From Branchiostoma floridae (Eukaryota; Chordata; Leptocardii; Amphioxiformes; Branchiostomatidae): DNA of 64,000 nucleotides. The notes beneath the pieces are model-generated. The model was not told the origin of the DNA, searched no databases, and saw only the letters and a program-made list of their open reading frames with translations. Below, piece by piece: positions 1 through 64,000 of the stretch. The stretch covers positions 4,118,732 through 4,182,731 of the forward strand of contig NC_049981.1 in the NCBI RefSeq assembly GCF_000003815.2. The letters run 5' to 3'. Position numbers and translations under genes: made by a program. Each line of letters begins with the position of its first letter. Within the stretch, counting starts at the first letter, position 1.

Positions 1-1255
1 GGTAAAATTGCCAATAGAGGTAAATAATTTCGAGGGTTGCCACTAAGAAAATTTGGTGGCGATTCATGGCCACCCAAAGACTTTGGCCTTCGCGCAAGTG
101 GGGAGGGGGGCTCTCTATTGAGGTTTTAGCCTTGTAAAGCGGGTGTGACTTATTTGCTCTTTTACGGATTTTTATCTTTTACCCTTTGTGTCTATACTTT
201 AAGCTGATGTTCCCACGATAAAGTCAAGTTTCATTCCAATACAATTTGGGACGCAGCGACGCTGCCAACATACCACAGTCACAGATCAAAGTAAGGTCTC
301 AACTTTGACAAATGACAACAGACATCATCCCATCTCCGAATTTATTATAATTGCATGGTCTATGGCAAATGTGATGAGATACAATATGTAGCTTTGTGAC
401 AATATGCAAGGGAGCAGTATCAAATAATATCGCCTGAAATGGTCTTATGACCCGTTCCAGCCTCGTTTTAGTGTATGACCCGGAAAATCCAAGATGGCCG
501 CCACATCTGGAAATGACTTTCTGCGTACATTCAAGTCTTAATGGGTTTTGCATTACTAGTATTTGAGCTCATGTAAAGTTTGAGGTCGAAGAAATAGTTT
601 TTATATTGGATAACCAGGTGGCATAAAGGTAGATCAAATCAAAAGACATTTTCACCGCTGCAAATAAATGTCGATACGTAACCCATACGAATTTGAATAT
701 ACATAAACAGTGTGAACGCCTTCTTATATGGCGTGCAGTTTTTACGTAGGCGTGAATGTGTGCTGCAGAAATAAATAACTCTTATTTCAGACATAATTCC
801 AACTAATGATATGATAATGTGCAATGAAAAAGAAACACAGTTCAACTGGAACTATGAAAGCTTCAAACCAAACATGACAGCGTCAATGAGAAAGATTAGG
901 CTGCTATTGTCGGTAAAACAGCACAATTGGCGACGTCACGTGTCACGTGATCTCGATGATAGGTTACTGAAACCTTCTGTGGGATATTTGAAACATTTCT
1001 AGCACAATTTTTAAGAATGTTTTTGAAGAAAATGTTAACTACATTAACAAACATGAATTTCCATGCTTTCACCAAACAAATTCATGACATGCTAAATACC
1101 TAATACTATAATGGAATGCTAAAAACGTAATAATGAATACTGAATATTAGTACTTTTAGAGTATTGAATGCCCTCATAAGTGTTCAGCCAAGTCTACTGT
1201 CAAAACTAAAAACATTTTCCTCTTATACCTCATTTAACATTCTTAGTACTAATCA

Positions 1256-1633
1256 TCACCACAAAACTCAGTAATCTTTAACAACAGTAAAAGTGCTTTT
1301 GCCCCCACAAAAAATATACATGTGCACAGTTTCACCACAAAACTCAGTAATCTTTAACAACAGTAAAAGTGCTTTTGCCCCCACAAAAAATATACATGTG
1401 CACAGTTTCACCACAAAACTCAGTAATCTTTAACAACAGTAAAAGTGCTTTTGCCCCCACAAAAAAGATACATGTGCACAGTTTCACCACAATACTCAGT
1501 AATCTTTAACAACATTAAACGTGCTTTTGCCCCCACAAAAAAGATACATGTGCACAGTTTCACCACAAAACCCAGTAATCTTTAACAACAGTAAAAGTGC
1601 TTTTGCCCCCACAAAAAATATACATGTGCACAA
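1256..1633. repeat. 76-bp minisatellite, 5 units
   Basis: Exact 76-bp steps (unit starts near 1261, 1337, 1413, 1489, 1565). Each unit contains ACTCAGTAATCTTTAACAAC, GCTTTTGCCCCCAC and the palindrome TGTGCACA. Some units differ by AAATATAC or AAAGATAC. Confidence 0.92.
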
Positions 1634-1653
1634 TTTCACCCAATACGAAGCAA

Positions 1654-2053
1654 TATCCACGTTGGTTTGATTATATGGATGACATCCAGGCGTGCATTAT
1701 TTCTCGGTCATTTCCGAAGAAAAAAGGTTTTCAACCATAGTTTAAATCGTGCAAAGTAGCTTCAAATGAGCCGTGGAATGCACAAAAATATCGGAAAAAA
1801 GCTACTGAAGTCATAGAATGCTATTGTCAATTCCAAGGTCAAAGAAGAAAGATGCGAAAGAATGAAAACGAGAATATATTGTTCGGCACACCATATTATG
1901 TGTGTTATATAATTTTTCAGCCTTTGTGACCATCAGCTTCTATTCCTATTGAAGGCAATGGGGGGGGGGGGGCTTTTCTTTATTTGTACGCTCGTGTCAG
2001 TTCGTGTCATCCTCCCAGAGGATGATATCTATATAATCAAATCAACGTGTCCC
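1654..2053. mobile_element. Diverged Harbinger-like TIR element next to GLTP (copy 1)
   Basis: Ends are imperfect inverted repeats of the family seen intact at 3791-4661 (TTGATTTGATTATATGGATG type). It begins about 50 nt beyond the GLTP stop and supplies the poly(A) signal. About 400 bp, no coding capacity. Confidence 0.65.
1979..1984 (-). terminator. Poly(A) signal AATAAA downstream of GLTP (copy 1)
   Basis: AATAAA on the minus strand about 120 nt past the GLTP stop, lying inside the Harbinger-like element at 1654-2053. The second GLTP copy has the same signal at 19529-19534. Confidence 0.45.
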
Positions 2054-2103
2054 AACGTACTAACATATTTCTAGACTTTTTTTTTGTTTTCTTTTTTGTT
2101 TTC

Positions 2104-2711
2104 TTATAGATTGTTAGCCGTATAAAAATCTTGCAGAGCTTTTGTCAGGATTCCAAGTTTATCCGCGTAGGTTTTTGCATCCCGAATCATCGCCTTTTCA
2201 TCGCCTGACGCCACTTTCATTACGAAGTCGTGGTAGTACGGAACCGCTTTCATTGCAAGAGAAAAGATACTTTGCACCATCCAACCGTGGTATTTCTTCA
2301 ATGATCTTTCATACGCAGCTTTTGCAACTTTAACCAGGTCAGTCTCACCTTCTGCGATCCCTGCCAAAAAATGTTGAGGGAACTCCAGAGCCCTTCTCAA
2401 CCACAAGAGGGCGTCAGTGGCCGAGTTTTTAGCCTTTGTAGTTTTCTCAGCCATTTCCTGTTTGACGATGTCTTGTAAAGTGGAGAAGCGGTCCGGGTCG
2501 GTGGAGTATTTCTTAGTCAACTTGAGGATGTTTCCGTTTATGTCCGATTTTACAGGTGCAAAAGCCGTTTCTCCGAGAAGATCAAAGAAAGGTACCATGC
2601 GACGGCAGGCATCTAGGAACGGCTTGGTAGGGATGTCACCGTTTCCTGTCAGTTTGACACCTTTAAAACCAGACAGTAACTTCTCAATTTCCGTTTGAAC
2701 ACCGCGAGTTT
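2104..2711 (-). CDS. Gene B terminal exon: complete GLTP domain
   Basis: A 608-nt exon entering in phase 1 after a CTCCCTACAG acceptor and ending in TAA at 2104-2106. About 200 residues, the normal length of a glycolipid transfer protein domain. Conserved features, with human GLTP equivalents: PFFDLLG; the sugar-contact set in SDINGNILK (Asp48, Asn52, Lys55); the stacking Trp96 in LLWLRRALEF; His140 in KKYHGWMVQ. All known glycolipid headgroup ligands are therefore present. The domain has no intron, whereas vertebrate GLTP is split, and an A-rich tract follows the stop. N-terminal boundary chosen from the splice acceptor, not from the Met inside the intron. Confidence 0.88.
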
Positions 2712-5700
2712 CTGTAGGGAGAAAGCAAAGAATACAATGCATTAAACTTTATTACCTTCGCCAGAATGGCAAGGTTATGCTTTGTGTCTTGTGTCTCTAT
2801 ATGTAGGTCAACACCATATAACTAGAGTACCTGTAGCATGGCATTTCTGATATTTCGTATTTAAGTAGCAGTTACAGAGACGAAAGTCCTGTTCGAAAAT
2901 GGTTCACCTGGCACTTTCCTCCGGCACTGGCACGAGAATTGTTCACCTGGGCATTTCCTCCGGCACTTGAAACGAGGCAAGTGTGTGTGGTCTGGTTTGT
3001 TTGCCGGAAAGACAGCATAACTCAAATTTTCNNNNNNNNNNNNNNNNNNNNNNNNNNNNNNNNNNNNNNNNNNNNNNNNNNNNNNNNNNNNNNNNNNNNN
3101 NNNNNNNNNNNNNNNNNNNNNNNNNNNNNNNNNNNNNNNNNNNNNNNNNNNNNNNNNNNNNNNNNNNNNNNNNNNNNNNNNNNNNNNNNNNNNNNNNNNN
3201 NNNNNNNNNNNNNNNNNNNNNNNNNNNNNNNNNNNNNNNNNNNNNNNNNNNNNNNNNNNNNNNNNNNNNNNNNNNNNNNNNNNNNNNNNNNNNNNNNNNN
3301 NNNNNNNNNNNNNNNNNNNNNNNNNNNNNNNNNNNNNNNNNNNNNNNNNNNNNNNNNNNNNNNNNNNNNNNNNNNNNNNNNNNNNNNNNNNNNNNNNNNN
3401 NNNNNNNNNNNNNNNNNNNNNNNNNNNNNNNNNNNNNNNNNNNNNNNNNNNNNNNNNNNNNNNNNNNNNNNNNNNNNNNNNNNNNNNNNNNNNNNNNNNN
3501 NNNNNNNNNNNNNNNNGTGGGGATCGATTAATCTCCTCGCAGCTTTTTTCACCAGGAATAAGACAGTATCATAAGCTGGGGAAGGAGTTTAGCCGGCAGA
3601 GGAGTAAATTGTCCACGCGAAGTTCAATTTACTCCTTTTCCAGCTAAACTCCTTCCCCAGCTTATGATACTGTCTTATGCCACGCAACATCTGCTTGGAG
3701 ATTAGGGATAGGTCCCAAGGGTCTGGAGTCTGGAGCGGCTGCCATTCGGCGCTAGCTTAGATGACCTCAATACTGCAGTATTAGTAGTAAGGCCATGTTG
3801 ATTTGATTATATGGATGACATCCGCGCTCGCACCAATTTTCGGCCGTTTCCAACAAAAAAAAAGTTTTCGACCACACAATAAATTGTGCAAAGCAGCTGT
3901 AAAATGAGCACAAATATTCCGTAAATAGAAAAAAAAGTATCAGAAAACAGATAAGTAAAGCCATAGAATGCCAAAATAAATCTAAAGTCAAAGAATAAGA
4001 TGTGAAAGGACAGAAAGAAAAATTCTATTGTTGGTAGAAGGAGGTACCTGCACAGAAAATTCAGGTATAGGTCCCGTTCAGGTCCAGAGGATCATTTCCA
4101 GGTCCGGACCTGAACCTGGACCTGATTGTCTGTGGAAACTTGAGAACTGGCAATACTCAAAACAATTTTGGTCAATTTTGCCACAAAGAAATCTGTTTGG
4201 TGGATTATTGGACTCCCACTGGCATTTTAAAATCCCATCTCCATGTAATAAAGGCTTACTGTCTCTGTACCTTTGACTGTAGAAACTTGGTACAATTGAC
4301 TATAAACTCTACTTGACTTCACTCTTGTTGTCTTCCTGGCCCCCCGGTAAGACCCCAAATGCCTGCCGACATAGTGTGTCCATTTTGTAATTGGCGAAAC
4401 CTGTTCCTCTAATTTTTTTCCAGGTCTGTTTTTTTCGGATTGGTCCAAGAAGAAAAAAATGTTTTGCAGCCGTAAGATGTACTGGACCCTACACCATACT
4501 ACTGTATGTGTTTTTAGTCCTATGTTCAACCTTCCTGGCCACTTTGATTTCATACTGAAGGCAACTTTTTCTTTTGGCCAAACTTTTTTTTTTATTCGCT
4601 CGCTCGCATCTGTTTTGGAGTTCCCAGAGGATGTCATCCATATAATCAAATCAACATGGCCTAATTGACCCAGGTGCGGCCATGCATAGGACCATGCGTA
4701 GGTTTTGATCCACTCACATGAGGAAGAATCCATACTCTTTTCGATAAGTGTGGTTAGTGTATTAATGCAATAATGTGAAAGATGGAATATTGAATGACAG
4801 AAATAAATTAAATGGAAACGTAAGAATGCTAGTGAATAATTGGTTTCTTGCGTCGAATTTTTTTCCATTCAATATTCGATTTTACAGTTCCTACCACATG
4901 GCCACTGATATGCATTCTACCATTCTACCAGAACGTAAACATGTACCAACCTAACTCAAGCAGTTCCCGTAGACTGCGCAGCTTGTTGTTCAGCATCTCC
5001 AGTTCATCTGCAGTCCGGAACGCAGAGTCGTCATCAGAGAAAGACATGTCATCGGCCCACTGCTCTTCGCGAGTATCTGTAGAAATAAAGAATAAAGGAA
5101 TTTTCTAATAAAGATGAACTGTAATTTCTACTTTTTTGGGAAGTAAGGCTTTATTTAAAATGACTTACACAAATACAGATGAAATTCCAACTTAAGGTCT
5201 CATTGATGAGTTTCTTCTTCCCATAGACTTCTAGGTTATAATTCGTGTTTTACATGGTCGCCTTTATAATGAAGCTACATGAAATGTCAGCATGATTTTT
5301 CATTCTCTGTTGAGAAAATTTACTCTATATAATAGAAAAAATTGCCAATGACTAGAATCAATAGGTTTGTTGTTAATATCAATTACAAGCTACAATGAGT
5401 CAATCCCAGCAAAAGGCACTTTTTCCTTGCTAGCGTACAACCGCACCACTCAGAACCCAGGACTGTGTACCTCCGACCTAGCGCACGGCTATCAAACTTT
5501 ACCTGCTGATTTCTTCAGTTACAAGCAAGCTTTCACCAATCTAACTTTTGATATCAGTTCGGCTGGCCAAAAGCAAATTTCTCACCGCTAAAAACATGCG
5601 TCCATGCAGCCGTTCAGTTTTTGGCTCGGATCTATTTTAGGATACCCACTCACGGAGTAATACATCAATGAGACCTTAACCGGTACCCATCCCTAGTCCC

Positions 5701-8051
5701 AAGTCCTTGCTAGTCCCAACTAATTAAAGCCTGCACGCCTCGGTGAGGCAAGCAGATTTACAAGGACGTGCAGTTAACATGACAGTGTGTGCAGAACAAA
5801 GGGTGTGATATTACCTATGATGTTAGATGAGGCAGAAGCAACCAGAAAATGACCTGTGGATGAAATGTAAGGGCATGTGAGTAGTTACATCATAAACATT
5901 ATTATGTACATCTCTATGTCTATGCTACCTATATGGAATAGTTAGAATACTTTTTGAATGCCGTCTGATATATCTCCATCTCAAATGCACCTCAAAAGTT
6001 TGGAGCATGACCAAAAACATCCGTGACGGCCACAATACACGAATATCTGGAATGCAGTGAGATTTTTATAGAATGCACTAAAATTCCCGAAAATATACAA
6101 AGGTTTTTCATTCAGGTGGCATTCCGGGCACGTTCTGATCTGATCAAGGGGCTTTACAAAGGCAGTAATATCATCAATCATTTCAGTCAATGTTCTAATA
6201 CAAAAATCTGCATTCTGATTACATACTCTTAATTTTGAGCCTAAAGACTAATAGTCAGGGAACAAACAGATACGTTAGCGCAAAAAATGCAAACAAAAAC
6301 TGCAAAATGTTAAGTCCATTAAGACAAGAGTACACTTTGAAGTTCATATTAGATGAAGGTTTGCTCATTTGAAAACGGTAGTCTTTTTGAAGCCAAGAAT
6401 GCACCAGAGTCATTAAAGAAATTAGCATGTAACAAAGCTCTCATGACCGCAGGGTAATGTATTCTGCACTGACACTCGAACAAAGGAGCTGCCACCCCAA
6501 ACTACCTGTCCCAGGGAGGAACAACAACTGAGCGTACGGTAGAAAGGTTACAAAATGGACAGTGAAGAAACTCGGGTTTCCCGGGAGCTGCCCATCGGGT
6601 CATCGAAGTAACGCCGGCGGATCGCTGGTTGGCATCGTTTATGGTTGTGACTAGGGCGGTATCTGATCGCCTTCGCGCCCACAACTTTCGTTCTTGATCA
6701 ATGAAAACATTCTTGGCAAATGCTTTCGCAGTGGTTCGTCTTGCGGCGATCCATGAATTTCACCTCTCCCGCCGCAATACGAATGCCCCCGTCCGTCCCT
6801 CTTGATCATTACCTCACGTTCCGAAAACCAACGAAATAGAACCGAGGTCCTATTCCATTATTCCATGCACCACTATTCAGGCGCCAGGCCTGCTTTGAAC
6901 ACTCTAATTTTTTCAAAGTAAACGCTTCGGCACCGCGAGGCACTCAGTTAAGAGCACCAAGGAGAATCCGGCGGGGAGGGCCGGGACGAGCAGTGACACG
7001 CCTCGCGGCGGACCGCAATTAAGCCCCGGTCCCAAGATGCAACTACATGAACTATGAGCTTTTTAACCGCAACAACTTTGATATACGCTATTGGAGCTGG
7101 AATTACCGCGGCTGCTGGCACCAAACTTGCACTAGATTTGTGACACTTTTATATGTATATATCCTGACTTATTGTGACCTGTACTTAGCTCGGTTGGGCA
7201 AAATTGTACAATAAAGGTCTTCATTCATTCATTCATTAAAACCCCAAACATGACGTAAGTAAGATAGTCGCTGTTTTTGTTATAATTTTGTCATGATGGA
7301 ACTGCGGTCTTGAATGAACAAATAATGTTGCGTGTACTGTCAGAAATATTCCATAAAACAGGTCAACAGACAACAGAGTCCCAATGGCAGACGTACCTCC
7401 GAAGACATTCACCTCACAGTACTGCACGTTGAATACTGTTCGACATTTCTCCAACTTCAATGCAACTCAACAATTTTGAGCATGACAAAAACATTTAAGA
7501 ATGGGCAGAAATATCTAGAACACAGTAAGAAGTGCTAGAATGCACTTTGAATACCCAGCAATGTACAAAAAATAGTCATTCTGACGGCATTCCGGCTGAT
7601 TCCGCTTCTCGTGTGAAGGGCCCTCCATTTCGGAGACTAGTCTAACTACTAAAGAGGGGCTTTTCAAATCCTGTCAAAACCACTTTTGGATTTCAATTTT
7701 GCGCGTTTTTGTTTAGTATCTTATCGTCATAACCACGTTTCTCCCGGTAAGGTATTGCTGTATAAAGTGTCAAGTTCAAATTAGAGACTTCTCCAATCTC
7801 CTAAAGTTTGAACACCACGCCCAAATCCTAGTACTTACTGAGACAGGCCGATGTGACGCGTTACATTTTCTAAAACCACCGATGATCCTTCTCAACATTT
7901 ATATTACTTAGTATATCAATTGATAACTTGGTCCCTTTTTCAGCACAAAGGGAAAAGGGGACAATTTTTATTTTATAACACAACAATAAAAAGGGATGAA
8001 AAACTGCTTACCCAACAGAAGAAGAGTGACAATTTGCAGTCCGCCCACCAT
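2104..8051 (-). CDS. Gene B: predicted secreted GLTP-domain protein
   Basis: Predicted from a leader exon (8012-8051), an acidic exon (4951-5076) and the GLTP exon (2104-2711). The three join in phase 1 and total 774 nt (257 residues plus stop). A 39-nt phase 1-1 candidate micro-exon at 5815-5853 would add 13 residues without breaking the frame. GLTP proteins move glycosphingolipids between membranes and are normally cytosolic, so a signal peptide would be unusual. The weak points are the GTTGGT donor of the acidic exon, which otherwise reads on to a nearby stop, and the 2.9-kb first intron. The gene structure needs transcript support; the GLTP domain itself is secure. Confidence 0.5.
3032..3516. 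other. Assembly gap (485 N)
   Basis: Run of N. In copy 2 the equivalent site is continuous, so the missing DNA lies within sequence inserted into copy 1. Confidence 0.99.
3561..3675. mobile_element. 115-bp palindromic MITE
   Basis: Two arms of about 50 bp separated by a short loop. The outer part (AGACAGTATCATAAGC through GGAGTTTAGC) is a perfect inverted repeat. TA occurs on both sides, as expected for a Tc1/mariner-type insertion. Confidence 0.75.
3791..4661. mobile_element. Harbinger-like MITE, 871 bp, TAA target duplication
   Basis: Perfect terminal inverted repeats of about 33 bp beginning GGCCATGTTGATTTGATT, flanked by TAA at 3788-3790 and 4662-4664. The 3-bp TAA duplication fits PIF/Harbinger elements. 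No transposase visible. The long minus-strand open frame across it (4227-4868) shows no family features. Confidence 0.82.
4951..5076 (-). CDS. Gene B exon: acidic SDDD exon
   Basis: A 126-nt phase 1-1 exon after a TTTCTACAG acceptor. It reads TREEQWADDMSFSDDDSAF, then LEMLNNKLRSLRELLEL. Acidic head and Leu-repeat tail match gene A exon 38. The donor GTTGGT is non-consensus at +3/+4 but correct at +5/+6. If the donor is skipped, translation stops after GWYMFTFW. Confidence 0.62.
5815..5853 (-). CDS. Candidate gene B micro-exon
   Basis: A 39-nt stretch bounded by CACAG and GTAATA on the minus strand, phase 1-1, reading HFLVASASSNII. It would extend the hydrophobic leader. Only symmetry and splice words support it; no paralog was seen. 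Confidence 0.25.
   Translation of the reverse strand, partial: VIFWLLLPHLTS
5981..6240. repeat. Dispersed repeat, GGCATTCC family
   Basis: Similar sequence at 7420-7640 and, inverted, at 36560-36790 and 41270-41370 (shared TTTGAGCATGAC, ATATCTGGAATGCAGTGAG, GGCATTCC). Unclassified. The long frames on both strands here are not coding. Confidence 0.5.
6566..7132 (-). pseudogene. 18S rRNA fragment (partial, antisense)
   Basis: The minus strand reads GTGCCAGCAGCCGCGG, then TAATTCCAGCTCCAATAGCG, continuing through CAAGAACGAAAGTT, GATCAGATACCGCCC and CATAAACGATGCCAAC. This is the central part of the small-subunit rRNA, about 567 bp. Small changes (CTCATAGTTCATG for CTCGTAG, GTGGGCGCGAAGG for the usual GGAGGTTCGAAGA) and the lack of both ends show a dead fragment rather than an rDNA unit. 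Confidence 0.92.
7133..7238 (+). mobile_element. LINE 3' tail with ATTC repeats
   Basis: Ends ...GGTTGGGCAAAATTGTACAA, then TAAAGGTCTTC and (ATTC)n. A short 3'-terminal microsatellite of this kind is typical of CR1/L2-type non-LTR retrotransposons. It directly abuts the 18S fragment. Confidence 0.55.
8012..8051 (-). CDS. Gene B exon 1: signal peptide
   Basis: Minus-strand ATG at 8051 starts MVGGLQIVTLLLLG, with a GTAAGC donor leaving phase 1. Clearly paralogous to gene A exon 1: the surrounding CTCAAGATGG(C/T)GGGCGG and CTTCTTCTGTTGG are shared. A TATA box stands about 50 nt upstream. Confidence 0.62.
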
Positions 8052-8098
8052 CTTGAGCAGTTTCGGAGTGAATGACCATTCAGTTTTGGGTCCTAGTG

Positions 8099-8106
8099 TT
8101 TATAAA
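8099..8106 (-). promoter_or_regulatory. TATA box upstream of gene B exon 1
   Basis: TTTATAAA on the minus strand, about 48 nt upstream of the ATG at 8051. This leaves room for a start site around 25-30 nt downstream and a short 5' UTR. Confidence 0.5.
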
Positions 8107-8109
8107 GTC

Positions 8110-9190
8110 ACCATGGATTGTCTATTAATTGCAAATGCTGTCTGTTGAAGGGAGGGGTACCTCATTAGCATAAAAGATGTGATAATTATGGTGATGACTA
8201 ACTCCCCTCCCGGCAATGTAAAGGGGTAATTTTTACGCCCTCACGGCGTCACCAAATCAGGTACATTCTTAAACTCCCTTTATATCAAAGTATCGCCATT
8301 GTAGCAACATATTTTGATCTCTAAAATAGTTAACTTGCGTCTCGTCTTGTTTGGGCCCCTATAAACTGAACATATAATAGTGGCGCGCACACACAACTTA
8401 CGATTTACTATAAAGGTAGTTGAGACCAAGGTTGAGCAAGGAGTTTTTATCATTGGGTTGAGACACACACAACACGACATAAAATGACAACCGTGTATTT
8501 CTTGCACTTTATTTTGTAAGGCTTTAGAAGAATTGTGACAATGTAAAACTATGGCTTCTTCACGGCGCTGGGTACGAGCGTGTGCGTCTTAAGTGGGGGA
8601 ATCTACTTTCTATGTAATCAAAATAGAGTAGTTTACATGTATATCATGATCAACAGTAAAGTGCACTTCATCTTTTACCATGTTATGCCGGGTATTCATT
8701 TTTGTTTTCAACTTTTGCCATCTGGTCGATTCCAATGGAAACCAGGTTTGTTAGCATGTTACTGCTGGCACCAAGCCCCAGGCGGTGGGCGGGGCTTAAC
8801 TCCGTGTGTGTATGAAATGAGATCCCTTCTTCCACCATCTGCGGTGCTTTGTGTGAAGCAAGGACGTTATACAACGGATAAATATGTGGTAATGTGTTTC
8901 ACGGATAGTCATTATATTATTTCCTTCCTCTCTTACTCTGCATTCTGAAGAAAACGAATTATGGATTATAGATGAAGATTATAGATATCGCCACCTGTTG
9001 AAAATTGAAATTGAAAATGATGTCTTGTCAGGTCAAACTCATAAATATTTTTGTTGAGTTGCGTTTGACACTACATAACCACACAGGCAGGTGCACACAG
9101 GACAGTACCAAACCCTGCCTGCCACATAGAAAATATCTTTGGTGGTGACCTTTTCCCCACCTTTGCAACGTTGAAGATTCAAACTGAAGT
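8110..9190. other. Upstream region of gene B, nothing recognised
   Basis: No exon pattern. Includes a 122-codon plus-strand frame at 8580-8948 with no recognisable features. Confidence 0.4.
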
Positions 9191-9197
9191 CATTTAA

Positions 9198-10145
9198 CCC
9201 TATTCAGACCGGGCTTTTTTGGTCATCCCTGGACCGGGGGGGGGGGGGCTTTTGAGGCCCTCCACTTCTAAGTCCTATAACTCTTGAACGACGTACCGTA
9301 AGGCCACCAAATTTTTAGGACATAATGTCGACGTAATATCTGACAGGTATGTGACGTTTGACGTTACGTTGACGAAAGATGACGTAATTATGACGTCATC
9401 AATTTGATTATATTGGCCAAACCCATGAAAAAAGGGTATTCTCAGAAAACTTCAAGTTATGCTTCAAAAATGTAACAACAAGTGCAGATAACATAATAAT
9501 TATATTTGTTACGCCTTGCGTTGTCAATAGCAACATCAATGACGTCAATATGACGTCATAAAATGACGTCATGCACATCTAAGATACGAGTTGGGCTCCG
9601 CCATATTATATCCACCACCGTGAATTTTTTGAAATACTTTTTTTGCAACAAATAATCACAAAGGGCAATGAGAATAGACTAAATTCATTCATTTAGATGG
9701 TTTTTGATGAAAAAATACCAGGTAGTTACAAATTTTAAGGGAAAATTAGCGTGTTATTCTTGATCTGGCCATTCGGTCCGCCATCTTGGATTTTGGGCTG
9801 ATGACGTCATCAAATTAGCATAATTTATGCATATATAATTATAAAAGATATGCTAAATAATATAACATTTTATTTATGTAATAAAATCGCAGTAATATAG
9901 CAAATAAATGTGAAAAATACATTGTTAGAACCAAAAATAGTGATTTATGGCAAAACTGCCTGTCAACAAACGGTTGCCATGGCAACAAGAAAAAATGGAA
10001 AATTTGTCAAACTTCGTAGAATTGTTGCCAACAATATTTCAGGAAAACTCACCAAATTTGGTGGCTCTAGCGTAAGCCGCTCTGGCGTTATAGGACATCG
10101 AAGTTAGCGCGGGCCTCAAAAGCCCCCCCCCCGGTCTGAATAGGG
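9198..10145. mobile_element. piggyBac-like MITE, 948 bp, TTAA target site
   Basis: TIRs CCCTATTCAGACCGG at the left and CCGGTCTGAATAGGG at the right, flanked by TTAA at 9194-9197 and 10146-10149. TTAA and CCC ends are the piggyBac hallmark. Interior has several TGACGTCAT-type palindromes (about 9397, 9541, 9553, 9565, 9801). No transposase frame. Confidence 0.85.
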
Positions 10146-10180
10146 TTAATTGTGCGTTCAGCACAACTACTCAGTAATAC

Positions 10181-10219
10181 CCAACAGAAGAAGAGCGAGA
10201 AAAGGTGCCCGCCCGCCAT
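10181..10219 (-). pseudogene. Third leader-exon paralog, frame-shifted
   Basis: Minus-strand ATG at 10219 with MAGG start, homologous to gene A exon 1 including the upstream region. It is 4 nt shorter than gene A exon 1, reads HLFSLFFCW instead of the Leu core, and reaches a weak donor (GTATTA) in phase 0 rather than phase 1. It would not join the downstream phase-1 exons in frame. Probably a decayed start, or an alternative untranslated first exon. Confidence 0.5.
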
Positions 10220-10439
10220 TTTGAGCAGGCTCGGAGTAATTATAAATGACCAGTTCTCAACCCCGGTGCCTCAGATGTCGCCTCGGGCTGTTAATTGGAT
10301 AGAAAAGTTGTCTGACCACTTTTTAATCACAGATCATCAAAGATGGCCTCCGCATATTCAATTTTTCTTCATGTCAGCAAACAAGAAACTTCTAGAGCTC
10401 TTTCCCCAGAGACTGAGAATAAGATCAAATAATGTTTGT

Positions 10440-10924
10440 TTGTTTGAACTTTGATTCATTCATGAAAGCTCAAATCGGCCTGCAGGTCGCTTTTCATTGA
10501 AGTCATGAGGGAAGAGGCAAGGGTCAGACAAAGTATATAACAGAGATAAAGTTACATCGTTTTGAGTCCTTATAAGTCCTATACGTCTATATACACAATT
10601 TACATTTACATACATACAAAACACATGATAGAAACTGCTACATGATTCGAGTCCGTTCATTTGGCCGTTCTCATCACTTTAAGAGTCTCTTGAAGGAAGC
10701 CAAAGTTGGGGCTGTGTATATGTCCGGTGGTAGACTGTTCCAGATGGTAGGTCCACGGTAGGCGATGGCTCTTCTGAAGGTTTCTCGGTGGGGTTTGGGG
10801 ACAGCAAGTTGATTGCTTGTGCTTTGCCTGGTTGTTCTTGTGCTTTGGTCTCGGCAATAGACAAACATCTGGCGCATGTAGGGTGGGAGTTTGCTGTTAA
10901 GAGCTTTGTAGACGAGTACACATT
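10440..10924 (-). mobile_element. LINE 3' fragment with reverse transcriptase C-terminus
   Basis: Minus-strand reading LVYKALNSKLPPYMRQMF, later YRGPTIWNSLPPDI and LASFKRLLK followed by a stop. This YRG..WNSLP..I..A.SL..FK pattern is the C-terminal end of CR1/L2/Jockey-type ORF2 proteins. It is 5'-truncated and ends in a 3' UTR with a (CAAA)-like tail. Copy 2 lacks it, so it arrived after the duplication or was lost there. Confidence 0.78.
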
Positions 10925-11333
10925 ATCCACGATCTTCGGGCGTATCGATGGAAGGTCGGCCATATTTAAGACAGAGGTTTGCGCGTATTTTTCACCTGAA
11001 AACCGTCCCTGTCACATATATGCCATACTTTGTACCTTTTACAATTGTTGTGCAATAATTGTATTATTTTAGGCGAGGCTCGGGCGATGCGATTACCGCA
11101 GAATCGTCGTCCGATCGATTTTCGCTATATGTGACGGGCCCGGGGTATTATGACTGCAAGCGCCACAGGTGTCCCACCCCCAACGTTCCAGATCCCTCCC
11201 GACATCTCCGCAGATATCGGAAAAACCTGTGTCTAGATTGGGCCTTAGGCTAAATAGGCTTACGATCGCGAATATCTCAGTCTAAACCAGCAACTAGAAA
11301 TGAAAAACTGATCGGATTTTAAAGTTGAAAATA

Positions 11334-11542
11334 ATGTAAAGGTATTTAAGTTCGCGGGATTCAATTTCGCAGTAGCGGGAAAAATGACTTTTCGCGGTGG
11401 TTTTATGTTCGCGGTAACACCATGAACTGCAGTCTAATACCATAATAGAAAAATGTTCGCAGTGGTTTAAATTTCACTGTGAAGTGGTCACCGCAAAAGC
11501 CGCAAACATTAATCCACCGCGAACATTTCTGCTTTTACAGTA
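11334..11542. mobile_element. TTCGCGG-type MITE (copy 1)
   Basis: About 210 bp with weak terminal inverted repeats and many TTCGCGGT/ACCGCGAA words in both orientations. Non-coding. Confidence 0.6.
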
Positions 11543-12316
11543 AGCAGGTGGCTTATAGCTTATTACATGTGCAGTCTCAGTCTCCTACAATAGCAAGAAA
11601 ATTCTAAATTGTACAACGTTAATTTGACTTAACTTTACTTCTAACACGCATTGCTCACTCGTTCTCATTGAAATGTGGAAATTTTTTGTTCCAAAAATAA
11701 ATCGGCTTATTTTTTCAGTGAAACCAACCTGTTTGTTTAGGAAAATCCCTCTTTTAACCATAGCCAAAATATGGCAACTTATTATTTCCTTACCCATTGG
11801 TTATGTATTACCGGTAACGTTTGTTACAACAGTAAACTTTGACCTTTTTCCTTCGAAATGATTAACATTCTTGGCTACATCATTTAGATATAAGAGGACG
11901 TCCTTAGGGAAATTTAAAAAGTAGGTAGCACTTTTACATCAGGTCACATGGAAAGAATAGAAAGCATAGAACAATTGTAACGTTTGTTACAGTCATTTCT
12001 GTACAACATTTTGTTAAGCAAGGTGGGATGCAAATGGCCCTTTCATGTTTCTTTAGGAAGCCAGAAAACTGTAAAGCGTCACAAAAACGGCAATTTCTAG
12101 TCTTATAGTAATATAACCGTGGCAACCATCGTACTCTTGGTAATAAATTTGTTACCAAATCTGGCGACAGGCATAAACCACCTCACACAGCCTCCAAGAT
12201 CAGTGACAGTAGCGATCTGACGTGATCAGTCAAATGGCCTGGGTAGCTGGTTTCAGTCATGCCGAACAATCATTTGGGGAACTGAATTGTTACATTTTTG
12301 TCTACTATTTGAATTG

Positions 12317-12595
12317 AAACCGGTGCAATGGCCTAGTGGTTAGAGTGTTCGCCTTGCATTCGGTAGGTCGTGAGTTCGAACCCCGGCCGGGTCATACCAA
12401 AGACTTTAAAAATGGTACATGCTGCTTTCTCTGCTTAGCACTCAGCACTAAAGAGAAAGAGTATGGAAGTTAAACACACATCACTACCAGCGGACCAGCC
12501 CCCTGCTGTAGTGGCTTACACATGTGTGGCCCAAGGGCTACTCGAAATGGAGATGGGCGCCACCCCAAAAGCATCTGCACAGATGTAAGGGTAAC
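12317..12595 (+). mobile_element. tRNA-derived SINE with target-site duplication
   Basis: Pol III A box TGGCCTAGTGG and B box GTTCGAACCCC at the 5' end, followed by a non-tRNA body containing GTGTGGCCCAAGGGCTA. Flanked by TTTGAATTG at 12308-12316 and 12596-12604. Copy 2 has an uninterrupted site near 23735. Confidence 0.82.
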
Positions 12596-12869
12596 TTTGA
12601 ATTGTTCGTTTCTTCTAAGGCGACAGCCATTTTTTAGGGGGTGAAATTCCAGCCGTGGCTATAACAATCTTCCAAGCAAGCAATCAACCAATATGAATGT
12701 TGTGGTGCATCTTTTGTAAAACATAACAAAGTGACGTTTTCTATAATTTGCTCCATAAAAAGTCGTAAAGTCAGGCGACAGCATTTTTCACATTTAAATC
12801 AGAACGAGCCTGCTACCAGATAACTACTTGTCGATCAAGTTACAGACAACAAAACCGAATGTAATGGGA

Positions 12870-13365
12870 GATGCAAAAGGGCAGTGGGAAAAGAGAAAAA
12901 TCATACACAACTTTAGTTAGACCTAAGTAAGAATACGCAGACATAGCTTGGGACCAGTGCAAGCGTCAACACGCTCAGTCAAACGTGTTAGAGTAGAGAA
13001 GGGTCGCTAGATACGTGGCCAATGATCGTAGGAAATCACTGGCGTATCTCAACTTCAGAAAAATCTGGTATGACCCACCCTTCCTGACATAAGAAAGCAG
13101 GCACACATCACTCTTCTCTTCTCTTCTCTTCAAAACCGTCAGCGGTCAAGTAGCCGTACTTGTTCACTGCTATGTCATCAGGAACATAAACCCCACTAGA
13201 GGTCACCAATACGGGTTCGTTATTACCCTTGCATGCAAAATAGACAGGCAGAAATAGAAACAGTCTTTCTTTCCGTACGAGTGAAGAATGGAACAGCTTG
13301 ACAGCAACGGTAGCGTAAATCTCAGTCCCACTCTTGAGAACTTCAAGTTACTGATATAACGTTAG
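12870..13365 (+). pseudogene. Degenerate LINE reverse-transcriptase fragment (copy 1)
   Basis: Plus strand shows YTTLVRPK-stop-EYADIAWDQC, then RRVARYVANDRRKSLAYL and, further on, SEEWNSL. These match the LVRP.LEYAS..WDP and RRAARFV.NDY words of CR1/L2-like ORF2. Stops and frame changes show it is dead. Confidence 0.65.
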
Positions 13366-13499
13366 TTTTCTCCAACCTTGCAGTAGACGCTCCCTTTATA
13401 GGCAGCATAATTTTGAACATATGGCAGCTGCCTTACCGAAAAAAAAAGAAGAGAGAATACAAATCTCACCTGACCCGGCGTCTACAGGACAAAGGAGAG

Positions 13500-14985
13500 C
13501 CACGGCCACGATAGAACACAACAATGTCAAGACAAATGGAGACGACATCGCACGACAATATCAAGATTTCCGCGAAACTTTTAAAAAGTGAACTCTCCAC
13601 TGTTGATACAGGGACACTGTCTTCTATACTTCTGAAGAATTGTCTAAGATGGCGCAGTCATCTCCTCAGGGGATTCTTACATACGTCAATCACTAGACCC
13701 GCAAACCTGTTTGGTTGGTTGTCTATGTCTATCATTATGCAAGGGTAATTGATTATTTTCACTTCACCATACCGTGGGTACGGTACGTAGTGAAAATAAT
13801 GTTTTCCCCACGTTTCTTCTTCTTCTCTGTCTTCTCCTGTCGCTATCTTTAACACTCAAAAACTCTAGTGGTGTCCATTTGGAACCCAGTCGTATAATTT
13901 GAAGTGCCATAATTTGAACATCTTTTATCGAGAGAAAATATTAATTCCGTGACTTTGTCATACAATATCTGCTATACACTCTCCTAAGTTTTTTTTTGGT
14001 ACAATACTGTGGAAATTATACAGGAAAGTCTATGTTCAGTCCGTTTGGTGTCAAAATGAACCCCAGCAAAATGTGCAATTTTTAAAACAAACTTTTGAGA
14101 CCCACACCTAAACTACATATTGTATGTCCACCAAATTTTTAGAGAATAATTAAGAGCAAATGTCTGTAAGGATCAAACGGTGGTGGCAGGGGTAAAAAAA
14201 ATAGATTTGGCTCATATTTCGACAGTGATAGTACTTGGTCCACAACCCCTCAAAGTAGCTTTCTTTTAGATCAAAACTCCTTGTTGCCATGGTAACGGGC
14301 AAACAAAGGTTTCTGGCCAATTTCCCCAATTTTCGCATCTCAAAAACACAGAAATCAGCATATTTTACGGCACTGTCTCGGCAACACCTTTAAACCTATC
14401 ATCAAAACAAAACAAGATCTGAATAGACCAACATTTTGACTTTTAAAAATTGTTGTGAAATTTCCAAAGTCGTACATTTTAGTTCTTGGGCAGCCTGAAA
14501 ACAGTGCAATGTTTCAAGCTACAAAACAAGTTGATTTTTGGCCCTCCTTTGTAACGCTATAAGTGCCGCTCTGGTACTTTTTTTGGCTTGAAATTTGTAA
14601 CATATATAGATCATTAGAATATCTATCAAATGCATGCTTGCAAAGTTTGGTAACTTGTTTAGTTGTCACGTATGCAAATGTTTTACGATGCTGATGTACA
14701 AATGTATATTCTAGACGAACACGTTCACCGGGTAGCCTAGTCACCGATCAGCCAACCGGCTTATATATCCATGCACATCTTGCAGTTCAACGACAGGCAA
14801 AGTCATTTTCTTTACGCGAGTTGTCTGGGAGGTAATTTGAGATTTGCTACACAAGAGACTGACGTGAGATTGAAAAGGTCACACAAACACACGTCACAAC
14901 TTGACATAAATGGCGTCTTCACCAGACAAATGTTTGTCACCACGACCGACACTTGTTTTGCAGCAACTTTCGATACTGTTTGGGC
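13500..14985. other. Non-coding repeat-like DNA
   Basis: Contains a dispersed repeat (about 13650-13850; also at 24770-24965 and 21550-21745) with CACCATACCGTGGGTA and a CTTCTTCTTC tract. Beyond 14152 there is no copy in the second duplicate. No exon recognised. Confidence 0.5.
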
Positions 14986-16327
14986 TAGGGGTGGGTACGG
15001 TACAGTATACCGGTGTGAAAGGGATTTCGCCCCCCCCCCCCAGCGATCTCGAGATCTCGCTAGATCACTAGCGTTTTCGCCCCCCTTTAGCGTTATCGCC
15101 CCCCCCCCCCCAAGAGCAGCTGGTTACTACATATTACAGGTGCGCTACCTGGTACTATACTGCACCTGGGGAGTAACGTATATGGTGTGTTACCTGGTAC
15201 CTATATGGCACCTTATTACCGTACCGTCATACCTCGAAAGTCGATACTATATTGTTCGGTGCAAACATGACATTGAAATGAAAAAGACAATGTTTGCAGC
15301 TGAGGTGGCATAAAAACAGTGCTACTGCGAACGTATAAATCAACACCGCCTATGGTGCGGAATACGTCAGCTATATGTTTTCAATTTGTCGCAGTGTTTT
15401 CTTTCTTGTGCTGGAAACATTTCCAAAGTACTAACAAAATCACATGTGAATAATAGTTTCTCATTATAAACACTATCTACGCGCAAGTTCATATAGCTGT
15501 TGCTAAATGCTACACAAACACTGGTAAAGTACCAGTCTTAAGAAACACGGGTAAATGCATCAGTTCCTAAATACTAGAAAAAAACAGGCATGTTGGAGGT
15601 GAAGATATCCCTTTGCCAGGTGCATATACCAAAATGTGCGTTATGCTAGTTAATACCTAATATTTGCATAATCAATAAAGACATTACATAGTTCTTTTGT
15701 GGTCACTTCATGGTAGAGACTTCATATTGGAGATATATAGGTTGCTTGAGGACAGGTGAATACAATGAAATACATCTTATGTCAAGACTCGGGTATATGC
15801 AATAATGGGAATACAAGGGACCCAACCCTCCTTGTCTGAAACAAGTTCAACTATCTTATTACCATGTAATTACGTTAATATTGATACTATGAATGGAGTT
15901 ATGTATCAAACTCGTGTACTTATATCATTCTGAAACTGCATTTTGTGATTTATACCAATCAACTTCTAAAATGTCATGTAAACCCGTTTTTTTTGGGGGG
16001 GGGGCGAAATCGCTAAAGGGGGCGAGGTCGGGGGGAGAGATCACTAGCCGGGGAGGGCGAGATCGCTAGTGATTTCGCCCCGGGGGGGCGAGATCGCTAG
16101 AGATCACGGGGGGGGGGGGGGGAGTGCGAGATCGCTGTCACACCGGTACAATATCGTTTTTGTCTTGTTGGACCGGTCAAGAAAAAAATCAGTTTACCGG
16201 ATGTTGGACCGATTCGATAATAAACAGATTACTAGTATACCAATTGACAGGCGTTCACGTATTTAAGAACGTCTGAAACTTGGACCGTACCTGTACCTGA
16301 ATTTTCTGTACCGGTTCCCCACCCCTA
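14986..16327. mobile_element. Large foldback element with C/G-rich arms
   Basis: Begins TAGGGGTGGGTACGGTA and ends CCGGTTCCCCACCCCTA. Inner arms (15020-15110 and 15990-16145) carry repeated GCGAGATCGCTAG, GATCACTAGCG and long C or G runs in opposite orientation, so the ends could fold together. The end sequence resembles hAT-type termini, but no clean 8-bp target duplication is visible. Confidence 0.55.
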
Positions 16328-16933
16328 ATTATGGCAGTGGGTTGTTATCATGATTGTGTGCATTTGGTCATTTGTACAAGTTGTGTACATTTTGATCAAT
16401 GAATGCAGTGGAAAATGAAACACATTTTATTCGTGTACCCACAAGGAAACCGAAAGAAACAGATTTTATTTAAAAAATGTGCCACAATTTCACCAAGCTT
16501 TAGCCACACAAAGAGGTCACCAAAACACTATTTCTACTAAAAGCAGTTCATTAACCACTACCTTCAAAGAAGAAGTCAAACCCGATAATAGTATTCATTG
16601 TATTTAGTTGATTAGACACAAGTTTTATGTACCACACTGATAACTTCTTTTAGTCCTTGTGCAATTAGCCTTCGGGAATGATCTTTCAAATATAACATTT
16701 AGTAATCCACTGTGTCTAGGGCGCGGAATCGGTATTGGAAGGCCTCCCACAGCCTTTTACCTTCTCAAACGAAGTCAGGTTCTCATATTTACACCCGGGT
16801 GGAGAGAAGGAAGTGTTTTGTCTAGAGTTAACATCGGTGCCATTTCAGGTGACTCGAAGCTACGGCAAATGCGTTCTGGGACTAACACGCTAAAAATCTC
16901 GCCAGCAGACTGGCAATCAAAGCATATGAATAA
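16328..16933. other. Unique DNA before copy 2
   Basis: About 600 bp between the foldback element and the start of copy 2. No coding or repeat signal recognised. Confidence 0.4.
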
Positions 16934-18188
16934 GGTAAAAATTGCCAATAGAGGTAAATAATTTCGAGGGTTGCCACTAAGAAAATTTGGTGGCGATTCA
17001 TGGCCACCCAAAGACTTTGGCCTTCGCGCAAGTGGGGAGGGGGGCTCTCTATTGAGGTTTTAGCCTTGTAAAGCGGGTGTGACTTATTTGCTCTTTTACG
17101 GATTTTTATCTTTTACCCTTTGTGTCTATACTTTAAGCTGATGTTCCCACGATAAAGTCAAGTTTCATTCCAATACAATTTGGGACGCAGCGACGCTGCC
17201 AACATACCACAGTCACAGATCAAAGTAAGGTCTCAACTTTGACAAATGACAACAGACATCATCCCATCTCCGAATTTATTATAATTGCATGGTCTATGGC
17301 AAATGTGATGAGATACAATATGTAGCTTTGTGACAATATGCAAGGGAGCAGTCTCAAATAATATCGCCTGAAATGGTCTTATGACCCGTTCCAGCCTCGT
17401 TTTAGTGTATGACCCGGAAAATCCAAGATGGCCGCCACATCTGGAAATGACTTTCTGCGTACATTCAAGTCTTAATGGGTTTTGCATTACTAGTATTTGA
17501 GCTCATGTAAAGTTTGAGGTCGAAGAAATAGTTTTATATTGGATAACCAGGTGGCATAAAGGTAGATCAAATCAAAAGACATTTTCACCGCTGCAAATAA
17601 ATGTCGATACGTAACCCATACGAATCTGAATATACATAAACAGTGTGAACGCCTTCTTATATGGCGTGCAGTTTTTACGTAGGCGTGAATGTGTGCTGCA
17701 GAAATAAATAACTCTTATTTCAGACATAATTCCAACTAAAGATATGATAATGTGCAATGAAAAAGAAACACAGTTCAACTGGAACTATGAAAGCTTCAAA
17801 CCAAACATAACAGCGTCAATGAGAAAGATTAGGCTGCTATTGTCGGTAAAACAGCACAATTGGCGACGTCACGTGTCACGTGATCTCGATGATAGGTTAC
17901 TGAAACCTTCTGTGGGATATTTGAAACATTTCTAGCACAGTTTTTAAGAATGTTTTTGAAGAAAATGTTAACTACATTAACAAACATGAATTTCCATGCT
18001 TTCACCAAACAAATTCATGACATGCTAAATACCTAATACTATAATGGAATGCTAAAAACGTAATAATGAATACTGAATATTAGTACTTTTAGAGTATTGA
18101 ATGCCCTCATAAGTGTTCAGCCAAGTCTACTGTCAAAACTAAAAACATTTTCCTCTTATACCTCATTTAACATTCTTAGTACTAATCA

Positions 18189-19184
18189 TCACCACAAAAC
18201 TCAGTAATCTTTAACAACAGTAAAAGTGCTTTTGCCCCCACAAAAAAAGATACATGTGCACAGTTTCACCACAAAACTCAGTAATCTTTAACAACTGTTA
18301 CAGTAAAAGTGCTTTTGCCCCCACAAAAAAGATACATGTGCACAGTTTCACCACAATACTCAGTAATCTTTAACAACATTAAACGTGCTTTTGCCCCCAC
18401 AAAAAAAGATACATGTGCACAGTTTCACCACAAAACCCAGTAATCTTTAACAACAGTAAAAGTGCTTTTGCCCCCACAAAAAAGATACATGTGCACAGTT
18501 TCACCACAAAACTCAGTAATCTTTAACAACAGTAAAAGTACTTTTGCCCCCACAAAAAATATACATGTGCACAGTTTCACCACAAAACTCAGTAGTCTTT
18601 AATAACAGTAAAAGTGCTTTTGCCCCCACAAAAAAATATACATGTGCACAGTTTCACCACTTTACCCAGTAATCTTTAACAACAGTAAAAGTGCTTTTGC
18701 CCCCACATTAAAGATACATGTGCACAGTTTCACCACAAAACTCAGTAATCTTTAACAACAGTAAAAGTGCTTTTGCCCCCACAATAAAGATACATGTGCA
18801 CAGTTTCACCACAAAACTCAGTAATCTTTAACAACAGTAAAAGTGCTTTTGCCCCCACAAAAAATATACATGTGCACAGTTTCACCACAAAACTCAGTAA
18901 TCTTTAACAACAGTAAAAGTGCTTTTGCCCCCACAAAAAATATACATGTGCACAGTTTCACCACAAAACTCAGTAATCTTTAACAACAGTAAAAGTGCTT
19001 TTGCCCCCACAAAAAAAGATACATGTGCACAGTTTCACCACAATACTCAGTAATCTTTAACAACATTAAACGTGCTTTTGCCCCCACAAAAAAGATACAT
19101 GTGCACAGTTTCACCACAAAACCCAGTAATCTTTAACAACAGTAAAAGTGCTTTTGCCCCCACAAAAAATATACATGTGCACAA
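18189..19184. repeat. 76-bp minisatellite, 13 units
   Basis: Same unit as at 1256-1633, with thirteen copies of the CTTTAACAAC/CTTTAATAAC core. The order of variant units suggests internal block duplication. Confidence 0.92.
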
Positions 19185-19203
19185 TTTCACCCAATACGAA
19201 GCA

Positions 19204-19603
19204 ATATCCACGTTGGTTTGATTATATGGATGACATCCAGGCGTGCATTATTTCTCGGTCATTTCCGAAGAAAAAAGGTTTTCAACCATAGTTTAAATCG
19301 TGCAAAGTAGCTTCAAATGAGCCGTGGAATGCACAAAAATATCGGAAAAAAGCTACTGAAGTCATAGAATGCTATTGTCAATTCCAAGGTCAAAGAAGAA
19401 AGATGCGAAAGAATGAAAACGAGAATATATTGTTCGGCACACCATATTATGTGTGTTATATCATTTTTCAGCCTTTGTGACCATCAGCTTCTATTCCTAT
19501 TGAAGGCAATGGGGGGGGGGGGCTTTTCTTTATTTGTACGCTCGTGTCAGTTCGTGTCATCCTCCCAGAGGATGATATCTATATAATCAAATCAACGTAT
19601 CCC
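19204..19603. mobile_element. Diverged Harbinger-like TIR element (copy 2)
   Basis: Duplicate of the element at 1654-2053, carried along in the segmental duplication. Confidence 0.62.
19529..19534 (-). terminator. Poly(A) signal AATAAA downstream of GLTP (copy 2)
   Basis: AATAAA on the minus strand about 120 nt after the gene C stop, conserved with copy 1 and again within the TIR element. Confidence 0.42.
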
Positions 19604-19653
19604 AACGTACTAACATATTTCTAGACTTTTTTTTTGTTTTCTTTTTTGTTTTC

Positions 19654-20261
19654 TTATAGATTGTTAGCCGTATAAAAATCTTGCAGAGCTTTTGTCAGGA
19701 TTCCAAGTTTATCCGCGTAGGTTTTTGCATCCCGAATCATCGCCTTTTCATCGCCTGACGCCACTTTCATTACGAAGTCGTGGTAGTACGGAACCGCTTT
19801 CATTGCAAGAGAAAAGATACTTTGCACCATCCAACCGTGGTATTTCTTCAATGATCTTTCATACGCAGCTTTTGCAACTTTAACCAGGTCAGTCTCACCT
19901 TCTGCGATCCCTGCCAAAAAATGTTGAGGGAACTCCAGAGCCCTTCTCAACCACAAGAGGGCGTCAGTGGCCGAGTTTTTAGCCTTTGTAGTTTTCTCAG
20001 CCATTTCCTGTTTGACGATGTCTTGTAAAGTGGAGAAGCGGTCCGGGTCGGTGGAGTATTTCTTAGTCAACTTGAGGATGTTTCCGTTTATGTCCGATTT
20101 TACAGGTGCAAAAGCCGTTTCTCCGAGAAGATCAAAGAAAGGTACCATGCGACGGCAGGCATCTAGGAACGGCTTGGTAGGGATGTCACCGTTTCCTGTC
20201 AGTTTGACACCTTTAAAACCAGACAGTAACTTCTCAATTTCCGGTTGAACACCGCGAGTTT
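19654..20261 (-). CDS. Gene C terminal exon: GLTP domain (copy 2)
   Basis: Second copy of the 608-nt GLTP exon, nearly identical to copy 1 (one visible change near the start, VQTE to VQPE). Same acceptor, same stop, all ligand residues retained (SDINGNILK, LLWLRRALEF, KKYHGW). No stop or frameshift, so it is either recent or under constraint. Poly(A) signal at 19529-19534. Confidence 0.85.
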
Positions 20262-20678
20262 CTGTAGGGAGAAAGCAAAGAATACAATGCATTAAACTTT
20301 ATTACCTTCGCCAGAATGGCAAGGTTATGCTTTGTGTCTTGTGTCTCTATATGTAGGTCAACAGCATATAACTAGAGTACCTGTGGAATGGCATTCCTGA
20401 TATTTGGTATTTAAGTAGCAGTTACAGAGACGAAGGTCCTGTTTGAAAATGGTTCACCTGGCACTTTCCGCCGGCACTGCAGTGAGGCGAGTGTGTGTGT
20501 CTGATTGTTTGCGGACAGCATAACTCGAATTTTCCACCGCTATATACGCAAGAATACCAGTGAATAATTGGTTTCTTGCGTCGATTTTTTTCCCATTCAA
20601 TATTCGATTTCACAGTTCCTACCACATGGCCACTGATATGCATTCTACCATTCTAACAGAACGTCACCATGTACCAAC

Positions 20679-20804
20679 CTAACTCAAGCAGTTCCCGTAG
20701 ACTGCGCAGTTTGTTGTTCAGCATCTCCAGTTCATCTGCAGTCCGGAACGCAGAGTCGTCATCAGAGAGAGCCATGTCATCGGCCCACTGCTCTTCGCGA
20801 GTAT
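20679..20804 (-). CDS. Gene C exon: acidic SDDD exon (copy 2)
   Basis: A 126-nt phase 1-1 exon homologous to 4951-5076. Here the motif reads DDMALSDDDSAF, closer to the ALSDDE words of gene A. Same acceptor and donor. No leader exon was found between here and 27 kb, because the 5.3 kb that carries the leader in copy 1 is missing from copy 2. The transcript is either 5'-truncated or begins in gene A. Confidence 0.6.
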
Positions 20805-21366
20805 CTGTAGAAATAAAGAATAAAGGAATTTTCTAATAAAGATGAACTGTAATTTCTACTTTTTTTGGGAAGTAAGGCTTTATTTAAAATGACTTCCACA
20901 AATACAGATGAAAGTCCAACTTAAGGTCTCATTGATGAGTTTCTTCTTCCCATAGACTTCTAGGTTATAATTCGTGTTTTGCATGGTCGCCTTTATAATG
21001 AAGCTACATGAAATGTCAGCAGATTTTTCATTCTCTGTTGAGCAAATTTACTCTATATAATAGAAAAAAATTGCCAATGACTAGAATCCATGGGTTTGTT
21101 GTTAATAGCAATTACAAGCTACAATTAGTCAATCCCAGCAAAATGCACTTTTTCTTGCTAGCGCACAACCGCACCACTCAGAACCCAGGACTGTGTACCT
21201 CCGACCTAGCGCGCGGCTGTCAAACTTTACCTGCTGATTTCTTCAGTTACAAGCAAGCTTTCACCAATCTAGCTTTTGATATCAGTTCGGCTGGCCAAAA
21301 GCGAATTTCTCACCGCTAAAAACATGCGTCCATGCAGCCGTTCAGTTTTTGGCTCGGATCTATTTT

Positions 21367-22446
21367 AGGTACAGGTAGAATATCTACGAAACAAAACTTA
21401 TGAATTTTCGTTGTCATCTAAACTTTGAAACGAAAGTTGTCCCTGTAGTTCCATAAAATAAGCCGCTAGGAAGCCCAAATGTACAGCATTACACCAAGAG
21501 CTGCCTAACCCTCCCAAGCGTTCCGCTGTATTGCCTAAGATACAAATCGACTAAGGGCGCAGTTATCTCCCCAGGCAATTCTTACCTGTGTCATTCACTA
21601 AACCCGAAAACCTGGTTGGTTGGTTGTTTATGTCTATGATACAGGGGTAATCAGTCATTTTCACTCCACCATACCGTGGGTATGATACGGAGTGAAAATA
21701 ATGTTTTCGACACCTTTTTTCTTCTTCTTTGTCTTCTTCTCCTGTCACAATTGAAAAAAAGTGGCCCAGCCGGACAGATTACGGACAGTTTTTGTCAATG
21801 AGGGGCAAAAAACACGACTGGAGTGATATTTTTGGGAAACCGGGCCCTGGATTAATTTTAAGTCGAAGATAAAATCTGTGAGAACCTTTAAAAGGGGCCC
21901 CTCGGTATCCGGCGGACCACCGGGGCAAATTTATGGCTTCTGGCCCCGGCCGGGGCTAGACCCCCTACGGGCACCGGTACAAATGTGGTCAAAGACGTCT
22001 ATTGTTGAACCTTCTCCACCTTTATTGCACCACTGTCAGGCAGTATATTTTTATAGCTGTATCCTAGATACCGTTAGAGAGCCTCATTGGAATGCAGTAC
22101 ACAAATTGCATGCTTTTTGTTAAAATGCAGTACACAAATTGCAGATACTTTTGTTATAATGCAGTTACGCACACAAATTACAGATACTTTGTTAAATTGC
22201 AGTACACAATTTGCTGAGATATCTTATTTTGTTTCCCCCCGGCTCGCCACCTACGCCACGATGAGGGCAGCGAGGACGAAAACACGGTTGATCATAGTTG
22301 GCCATTGTCGTTATTCCTGATATTCTCATCTTTAAAAACACGCTAGTGAGATACAGAGAGAACATAATCTGATCTGTCATGAGCAGAAATGCTGACCGTC
22401 GTTCTGCCGCCATTTTGAAAATCGCGCGATGTGTTTATACCCTCGT
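21367..22446. other. Copy 2-specific segment
   Basis: Replaces about 5.3 kb of copy 1. Holds a diverged dispersed repeat (21550-21745), a tandem repeat and a short minus-strand frame starting MAAERRSAFLL at 22413. The frame has an AAAATGGCGGC start context but no recognisable homology or good donor. Confidence 0.45.
22086..22216. repeat. Tandem repeat of about 36-40 bp, 4 units
   Basis: Four imperfect copies of AATGCAGTACACAAATTGC with a TTTGTTA spacer. Unique to copy 2. Confidence 0.75.
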
Positions 22447-22866
22447 CACATCATCCACGATCTTCGGGCGTATCGATGTAAGGTCGGCCATATTTAAGAT
22501 TGACAGAGGGTTGCGCGTATTTTTCACCTGAAAACCGTCCCTGTCACATATAAGCCATACTATGTACCTTTTACAATTGTTGTGCAATAATTTTATTGTT
22601 ATAAGCCAGGCTCGGGCGATGCGATTACCGCAGAATCGTCGTCCGATCGATTTTCGCTATATGTGACGGGCCCGGGGTATTATGACTGCAAGCGCCACAG
22701 GTGTCCCACCCCCAACGTTCCAGATCCCTCCCGACATCTCCGCAGATATAGGTAAAACCTGTGTCTAGATTGGGCCTTAGGCAAAATAGGCTTACGACCG
22801 CGAATATCTCAGTCTAAACCAGCAACTATAGAAATGAAAAACTGATCGGATTTTAAAGTTGAAAAT

Positions 22867-23082
22867 AATGTAGATGCATTTAAGTTCGCGGGGATTTAAT
22901 TTCGCGGTAGCGGGAAAATGACTTTTCGCTGTGGTTTTAAGTTCGCGGTAACACCGTAGACTGCAGTCTAATACCATAATCGAAAAATGTTCGCGGTGGT
23001 TTAAAGTTCACTGTGAAGTGGTCACCGCAAAAACCGCAAACATTAATTGATCCACCTCGAACATTTCTGCATCTACAGTAAG
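22867..23082. mobile_element. TTCGCGG-type MITE (copy 2)
   Basis: Duplicate of the element at 11334-11542. Its ends are better preserved here: TGTAGATGCA at the left pairs with TGCATCTACA at the right. Confidence 0.6.
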
Positions 23083-23989
23083 CAGTTGGCTTATAGCTTA
23101 TTAACCGTGCAGTCTCAGTCTTCTACAATATCAAGAAAATTCTTAATTGTACGTTAATTTGACTTTACTTTACTTCTAACACGCATTGCTCACTCGTTCT
23201 CATTGAAATGTGGAAATTTTTTGTTCCAAAAATAAATCGGCTTATTTTTTCAGTGAAACCAACCTGTTTGTTGAGGAAAATCCCTCTTTTAACCATAGCC
23301 AAAATATGGCAACTTATTATTTTCTTATCCATTGGTTATGTATTACCGGCAGCGTTTGTTACAACAGTAAACTTTGACCTTTTTCCTTCGAAATGATTAA
23401 CATTCTTGGCTACATCATTTAGATATAAGAGGACGTCCTTCGGGAAATTTAAAAAGTAGGTAGCACTTTTACATCAGGTCATATGGAAAGAATAGAAAGC
23501 ATAGAACAATTGTAACGTTTGTTACAGTCATTTCTGTACAACATTTTGTTAAGCAAGGTGGGATGCAAATGGCAGTCAATGACCCTTTCATGTTTCTTTA
23601 GGAAGCCAGAAAACTGTAAAGCGTAAAAAAACGACAATTTCTAGTCTTATACGTGGATAATATAACCGTGGCAACCATCGTACTCGTGGTAATAAATTGA
23701 ATAAATAAAATGAATTGTTACATTTTAGTCTACTATTTGAAATATTCGTTTCTCCTCAGGCGACAGCTATTTTTAAGGGGGTCAAATTCCAGCCGTGGCT
23801 ATAACAGTCTTTCAATCAACCAATATGAATGTTGTGGTGCATCTTTTGTAAAACATAACAAAGTGACGTTTTCTATAATTTGCTCCATAAAAAGTCGTAA
23901 AGGCAGGTGACAGCATTTTTCACATTTAACTCAGAACGAGCCTGCTACCAGATAACTACTTGTCGATCCAGTTACAAACAACAAAACGG

Positions 23990-24505
23990 AATGTAATGGG
24001 AGAGGCAAAAGGGCAGTGGGAAAAGAGAAAAATCATACACAACTTTAGTTAAATCTAAGTAAGAATACGCAGACATAGCTTGGGACCAGTGCAAACGTCA
24101 ACAAGCTCAGTCAAACGTGTTAGAGTAGAGAAGGGTCGCTAGATACGTGGCCAATGATCGTAGGAAATCACTGGCGTATCTCAACTTCAGAAAAATCTGG
24201 TATGACCCACCCTTCCTGACATAAGAAAGCAGGCACACATCACTCTTCTCTTCTCTTCTCTTCTCTTCAAAACCGTCAGCGGTCAAGTAGCCATACTTGT
24301 TCACTGCTATGTCATCAGGAACATAAACCCCACTAGAGGTCACCAATACGGGTTCGTTATTACCCTTGCATGCAAAATAGACAGGTAGAAATAGAAACAG
24401 TCTTTCTTGGAGAATGGAACAGCTTGACAGCACAGGTAGCGTAAATCTCAGTCCCACTCTTGAGAACTTCAAGTTACTGATATAACGTTAGTTTTCTCCA
24501 ACCTT
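23990..24505 (+). pseudogene. Degenerate LINE reverse-transcriptase fragment (copy 2)
   Basis: Copy of the fragment at 12870-13365 inside the segmental duplication, with the same stop after LVRP-like words and a longer CTTCT microsatellite (24243-24268). Confidence 0.62.
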
Positions 24506-25289
24506 GCAGTAGACTCTCCCTTTATAGGCAGCATAATTTTGAACATATGGCAGCTGCCTTACCGAAAAAAAGAAGAGAGAATACAAATCTCACCTGACCC
24601 GGCGTCTACAGGACAAAGGAGAGCCACGGCCACGATAGAACACAACAATGTCAAGACAAATGGAGACGACATCGCACGACAATATCAAGATTTCCGCAAA
24701 ACTTTTAAAGTGAACTCTCCACTGTTGATACAGGGACACTGTCTTCTATACTTCTAAAGAATTGTCTAAGATGGCGCAGTCATCTCCTCAGGGGATTCTT
24801 ACATACGTCAATTACTAGACCCGCAAACCTGTTTGGTTAGTTGTCTATGTCTATCATTATGCAAGGGTAATTGATTATTTTCACTTCACCATACCGTGGG
24901 TACGGTACATAGTGAAAATAATTTTTTCGCCACGTTTCTTCTTCTTCTCTGTCTTCTCCTGTCGCTATCTTTAACACTCAAACACTCTAGTGGTGTCCAT
25001 TTGGAACCAAGGCGTATATTTTGAAGTGCCATAATTTGAACATCTTTTATCGAGAGAAAATATTAACTCCGTGACTTTGTCATACAATATCTGCTATACA
25101 CTCTCCTAAGTTTTCCGGAGTTTGGTACAATACTGTGGAAATTATACAGGAAAGTCTGTGTTCAGTCCGTCTGGGGTCAAAATGAACCCCAGCAAAATGT
25201 GCAATTTTTAAAACAAACTTTTGAGACCCACACCTAAACTACATATTGTATGTTCACCAAATTTTTAGAGAATAATTAACAAGTAAATC

Positions 25290-25420
25290 TTGATCATCAT
25301 AACAACTTTTTGTCATCATCATATTAGACGGCATTATGACGTCATTTAGCTAATGATGGCGGCCATCTTAGATTTTTATGATCAATGACTTCATGAAATT
25401 AGCATAAATTATAAATTTTC
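25290..25420. mobile_element. Fragment related to the piggyBac-like MITE interior
   Basis: Contains TTATGACGTCATTTAGC, a GGCGGCCATCTTAGATTTT block and AAATTAGCATAAATTATA, matching the interior at about 9780-9830. No TIRs seen. It starts where homology between copies 1 and 2 ends. Confidence 0.4.
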
Positions 25421-27270
25421 AATCATTAAAATGTTACATTGAATTTCATTAAATTTAATTGATTTAAGAAAGCATGTGTAGTTTATGTTACAGGTTCTTT
25501 CCAATTGAATGATGCTGAGGCGATGTGCAGTTCACAGTTCTTTACACGCCACTCTCTTCGAGATGTTTTCAGTCTTTTCCCCTGGATCTCCAAATCCAGA
25601 CTCTGTCGGCTGTCATGGCCTACTTTTCCCAGACTACACTCCCCTCTCACCCTGGGCTGGTTCACTAACCTTTGGGGGGAGGGGTACCTTACCAAGTGAT
25701 TTTCTCATGTATAGCACTACTCTATTCTAAACTTACAACAATTTATCAAGAAAACCTTGTTTATATGAAAATTGCAAAAATTTGGGCAAAATATGACCGT
25801 CAAAATTCCGTTGCCATGGCGTCACTGCAGGGTTCAAAATATACTCAACGAATTTCAGAGATATAGAACGAATTTGTCTTACTTTTTGTGCATTTTGTCG
25901 TCTTCGGAGTTATACCTTTACATATTACGCAATATGTAAGTTATAAAAAAATCGGAGAAAAAAACAAAACAGTGACGTCGTGAATAAACCCCGCAGTGAC
26001 GCAAGCTTGACGCAAGTGCAGTGAGAGTGCACATTAAGTTCAAACAGAATCTACACGAATGAAATACAAAAAGTTGGTGGTACTTTAACTTTAATTTGAG
26101 AAGAATCACACCAACCATGACCGTGGCAATGAGAAATACATTAAACATTGTATAACCAAATCACCTTCCAGTTAACAAACAATCATTACCGAACAACAGA
26201 TCAACAACACCAACAACAAACCCCATTAAACTATCAAAATCTAAACTAAATGCTGAAAGAAACGCTTCCTCTACATTATGTCGCATCGATTGAATATACC
26301 AAATGACAAGGCAGTATAATAAACATTACATATTAGAATATGACAGTGAAAATAAATGTATGATCTTGTATTTTTCCTGCAATTTTCAAAGTATATTAAT
26401 AATGTACAGTTTAGTGTTATTGTATTCGTACACTTTATGTATAAGATCACAAGGAGACAAGCTAACAAAATTGTCAACATATTTGCGGATTCAAATAAAG
26501 TCAAAGACTAGAATGTCAATGTTATTTCACAATATGTGTTCTAAATTTAGATGGATAGTCACCTGAATTCTGAAGAAGACTACTGTTACAGTAGTAATGT
26601 CAAAGGTCTAGATCTGTATTACCTAGTACATAGAGTAGCTAGCTGTCATTCTAGTGCCGTATATATTTATGATTTGTTCAGTACTTTTTAGATACATTCA
26701 TTTACCCTGTACTATGATCCCTGAGTCTTGCAATACATGCATGAATGTTTATGCAAGTTGAATTATGGTTAAATCGAAGATATCTAGCCCTATGAAATTA
26801 ACTCTTCTTATTAGTAAATGTCGTATATTAGTACTCATATACCTACCTACCTACCTACCTAGTCCCTTGACCTCCAGGTCGTCACTCATATAAATCTCGT
26901 AAATCATCGAAAAGTCTACTTCTACGACACAACTGGGCGTTACATTTCTTTGTTGACAGAAATCGACTTGAGAACAGAAACAAATACAAACTAAGCGCAA
27001 AAAAAGTACCACACCTAACTAATTCTGATCCAATGTTAGAGAATTCCAGCAAAATAATAAGAAGAAAATTTCTACTTTTCTAGCAGATGTTTGCTTAGTG
27101 CATTACGTGTTCTTCCTTCAATTTCTGTCCTTTCCGAGTGGTCCATATTTCATATACAACAAAGTATGTCTTTTAATCTGCTCTTCCCAAAAACAAGCGT
27201 AACCAACTAAGCCAGATCATCTCTGTTTAAGGGACAATTCTGCAGTACCGCATTATTTCGCAAGATGCCG
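25420..27270. other. No recognised gene
   Basis: Between copy 2 and the end of gene A. 25805-26030 is related to the MITE family at 50191-50441 (shared AGATATAGAACGAATT and ATTACGCAATAT). A minus-strand frame at 25483-25695 has no recognisable family. The remainder is AT-rich with a CCTA/CTAC microsatellite near 26840. Confidence 0.45.
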
Positions 27271-27422
27271 CTATTGAGTGGACCTCAGCAGTTCATCTAG
27301 TTTGTGCAGTTTTCTGTTCAGCACCGCCAGTGTACCTTCCTCCTGGAGAACCGATTCGTCATCAGAAACGGCGAGGTCATCTTCCAGCTGTTCTTCCAAA
27401 TCACCTTGCTCTTCCCGAGCTT
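27271..27422 (-). CDS. Gene A exon 38: acidic terminal exon
   Basis: A 152-nt exon entering in phase 1 and ending at a TAG at 27271-27273. It reads [18 protein letters not shown] then SDDES, and ends [16 protein letters not shown]. The second half is Leu-rich and helix/coiled-coil-like. It is homologous to the 126-nt internal exons at 4951-5076 and 20679-20804, but the phase-1 donor used there is missing; the only GT nearby would be in phase 2. It therefore probably ends the reading frame here. I found no canonical AATAAA soon after the stop. Confidence 0.66.
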
Positions 27423-30400
27423 CTGTATTAAGAAAACAAAGAATGAAATGAGTTTTAGTCAGTTCCTCAACTGTAAAGCAATACTGTTGAATATTACTTA
27501 CATAAACGTCGACCAACGTCGAGCTAAGTATTTGGAAAATACTGAGTATCACTCAGAAGCTAACAGAAACATAAAAGGCCAAAGTTGAATCACTTTAGTC
27601 GCAACAGTAGAGACACTGTTAGGGACTACATTTTATTAAATCGTCTGAAAATATTCCTTCAACATCAGAAAAAAATGACCAGGCTGGCAGAACATAGGGT
27701 ATTGTAGTTTTCTTTTACACATTGTCAACCTGTAATATCTCTCAGCTGTTCAAGATTTAATGTCAGTAAGACATATTCCTCAGAGCTTCTGACCCGAGTG
27801 CTGCTTTCACTGCAATATGTACCGGTGTAGGTGGCGCTCTTGCGGTGAAAACACAATCCCAAACGTGGCCAAGTTTGTATGCCCCCTTCCTCCATTCTTG
27901 CTCATCAATGAGTTGGATTTCTTAACAATACAAAAGTATCCACGTTAAGGATTGTGTCTCGTAAGCTACGCAATGTATATACGTAAATCGTTCTGGGCAA
28001 TGACCCTAATTGACGCAGGCGCAGAAGGCCCAAAACGAGTCCAGTATTTTAGCCTATTTTCGACTTTTAGCAGGAAAATGTAAGTAACATTTCATATTGG
28101 TGAGACAGTGTAGGTTGCAGATGTTCAGATTCGGCAAAATGACAAGGTTTTGGTTAATTTTTTCGGCCCGTGCTGACCCCTAATTTGAAGTGATCAGCCC
28201 CTAAAATGATGTCATGGAAAGGCAAGATGGCGGCACTTTTGAGCGCTGAAATATCTTGCGCTGGTCAGATAGTTTAAAGATTAGACTTTTGGACACTTGA
28301 GATAGCGGGCTGCTGTGTGGGGTGAGTTCTTATGACCTGGAATATTCACGGATGAGATTATGACACCCCGAACTTGCTAACTTTTACATTATCGCCTATG
28401 CAGATTTGTATTAGTGGTAACTGCTCTTCTACGTAGGTAGTTTTACCTGGCGGAAGTGTGGCCCTTCGGTTCGAATGTGTCCACCTTTCTATTGTTGGGA
28501 ATATGAGAAGAAACTCCGTTCCGGAATAGTGTGTCCAGAACCAAAAACTTAGTCATTTCATCAGATTGGTAGAATTTACGATATAAGAGGATTCCTTTAC
28601 ACAAGCAATTTCGCCTTACTTTGCTAATACGTTTTCTCCCAGACACCTTCGTCAGAGCTTCTGACTGGAGTTCTGAGTGGAGCGTCAATTATCAGAACTC
28701 AATGCCTGAGTCATCTTGTATCAGAAGCTCTGAGGAAGGTGTCTGAGAGACACCGAAATGTAAGCAAATTGAGTACAAATTGGTTGTGCAGAAGAATTCT
28801 CCTATAGCTAGTGTGTCTACAGGTTTGTGTTACCTTGCTCGTAAGCGGTTTCGTCATCGGAGAGCGCCATCTCATTGTCGACTGGTTCATAGACGGTCTC
28901 AACGGTGTCCAACTCGTTAAAGTTGGAGGCGTCATCTTCGGGTTGCTTCACGGAGCCTCGCAGGCGCTGTTGGACTACCTTAGACAGATCATCCGCTTTT
29001 GAGGAGTCCGTTTCCTTCTTAACAGGACAGGCTGAAAAATATTTCGAAGAAGGCATCAGCAACAAAATATGTTGCAATTAACCTAAATATGTATGGAATA
29101 GTTTATTGCAAATTCTTGCAAAAGCTAATTCTAAACCGTAACTTGTTGGGTTCGACTTCTTTTCCTAACACAGTAGAAGACTTTTTCAGTAATATGTGGT
29201 TTCTGTGATGTTAGGAGGAATGTAGTTTTCATTTTGGCAGTAAACACAGGGAAATTTGAGAGGAATCTGGCGACCTCTTTTAAAGACTTTTTTTTCGTGA
29301 TCGTAACAGTTGGAACTAATATGTATTTCGTCTTCCACCATGTTTGACGTGCAGTACATTCAGGTTCTATAAATACCATTCACTAGTAAAGGAAATCATC
29401 TAAATTAGGGCCCACAAGCCGACACTCAACCGAGACGGGGGCCGATATGGCTTGTCATGCAACTAAGATCCATTACTCGTGTCACGTGTCCCTAGGGTCA
29501 TGCTCTCAAAGTAATTGAAAAATCAGTCCTGAAGAAGAGAGGGGGACTGAAAAATCTAAATGAGTTACATTTGCCTTTGTTGGACAAGTGTATCAAACTT
29601 CGTCATCGAAAAAGAAGAGTTTTTTTAACCTATTCGTAAGATCGTTACGGGAGATTGCAACAGGCATATCTACCAGTATAAACAATGCTCCATGATGTAT
29701 CCTTACCGCAGTTAGGCGTGGTGCAGCCGCACCCTTTCTTGCCGTACACAGAGATCTGGTTGTTGATGACGTTGATGGCGCCATCTCCTGCATACCCTGC
29801 CATGATGAAGGGAATGTGAGAATTTCATACCAGATAAACAACTGGAAATGTTTGTCTGTGGAGACCACCTAAGCATCGGTGTCTGTATCTGTTTCTGTAT
29901 AGCAGGTATAACTACCCCTGGCGGATGAATGTGAAGTAGCGTTATTTTGCACTATGTTATTTTGAGAAGGCTTATGATTTAGGTTTATACCATTATGTGC
30001 CTTATCACGAACTGTCACAGCCCCTTCCCCATGTACTATTTTAACCATTTTGAACCATATAATTGTATTTGCCCTTCTACTGACCGGAATTTCGTCCGGG
30101 GTTGGCTCCTCCGATAGTGATGATGACACCGGCGGCTGGTTTCGGCTGGGCGGCCGGCTGGACTTTTGGCTTCGGTGCTGGGGGTACCGGCGGAGGCAGA
30201 GGTCCTGGCAACAGGTTTAAGAACAATCAAGTTGGAGAAGCAAAACCTACCACTGCAACCGACCTACCTATGCTGTAGTGCCGTCTTGAAACTACGGGCT
30301 GACACCTACAGCCTCGTTTTCATGCATGAGCCCGGGTGACACAAAATGGCCGCCCAAATCAGGAATATAGTCTTTTGTAAATGTATCAGATCGTAACTGC

Positions 30401-33400
30401 AAAAATCCAAAACGCACAAGTGTAGAGAATCTAAATCACTTTTAAAGGCTTTGTCAAATATTTTTTAAGGTCGAATGTCTTCTAGCTACAAGGAGAGAGA
30501 AGACGGAGAATCATTGAGAGAAATGTAACACAATATGGACTCGCTTATATGCTATGTTTTTGACCCATGTTTTACTTAGTATGGTTATGTTTGGCCTTTT
30601 GACTTGTTACTTTCTGATGTAGGTAGACTACTTTACGGCAAACGGCTATGGTGAAGCAACCAGAGCTAGTATAACATTACTTGAAGTCATTAAGACTCAC
30701 CTATCTCGCACAGGTTTCCACCGTATCCATTCTTACAGCTGCACAGGAAAGCGTTCACCAAGTCATTACATGTCCCGCCATTCTGACAAGGGTTGGGGGT
30801 GCAGTTGTCAATATCTGTAAGAAAATAAAGAATGAAAATAGCCTAAGTATCAAATTAAATGTATGGTTATGTTAAAATGATGTAGCGACTGATTTATTTT
30901 TTGCATCCCACCAACAGTTAGTTCGTACACTGTTTTTACAAATCATTCAAAACAATGGCCCGGAACAGATAAACTAAGTGTTGTAACCGCATAGAGTTAA
31001 GTTTTAAAAGCCCCCACACTAGGTGTTTCTTTTCTTCTTCAACACATATTGTGTCATTATCAGTGATAATTCGGAATTGTGAGATGAGAATTGCAAGAAT
31101 GGAAGAACTGACCAAGAACTGCGCCTAGAAGAAAAGCTTGCCCATTGTGTCACTAAGCACGGAATGATGTGCTGATTTGATCATGACTTAAGTCTTAACA
31201 CTTTTTCCTGCTGACAATTCTTCTGCCAATTTACCCTCCTTGTGTGAGCTGATTCCTTTATTTGATCAGTAAAAGTCTTCTGCGCTACTGCTGGAGAGCT
31301 TTCACTTTTCGTGACACATCTTAAAAGTGATAGATGCCACAAAATCATAAAACAGTACTCTCCAAGCAAAGGTTGGTGAAAAAAGAGCGGTTTTCGTGCA
31401 GTGTACATGTTCACATCCTCCTACGCACTGTCCCAAACCGGCTAATCGCCTATGTGGGGACCCTGCTATCTGAAGGGCCATTCCCGGTTACTGTGAGCGT
31501 CGCCACAAACCAGCTGTCAGCCAATCAGAAAATAGCTTTTCAGTTTTAAAAGGAATCTCGCAAAGGCCTGATTAGGCGCTGATTGCCTAGTTCCCATATA
31601 AGGGTAAGCTCATTAATATTTATAAGCAGGGCGGTCAGTTGCCGGGGGTGGCCCTTCAGATAGCAGGGTCCCCACATAGGCGATTAGCGGGTTGGGGACC
31701 GTGCGTAAGAGGATGCATGTTTACTATGGGGGAGATATGTGATATGATTACTTACTGGTTTCACACAAGTTGCCTGCAAATCCTTTAGGACAGATGCAGG
31801 TAAAACCGTCCACTCCGTCTTGGCAAGTTCCGTCGTTTTGACAAGGGTTGTCTGCACAGTCGTCAACGTCTTAAAAATTATAAAGATCAAAGAAGTTTTA
31901 TATTCTCATCTAGGTCTGCCAATCAGTAAGGCTCGGTTTTGCAGCAAAATACAGAGATGAACATAGCATAAGCGGTAACCATAACCAATTACATTACAAC
32001 GTCTGTATAAAATGATGAAGTGAGGGTATTACTAAGAAATCATTGTTTATAGGACGAAGTGATGTTTACAAATACTCACTAGTTTCGCAAAGGTTGCCTG
32101 CGAATCCTTTAGGACAGATGCAGGTAAAACCGTCCACTCCGTCTTGGCAAGTTCCCTCGTTCTGACAAGGGTTGGCTGCACAGTCGTCAACGTCTATAAG
32201 AAGAACGTTAAAGAAATGGATTTTACTAAACTTTTCAATCAGTGTAATACGCTATGCTGTAACTTTTGGAAATGAAAATAACACTAAGAAGAAAAGGATT
32301 GTTCCAAAAAAGAGATAAAGTAATGGCTCAATGTCATGTTGTTTGGAAAAAAAGTGATTGTAAGAAATACTCACTGGTTTCACACAAGTTGCCTGCAAAT
32401 CCTTTAGGACAGATGCAGGTAAAACCGTCAACTCCGTCTTGGCAAGTTCCGTCGTTCTGACATGGGTTGTCTGCACAGTCGTCAACGTCTATAAGGAAGA
32501 ACGTTAAAGAAATGGATTTCATTAATCTTTTCAATCAGTGTTATACGTTCTGCTGTAATATTCGGAAACGAAAATAACACTAAGAAGAAAAGGATCGTTG
32601 CCAAAAAAAGAGATAAAGTAATGGTTCAATGTCATATTTTTTTTGTAAAAAAGTGATTGTATGAAATACTCACTGGTTTCACACAAGTTGCCTGCAAATC
32701 CTTTAGGACAGATGCAGGTAAAACCGTCCAGTCCGTCTTCACAAGTTCCCTCGTTCTGACAAGGGTTGTCTACACAGTCGTCAACGTCTTTAGGAGAGAA
32801 AGATAAGCTTGAGAATCAGAAATATTACCCATTTTTTTGTTCTATTAGGTGTGAAATCAGATTTTGTAGCTTGGTCGAAAGATAATACATGATAATAATG
32901 TTAAACATAATGTTGCCAAAAAATGTGTATAAAAAGGGATGGTCTTCCGAAAAAGAACGAAGGTATATATAGTTATGAATACTCACTTGTTTCGCACTTG
33001 GTCCCTGCATATCCTTTGGGACAGATACACTTGAAGCTTTCACCGTCGGGTTCACACGTTGCGTCATTCTGACACTCCGCGTTCTTGCAAGGGTCTGTAC
33101 AAATGTAAAAAGGGACACATTTAAAAACTTGCAGTTTGAAAAGAAATATACCCCCCCAAGGAAACAGAAGATAAAATATAACATCGAAAGAGTATAATAC
33201 CAATGTAATTTCTTTAACAAACCTTCATGTTCACTGAACTACATAATTAGAAATAACGTACACATTTATCAACAGCAATTACGTTTGAAATCCAACATCG
33301 ATGCGAAGTATTGGGCAGAACAGCAGGTACATGTGTTTCATTACTAAGTTAATTTGTGTCTCATCTTTGTTTACAGTATCCCTTCCATGTGTAATTTTAT

Positions 33401-36400
33401 AATCTCTATTGCACTAAAGGAAAGGGTTTTCAACGGACTATGGGAATTGCGCGGACTATGGGGATTGCATCGCTTTCCAACGCTCAACGCAGATAGTGAG
33501 TCATACCACAGTTACATGAATCAAGATTTACAACATCATTTATTTGTATCAATGGTACTTTTCGTGTTCGTGGTACTTTTCAGAACCCCATTTCCCGATC
33601 TGTCGATGGGGTGTGATGATTACACAATTGATTGACAGACATCTTTAATCCTCTAACATGGCGGACGGTGAGTCATACTACAGTCACGTGATTGCAAACG
33701 TCAAGTTTAAGGACTTACCTATTTCAGGTGCCTGCAGCGCCAGTGATGTACCTGCAAAATGTTACAAGAAGAATTGTCATTTACTTGTAAAAGGTAATGC
33801 TTATGACTTGTTGTATAGCATTCACTCATGGTCCTTTTAAACTCCTCCTCACACGTTCCAAATGATAACGTATAAGGTAGAGGTAAAGGTAAAGGTAAAG
33901 GTAAAGGTAAAGGTAAAGGTAGAGGTAAAGGTAGAGGTAAAGGACTGCCTGATGCCATAGGAACAGTGGGTCGTTGACTACTATGTGCATGGCACGGTAT
34001 TGGGAGGCTGAACCCATTCCTTTTCTTACATACTCTTTTTCCTCCCAAGCCGAAGTCAACTACCCAAGAACTGTCGTGTAAACAGAATTTTCCCGTCAAC
34101 GTCTACCTAGGGTCTCCAGTGATCACTTGATCTCGTGTCTGCTAGCCTGCCTATTCGGACATTCAGCGCCGCCAAATGATTGGTTCAGAAAAAGTCACCG
34201 ATCACCAAGCCATATCTTGCTTTAACACCAATCATGTAGGCTTACCTGTCTTTTCGACTTTTTCAACTTTAGTCTCTGAACCTGTAAGATAAAGGATGAT
34301 TATTCATTTTCCCTTAACTTAACAACAGGTACAACGTGAAAAGATTCCTTTCCGACTTCTTAGCACATGTCCAATTCTAAAGACATATACATGATAATAT
34401 ACCCTAGAATGAACAGGCCTTTTTGTCTAATAAACTCTTTGTATTGTATGTTGTACATTCAACTGATCTTCGGTCTACATGTCTTTAAACTATGAAGTAA
34501 ATTCATCTTATTGATATTTATTAGTTCTAGCAAACAGAATGACTGAAGATGCGTAAAAAATAAATAACAACATTTCAACATCGACACCATAAACGTTGTA
34601 AGAACTGAAGTGACAAAACATGGCATAACTGCATTTAAGAAGTACGTAGTGTAGTATACTTGCATCCCTTACCGACATGGCAACTACAAATATGGCTTCC
34701 ACATTGGTGCCAATTTTATAACTATTAAACAAGTTTCACTTCTGCAACTACAGTCATGGCTACCTTCATAGTGTAACTTCTACAAGTACAATTATCAGAC
34801 TACAGCAAATCTATTAATATTTTAGAACATTTTTGCAATGTTAAACATTCCGGAAAAAGAAAAAAATAAGCTTGATTTTTTTTATCCAGAAAAACACAAA
34901 CAATGAACGTACGACGACATCCATAAAATTTACTTTTCCTACCTCCGTACACCTCCACCTCACACAGGATGAGGTACTGCCTCTTGCCCGGCAGAGCGAT
35001 CCCCACATACCGGCCCGTCAGTCCGCCACAGTTCACCGTGATGACGTCCTTCCCTTCAACAGACTGCAACCCGCCACACTTGGGGTTTTCCATCACGTTA
35101 GGGTTGTCCCCTACGTAAACCTGAAGCCAGAAAAAAAATCAATTTCGTCAACACTTTAAATAAAAAAAAAAGAACTGTTCAATTCAAGCCCATTCAACCA
35201 CTTGTAGGCAAAGAAGTAAGAATGTCATTTTGCTTGGAGATGGCGGTGAACATTGTTTGGAATATGTATACATAAGGAAAATATTGTAAGTATATGTACT
35301 CACGGAATGTTTAAAAACTAATTTGACAGAAACGCATTGAAGCTTTTGAGATACTGAAGAGCAAACCCAATGCCAAAGTTTCAAAATTTGTTCAATGCTA
35401 GCTGACGATTTTTGTATTAAAAAGGTACAAAAATGTATCGCTTGTGTCGTTTGGATGATATTTGTAGTTTAATAAACAGGGTACGCAGAGCAGATTTAGA
35501 AGCATATCACAAACTATAAGTTTGACGTCCAGGAAACAAGATACACATCATAGAATGTCAAGAAGTTGGCTCTTGATAGAATTTTAGAATTAATTCAGTT
35601 GCATGACTGTTTGTCATAACTAATTTTCATGTCCTTTTTATGTTATTGTCTTATCGTGCCAGTGGTTTAGTTTGTTTAGGTTTTGTGTTTGTATTTTGTT
35701 TTTTTAAACTATGATGAAAAGTCCACCTGGAAGCCTTCCAGCCATTGCCCACAGCAGCGTTGCCGCTTGACGACAGCCACCCGATCCACACACTGGCTGC
35801 TGCCCAGGTCCACACGCCACCATGGATTGCGTTCCATTGCCGTATGGGAACAGGACTTCTGCGCATAGATGGCGTTACGGTTCCCGTCTACAGCCCGGCC
35901 GGGAGCGCCCTTAAAGGCAGTACTGGACTGGGTCGTTTGTTGGTTTAGGGCGATGTTCGTGGTACCACCAGCTGGCAAACAATTAATAGTCAAAACAGTT
36001 CCTAACTCAATAACTAACTAATAGTTATAGAGCTGTTTGAATCAAGTTTGAATTCGAATTGTCATTGCAAAAATTTGATTTTCCCAATTCATTGGGTGTC
36101 CAACTCCATTCTATATCAAGGAATGAGGAAAAAACTGATTCTATGACGTTACATTACGGACTGCCAATAAATAGACAACGATTATAGCTGGAGTTTGGAA
36201 GAAGTAATATGTTATCGGAGTAAGTAGTTTAAAAGATAATTTTGAGTTCTTCTGAGTACTTACCGCATTGTCCTAGTTTAGGCGGTTCCTTGGCGATTTT
36301 AGCTGGCGGTGCTTCTGTATTATAGAAACAATGGAAAAAGATTAAAGTGTCTACAAAGACAAGCGTTCATTAGTGTATGCGTGATATTTGTGAAAGTGCG

Positions 36401-39400
36401 ATATTTTTGATAGTCCACTCCGTCCTGCAAGTGGTTTTGTTTTTGCTAGGCTGGGCTGCACAGTCGTCAATATATGGTAAAAGATTAGGTAGCTTGCATG
36501 TTAGGTGAACGACATAGGTGCACCGGCCGGAATCAAGCTCACTTATAGGTCCAAGAACTATATTTGTATATTCCTGAGCATTAATATTTGTAGTGCATTC
36601 TAGAAGTTTCAGATATTTGTACACATTCTTGGGGCCGTTCCAAATGCTATTGTGATGCTTAAAACTTTCTAGATGCATTTGAAGTGGAGAAATACGGCAT
36701 TCAAATAGTATTCTATCTGCAAGGTGACCGCATTCTACGGCATTCCAACATTATTCGAAACATTCTGATCTCGTTCGATGGAGAACCGAAACGGCAAGCC
36801 ACTTCAAATCCTGAATGTGGCCAAAAGAATATCTAGAATGCAGTGAGGATGCCTAAAAGCACAACAAATACCCAGGAATAGACAAACTCTCAAATATGGC
36901 GGGTGCTGAGTCATACAACAGTTACAAAATGAACAAAAATTTACAACATTAATTGTCTTTTATTTGTTTCAGGACATATCATGAGACATTCACCCATGGT
37001 ACTTATAAAAACCCTCTTTACCGTACTGTCGATGGGTTATGATGGTTGCACCAGTCGTCTTCAGAGTCCTAAAATGACGGACGCTAAGACATACCACACT
37101 CACGAGATTGGACGCGAAACGTCAAGTTTCAAAACTTACCTGGTTTAGGTGCCTGCGGTATCAGTGATGTACCTGCAAAATTTTACGAGAAGAATTGTCA
37201 TTTAGTTGTAAAAGGTCTTACATATGTTGTACAACATATAGTCACGAAGTCCTGAATGGCCTGCTCGATGCCGTAGGGACAGTGGGTCGTTCTCTACTAT
37301 GTGTATGGCAAGGTATTGGGAGGCTGAACCCATCCCTCTCCTTGCTTCGTCTTTTACCTCCCAAGCCGAAGTTAAGCACCCGGGGAAAGTCGTGTAAAGA
37401 GAATATTCCCGTCAGACAACTTCTAGCTAGGAACTCCAGGCATTGATCCAGTGATACCTCGATCGCGTGTCCGCTAGCCTGGTTATTCGGCCATTCAGCG
37501 CCGCCAAATGGTTGGTTAAGAAACAGCCACCGATCACCAAACCATACCTTGCTTAACACCAAGTATGACGAAGGCTTACCTGTCTCTTCGACCTTTTCAA
37601 CTTTAGCCTCTGAACCTGTAAGATCAAATACAGGATGATTATTTATTTGCTCTTAACGACAGGTAGACCCTGAAAAGATAGCAAACTTCATTTTGCCATC
37701 TTTATCAGATTCTTTTCCGACTTCTTAGCTTATGTTCAATTTTAAAGAAATATAAATGATTATATACCAGAGAATGAACAAGCATTCCTGTCTAATAAAC
37801 TCTTGGTATTGTATGTTTTACATTCAACTGATGAATTTCGGTCTATATGTCTATAAACTATGAAGTCATTTCATATTATTGATATTTATTCTAGCAAACA
37901 GAATCATGGCTGAAGATGCGTAAAAAGACAGGACAGAATCTTCAACATAGATACCATAAACGTTGTAAGAACTGAAGTGACAAAACATGGCATAGCAGCA
38001 TTTAAGAAGTACAATAGTGTGCTATACTAGTATCACTTACCAAGATAGCAACTACATCCATGACTTCAACATTGGTGCCAATTTTACAACTATCCAACAA
38101 GTTTTACTTCTGCAACTACAGTCATGGCTACCTCCATAGTGTAACGTCTACAAGTACAATTACGATTACAAGTACAAAATGTATCAGTCCATTTAGTACA
38201 TTTTTGTAATGTTAATCATTCCTGAAGAATAAAAAAATCTTGATTTTTTTTATCCGAAAAACAACTAATGAACGTGCTGACGACATCCATAAAATTTACT
38301 TTTCCTACCTCCGTACACCTCCACTTCACACAGGATGAGGTACTGCCTCTTGCCCGGCAGAGCGATCCCCACATACCGGCCCGTCAGTCCGCCACAGTTC
38401 ACCGTGATGACGTCCTTCCCTTTTACAGACTGTAACCCGCCACACTTGGGATTTTCCATCACGTTTGGGTTGTCACCTACGTAAACCTTGAAGAGAAAAA
38501 AGAATAACATAATTTAATATTCTCTCACCATAGGTAACGTTTTAAACATATCTGTTCAATGCAAGACCATTCAACGACTTATAGACAAAAAAGTAAGGAT
38601 ACTATTTTGCTTGGAGATAGCGATGGACATTGTTTTGAATACCCGTTTTTATACATAATGCCTAGGTTACACATAGCCGAATTTAGCTCCCGAACACCAG
38701 CCGACCCTTAGCCGACTCAGGTCGGCTGGTGTTCGGGAGCAGTCTGACCACGCCTATCTTTTAGCGCCGAACATGTCCCGAACATGTCCCAACCATTTCC
38801 CGACCAGTAAATGACTTACTCTCGACTGTGTCCCAAATGCTAACTAACCTATTACCAACCATCCCGACCTCCAGCCGCAGACTGCCGAATCACTCCAGAC
38901 TGATTCCCTACCGATTGTGACCCTCTTACGATGTGAAATGGACATAATCAGCGATTTTTAAAAAAAGTAGCCATTTTCATTTTTCATCAAAATAATCCTT
39001 TCCTCTATTATGTAAACATCACCAAGAGATCAAATTTGGATCACAGATAGCTCTAATATGGTATTTATGGTTCTTTTTGTTTTTGGCTGGATGTCGGTCG
39101 TGTGAAGTTCGGGGATGATTCGCCTACGCCCTGGTAATAGTCATTTTTCTTGGGATTGAGTTAGCAGAGGTTTGTCTATGGGTTTCGGGTGAATCGTTGG
39201 TAGGTTGGAAACAAGCGGGGAGTATTTATCAGTGTTTATGGCTTGGTTAAGCAGTTAAAATTTGACTGCTGAGTTACTCCCGAACACCAGCCGAACACTA
39301 GCCGACCATGCCGAACACCAGCCGACCACCAACCGACCCATTCCCGACCAGCCATTCAGAGCCGAATGTTTTGAACATTTCAAAACATTCGGCTGAGGCA

Positions 39401-42400
39401 GCCGAACACCAGCCGACTCACCCGAACGCCGGCCGACTCACCCGAACGCCAGCCGACTACAGCCGACTAGCTCCCGAATCACTCCTAAACCATAGTCGGG
39501 AGAGAGTCGGGAGCCAAATTCGGCTATGTGTAACCTAGGCATCAGTAAATATAGTTACCATCCAGAGAGTTGCATAGTTTGACAGTTTGATAGTTTTTAC
39601 TATTAATACAGAAATAACCTGATGATACCATCATAAACTGTTATTTATATCAATATAGGATAGGTCGGATATCATAACGTTTTGACATCCAGGTAACAAG
39701 AAACAAATCGTGAAATTTCAAGCAGTTGACATTTCGTCAATGGATAGACTTTTAGAGTTAATTAGGTTACATAATAACTGTTTGTCGTGACCAATTGTCA
39801 TGTCCATTTTGTTTTCGTTTTCTTATGACAGTCGTTAATGTTGTCTATGTGTTTCGTTTCAAAAATGAATGAAGAGAAGTCCACCTGGAAGCCTTCGATT
39901 TTTGTATTGAAAAGGTACAAAAATGTATCGGTTGTGTTGTTTGGATGATATTTGTAGTTTAATAAACAAGGTACGCAGAGCAGATTTTGAAGCATATCAC
40001 AAACTATACGTTTGACGTCCAGGAAACAAGATACACATCATAGAATGTCAAGAAGTTGGCTCTTGATAGAATTTTAGAATTAATTCAGTTGCAGGACTGT
40101 TTGTAATAACTAATAAGTAATGTCCGTGTTGTGGTTTTCGTGTTATTATACGTCTAGTACGTGGTTAGTTCTGTTTGGTTTTTGTCTATATAATTATGTG
40201 TTTTGCTTCAAAAATGAATAATAAAATGTCAACCTGGAAGCCTTCCAACCATTGCCCACAGCAGCGTTGCCGCTTGACGACAGCCACCCGATCCACACAC
40301 TGGCTGCTGCCCAGGTCTACACGCCACCATGGATTACGTTCCATTGCCGTATGGGAACAGGACTTCTGGGCATAGATGGCGTTACGGTTCCCGTCTACAG
40401 CCCGGCCGGGAGCGCCCTTAAAGGCAGTACTGGACTGGGTCGTTTGTTGGTTTAGGGCGATGTTCGTGGTACCTCCAGCTAGCAAACGATTAACAGTCAA
40501 AACAGTTCCTCACTCAATAACTAACTAATAGTTGTAGATCTGTTTGAATCAAGTTTGAATTCGAATTGTCATTGCAAAAATTCGATTTTCCCAATTCATT
40601 GGGTGTCCAACTCCATTCTATATCTAGGAATGAGGAAAAAACTGATTCTATGACGTTACATTACGGACTGCCAATAAATAGACAACGATTATAGCTGGAG
40701 TTTGGAAGAAATAATATGTTATCGGAGTAAGTAGTTTAAAAGATAATTTTGAGTTCTTCTGAGTACTTACCGCATTGTCCTAGTTTAGGCGGTTCCTTGG
40801 CGATTTTAGCTGGCGGTGCTTCTGTATTATAGAAACAATGGAAAAAGATTAAAGTGTCTACAAAGACAAGCGTTCATTAGTGTATGTTTGATATTTGTGA
40901 AAGTGCGATATTTTTGATAGTCCACTCCGTCCTGCAAGTGGTTTTGTTTTTGCTAGGCTGGGCTGCACAATCGTCAATATATGATAAAATATTAGGTAGC
41001 GTGCATGTCAGTTGAACGACACACGTGCACTGGCCGGAATCAAGCTGACTTCTTATAGTCAAGTAAAAGTTTATTGCACAACAATTGTAAAACGGGTACA
41101 ATGTATCGCAAACTTAGGTAACGTTATAATGCATAAGGCAACTAGTAATAATATACTAGTAGTGGAAGTAACAATACTACTAGTTCCAGGGCAGGCCGCT
41201 AAAGGTCCCTTCACACGAGATCTAGAAGTGGAAGCCGTAATGCCTTCAGCATGACTTATCCTCGTATATTCCTAGGTATTTGTAATGCATTCTAGAAATT
41301 CTCACTGCATTTCAGATATTTCTGCACACTTTTTGGGCCGTCCCGAATGCTTTTGTCATGCTCAAACTTGTCATAAGGACATACTAAAAGGCATTCACTC
41401 ATGATACTTTTCAAAACCCTCTTTACCGAACCGTCGATTGGTTGTCATGGTTGCACCATTGATTGACAGTCATCTTCAGAGCCCTAACATGGCGGACGCT
41501 GAGTCATACCACAATCACGTGATTGCAAACGTCGAGTTTAAGGACTTACCTGGTTTAGGTGGCTGCAGCGCCAGTGATGTACCTGCAAAATTTTACGAGA
41601 AGAATTGTCATTCATTTATAAAAGGTCTTGGATATATAACTTGTTGCAAAGCATTCACTCGTGGGCCTCCTCACACGTTCTAAATGATAAAGTATAAGGT
41701 AGAGGTAAAGTTAAAGGTAGAGGCCTGCCAGATGCCATAGGGACAGTGGGTCGTTACCTACTATGTGCATGGCACGGTACTGGGAGGCTGAATCCATTCC
41801 TTTTCTTAACATTACTATTAAACTTCAAGCAGAAGTCCAGGAACTTTCGTGTAAAGAAAATTTTCCCGTCAACATCTAGCTGGGTCTCTAGTGATCTCTA
41901 GATCTTGTGTCCGCTAGCCTGGCTATTCTGCCATTCAGCACTACCAAATGGTTGTTTACCAAACAGTCACCGATCAACAACCGTATCTTGCTAACACCAA
42001 GTAAGAAGGCTTACCTGTCTCTTCGACCTTTTCAACTTTACCCTCTGAACCTGTAAAATCAAATACAGGATTATTATCTATTTGTCCTTTAAAGACAGGT
42101 ACAAGAAAAGATAGCAAAACTTCATTTTGCCATCCTTTTCAAATTCCTTTCAGACGTCTTAGCACATGTTCAATTTTAAAAACATATAAATTATCATATA
42201 CCCTAGAATGAACAAGCATTCTTGTCTAAAAAAAAACTTTTGATATAACTGTTTTCTGTAAATTCAACTGAACTTCGGTCTACTATCTTTGAAGTCATTT
42301 CATCTTATAGATATTTATTCTAGCAAACAGAATGGCTGAAGATGCGTAAAAAGGAGTAAGACAAAATCGTCAACATACTTTAGACACCATAAACGTTGTA

Positions 42401-45400
42401 AGAACTGAAGTGACAAAACATGGCATAACAGCATTTAAGAAGTACAATAGAGTAGCATACTTGTAATTTGTATCCCTTACCAATATGGCAACTACATTCA
42501 TGGCTTCCATATTGGTTCTACTTTTACAACTATCCAGCAAGTTTCCCTTCTGCAACTACAGTCATGGCTACCTTCATAGCGCAAGTTTTACAAGTACAAT
42601 TATCAGACTACAGCAAAATCTATTGGCACATTTTAGTACATTTTTGTATTGTTAACCATCCCGAAAAAATGATTTTTAATCGGGAAACAATAACATGTAG
42701 ACGTCAACCATCAAATTTACTTGATATTTCTTAATTAACAAAAAAAAAAAAACCTACCTCCGTACACCTCCACTTCACACAGGATGAGGTACTGCCTCTT
42801 GCCCGGCAGAGCGATCCCCACATACCGGCCCGTCAGTCCGCCACAGTTCACCGTGATGACGTCCTTCCCTTCAACAGACTGCAACCCGCCACACTTGGGA
42901 TTTTCCATCACGTTTGGGTTGTCACCTACATAAACCTTGAAGAGAAAAAACAACAACATAATTTAATATTCTGTCACCATAGGTAACGTTTTAAACATAT
43001 CTGTTCAATGCAAGACCATTCAACGACTTATAGACAAAAAAGTAAGGATACTATTTTGCTTGGAGATAGCGATGGACATTGTTTTGAATACCCGTTTTTA
43101 TACATAAGTAAATATAGTTACCATTCAGAGAGTTGCATAGTTTGACAGTTTGATAGTTTTTACTATTAATACAGAAATAACCTGATAATACCATCATAAA
43201 CTGTTATTTATATCAATATAGGATAGGTCGGATATCATAAAGTTTGACATCCAGGTAACAAGAAACACATCGTGAAATTTCAAGCAGTTGACATGCCTGC
43301 AATGGATAGACTTTCAAAGTTGATTCGGTTATTTGTTAACTGTTTGTCATGACCAATTGTCATGTCCTTTTTGTTTCCGTTTTCTTCATCCTCGTACGAA
43401 GGGACATCCAACAGCCAAGCCGCCTGTCCGGATGTACCCTGCTGTTTCAACCGTCACTCTTAGTTCCTAACCGACCTGCTTATGAATATTAATGAGCTTA
43501 CCCGGCATTATGTTCGCGAGACCCCTTTCGAAACTGAAAGGCATATTCTCTGATTGACTGACAGCTGGTTGGATAGGGGGGCGTCCACAGGAACTAAGAG
43601 TGACGGTTGAAACAGCAGGATACATCCAGACAGACGGGTTTGCTGTTGGATATCCCTGCGTAGGAGGATGGTTTTCTTCTGCCAGTACGTTAATTTTGTC
43701 TATGTGTTTTGTTTCAAAAATGGATAATGAAAAGCCAACCTGGAAGCCTTCTAGCCATTGCCCACAGCAGCGTTGCCGCTTGACGACAGCCACCCGATCC
43801 ACACACTGGCTGCTGCCCAGGTCCACACGCCACCATGGGTTACGTTCCATTGCCGTATGGGAACAGGACTTCTGCGCATAGATGGCGTTACGGTTCCCGT
43901 CTACAGCCCGGCCGGGAGCGCCCTTAAAGGCAGTACTGGACTGGGTCGTTTGCTGTTTTAGGGCGATGTTCGTGGTGCTTCCAGCTGGAAAAAAGTGAGT
44001 GTTCAGTGATAACAGTGTAAGACACCATGTCAACTAATAGTTATAGATCTATCTCAAAGTTGAACTGTATTTGCCAACACAAAGAAATGAGATTAATTAG
44101 AAATAAAAAAGGACTTATCTAAATGCTTCCACTATCCAAAATTGGGTTCTAGGAGTTGAAGAGTCGAAAATTTTGTTATCTTTAACAAACAAAGATGATC
44201 TTTTTATTTATGTATGTACGTACATGTTAATAGTATGTACATGTTAATAAAAGTCACTCACTCACATTTACCTCAATGGACTTTGATAGTAGATTTAAAT
44301 ACATTATGACATGTGCAAATAGGGCAATATCTCAAAGAATGCCTAGAAGTTAGAAATCCCTCCAAAGATTGCAAAAGACCATTTTTATCTCATACTATGC
44401 ACCCTTGTATAAGTAGATTAGATTTAGAGAACTGTAGTAATGTCACAGTACCAATAGATGCCATGCTTATATCTTGGTACAATTGCTGTTCAATTAAAAT
44501 ACGGTTATTTTATGAGATACTTACCACATTGTCCAATTTTCGCTGGCGTCTTAGGTGCTGGGGTACCTGTTTTGCAGAAACAACAGAAGAAAAGAGTTGA
44601 AACTAATCTGAAAATGTACCTCCAATAACTATGACACATTTCTTTTTTTTAATTTCAACCATGCACTAAGAATTACAAAGATTAACTTTGCTATCGACAA
44701 GGATTTTTTCGTGACCAACAAATAAGTGTTAACACGAATTGCACTAGGATAAAATCATTTCCAACACTGCGGCAGATGTTCAAGAATTCAAAAGTCTATT
44801 GTGATCGTCAACACATACTCCTGTAGTTCGTACACTCTGTGACAGGTGCTAATAGATAACTTTGGGATCAGGATCCGCCATTCGACTTTAAAAATCGTGT
44901 TAAGATTAGTCTATATGTAATATAAGTGATCAGTAACAGTAACAGTACAAAATAAACATCCATTCATTGGTATAAGGTTGTTTCGTCACAATGTCATTTC
45001 GCCAATGTCATTTCGCCACAAAGTGAGTCGTTTCGCAGTTCAGTCAGTTTAGTCAGTTTAGTTCAGTTCAGTTCATCCTCATATGAGGTTCCATGTCGTT
45101 TCGCAACAAGGCACAAAAACAGAACAACAAAGATATGATAGTTCAATAGACACATACCTCCAATGACTTCCACCTCACAGAGCGTTAGAACTCTTCTCCG
45201 GCCCTTCAGAGCGATCCCCACATATCGGCCCGTCAGGCCGCCACAGTTCACCGTGATGACGTCCTTCCCTTTCACGGACTGTGCTCCCCCACAGGACGGG
45301 TTGGACGTCACGTCCGGGTTGTCTCCCACGTAAACTGTGAAGCCGTTCAACTTGTTGGAGCAGCAGTCTTTCCGGTTGGTGACGACCACCTGATGCACAC

Positions 45401-48400
45401 ACTCGCTCTTGCCCAGGTCGACTCGCCACCAAGGATTAGCTTCTGTTTTCGTATGGGTGCAGGACCTGTCGCGGTACAAGGGGCTATCGTCCCCGTCTAC
45501 TGCGCGGCCGGGCGCCCCTCGATATGCAATACTCGACTGTTCCGCTTGGCGGTTCAGGGCGATGTTCTTGGTACTTGCAGCTAAAAAAAAATGTAGAAAA
45601 AAAGACAGTCACTGTTAGTGTTGCACATCCCTTGCTTTCAGGATCATTTTTATCATAATTTCACAAAGATTCAGTAGTGTAACCCTCCTTCACCTTAAAA
45701 ACCCAAGTATAGGCCAGGCAGACGGGTCACCTAACCCACCCTGTCAGCCTATCATTGTCTTCCGAGACAGACGGATGTCAACACTATGTATCCAGACTGG
45801 ATTTAAAACGCTGTTTAATCAGATATCGAGTACTCACCACATTGTCCAAGTTTCGGCGGTGCCTTTTCGACTTTAGGTGTGGGTACTCCTGTATTACAGA
45901 AATAAGAGATAGTATTGTAGTGCCTTCAAAGAAAAGCGTTCATTTGACAGTAATAGTTGCGATAGTATTCCAATATTGCCTTAACATTGTTCTTCACATA
46001 CAATGTTTGTCCCAAACGCTGAACGAATAGCCATAGGACTCTTGACTGCATTGGTAAACTCAAATGAGGTATCCTTAAAACTACCTTGGTGCATAAATGG
46101 TTCAACTAATTTTTCTACAGGAGATTACTGGGACTTTAGTCCTCCTGAATCGTCTATAGAACCCCGCCTAGAGTCTTGGGGTTAGAAATATCTACCGGGA
46201 CAAAAACTTGGTAAGTACGTACCATAGTGCGAGGTTTGTTTACTATGGCTACAAAAGTTCATATTTGATACATTGTTCAACAAAGAGAAGATCTGAAGGC
46301 TAATAGTTCGATGCAGTCGTACCTCCAAAGACCTTCACCTCACAGAGTGTAAGGACTTTCTTGGCGCCCTTCAGAGCGATCCCCACATATCGGCCCGTCA
46401 GGCCGCCACAGTTCACCGTGATGACGTCCTTGCCTACCACGGACTGCGCTCCCCCACAGGACGGGTTGGACGTCACGTCCGGGTTGTCTCCCACGTAAAC
46501 TGTGAAGCCGTTCAGCCGGTACTTGCAGCAGTCTTTCCGGTTGGTGACGACCACCCGATCCACGCATTCGCTCTTGCCCAGGTCGACTCGCCACCAGGGA
46601 TTGGGTCCCTTTGCCGTATGGGTGCAGGTGTTATGTTTGTAGTAGGGGCTATCGTTCCCGTCTACTGCACGGCCGGCAGCTCCACGGAATCTCACACTCG
46701 ACTGTTCCGCAGGTTTGTTTAGGGCGATGTTGGTGGTGCCCCCAGCTTATCAAATAAACAAAAACAAAAAAGATTGGATGTAGAAGTCTTGTACACAACC
46801 AAAATTAAACTTACTTGCTTACGTTTCGGTGTCTATCAGACACCTTCCTTAGAGCTTCTGACTAGAGTTCTGCTTCTCGCCGCTATATGTAGCCGATGTA
46901 GGTGGCGCTTTTGCGGCGAGAACATTATCCCTAACGTGTTCAAGTTTGTACCCCCCCCCCTCGTCCCGTCGCAACATATAGCGGTGAGAAGCAGAACTCC
47001 AGTCAGAAGCTCTGAGGAAGGTGCCTGATTGACATCGAAACGTAAGCAAGTATTACTAAGTTTAATTTTGGTTGTGTACAAGAATTCTGCTATATCCTAT
47101 ATTATACCAAACTGATGAAATTATTTAGGGAACAAAAAGGATTGTTACTGTCTGTTTTAGACCTAACGCTAGTACACATTTATCAGCGGGGTAACTTACA
47201 TTCATTTTGTTTCCCAACAAGGGATATCAACTTGACGGACGGCGGTTACAAGTAATTTTCGAAATATTAAGGTTTGAAACTACCATCCGTCGAGTTGATA
47301 TCCCTAAATGCCCATGTTTGAAAGCAACGGATATAGGTTTCCCCGCGGATAAAGATGAGCTAGCGTTACTATCTGGCTTTCCAGATCAAAATATTGACGA
47401 TAGGCATCTTGTTTAGGCCGTGCAGATGATTACTCAATCTTTGCTTCTTCTTGCTTTATTTTTACGCTTGCACAATGATTTTATGACATACCAAAGTATA
47501 TACAACACACTTGAATAAAAGTGTACAACTAGGCCCTTTACTACATATGACTAATATTCTACGATTTAGTCTGATGTTGTTTCTTGTGCCTTTGTTACTG
47601 ATGACCAGGCAATACCATTCTTACCACACTGAACTAAATGTAGCAGCATCTCTTATCTCTAATTGAGAAACATTAAGCTTACGCAAGCCCTGTGAATTGA
47701 CTCAATCTTTAAGTCCGATATAGCGAAAACTTTAAGGAATAGGATATAAGAAAAGTATTTTTGATCATCTCAACTACTTACCACATTGATTCGGTCCCGC
47801 TGGTGACTTGCTGGCTATACTTTTAGGTACTTCCCTTGCTGCGTTACAAAAAAAAGGTATTTTAGGGTTTACAAAGGAAACATTTGAAATGATTTTGTGC
47901 ACAAATCTTTCAGCTGATTCTACGATTCTCGATTTTAACGTTTTGATCATGTTGACAACTCATAATGTAAGGCCCATGAAGACTAAGATCCAACATGTCT
48001 CATTTAAGTTTTGGTATGTGAAGAAAATCCCAACACGAAGTTAAGCTTAAAAGGTGGTTCATTATTAGCACTTTTGATGTTTTTTTCCAACAGCAGATTA
48101 AGAATTCAGTTGTAACGTACCTCCATATACCTGCACCTCACACAGTGTAAGAGTCCTCCTTCTGCCCTTTAAAGTGATGCCCACATATCGGCCCGTCTTT
48201 CCACCACAGTCCACCTCGATGAGTTTTTTGCCACCCACAGACTGTGGACCCCCACAGGTCGGGTTTTTAAACACGTCGGGGTTGTCTCCCACGCGAACCG
48301 TGAACCCTTCCAGCCTATTCGAACAGCAGTCTTCCCTGTTGGTGACGACGACCCGACCCACACACTGACTCTTGCCCAGGTCGACTTGCCACCAAGGGTT

Positions 48401-51400
48401 GGATTCTTTTGCCGTGTGGGTGCAGGAGTTCTCGGCGTAGCGAGGGCTAACGTCCCCGTCCACAGCTCGGCCGGCAGCCCCTCGGTATTTAGTACTAGAC
48501 TGGGTCGCTTTTTTGCTCAGGGCGATGTTCGTGGTAGTCAAAGCTTAACAAAAAGGCGAAAAGACAGCGTCAGTATTGTATCTACGTCACGTATAAGATG
48601 ACAGGTATTGTCAGTGTTAGGAAAAATCCCTGTTTTGTTGGAAACTAGCTTGGCATTATCTTGAGTTAAACATCTGTCAAGCTTCAGATCTTTAATAGAT
48701 TGCCGTTAATAGACAAAAGAATTGCAAAAAAACTGAAATAAAGGTACATGCAGTATAATTTTTTCGAAGTCTAGAATATTCTCGTTCTTCTCTGAGCAAC
48801 CTTATATGATCTACATTTCGTGTCATTAAGTACTGAATTTATAATCAGATACTTGAATAGGTTATAGTAAAAGATATCAGATGCCATCAAGTACTTACCA
48901 CAGCTTCCAGAATCAGGTGGTGCAGAGCTGACTTTCGGTGCGGATTTTGCTTTAGCTGCTGAACTTCCTGTATTCAGGAAACAATAGGACGCTCTTCAGG
49001 GTATACAAAGACAGACCTTATCATTGAAGCTCATCTGTGTTGGTAGTAATCGACAATACTAAACTTTCTTCCAACACAAAAGTACACACGGATTAGATTT
49101 TCAACGACCACTGTCGCCTTCTTCAGTATCAATACAGATGGCCAATCACATAAAACGTTTGACCAATTGCTGACGACACGTATCCGAAAAACCACGTGTT
49201 AATAAGATCACGTGTCCGTAACTCTCGCGAGTTTACGTTCGGAAGTGATTGGTCATCAGTATATTGATCCTGAAGAAGGCGATAGTGTTCATTAGAAATT
49301 TGAACGTGTGTACTTTTGTGTAAGCATTGTACTACAAAAACAGGCCTTCATATGACGGCATCTGGGATATTCGTCTAGTAAATAATGCCTTGAAGTAGGC
49401 CATGAACAATTTGGGTAAGTCCACTTTTTTGTGTTCGAAATGAACAGTTAAATAGTTGAACGCGATTTTAAAGCTTCGGTCAAAATAACAGGGGTTGCGA
49501 GTCCTCTGATGAAGAAAATGTTATGGAGTTAGATGATCATGACTTCACCATGGTCTACCTGATACACATACTAAAAAAACTATCCTATATGACCTCGCAA
49601 AAATGATAACTTTGTTCAAAACTTGGGAATGGTAGATTACAAAAGTTCTAGTTTACTCAAGATGTAATTCACCAATAATGTCTGAGGGTTCAATACAAAC
49701 GTACCTCCAAAGACCTGCACTTCGCATAGCGTAAGAGTCCTCCTTTTACCACTCAAAGTGATGCCCACATATCGGCCCGTCTTTCCACCACAGTCCACCT
49801 CGATGAGTTTTTTGCCACCCACAGACTGCGGACCCCCACAGGTCGGGTTCTTATACACGTCGGGGTTGTCGCCCACGTGAACCGTGAACCCTTCCAGCCT
49901 ATTCGAACAGCAGTCTTCCCGGTTGGTGACGACGACTCGATCCACACACTGACTCTTGCCCAGGTCGACTTGCCACCAAGGGTTGGATTCTTTTGCCGTA
50001 TGGGTGCAGGAGTTCTCGGCGTAGCGAGGGCTAACGTCGCCGTCCACAGCGCGGCCGGCAGCCCCTCCGTATCTAGTACTAGACTGGGTCGTTTTTTTGT
50101 TCAGGGCGATGTTCGTGGTGGTGACGGCTTAAAAAGGAAGAAGACGAAAACACAGTCAGTGTTAGTATTTTTTCTAACTCCTGCATTGTTTAAGGTGGTA
50201 TCTCACAGCATTTTGGGTACCGGTTCGGCACTGCGGGGCTCGAAACATACTCAATGATTTTCAAAGATAAAGAACGAATTATCTTACGTTTTGTGTATTT
50301 TGTTGTCTTCAAAGCCATACTTTTACGTATTACGCAATATCTAGGTTATTAGAATATTGGCGAAAATAATACAACAGTGCCGCAGTAAAGGAACCCCGCA
50401 GTGCCACACTGGCTCCCTAATCCAGTGAGATATCACCTTTACGTCACGTACATGTATACGATGACAGGGTTTGTCAGTGTGAGGAAAATTGCCTGTTCTG
50501 TTGGAAACCAGCTTGGCAGTATCTTGAGTTAAAGATCTGTCAACGGCTAAACAGTATACGTATAGCTTCAGATCATGAGCAGATTGCCGTTAATAGACAA
50601 AAGAATTGCAAAAAAACTGAAATAAAGGTAACGGGAGGTGCCCCAACACGGTACGCTTTTTCTTGCGCTCAAACTCATGGCGCTCCATCGCTAGTTGCCT
50701 GAGAGTGGCCAAATTTTGATGGCTGAATTTTTTACACATGGATTTGAACAACATATTTGAATAAGAAATGCATTCATGTGGTTCATGAACCTTTCGCGCT
50801 GCGTGTTACAAACGGCAAACACTGTGAGACAATTTCGTGTATGTAACCTTCCAATTTATGCTACGCTGGACAGTGTGCCTAACTTGGTACGCTTTTTATT
50901 ACATTTTGCTCTCTTCAGAAGTAAGTGGTAAATTTAAGTACACAGAAAAAATTAATAGTATGATATTTTAGCTTTCTTTTGACAGTAAAATCGTGACTGT
51001 ATGTACTTCTTGTCTCACATGAGGAAGGCTGTACCTAGAACAATCCAGCTGATGTTTTTACGGGCAATGGGCTGAATGCACTGATTGTGAATGCCCGACT
51101 AAAAAAAAACATTACGAAAAAACGACACCGCCAACATCAACAAAACTCTGTCTGATTATATGAAAATATCATCTACATCTCTCTATCAAGTCATATTTAC
51201 ATAGACAGCACGAATCATTTGTTACAGTCAAATAAATCTTTGGAGCGTTCTCTAGTCTGCCACCTTCACGGCCACACTCCCTTGGGAGTACAATGGTGGC
51301 AATGTTTATGTCGCTTCCTTTTGGTTGCTTTTCTACTCAACAAACATTTGAAGACCCATTTTCATAGTGTTTGTTTTGTAATGGAGCTTTATTTATGTGT

Positions 51401-54400
51401 ATCATCGGCAGTTGTGTGACTGCTTGAAAGAGTTCGTATAGTCAGCGACACGAGCCGTCAATACGCAGAGGCCAGTGACTCAGCACTGTCAAGATGTCAA
51501 CATTACTGTTAGAATTCTGTTTTTAAAAAACATGAAGTAAATATGTTAAAGTATACTTGGAATGCAAATTAAAGCTGTGTGCATGGACTTGGTTTATTTA
51601 CCTTTGTATTCAGCATAGTCAGTGGTAACAAACACGGTGTACTTATGGATAATAAGATCAGCAAAAAATCCGTACCGTCTTACGACGGGAACCGTCTTAG
51701 GGCGGCCCCCGTTACATGCAGTATACTTGTTTCGAAGTCTAGAATATTACCGTTTTTCTCTGAGCAACCTTATATGATCTACATTTCGTGTCATTAAGTA
51801 CTAAATTTATAATCAGATACTTGAATAGGTTATATTAAAAGATATTAGATGCCAGCAAGTACTTACCACAGCTTCCAGAATCAGGTGGTGCAGAGCTGAC
51901 TTTCGGTGCGGATTTTGCTTTAGCTGCTGAACTTCCTGTATTAAGGAAACAATAGGACGCTCTTCAGGGTATACAAAGACAGACCTTTAATATCATTGAA
52001 GCTCATCTGTGTTGGTAGTAATCGACAATACTTAACTCTCTTTCACCACGAAATTACACACGAATCAAATTTTCAACGACCACTGTCGCCTTCTTCAGGA
52101 TCAATACTGATGGCCAATCACTTAAACGTTTGACCAATTGCTGACGACACGTATCCGAAAAATCACGTGTTAATAAGATCACGTGTCCGTAACTCTCGCG
52201 AGTTTACGTTCGGAAGTGATTGGTCATCAGTGTTGATCCTGAAGAAGGCGATAGTGTTCATTAGAAATTTGAACGTGTGTACTTTTGTGTAAGCATTGTA
52301 CTACAAAAACAGGCCTTCATATGACGGCATCTGGGATATTCGTCTAGTAAATAATGCCTTGAAGTAGGCCATGAACAATTTGGGTAAGTCCACTTTTTTG
52401 TGTTCGAAATGAACAGTTAAATAGTTGAACGCGATTTTAAAGCTTCGGTCAAAATAACAGGGGTTGCGAGTCCTCTGATGAAGAAAATGTTATGGAGTTA
52501 GATGATCATGACTTCACCATGGTCTACCTGATACACATACTAAAAAAACTATCCTATATGACCTCGCAAAAATGATAACTTTGTTCAAAACTTGGGAATG
52601 GTAGATTACAAAAGTTCTAGTTTACTCAAGATGTAATTCACCAATAATGTCTGAGGGTTCAATACAAACGTACCTCCAAAGACCTGCACTTCGCATAGCG
52701 TAAGAATCCTCCCTTTACCACTCAAAGTGATGCCCACATATCGGCCCGTCTTTCCACCACAGTCCACCTCGATGAGTTTTTTGCCACCCGCAGACTGCGG
52801 TCCCCCACAGGTTGGGTTTTTAAACACGTCGGGGTTGTCCCCCACGTGAACAGTGAACCCTTCCAGCCTCTCCGAGCAGCAGTCTTCCCGGTTGGTGACG
52901 ACGACTCGACCCACACACTGACTCTTGCCCAGGTCGACTTGCCACCAAGGGTTGGACTCTTTTGCGGTATGGGTGCAGGAGTTCTCGGCGTAGCGAGGAC
53001 TAACGTCCCCGTCCACAGCTCGGCCGGCAGCCCCTCCGTATCTAGTACTAGACTGGGTCGTTTTTTTGTTCAGGGCGATGTTCGTGGTGGTGACGGCTTA
53101 AAAAGGAAGAAGACGAAAACCCAGTCAGTGTTAGTATTTTTTCTAACTCCTGCATTGTTTAAGGTGGTATCTCACACAGCATTTTGGGTACCGGTTCGGC
53201 ACTGCGGGGCTCGAAACATACTCAATGATTTTCAAAGATATAGAACGAATTATCTTACGTTTTGTGTATTTTGTTGTCTTCAAAGCCATACTTTTACGTA
53301 TTACGCAATATCTAGGTTATTAGAATATTGGCGAAAATAATACAACACTGCCGCAGTAAATGAACCCCGCAGTGCCACACTGGCTCCCTAATCCAGTGAG
53401 ATATCACTTTTACGTCACGTACATGTATACGATGACAGGGTTTGTCAGTGTGAGGAAAATTGCCTGTTCTGTTGGAAACTAGCTTGGCAGTATCTTGAGT
53501 TAAAGATCTGTCAACGGCTAAACAGTATACGTATAGCTTCAGATCATGAGCAGATTGCCGTTAATAGACAAAAGAATTGCAAAAAAACTGAAATAAAGGT
53601 ACATGCAGTATACTTGTTTCGAAGTCTAGAATATTTCCGTTTTTCTCTGAGCAACCTTATATGATCTACATTTCGTGTCATTAAGTACTAAATTTATAAT
53701 CAGATACTTGAATAGGTTATATTAAAAGATATTAGATGCCAGCAAGTACTTACCACAGCTTCCAGAATCAGGTGGTGCAGAGCTGACTTTCGGTGCGGAT
53801 TTTGCTTTAGCTGCTGAACTTCCTGTATTAAGGAAACAATAGGACGCTCTTCAGGGTATACAAAGACAGACCTTTAATATCATTGAAGCTCATCTGTGTT
53901 GGTAGTAATCGACAATACTTAACTCTCTTCCACCACGAAATTACACACGAATCAAATGTTCAACGACCACTGTCGCCTTCTTCAGGATCAATACTGATGG
54001 CCAATCACTTAAACGTTTGACCAATTGCTGACGACACGTATCCGAAAAATCACGTGTTAATAAGATCACGTGTCCGTAACTCTCGCGAGTTAACGTTCGG
54101 AAGTGATTGGTCATCAGTGTTGATCCTGAAGAAGGCGATAGTGTTCATTAGAAATTTGAACGTGTGTACTTTTGTGTAAGCATTGTACTACAAAAACAGG
54201 CCTTCATATGACGGCATCTGGGATATTCGTCTAGTAAATAATGCCTTGAAGTAGGCAATGAACAATTTGGGTAAGTCCACTTTTTTGTGTTCGAACTGAA
54301 CAGTTAAATAGTTTAACGCGATTTTAAAGCTTCGGTCAAAATAACAGGGGTTGCGAGTCCTCTGATGAAGAAAATGTTATGGAGTTAGATGATCATGACT

Positions 54401-57400
54401 TCACCATGGTCTACCTGATACACATACTAAAAAAACTATCCTATATGACCTCGCAAAAATGATAACTTTGTTCAAAACTTGGGAATGGTAGATTACAAAA
54501 GTTCTAGTTTACTCAAGATGTAATGGACCAATAATGTCTGAGGGTTCAATACAAACGTACCTCCAAAGACCTGCACTTCGCATAGCGTAAGAGTCCTCCT
54601 TTTACCACTCAAAGTGATGCCCACATATCGGCCCGTCTTTCCACCACAGTCCACCTCGATGAGTTTTTTGCCACCCACAGACTGCGGACCCCCACAGGTC
54701 GGGTTCTTATACACGTCGGGGTTGTCGCCCACGTGAACCGTGAACCCTTCCAGCCTTTTGGAGCAGCAATCTTCTCGGTTGGTGACGACGACTCGATCCA
54801 CGCACTGACTCTTACCCAGGTCGACTTGCCACCACGGGTTGGATTCTTTTGCCGTGTGGGTGCAGGAGTTCTCGGCGTAGCGAGGGCTAACGTCCCCGTC
54901 CACAGCTCGGCCGGCAGCCCCTTGGTATTTGGTACTAGACTGGGTCGCAGGGCGGTTCAGGGCGATGTTTGTGGTGCTTCCAGCTTAAAAGATGGAAAAA
55001 AAATCAGTCATTTTTATAGAAATGATCAACCATCCGAACATGTTTAAGGCAATATTAGTACTTATCACAGTTGTAAACGCGATGACTATAGCCTATCACC
55101 ATTTTGATTTTGTAAAGAATGCAGAAAACGAAGAAAAAGAAGAGAATGTAAGAAATGTCATTCATTTACTAACATTCAGCAGCGTTTACGCCCCACTCTC
55201 TTTCACGTTACAGTAATTACCGATACGTTTAAAGATATCGATGTCGGTCGCACTACCCTGCCCCCCTCCCCCCCTCCACGTAGAAATAATGTATCCTGTG
55301 GAAATAACGTCTTTATTTGTAGGCTAACCATCCGCCACTCTCTGCTACATTGTGAAATTTTGCCATGATGTATGCCTTGAAATTGAACAAACAGCTAAAG
55401 GCGTTGTAGATCTGTAATTTCACAAGGGACTTACCACATTCCTGGCTGCTGACGTAAGGCACCGAACCTCCTGTATGGCAAGGACAAAAATGAAAATGTA
55501 TTATTCATTAATACAGGTTTTATATTGATGAGCAAAGTCAGTATGTTAGACACATCAGTACACACTAGTAGTTTTTAAGAGGAATACATGAGGCTGTACC
55601 ATGGCCTTATGTTTACCCTACCCTGATTATGCAAATAATTTCCACATGTACATAACCCATGTTTGTTCGCCCTAACCTATCTTCAATGAAGACACATGTC
55701 ACAAGTATGAAGTTCCCATCATTAAAGTTTGGAAGCCATAGCCCCCCCCCCCCCCCCCAAATCAAGACCATAGCATGACCAGAACATGAAACCATCGGTA
55801 TGATTGAATTCGGTCATTTATTTTGAAAAGTTAGTCTCATTTTGCATAGTTTGAATTGCATAGTGTACATTTCTGTCCATATATATCTGTCTTTTATTTC
55901 TGACGTTATTCGTTGACAAAACCACCCCTGCGGTTCCAGAACAAGCTGATAGGGGAAATCTACCTATACGCCTTCTTCCTAACAGCAAAAAAATCATATA
56001 GCACAAAAATATATACACACAAAACAATATCCACGGAGGTAACACTGCAGTGTACATTTGCTGTTCAGTGTGGTAGTAATACTACTACTTACCAATACAT
56101 GTAGGTTAGTGAAAGAAATGCATATGAATGTAGATTACAGAATCTTCATTTGAAAATTTTCACAAGAGCTAATAACAGTAGAACAAACATATACGTAAGG
56201 CCATGTTGATTTGATTATATGGATGACATTCTCTGGGAACTCCAAAATTGATGCGAGCGAGCGAATAAAAAAAAAGTTTGGCCAAAAAAAAAAAAGTTGG
56301 CTTCAGTATGAAATCAATGTGGCCAGGAAGGTTAAACATAGGACTACAAACACATAGTATGGTATACCAACAGTTAGATGTTGCGACCAGTACATTATAC
56401 GGTGCAAAACCTTTTTTTTCTTCTTGGACCAATCTGAAATAAACAGACCTGAAAAAAAATCAGACGAACGGGGTTCGCCAATTGCAAAATGGACACACTA
56501 TGTCGGCGGATGTTTGGGGTCTTACCGGGCCAAGAAGACAACAAAAGCGAAGTGAGTAGAGGTTAAAGTCACTTGTACCAAGTTTCTACAGGCAAAGGTA
56601 CAGTTAGCCTTTATTACATGAAGATGGGATTTTAGAATGCCAGTGGTAGTCCAATGATCCACCAAAGAGATTCCTTTGTAGCAAAATTGACCAATTACCA
56701 TTGTTTTGAGTATTATCAGTTCTCAAGTTTCCACAGACAATCAGGTCCAGGTTCACGTCCACCTGGAAATGATCCTCTGGACCTGAACGGGACCTATCCT
56801 GAATTTACTGCTACATGTACAAACCCCTACCAAAAATACTTTCTTTTTTTCTTCTTATTCTTTGACTTTTGAGATTTATTTTGGCATCCTATGGCATCAG
56901 TTATCGATTTTCTGATACTTTTTTTCCATCTACGGAATATTTATGCTCACTTTACAGCTGACTTGCACAATTTACTATGTGGTCCAAAACTTTTTTTTTT
57001 TTGGAAATNNNNNNNNNNNNNNNNNNNNNNNNNNNNNNNNNNNNNNNNNNNNNNNNNNNNNNNNNNNNNNNNNNNNNNNNNNNNNNNNNNNNNNNNNNNN
57101 NNNNNNNNAAAAACTATATATTGCACGTCTATAGATATCAAGACGGCAAGAGTACCCTTAACAGTTGGTATAAGCTAAATGTTTGCTGAACAGAAAGTTT
57201 GCGCCAACTTTTAGATAATGAAAGAAGAAAAACTCTGCACCAGAATCATTGAAGCATTAGCATGTAACAAAGCATTCCTGACCGTAGGGTAACGTAGTCT
57301 GCACAGACAGTCAATCAAAGAAAATGTCATCTCAAACTATTTACCTCATGGGGAAATAACAACCAAGCGTATCGTAGAAAGCTTACAAAATGCATATGGT

Positions 57401-60400
57401 GGTAAGTAGTACACATGGCCGGGTAACTGAGCATAATGGTATCAAGTTTATGATGCTACTATAGGTATGTTTTTTGTATGAATTTAGGTGTAGATAATGA
57501 TATGCTGTCACACGGTTAGTATATATATACTAGGTAGTTTAGAAACCTCAGTTTCCGCAATAGTGGTGTGCTCATGTGTACTACAAAATGTATACATATC
57601 TTCATGTTTCTTTCCTGACTAACAGTTTTTTTAACATAGGAGTGTACCAGTGAACAATCTTTCTTTAACTGGTGGCCAATTGTAGCCTCCTGTGCATGTT
57701 ATCAGTGTTGTTATTGTAGTGTGCATTTCGAACTAGTCTAGAATTTTACAGAATCTGTAGTTTGGTCCGGGGTATCCTTACGCGATCTAGCGGATAATAA
57801 GAAAGCACAATAAACCAAATAAGATAAGACCAGTGTCTGCGTCACTGTCTTTATCAGTCCATCAGAAAGCAGATTTCTCCCTCTCTTTAGAATAACTGTC
57901 CTCTTATATATGCAGGACTTTGTTTGTTGTGTCCATGCCAACTGCTGTTCTATCGTGCAAGTAGTTTTGGATAACCGTTCATATTACCGAAGAAGAAAGA
58001 AGAAAATAAGAAAGTATAGTTATTTTGTCACAGTTCAATGGGCACAACGATAATTGCATGTCGCATTGTTTGTAGCAAACGTATGTAGCATCCGGTCTAC
58101 CGTGGATCGGCAAGTCCCTCCGCGGGGCAGGCGAAGCTTTGTGTCGCCGGGGTAATCTTTCGTACCCGGTAGGAGTATGATTGGGCTCCTGTCGCGCAAA
58201 ACAACCACGGGTGTAAGAGATTACCCAGGCGGCTAAAAACCCCATTTGTTCCGAAGAAATCTCGGCCAAAGCTAGCCCGGCCTAGCATCGAAAGGCTTGA
58301 TACTAGTTTATTCAAGATAATTGTAAAGATTTTCGAATGGGTCAATAAGTGATTGGCTAAGTGGGTAGTTTTGATTACAAGTCAAACGTATGACAACAGA
58401 ATGGGCTGCTTGTGAACTATCCATTATTCTTATTATCATATGTTTAAACGCACGAATCCTGGATATCCAGTTCACGGAATTTTGGGGCCGAATCCTTGAT
58501 ACACCAAACCCCCTGTCTTTAGATCTGAAACTAATGAATACATGTCTGACTGGGCACCACACTCCTTCGGAAATTCGGATCTAACAGTACTGTACTTTTG
58601 TAGAACATTCTACATTTTGTTGTAGACTGTAGATTGTAGATTGTACAGTACAGGTAGGGATGGACTTCATAGATTCATTAAAACTAAAAACCCAGGATCT
58701 AGAGTTAGCTTTTACTAGTTTTAGACTAGAGTAGACACTTGTGATACTGTATTTTACACTGTTTGAATCTTGTATGTTACCTGCAATTAGCACACGGGCA
58801 AGAATTTGCAATAAAACTTGTTATTCATTATTAAAACTACAGTATAAGGCCGGGCACCTATATGTACACACCACCAGAACACGAGATATCAAAATCGTGA
58901 GCTTCGCTTCAGTACCTTTGAAAATCTCGGGGTCCACTTAATATATTCTTACTGAGTTTGACCTTTTTTCCAACCGCAATCTACCTACCATTAGGAGCTC
59001 TCTCCAAGGCTTCTCTAGATTTGCGATTTACACTCAGACACAAAGATAAATGCACCAAAACAAAAACTTTTTAATGAAGATGACATTTTTTTGCATGCGC
59101 TCACACGAAATTTTCAGTGTATAATATTTACTGTTATACAGGTATGAAAATGTGAGAAAAATCCAAGCATTGACACGGATTCGTCATTGTAAAACGAAAG
59201 TTGCTAGGTGTAAATGTAAGAAGGCCTTAACATTTTATACTGGGGCGCAAAACTGCGATAAAGGTCTATATTAATTGAATCTATCTATATACAAGAGTGT
59301 CATTTAGGAAAAATCAGCCTTGCGTATTGTAGAAAAAATTATTAAAATTGTACAATACATGGTGTAAAACATCACGTTTGACGATCCGTTTCGACAATAT
59401 AAAAAAAAAATTAGTCTTTTCAGTTTTAACAAGCAAGATACTCCGAAGCTATACGGTTCAATTAGTAAGATGACACCACTCGACTTCAGACAATAACGCT
59501 ATTATCTGGTTTCTGTCATGCTAATCAATGGGCCAAAAGACAACTGTAAAAAATCAAATCGGGCGATGAGTGGTTTCGCAAGCGAGTAATTCTGATTTTC
59601 AGTCAATAATCTGGTAGCAGAATAAAATGAATGCTTGTGAAGATTCCACTTTGTTTGATTCTTGCCTTTAAATGTCCACTTACCGCTAAATCCTGCCCCA
59701 CCTAAACACATTATTTTGGACAGTGCACCCCGATCAACAACCAAACCCCACCCTCCCCGATTCACACTAGTTCAATCCCTAGAGAGCAGAGTGTTTGCCT
59801 TGCATTCGTCGGACCGTGCTTGGGCGGGCAGTGTGAAAAGCTTTGCGCATACTGAACGTACAGTTGCTGTATACTTTCTCGGCTTTATAGTTCTCAGTAT
59901 TTTTCGAAAGAGTATGGAGTTAAACACATACCACTGACATTATACTAGCCCCACTGGTAAAGTGATTGCACGAAGTAGTGTGGCCCAAGGGCTATTGAAA
60001 CAAAGCTGGGAGCGCTAGCCGCCACATGCAACATCTGGTGCAAAAAAGACTTAAGAACGAACCAACCGGGCTACCTAGAATAGCAACTCAATACGGCAAT
60101 CTTGATGGTATAGAAGACAAGCATAACGAGACACCATAATGTAAAGCGCTAGCTGCCATATGCAACAGAAGACTTATATACTACCCAACCAAGGTGACTA
60201 GAATACCAAATCTGTCAATACGGTGATCTTGATGGCATACAAGACGAGCATATCTCTACCGTAGACTGTATAATGTATAGTGTAAAGTATACATACTACC
60301 TATTACTGGAACCGAGAGAATATTTTCATCGGAAGATTTACCCTTTTATCAAATGGGACCTCTTAGACAACTCGACACTAAGAGCAAGTCACTCCCTAGC

Positions 60401-63400
60401 TGGGCAGGAGCACCATGAGAATTTCCCTATCTGTTTCTTTTAACGTACAGCTACTAGATCTTTTTCAAGACGCCATGAACAATTTCTATTGGAGAAAAAA
60501 GCTATGGTAGTTTTTTGCATTTTGCCGCCTTAGCGGCAAAATGCTCTGAGGTCAGAATAGTGGCCGTTGTGATGAACGGACCTGTTCAATTCATGCCAAA
60601 CATTTTTATACCTGTTAAAACAGGCATTTTTTCAACAAGTTCGCACTGGCGCAGTGGTTAAGGTTTACGCATTCTAAACCAATGCACCCGGTTCGAATCC
60701 GGGGAGGTAGATTTTTTTTTTCTTTTTTACACCATTAAAATACTAATTTTTACATCCATTTGGCCACACCAATTTATTTCTTTGGTTAACGGATTCGCCG
60801 CTTCGTTTTTTTGCCGAATAGAAATAAAAATTAAAAAAAAACAACTTAAAAATGCCCCGCAACAGAGCTCACTCAAAAACAGGCAGTGTAGTGAAATTTG
60901 CTGCAGTTCACGCAAATTTTAACAGGTGGCGTCTAGATCTAGATTCAGGCACATATGTGAATCTCTCCATGCGCCAGTATCAGGTTTAGTTACTCTGTTC
61001 TATTTATATGACATTCTAATAACTAGAAAAAAACGTTCACACACGCAAACATTGGCAAAATGCCAGCTTTTTTAAAAGCACTTGTTTTTAATATATCAAT
61101 TCATGTTTCGAACAGCACCTGTTTATCTCTACTGAATATTTTGATCATTACCTGAGGCGCAAGCAGACTACTTCGATCTCGGAGATCAAATTTCTAAAGA
61201 AAGGCATTTCAAATACCGATTTCAGAAAGATTTGGAACCGCAAAAAAGTTTTGATTAAGTTTTGCACGCTTAGGCTTGGTGGAGAGTATGGTTGTTATTG
61301 ACACATCTTTACCGCGCAAAGTATTTGTGAATAAAGTTTCACAGAATTGCCAATCTCGAAAAATGTGTACACTACAGTACTGGAACACCTGTTCGTTACC
61401 TACCTCTTTAAAGTCTAGTAAACAAAGATGTTGTATAAATTATAATCAAATTGTGATATAGGCTATGTTACTCATAGTTTGTTGCTGTTGTTTTGTTTCC
61501 TTGTCACTTTTGGCACAGTTTGTACACACCTGGACCAGGTCAAGGAAACATATTTACTTCAGCGGAACTCAATCAACCGGAACTTCTAATCTTCCTTTTC
61601 AAAAACCAGCGGTTGACAAATGACAATTTCTTTAGCCTTTTCTACTATGCAGTATGTATGTGAGTGAATGAACAACTTAATGTAAAACGAAAGTTGCTAG
61701 GTGTAAATGTAAGAAGGCCTTAACATTTTATACTGGGGCGCAAAACTGCGATAAAGGTCTATATTAATTGAATCTATCTATATACAAGAGTGTCATTTAG
61801 GAAAAATCAGCCTTGCGTATTGTAGAAAAAATGATTAAAATTGTACAATACATGGTGTAAAACATCACGTTTGACGATCCGTTTCGACAATATAAAAAAA
61901 AATTAGTCTTTTCAGTTTTAACAAGCAAGATACTCCGAAGCTATACGGTTCAATTAGTAAGATGACACCACTCGACTTCAGGCTATTATCTGGTTTCTGT
62001 CATGCTAATCAATGGGCCAAAAGACAACTGTAAAAAAAAATCAAATCGGGCGATGAGTGGTTTCGCAAGCGAGTAATTCTGATTTTCAGTCAATAATCTG
62101 GTAGCAGAATAAAATGAATGCTTGTGAAGATTCCACTTTGTTTGATTCTTGCCTTTAAATGTCCACTTACCGCTAAATCCTGCCCCACCTAAACACATTA
62201 TTTTGGACAGTACACCCCGATCAACAACCAAACCCCACCCTCCCCGATTCACACTAGTTCAATCCCTAGAGAGTAGAGTGTTTGCCTTGCATTCGTTGGG
62301 CCGTGCTTGGGCGGTCAGTGTGAAAAGCTTTGCACATACTGAACGTACAGTTGCTGTATACTTTCTCGGCTTTATAGTTCTCAGTATTTTTCGAAAGAGT
62401 ATGGAGTTAAACACATACCACTGACATTATACTAGCCCCACTGGTAAAGTGATTGCACGAAGTAGTGTGGCCCAAGGGCAATTGAAACAAAACTGGGAGC
62501 GCTAGCCGCCACATGCAACATCTGGTGCGAAAAAGACTTAAAAACGAACCAACCGGGCTACCTAGAATAGCAACTCAATACGGCAATCTTGATGGTATAG
62601 AAGACAAGCATAACGAGACACCATAATGTAAAGCGCTAGCTGCCATATGCAACAGAAGACTTTAATACTACCCAACCAAGGTGACTAGAATACCAAATCT
62701 GTCAATACGGTAATCTTGATGGTACACAAGACCAGCAAATCTCTACCGTAGACTGTATAATGTATAGTGTAAAGTATACATACTACCTATTACTGGAACC
62801 GAGATAATATTTTCATCGGAAGATTTACCCTTTTATCAAATGGGACCTCTTAGACAACTCGACACTAAGAGCAAGTCACTCCCTAGCTGGGCAGGGGCAT
62901 CATGAGAATTTCCCTATCTGTTTCTTTTAACGTACAGCTACTAGATCTTTTTCAAGACGCCATGAACAATTTCTATTGGAGAAAAAAGCTATGGTAGTTT
63001 TTTAATATATCAATTCATATTTCGAACAGCACCCGTCCAACTCTACTGAGGCATTTTGATCACTGCCAGAGGCACAAGCAGACTACTTCGATCTCGGAGA
63101 TCAAATTTCTAAAGAAAGGCATTTCAAATACCGATTTCAGAAAGATTTGGAACCGCAAAAAAGTTTTGATTAAGTTTTGCACGTTTAGGCTTGGTGGAGA
63201 GTATGATTGTTATTGACACATCTTTACCGCGCAAAGTATTTGTGAATAAAGTTTCACAGAATTGCCAATCTCGAAAAATGTGTACACTATAGTACTGGAA
63301 CACCTGTTCGTTACCTACCTCTGTAAAGTCTAATAAACAAAGATATTGTTAAAATTGTAATCAAATTGTGATAAAGGCTATGTTACTCATAGTTTGTTGC

Positions 63401-63679
63401 TGTTGTTTTGTTTCCTTGTCACTTTTGGCACAGTTTGGACCCACCTGGACCAGGTCAAGGAAACATATTTACTTCAGCGGAACTCAATCAACCGGAACTC
63501 CTCATCTTCCTTTTCAAAAACCAGCGGTTGACAAATGACAATTTCTTTCGCCTTTTCTACTATGCAGTATGTATGTGAGTGAATGAACAACTTGAGCATT
63601 GTTTCCGGCAAACAAATAAATGAGATAACTACTTACCCAACAGAAGAAGAAGAGCGAGAACTAGTAGCCCGCCCGCCAT
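27271..63679 (-). CDS. Gene A: secreted nine-FTP-lectin / six-EGF protein (38 predicted exons)
   Basis: Predicted multi-exon gene. Exon order is signal peptide, nine fucolectin-type (FTP, F-type lectin) domains, six EGF domains, Pro-rich, Cys-rich and acidic C-terminal exons. Adding the 38 exons listed separately gives 5790 nt, an exact multiple of three (1929 residues plus stop). Almost every intron is phase 1, typical of exon-shuffled extracellular proteins; the exceptions are phase-0 introns inside FTP7-9. Approximate residues: FTP1 27-168, FTP2 191-332, FTP3 355-496, FTP4 519-660, FTP5 679-820, FTP6 837-978, FTP7 992-1133, FTP8 1173-1314, FTP9 1354-1495, EGFs 1518-1744. I see no transmembrane segment, so secretion is likely. 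F-type lectins bind fucose in innate recognition; that role here is inference. The exon list is by eye, so extra or alternative exons are possible, and the 8.2-kb first intron is the weakest link. Confidence 0.78.
27770..28800. mobile_element. Diverged fragments of the CAGAAGCTCTGAGG MITE family
   Basis: Blocks at 27778-27895 and 28640-28800 match the element at 46785-47085 (TCAGAAGCTCTGAGGAAGGT, GACACCGAAATGTAAGC, AGAATTCT end). They lie in introns of gene A. Confidence 0.5.
28834..29031 (-). CDS. Gene A exon 37: acidic exon with SDDE motif
   Basis: A 198-nt phase 1-1 exon from [14 protein letters not shown] to [11 protein letters not shown]. Strongly acidic, with a likely helical middle ([11 protein letters not shown]). 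The [10 protein letters not shown] end matches the SDDE/SDDD words of exon 38 and of the acidic exons upstream of both GLTP exons. Its phase-1 donor could join either exon 38 or, in frame, the gene C exon at 20679-20804. Confidence 0.68.
29707..29796 (-). CDS. Gene A exon 36: small Cys-rich exon
   Basis: A 90-nt phase 1-1 exon reading [18 protein letters not shown] then [11 protein letters not shown]. Its three Cys lie within eight residues near the end. Donor GTAAGG. The next exon begins with another Cys (CPVKK), so a compact disulfide knot across the junction is possible. Family not recognised. Confidence 0.6.
30085..30204 (-). CDS. Gene A exon 35: Pro/Ala-rich exon
   Basis: A 120-nt phase 1-1 exon. 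The first 25 residues are Pro/Ala/Lys-rich ([13 protein letters not shown]...), then [17 protein letters not shown]. Acceptor GCCAG, donor GTCAGT. The hydrophobic VIITIGGA stretch runs into the next exon without a break in phase. I do not recognise a family. Confidence 0.6.
30701..30814 (-). CDS. Gene A exon 34: EGF domain 6
   Basis: A 114-nt phase 1-1 exon, [16 protein letters not shown] through GYGGNLCEI. More diverged than EGF2-5, so not part of the recent array. Acceptor TTACAG, donor GTGAGT. Confidence 0.86.
31414..31715. mobile_element. hAT-like MITE with long TIRs (intron, EGF5-EGF6)
   Basis: Arms of about 65 bp starting CATCCTCCTACGCA are inverted repeats with few mismatches. Flanked by CATGTTCA (31406-31413) and CATGTTTA (31716-31723), an 8-bp duplication with one mismatch. 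Confidence 0.8.
31756..31869 (-). CDS. Gene A exon 33: EGF domain 5
   Basis: A 114-nt phase 1-1 exon, [16 protein letters not shown] onward, with all six Cys. Donor GTAAGT. A 302-bp TIR element lies in the intron just downstream (31414-31715). Confidence 0.87.
32080..32193 (-). CDS. Gene A exon 32: EGF domain 4
   Basis: A 114-nt phase 1-1 exon, [16 protein letters not shown] onward, calcium-binding EGF type. Donor GTGAGT. Confidence 0.87.
32375..32488 (-). CDS. Gene A exon 31: EGF domain 3
   Basis: A 114-nt phase 1-1 exon, [16 protein letters not shown] through GFAGNLCET. Near-identical to EGF2, 4 and 5. Part of a local tandem exon array in which the flanking introns are also similar. Confidence 0.87.
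32674..32787 (-). CDS. Gene A exon 30: EGF domain 2
   Basis: A 114-nt phase 1-1 exon starting [16 protein letters not shown]. Six Cys and the D-V-D start with a later aromatic fit a calcium-binding EGF. Donor GTGAGT. Confidence 0.87.
32987..33094 (-). CDS. Gene A exon 29: EGF domain 1
   Basis: A 108-nt phase 1-1 exon, [14 protein letters not shown] through GYAGTKCET, with the six EGF cysteines. It lacks the D-x-D-D start of the following domains, so Ca2+ binding is less likely here. Donor GTGAGT. Confidence 0.85.
33719..33751 (-). CDS. Gene A exon 28: linker L10b
   Basis: A 33-nt phase 1-1 micro-exon reading [10 protein letters not shown]. No third (Cys) linker follows, in keeping with the switch from FTP to EGF domains. 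Confidence 0.52.
   Translation of the reverse strand, partial: VHHWRCRHLK
33874..33943. repeat. (GGTAAA)n hexanucleotide repeat
   Basis: About eleven units with occasional GGTAGA. A shorter block is in the paralogous intron at 41696-41722, so the array grew after the unit was duplicated. The Leu/Pro and Tyr/Leu frames across it are artefacts. Confidence 0.85.
34246..34281 (-). CDS. Gene A exon 27: linker L10a
   Basis: A 36-nt phase 1-1 exon reading [11 protein letters not shown] after FTP9. Confidence 0.58.
34943..35120 (-). CDS. Gene A exon 26: FTP domain 9, second half
   Basis: A 178-nt exon (phase 0 in, 1 out) encoding the C-terminal half of the last lectin domain, ending CEVEVYG. Acceptor CTTCAG, donor GTAGGA. 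Confidence 0.85.
35727..35971 (-). CDS. Gene A exon 25: FTP domain 9, first half
   Basis: A 245-nt exon (phase 1 in, 0 out), [16 protein letters not shown] through GFQ, followed by a GTGGAC donor. Fucose signature broken as in FTP7 and FTP8. Confidence 0.85.
36264..36314 (-). CDS. Gene A exon 24: linker L9c
   Basis: A 51-nt phase 1-1 exon with the same sequence as L8c, ending LGQC, directly before FTP9. Confidence 0.65.
36400..36480 (-). pseudogene. Fossil EGF exon in intron (unit 9)
   Basis: Minus-strand reading [19 protein letters not shown] aligns with the start of the EGF exons ([18 protein letters not shown]). One conserved Cys (PCQN to PSKN) is lost and the second half of the fold is gone. 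No good splice sites. A decayed EGF exon. Confidence 0.6.
37140..37172 (-). CDS. Gene A exon 23: linker L9b
   Basis: A 33-nt phase 1-1 micro-exon reading [10 protein letters not shown], paralogous to L8b. Confidence 0.55.
37580..37615 (-). CDS. Gene A exon 22: linker L9a
   Basis: A 36-nt phase 1-1 exon reading [11 protein letters not shown], paralogous to L8a and L10a. Confidence 0.6.
38309..38486 (-). CDS. Gene A exon 21: FTP domain 8, second half
   Basis: A 178-nt exon (phase 0 in, 1 out). Differs from FTP7b by about one residue (SVKG for SVEG). The intron between the two halves of FTP8 carries an 883-bp TIR element (38659-39541) missing from the FTP7 and FTP9 units. Confidence 0.85.
38659..39541. 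mobile_element. 883-bp TIR element with CCGAACACCAGCCGAC repeats
   Basis: Ends are inverted repeats starting TGCCTAGGTTACACATAGCC. The interior has many CCGAACACCAGCCGAC words, a 21-bp perfect hairpin at 38688-38742, and a second hairpin at 39360-39395. The FTP7 unit has the uninterrupted site near 43107. Target duplication unclear (AT is possible). Confidence 0.75.
40234..40478 (-). CDS. Gene A exon 20: FTP domain 8, first half
   Basis: A 245-nt exon (phase 1 in, 0 out). Almost identical to FTP7a and FTP9a at the protein level, with the same broken fucose signature (RQR, W). The donor is GTTGAC, weaker than in the paralogs. Confidence 0.82.
40771..40821 (-). CDS. Gene A exon 19: linker L8c
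   Basis: A 51-nt phase 1-1 exon reading [16 protein letters not shown], ending in the Cys that precedes FTP8. Near-identical paralog at 36264-36314. Confidence 0.65.
40905..40985 (-). pseudogene. Fossil EGF exon in intron (unit 8)
   Basis: Second copy of the same decayed EGF exon, with the same lost Cys, at the equivalent place in the FTP8 unit. It was therefore already broken before this unit was duplicated. Confidence 0.6.
41550..41582 (-). CDS. Gene A exon 18: linker L8b
   Basis: A 33-nt phase 1-1 micro-exon reading [10 protein letters not shown], with GTAAGT donor. Paralogs at 37140-37172 and 33719-33751. Confidence 0.55.
42015..42050 (-). CDS. Gene A exon 17: linker L8a
   Basis: A 36-nt phase 1-1 exon reading [11 protein letters not shown]. 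Paralogs at 37580-37615 and 34246-34281. Confidence 0.6.
42758..42935 (-). CDS. Gene A exon 16: FTP domain 7, second half
   Basis: A 178-nt exon, phase 0 in and phase 1 out, from [17 protein letters not shown] to CEVEVYG. Acceptor TTCAAG, donor GTAGGT. Together with exon 15 it totals exactly 423 nt, the length of the unsplit FTP exons. Confidence 0.85.
43387..43670. mobile_element. hAT-like MITE with long TIRs (intron next to FTP7a)
   Basis: Arms of about 80 bp starting CATCCTC, same family as 31414-31715 (shared interior CATTAATAT and CTTATGAATATTAATGAGC blocks). Flanked by a perfect 8-bp duplication GTTTTCTT (43379-43386, 43671-43678). Confidence 0.85.
43740..43984 (-). CDS. Gene A exon 15: FTP domain 7, first half
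   Basis: A 245-nt exon, phase 1 in and phase 0 out. It encodes [15 protein letters not shown] through [10 protein letters not shown]. The fucose signature is damaged: RXD is RQR and the final R/K is W. The vicinal Cys pair remains. The intron that splits this domain is absent from FTP1-6. Confidence 0.85.
44525..44566 (-). CDS. Gene A exon 14: linker L7
   Basis: A 42-nt phase 1-1 exon reading [13 protein letters not shown], with the usual terminal Cys, upstream of FTP7. Confidence 0.62.
45030..45076. repeat. CAGTTTAGT simple repeat
   Basis: Imperfect repeat of CAGTT(TAGT) units in the intron downstream of FTP6, beside repeated GTCATTTCGCC words. Confidence 0.6.
45158..45580 (-). CDS. Gene A exon 13: FTP lectin domain 6
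   Basis: A 423-nt phase 1-1 exon starting [16 protein letters not shown]. Fucose signature intact as RKD-CCSN-K, with Lys at the last position, which the family allows. Ends CEVEVIGG. Confidence 0.87.
45838..45888 (-). CDS. Gene A exon 12: linker L6
   Basis: A 51-nt phase 1-1 exon reading [16 protein letters not shown], donor GTGAGT. Its KVEK and PPKLGQC words reappear in the separate linker exons of the FTP7-9 units. Confidence 0.65.
46323..46745 (-). CDS. Gene A exon 11: FTP lectin domain 5
   Basis: A 423-nt phase 1-1 exon starting [16 protein letters not shown]. Fucose signature intact as RKD-CCKY-R. The second half ([17 protein letters not shown]) is intermediate between FTP1-4 and FTP7-9, which places FTP5/6 between the two groups. 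Confidence 0.87.
46785..47085. mobile_element. TIR element, about 300 bp (intron, L5-FTP5 boundary region)
   Basis: Long imperfect inverted repeats: TCTTGTACACAACCAAAATT and TTACTTGCTTACGTTTCG at the left match the right end inverted. Interior shares AGAAGCAGAACTC blocks in both orientations. It lies about 40 bp upstream of the FTP5 acceptor. Confidence 0.75.
47211..47308. repeat. Small foldback
   Basis: AGGGATATCAACTTGACGG and its near-perfect inverse (CCGTCGAGTTGATATCCCT) are separated by about 45 bp. Possibly a MITE; no target duplication identified. Confidence 0.5.
47782..47838 (-). CDS. Gene A exon 10: linker L5
   Basis: A 57-nt phase 1-1 exon reading [18 protein letters not shown], from a GTAACGCAG acceptor to a GTAAGT donor, upstream of FTP5. 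Confidence 0.62.
48121..48543 (-). CDS. Gene A exon 9: FTP lectin domain 4
   Basis: A 423-nt phase 1-1 exon starting [16 protein letters not shown] and ending CEVQVYGG. The fucose signature RED-CCSN-R with upstream His is intact. Slightly more diverged than FTP1-3 ([19 protein letters not shown]). Confidence 0.87.
48899..48967 (-). CDS. Gene A exon 8: linker L4
   Basis: A 69-nt phase 1-1 exon, third copy of the Ala/Ser/Pro spacer ending GSC, just upstream of FTP4. Donor GTAAGT. Confidence 0.7.
49073..49323. mobile_element. Intronic MITE (FTP unit 3-4)
   Basis: Inverted ends ACACAAAAGTACACACG and TATCGCCTTCTTCAGGATCAA type, about 250 bp. Confidence 0.65.
49705..50127 (-). CDS. Gene A exon 7: FTP lectin domain 3
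   Basis: A 423-nt phase 1-1 exon with intact HX26RXDX4R (RED-CCSN-R). The intron between this exon and L3 has gained a roughly 1.1-kb TA-flanked insertion (50631-51712) missing from the equivalent introns of the neighbouring units. Confidence 0.87.
50191..50441. mobile_element. MITE with AAGGTGRTATCTCAC ends (FTP unit 3)
   Basis: Left AAGGTGGTATCTCAC and right GTGAGATATCACCTT, flanked by TTA-like sequence. A duplicated copy lies at 53161-53409. Confidence 0.7.
50631..51712. mobile_element. 1.08-kb TA-flanked insertion between L3 and FTP3
   Basis: Starts ACGGGAGGTGCCCC and ends GGGCGGCCCCCGT, imperfect inverted repeats of about 14 bp, flanked by TA. The paralogous introns read straight through (AAAGGTACATGCAG near 48744 and 53597). 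No transposase visible. Confidence 0.8.
51867..51935 (-). CDS. Gene A exon 6: linker L3
   Basis: A 69-nt phase 1-1 exon, essentially identical to L2, ending GSC before FTP3. Donor GTAAGT. Confidence 0.7.
52040..52292. mobile_element. Intronic MITE (FTP unit 2-3)
   Basis: Paralogous copy of the element at 49073-49323, in the same position relative to the linker exon. Confidence 0.65.
52674..53096 (-). CDS. Gene A exon 5: FTP lectin domain 2
   Basis: A 423-nt phase 1-1 exon starting [15 protein letters not shown]. The fucose signature reads H...RED-CCSE-R, intact. It differs from FTP3 at only a few residues (for example SERL for SNRL, and SAGG for SVGG), consistent with recent tandem duplication together with the flanking introns. 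Confidence 0.87.
53161..53409. mobile_element. MITE with AAGGTGRTATCTCAC ends (FTP unit 2)
   Basis: Paralogous copy of 50191-50441, with GTGAGATATCACTTT at the right end. Confidence 0.7.
53754..53822 (-). CDS. Gene A exon 4: linker L2
   Basis: A 69-nt phase 1-1 exon rich in Ala, Ser, Pro and Lys, ending PPDSGSC. Clean CAG acceptor and GTAAGT donor. Near-identical copies are L3 and L4. Low complexity suggests an extended spacer between lectin domains. Confidence 0.7.
53930..54181. mobile_element. Intronic MITE (FTP unit 1-2)
   Basis: Third copy of the element at 49073-49323. All three sit between a linker exon and the preceding FTP exon. Confidence 0.65.
54561..54983 (-). CDS. Gene A exon 3: FTP lectin domain 1
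   Basis: A 423-nt phase 1-1 exon encoding a complete F-type lectin domain, from [12 protein letters not shown] to CEVQVFG. The fucose-binding signature is intact: the His of CTHT, then 26 residues, then RED-CCSK-R, that is HX26RXDX4R. The vicinal Cys pair that packs against fucose in the eel agglutinin is present. Seven Cys in the domain plus one in the linker make an even number, so the linker Cys probably pairs with the domain. Acceptor TTAAG, donor GTACGT. Closest relatives are FTP2-4. Confidence 0.88.
55435..55470 (-). CDS. Gene A exon 2: short Cys linker (L1)
   Basis: A 36-nt phase 1-1 exon reading [11 protein letters not shown] between a CAG acceptor and a GTAAGT donor. It sits upstream of FTP1 and, like every linker before an FTP domain, ends in a single Cys. 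Confidence 0.6.
55480..56195. other. Gene A intron 1, no exon seen
   Basis: Contains an 18-base C run near 55741 and AT-rich DNA. Several short open frames show no splice-consistent coding pattern. Confidence 0.45.
56199..57008. mobile_element. Second Harbinger-like MITE, cut by the gap
   Basis: Same family as 3791-4661 in the opposite orientation. Starts GGCCATGTTGATTTG after a TAA and runs into the N gap at 57009, with the far end unseen. Internal GATGCGAGCGAGCGAAT and the GGTCCAAAACT block match. Confidence 0.78.
57009..57108. other. Assembly gap (100 N)
   Basis: Exactly 100 N, the usual placeholder for unknown gap size. It removes the far end of the TIR element. Confidence 0.99.
57109..59188. 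other. Gene A intron 1, mixed repeats
   Basis: 57236-57400 resembles 6395-6565 (GCATGTAACAAAGC, CGTAGAAAG), a dispersed repeat. 58075-58300 is GC-rich relative to its surroundings and open in two minus frames, but I do not recognise a product. Confidence 0.4.
59765..60030 (+). mobile_element. Decayed SINE of the same family (unit 1)
   Basis: Shares GTGTTTGCCTTGCATTCG, AAAGAGTATGGAGTTAAACA and GTGTGGCCCAAGGGCTA with the SINE at 12317-12595, but the A and B boxes are lost. Confidence 0.6.
60516..61065. mobile_element. Insertion carrying a tRNA-like Pol III promoter
   Basis: Bounded by GCATTTTGCC at the left and GGCAAAATGC at the right; unit 2 lacks it. At 60649-60705 it has an A box (TGGCGCAGTGG) and a B box (GGTTCGAATCC) with an intact T arm. 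The outer 7-bp strands do not pair, so it is a tRNA-derived element, not a functional tRNA gene. A 12-bp perfect hairpin stands at the left end. Confidence 0.68.
61679..63592. repeat. Tandem duplication in intron 1, unit 2
   Basis: Second unit, lacking the insertion found in unit 1. It ends 45 bp from the gene A leader exon. Confidence 0.85.
62232..62500 (+). mobile_element. Decayed SINE of the same family (unit 2)
   Basis: Second copy of the decayed SINE, inside the tandem duplication of intron 1 of gene A. Confidence 0.58.
63637..63679 (-). CDS. Gene A exon 1: signal peptide
   Basis: ATG on the minus strand at 63679, followed by [15 protein letters not shown], a short hydrophobic secretion leader. 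The exon ends in phase 1 at a strong donor (GTAAGT). The same layout (ATG, Gly-Gly, Leu-rich core, donor after TTGG) recurs at 8012-8051 and 10181-10219, which supports this as a real first exon rather than chance. The next phase-compatible exon found is at 55435-55470, about 8.2 kb away. Confidence 0.75.
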
Positions 63680-63880
63680 CTTGAGTCTCAGATTAAATGA
63701 CCAGTTCTCAAGCCCGGTGCTTCAGTAGTCGCCTCGGGTTGTTGAAAGAGTTGTCTAACAGAAAAAGAAGCCTGGCTGGTTTTTGGTCACAGATCATCAA
63801 AAATTGCTCCAGGGTATTTAATTTTTTCATGTCAGCAAACAAGAAAACTTCTTTGACTTCCCCAAATGAGAAAATTAATC
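63680..63880 (-). promoter_or_regulatory. Putative proximal promoter of gene A
   Basis: The sequence upstream of the gene A start is homologous to the sequence upstream of the leader exon at 10181-10219. Shared blocks include a GAGAACTGGTCATTTA-like stretch close to the ATG, CACAGATCATCAAA, and CATGTCAGCAAACAAGAAA. Conservation between paralogous upstream regions suggests promoter elements. No clear TATA box is present here, unlike the paralog at 8.1 kb. Confidence 0.4.
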
Positions 63881-64000
63881 AAAATGTGGTTTTAACCTCA
63901 TATTCTTACGGAGAGAGCATTTCCAGCCATTATGTTCATCTGGCTTACGTTATTTCCCCTTTCAACTATTGCTGTAAAAAATCTATACAGAATACATATT

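Follow-up and report, generated by a model that had tools for sequence, protein, structure and literature searches.

Two tandem genes in the 64,000-nucleotide stretch of the Branchiostoma floridae genome analysed here (the window), together with a third copy in the same genome, probably encode a small secreted protein of the glycolipid transfer protein (GLTP) fold, which would be of chimeric origin and might serve as an extracellular carrier or sensor of glycolipids. This reading draws on features observed directly: sequence homology, exon phase, splice signals, conservation across the copies and a signal-peptide-like score. A glycolipid-type GLTP domain with a conserved signal peptide would, if true, place the fold outside the cell, where, to our knowledge, carriers for glycosphingolipids are poorly known.

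Tandem GLTP genes and their exons

2104..2711, minus strand: last exon of copy 1, a single-exon GLTP domain running to TAA (splice sites, Pfam, PDB match, recognition residues)
4951..5076, minus strand: middle exon of copy 1, acidic stretch and amphipathic helix, phase 1-1
13470..13548, minus strand: preferred first exon of copy 1 (exon L), encoding MSSPFVLTLLCSIVAVALLCPVDAGS, donor CAG/GTGAGA, phase 1
19654..20261, minus strand: GLTP exon of copy 2, 1 nt different from copy 1
20679..20804, minus strand: acidic/helical exon of copy 2, 3 nt different from copy 1
24594..24672, minus strand: first exon L of copy 2, DNA identical to that of copy 1 (79/79)
1979..1984, minus strand: AATAAA polyadenylation-like signal after copy 1
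19529..19534, minus strand: AATAAA polyadenylation-like signal after copy 2

The GLTP exon of copy 1 is an intact segment of 608 nt, entered through the acceptor tctccctacag and closed by TAA. It matches the Pfam profile PF08718 over the whole domain (positions 1-146 of 147; E 7.3e-50, 169.5 bits against a cut-off of 25.6), which places it in the GLTP superfamily. It shares 71 of 149 residues with GLTP, and in the PDB alignment all five residues tested agree with the glycolipid-specific recognition centre (Asp48, Asn52, Lys55, Trp96 and His140); the aligned stretch ends short of Tyr207 and Val209, which PMC2262070 likewise names for recognition. The first-pass annotation had described this exon as complete and as keeping the headgroup residues, and had placed upstream of it, in matching phase, the acidic exon of 42 codons (4951-5076, phase 1); both descriptions hold. 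The acidic and GLTP exons of copy 2, and exon L of either copy in the window, had gone unnoticed there.

Three members of the tandem family were found in the genome, two in the window and the third just to its left, and in all three the order L, acidic exon, GLTP exon is kept with every join in phase 1. Copies 1 and 2 are 0.2-7% apart, depending on the segment. The acidic exon of copy 3 is identical in DNA to that of copy 1, and between the GLTP exons of these two copies there are 39 nt differences, which change 22 residues plus the stop codon and leave the three motifs bearing the five recognition residues in place. Because of this divergence a haplotype artefact is ruled out as the explanation of all copies; copies 1 and 2 alone may be one.

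A conserved signal-peptide exon

The 26 residues encoded by exon L are identical across all three copies (26/26). Copy 3 differs from the others at 2 nt of this exon, both synonymous, and that copies 1 and 2 show no substitution at all is only mildly unexpected (P about 0.09). The donor of exon L scores 7.2 bits. By a weight matrix of 1986, a method that predates current predictors, and with a customary cut-off of 3.5, its product scores 7.77 for cleavage after residue 19 and 6.86 after residue 24 (VDA/GS); two N-termini taken as cytosolic and used as controls score -3.1 and -3.5. An N-terminal signal peptide with a cleavage site, the mark of a secreted protein, is thus predicted. We prefer cleavage after VDA by the -3,-1 rule, with the matrix ranking residue 19 slightly higher; a cut after residue 24 would leave a mature protein of 246 residues. 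The protein modelled with L carries no N-glycosylation sequon.

How unusual is such an exon in its surroundings? A scan of both strands of the window for phase-1 open ATG exons of up to 150 nt returned eight with a donor of at least 6, and the two of these that also reached a signal score of at least 6 are the two copies of L; under looser limits (donor 1.5, signal 3.5) 6 of 114 passed. A DNA search with L listed four places: one in each GLTP copy, and the fourth an 84% copy on another contig (C13), ahead of trypsin exons to which it is presumably spliced; at 3.21, this last leader falls short of the customary 3.5. No internal exon exceeded our thresholds between L and the acidic exon in copy 2, and in copy 1 a single 39-nt candidate did so. 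Exon L is present in all three copies, joins in phase 1 and encodes an identical protein, and the predicted secreted GLTP is therefore supported.

A possible alternative leader in copy 1

8012..8051, minus strand: leader exon of the first-pass annotation, MVGGLQIVTLLLLG, a homologue of the leader at 63637-63679, found in copy 1 only
8099..8104, minus strand: TATAAA upstream of this leader; a TCATT motif follows, its A 31 nt downstream
5815..5853, minus strand: 39-nt candidate exon, GHFLVASASSNII, which would complete this leader, copy 1 only
5642..10918, no strand assigned: copy-1-only segment within the intron from L to the acidic exon, with F5/8C-EGF relics and an 18S rRNA fragment

The first-pass annotation had also derived secretion from a leader exon with a TATA box at 8012-8051. 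That copy 1 starts at 8051, with this exon as its main or an alternative leader and a splice to the acidic exon either direct or by way of 5815-5853, we consider unlikely. The exon is indeed open, in phase 1, and furnished with a TATA box and a donor, and joined to 5815-5853 it reaches a signal score of 8.67 with an ASA site; 5815-5853 is, moreover, the sole passing internal exon of its intron, with a score reached by 4 of 300 shuffles (1.3%). Spliced directly to 5076, however, the leader scores -0.73 and has no signal peptide, so the proposed prediction on the joined N-terminus succeeds only with the micro-exon included. The latter may have arisen by chance: at least one such exon appeared in 35 of the 300 shuffles, in a test whose splice thresholds were derived from the candidate itself, and the leader is completed to 3.5 by 12 of 19 open exons on the minus strand (5815-5853 included) and by 7 of 14 on the plus strand. 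As a main leader 8012-8051 was rejected: it was not found in copies 2 and 3 and sits in the copy-1-only segment among two further relics of the F5/8C-EGF gene. It is probably itself a relic, or an alternative promoter and first exon.

The earlier conclusion of a secreted GLTP is thus probably right and its leader exon and junctions probably wrong; with a conserved signal-peptide exon common to all three tandem copies, the case for such a peptide ahead of the GLTP domain is stronger than the evidence first offered could make it.

Relatives of the GLTP domain

The closest relative of the intronless GLTP exon is a multi-exon gene of the FAPP type (PH+GLTP). The best PDB match is 5kdi (3.4e-41, 70/159 identical), and the likeness to FAPP2/PLEKHA8 lies in the glycolipid-type GLTP domain. 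In the same genome, a FAPP-type gene on contig C18 gives five separate matches to the GLTP exon at 49-71% identity, and combines this split GLTP region with an upstream FAPP-type PH exon. The tandem copies, in contrast, have an intronless GLTP exon and a predicted signal peptide, and lack the N-terminal PH domain joined to GLTP that characterizes FAPP: in the 270-aa spliced model built with the 8012-8051 leader GLTP alone exceeds the Pfam cut-off, and no PH domain was found in the 10 of 55 open reading frames of the window scanned with Pfam, a scan that short exons would escape. A split GLTP-domain gene of the same genome, on contig C11, is presumed to be the orthologue of GLTP; the vertebrate GLTP gene has 5 exons according to PMC2262070.

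CPTP, of the same superfamily, matches the GLTP exon weakly (best 2.6e-7). Matched by eye, the recognition Trp (LLWLRR) is common to GLTP and the tandem-copy protein, whereas CPTP and a gene on contig C14 have Arg (RLHR); Arg in place of Trp96, which we take to mark the CPTP or C1P-specific group, is thus not seen in the tandem-copy protein. Two CPTP-like genes lie on C14, one of them with an apparently non-hydrophobic N-terminus.

A partial precedent for a secreted GLTP is the vertebrate GLTPD2, a superfamily protein tied to the secretory pathway, which we compare by description only and which does not appear among the PDB matches of the GLTP exon. PMC3652815 includes mouse Gltpd2 in a table restricted to proteins with a signal peptide or membrane anchor and TMD, and GLTPD2 is present in human serum proteomics (PMC8789809, PMC11750704). 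A review gives it a putative ceramide-1-phosphate role (PMC8004487) and another paper a role in glycolipid transfer (PMC8989972). With GLTPD2 already listed in the secretory pathway and measured in serum, the initial description of secretion as a new context for the fold was overstated. The phrases 'secreted GLTP', 'secreted glycolipid transfer' and 'extracellular glycolipid transfer' do not occur in the 7 papers returned by a search of literature that excludes most subscription papers.

Cytosolic protein or pseudogene?

Could the tandem copies encode an ordinary cytosolic GLTP, with a non-coding 5' exon and a start at a Met of the acidic exon or of the intron preceding the GLTP exon, leaving L unrelated or part of another product? 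The acidic exon does hold an in-frame Met, and in PMC8953657 specialist authors describe both groups of the superfamily, GLTP, FAPP2 and CPTP among them, as cytosolic, whereas the tandem copies carry a predicted signal peptide. For the intronic start the signal-peptide score is 3.06, a little below 3.5, so this start is not cleanly cytosolic either. Conservation of L at the protein level across three copies argues against this reading, as does the homologue of the acidic exon at 27422-27271, which is coding and likewise entered in phase 1, and we regard a cytosolic product as improbable. Still more improbable, in our estimate, is that the copies are decaying retro-derived pseudogenes. Such decay would agree with the A-rich stretch that follows the intronless GLTP exon, the loss of the usual stop codon in copy 3, a truncated copy on contig C16 without much of the domain, and the silent, intronless pseudogene GLTPi of primates described in PMC2262070. 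Against it, all three frames are open with their recognition motifs intact, the changes in L are synonymous only, the Ka/Ks of the GLTP exon is 0.49 between copies 1 and 3 (modest constraint), the splice sites of these two copies are intact, and AATAAA follows copies 1 and 2.

Proposed origin and function

27271..27422, minus strand: putative last exon of the upstream F5/8C-EGF gene, closed by a stop codon; the GLTP gene's acidic exon is its homologue
63637..63679, minus strand: putative leader exon of the F5/8C-EGF gene, phase 1, homologue of 8012-8051

In the secreted-protein model that we favour, every junction is predicted, and we infer splicing, secretion, ligand, function and origin from the features described above. 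Exon L would provide a cleavable signal peptide, the 42-codon exon would contribute the acidic stretch and amphipathic helix, and the one uninterrupted exon would supply the glycolipid-type GLTP domain. Once exported, this domain might bind the headgroup of a glycosphingolipid in its Asp/Asn/Lys/Trp/His centre and shield its chains, and the protein could thereby serve outside the cell as a soluble carrier or sensor of glycolipids; host or microbial glycolipids are conceivable ligands put forward in the first-pass annotation.

The gene looks chimeric. Its 5' end and signal exon appear related to those ahead of the trypsin exons on the other contig, its acidic exon to the tail of the neighbouring F5/8C-EGF gene, and its intronless GLTP segment may derive from a FAPP relative, probably by retroposition. 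If true, this makes concrete a route to an extracellular GLTP, by exon shuffling and an apparent retrocopy. With a split FAPP relative alongside the three tandem copies in one genome, both origin and secretion are open to direct testing. Searches of viral contigs gave 20 pattern matches, none of them a relative, and a tRNA scan returned none.

F5/8C and EGF domains are normally extracellular, and the homology of the acidic exon to the putative last exon of a gene bearing them speaks for secretion. There is some chance, if a small one, that a FAPP-type GLTP domain arrived by retroposition, was captured together with a secretory 5' end and the tail exon shared with the F5/8C-EGF gene, and may pair with the tail of the F5/8C-EGF protein. 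Through their shared acidic/helical segment the two proteins might then recognise the sugar and the lipid of one glycolipid outside the cell, and the captured domain would have founded an extracellular glycolipid-binding protein family. In the F5/8C-EGF gene, the exon whose end lies near 28834 finishes in phase 1, which would permit a splice into the exons of copy 2; that these form an alternative 3' end of the F5/8C-EGF gene is disfavoured, since copy 2 is furnished with an L of its own. The F5/8C-EGF gene contains a second acidic exon, whose likeness to that of the GLTP gene is weak (z 2.5 and 3.9).

A predicted signal-peptide exon ahead of the GLTP exons

The GLTP domain had been described as complete, and it is indeed encoded whole by a single open exon (2711-2104, minus strand; Pfam PF08718, 7.3e-50). 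In a PDB search its closest solved relative is the GLTP domain of FAPP2/PLEKHA8 (5kdi, 3.4e-41); solved GLTP reaches 4.4e-36 at best and solved CPTP a far weaker 2.6e-7, while identities counted on the printed alignments are 70/159 with FAPP2 and 71/149 with GLTP. PMC2262070 names Asp48, Asn52, Lys55, Trp96 and His140, and also Tyr207 and Val209, as recognition residues; the first five are all retained, as claimed for the headgroup site, in an alignment that stops short of Tyr207 and Val209. The acidic exon (5076-4951) is open and in phase 1, as had been proposed.

The first-pass annotation also placed the domain behind a signal peptide, and this holds as a prediction for a different first exon. 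Of the 12 phase-1 first-exon candidates upstream of the second, tandem GLTP copy (21370-27260), 24672-24594 (MSSPFVLTLLCSIVAVALLCPVDAGS), with a strong donor, was the one that reached a signal-peptide score. The same 79 bases recur, identical, upstream of copy 1 at 13548-13470. Across both strands of the window eight candidates have a donor score of at least 6, and only the two copies of this exon, hereafter L, also reach a signal score of at least 6; under looser limits, 6 of 114 candidates pass. In the interval from L to the acidic exon, copy 2 has no internal exon passing the thresholds and copy 1 has 5815-5853 alone. The signal scores come from a weight matrix whose columns sum to 161, as expected. 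Cleavage of the L model (L, acidic and GLTP exons) after residue 24 would leave a mature protein of 246 residues with a computed pI of 5.8, the acidic front carrying a charge of -9 and the basic GLTP part +6. An additional copy of the DNA immediately upstream of L, 81-82% identical, lies at 21545-21740, and no open leader exon was seen adjoining it.

Signal scores of alternative protein starts and controls
L model: 7.77
F5/8C-EGF leader, joined start: 11.5
Leader 8051-8012 (e1) with micro-exon 5815-5853 (e2): 8.67
e1 alone: -0.73
Start at the Met of the acidic exon: -5.6
Intronic Met ahead of the GLTP exon: 3.06
CPTP-like control from contig C14: -3.1
Human GLTP control: -3.5

The leader at 8051-8012

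The leader originally proposed for copy 1 is open and in phase 1, but when spliced straight to the acidic exon it yields a hydrophobic stretch with no usable cleavage site (the best being the negative score of e1 alone); only with 5815-5853 included does the joined N-terminus give a predicted signal peptide, cleaved after MVGGLQIVTLLLLGHFLVASA. This micro-exon is the sole candidate passing in that intron. At least one such exon appeared in 35 of 300 shuffled controls (11.7%), and a score as high in 4 of 300 (1.3%). The case for 5815-5853 as completing this leader is nevertheless weak, because the splice thresholds were derived from the candidate itself and because 12 of 19 open minus-strand candidates in the whole window (5815-5853 among them) and, on the plus strand, 7 of 14 open ones would likewise complete a signal peptide. 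Both elements lie in a segment (5642-10918) that has no counterpart in copy 2 by self-comparison. The 21.5 kb stretch with copy 3, left of the window, which contains 3,093 Ns, gave no protein match to either at E < 0.5; the copy 3 intron aligns to copy 1 up to one edge of the missing segment and again from the other, the two alignments lying about 20 bases apart (window-frame -8518 and -8496, at 5310 and 10919 of copy 1). The segment, which is intronic in the GLTP gene, also contains a partial 18S rRNA (6526-7269, minus strand; Rfam SSU_rRNA_eukarya, 353 bits).

Over 80 columns, 8012-8051 is 77.5% identical to 63679-63637, the presumed leader of the neighbouring F5/8C-EGF gene, relics of which are scattered through the copy 1 intron:

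10178-10393, promoter: a second decayed leader and its upstream DNA
8002-8078, leader
7387-7419, domain end: a 33-base relic of an F5/8C end, 91%

Given this homology and the adjoining relics, 8012-8051 is best read as a piece of the decayed 5' region of that gene. Since TATA box, start and donor are all retained, copy 1 may also use it as an alternative promoter.

Tandem and dispersed copies

Copies 1 and 2 differ by one nucleotide in the GLTP exon (second copy 20261-19654) and by three in the acidic exon (20804-20679). Self-comparison of the window resolves the tandem duplication into blocks of 93.6-99.2% identity:

4-2929 with 16938-20479
4818-5641 with 20546-21369
10919-14153 with 22447-25279

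The 2930-4817 portion of copy 1, which includes an assembly gap, is without counterpart in copy 2. The two copies diverge by 0.2-0.4% across the GLTP exon and the DNA downstream of it, versus 2.5-7% in introns (1-2711 against 16935-20261), as if a gene-conversion tract ended at this step; the near-identity may stem equally from a recent duplication, from gene conversion or from the assembly. A 76-bp tandem repeat lies downstream of both GLTP copies (five units at 1256-1640, 13 at 18189-19191).

A search of the window's own assembly (513,431,437 bases, 431 contigs; window at C3:4118732-4182731) gave eight GLTP-domain matches: besides the two window copies and copy 3, also on C3, there are two on C14, a partial pair on C11 and a single partial one on C18. 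Copy 3 carries L, acidic and GLTP exons in the order and strand of the window copies. Two synonymous changes in its L leave the 26 encoded residues unaltered, and its acidic exon is identical to that of copy 1; its GLTP exon shows 39 base differences (Ka 0.052, Ks 0.106, ratio 0.49), retains the recognition motifs and has lost the usual stop, adding a six-residue extension, DSKKKV, up to the next one. A fourth, dispersed copy on C16 keeps the acidic exon and both ends of the GLTP exon, the middle being absent (8026-9433 of C16:12732000-12741999); no L exon was found in the 20 kb examined. The C14 loci are two CPTP-like genes, between which lies a 435-aa open frame (3617-4921, minus strand, of C14:11833500-11843499) that looks reverse-transcriptase-like by eye.

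Origin of the parts

Searched as DNA, L matched four genomic sites; three are the GLTP copies and the fourth lies on C13 (84%). The C13 leader scores 3.21, slightly below the usual 3.5, and is presumably spliced to two Pfam Trypsin exons lying 3.5-6 kb downstream on the same strand. The acidic exon matches 27422-27271 over 37 ungapped residues (E 2.9e-7 and 5.9e-8; shuffle z about 11), an exon terminating in a stop codon that we take to be the last of the gene lying upstream in the window:

63679-27271, minus strand, large F5/8C-EGF gene: by tblastn, six EGF exons and nine F5/8 type C units, of which six are single-exon and three split

Pfam confirmed four of the five F5/8C pieces submitted and the one EGF exon submitted. 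The leader 63679-63637 would belong to this gene by its phase and position, across 8.6 kb. Several of the F5/8C exons are near-identical tandem copies.

Nearest to the GLTP exon among the regions found is that on C18, which consists of five separate matches (piecewise identity 49-71%, compared with 23-55% for C11 and 26-31% for C14) and has a FAPP-type PH exon upstream (PDB PLEKHA3 PH, 1e-18; Pfam PH). The GLTP exon itself lacks an intron, an A-rich run follows its stop, and its source was likely a retroposed FAPP-type message.

Predicted secretion

The L-model protein is predicted to enter the ER, shed its leader and exit the cell, where the GLTP domain, by homology, would pick up a glycosphingolipid through its conserved centre and might serve as a carrier or sensor. 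Secretion had been put forward as a new context for the fold. PMC8953657 does call both groups of the superfamily cytosolic, but GLTPD2 is a precedent that lowers the novelty: mouse Gltpd2 stands in a table limited to proteins that combine a TMD with a signal peptide or membrane anchor (PMC3652815), and PMC8789809 and PMC11750704 report GLTPD2 in serum proteomics. Its ligand is variously described, as a putative C1P role (PMC8004487) or glycolipid transfer (PMC8989972). Part of a fungal proteome paper places GLTP among cytoplasmic proteins (PMC2944164); in a tapeworm it is listed among candidate excretion/secretion proteins (PMC3686625), in a text where the term 'signal peptide' is absent.

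A helix is predicted to span the junction of the acidic and GLTP exons (moment 0.40, p 0.015). Together with the kinship of the acidic exon to the F5/8C-EGF tail, it at most suggests that the GLTP and F5/8C-EGF proteins could associate.
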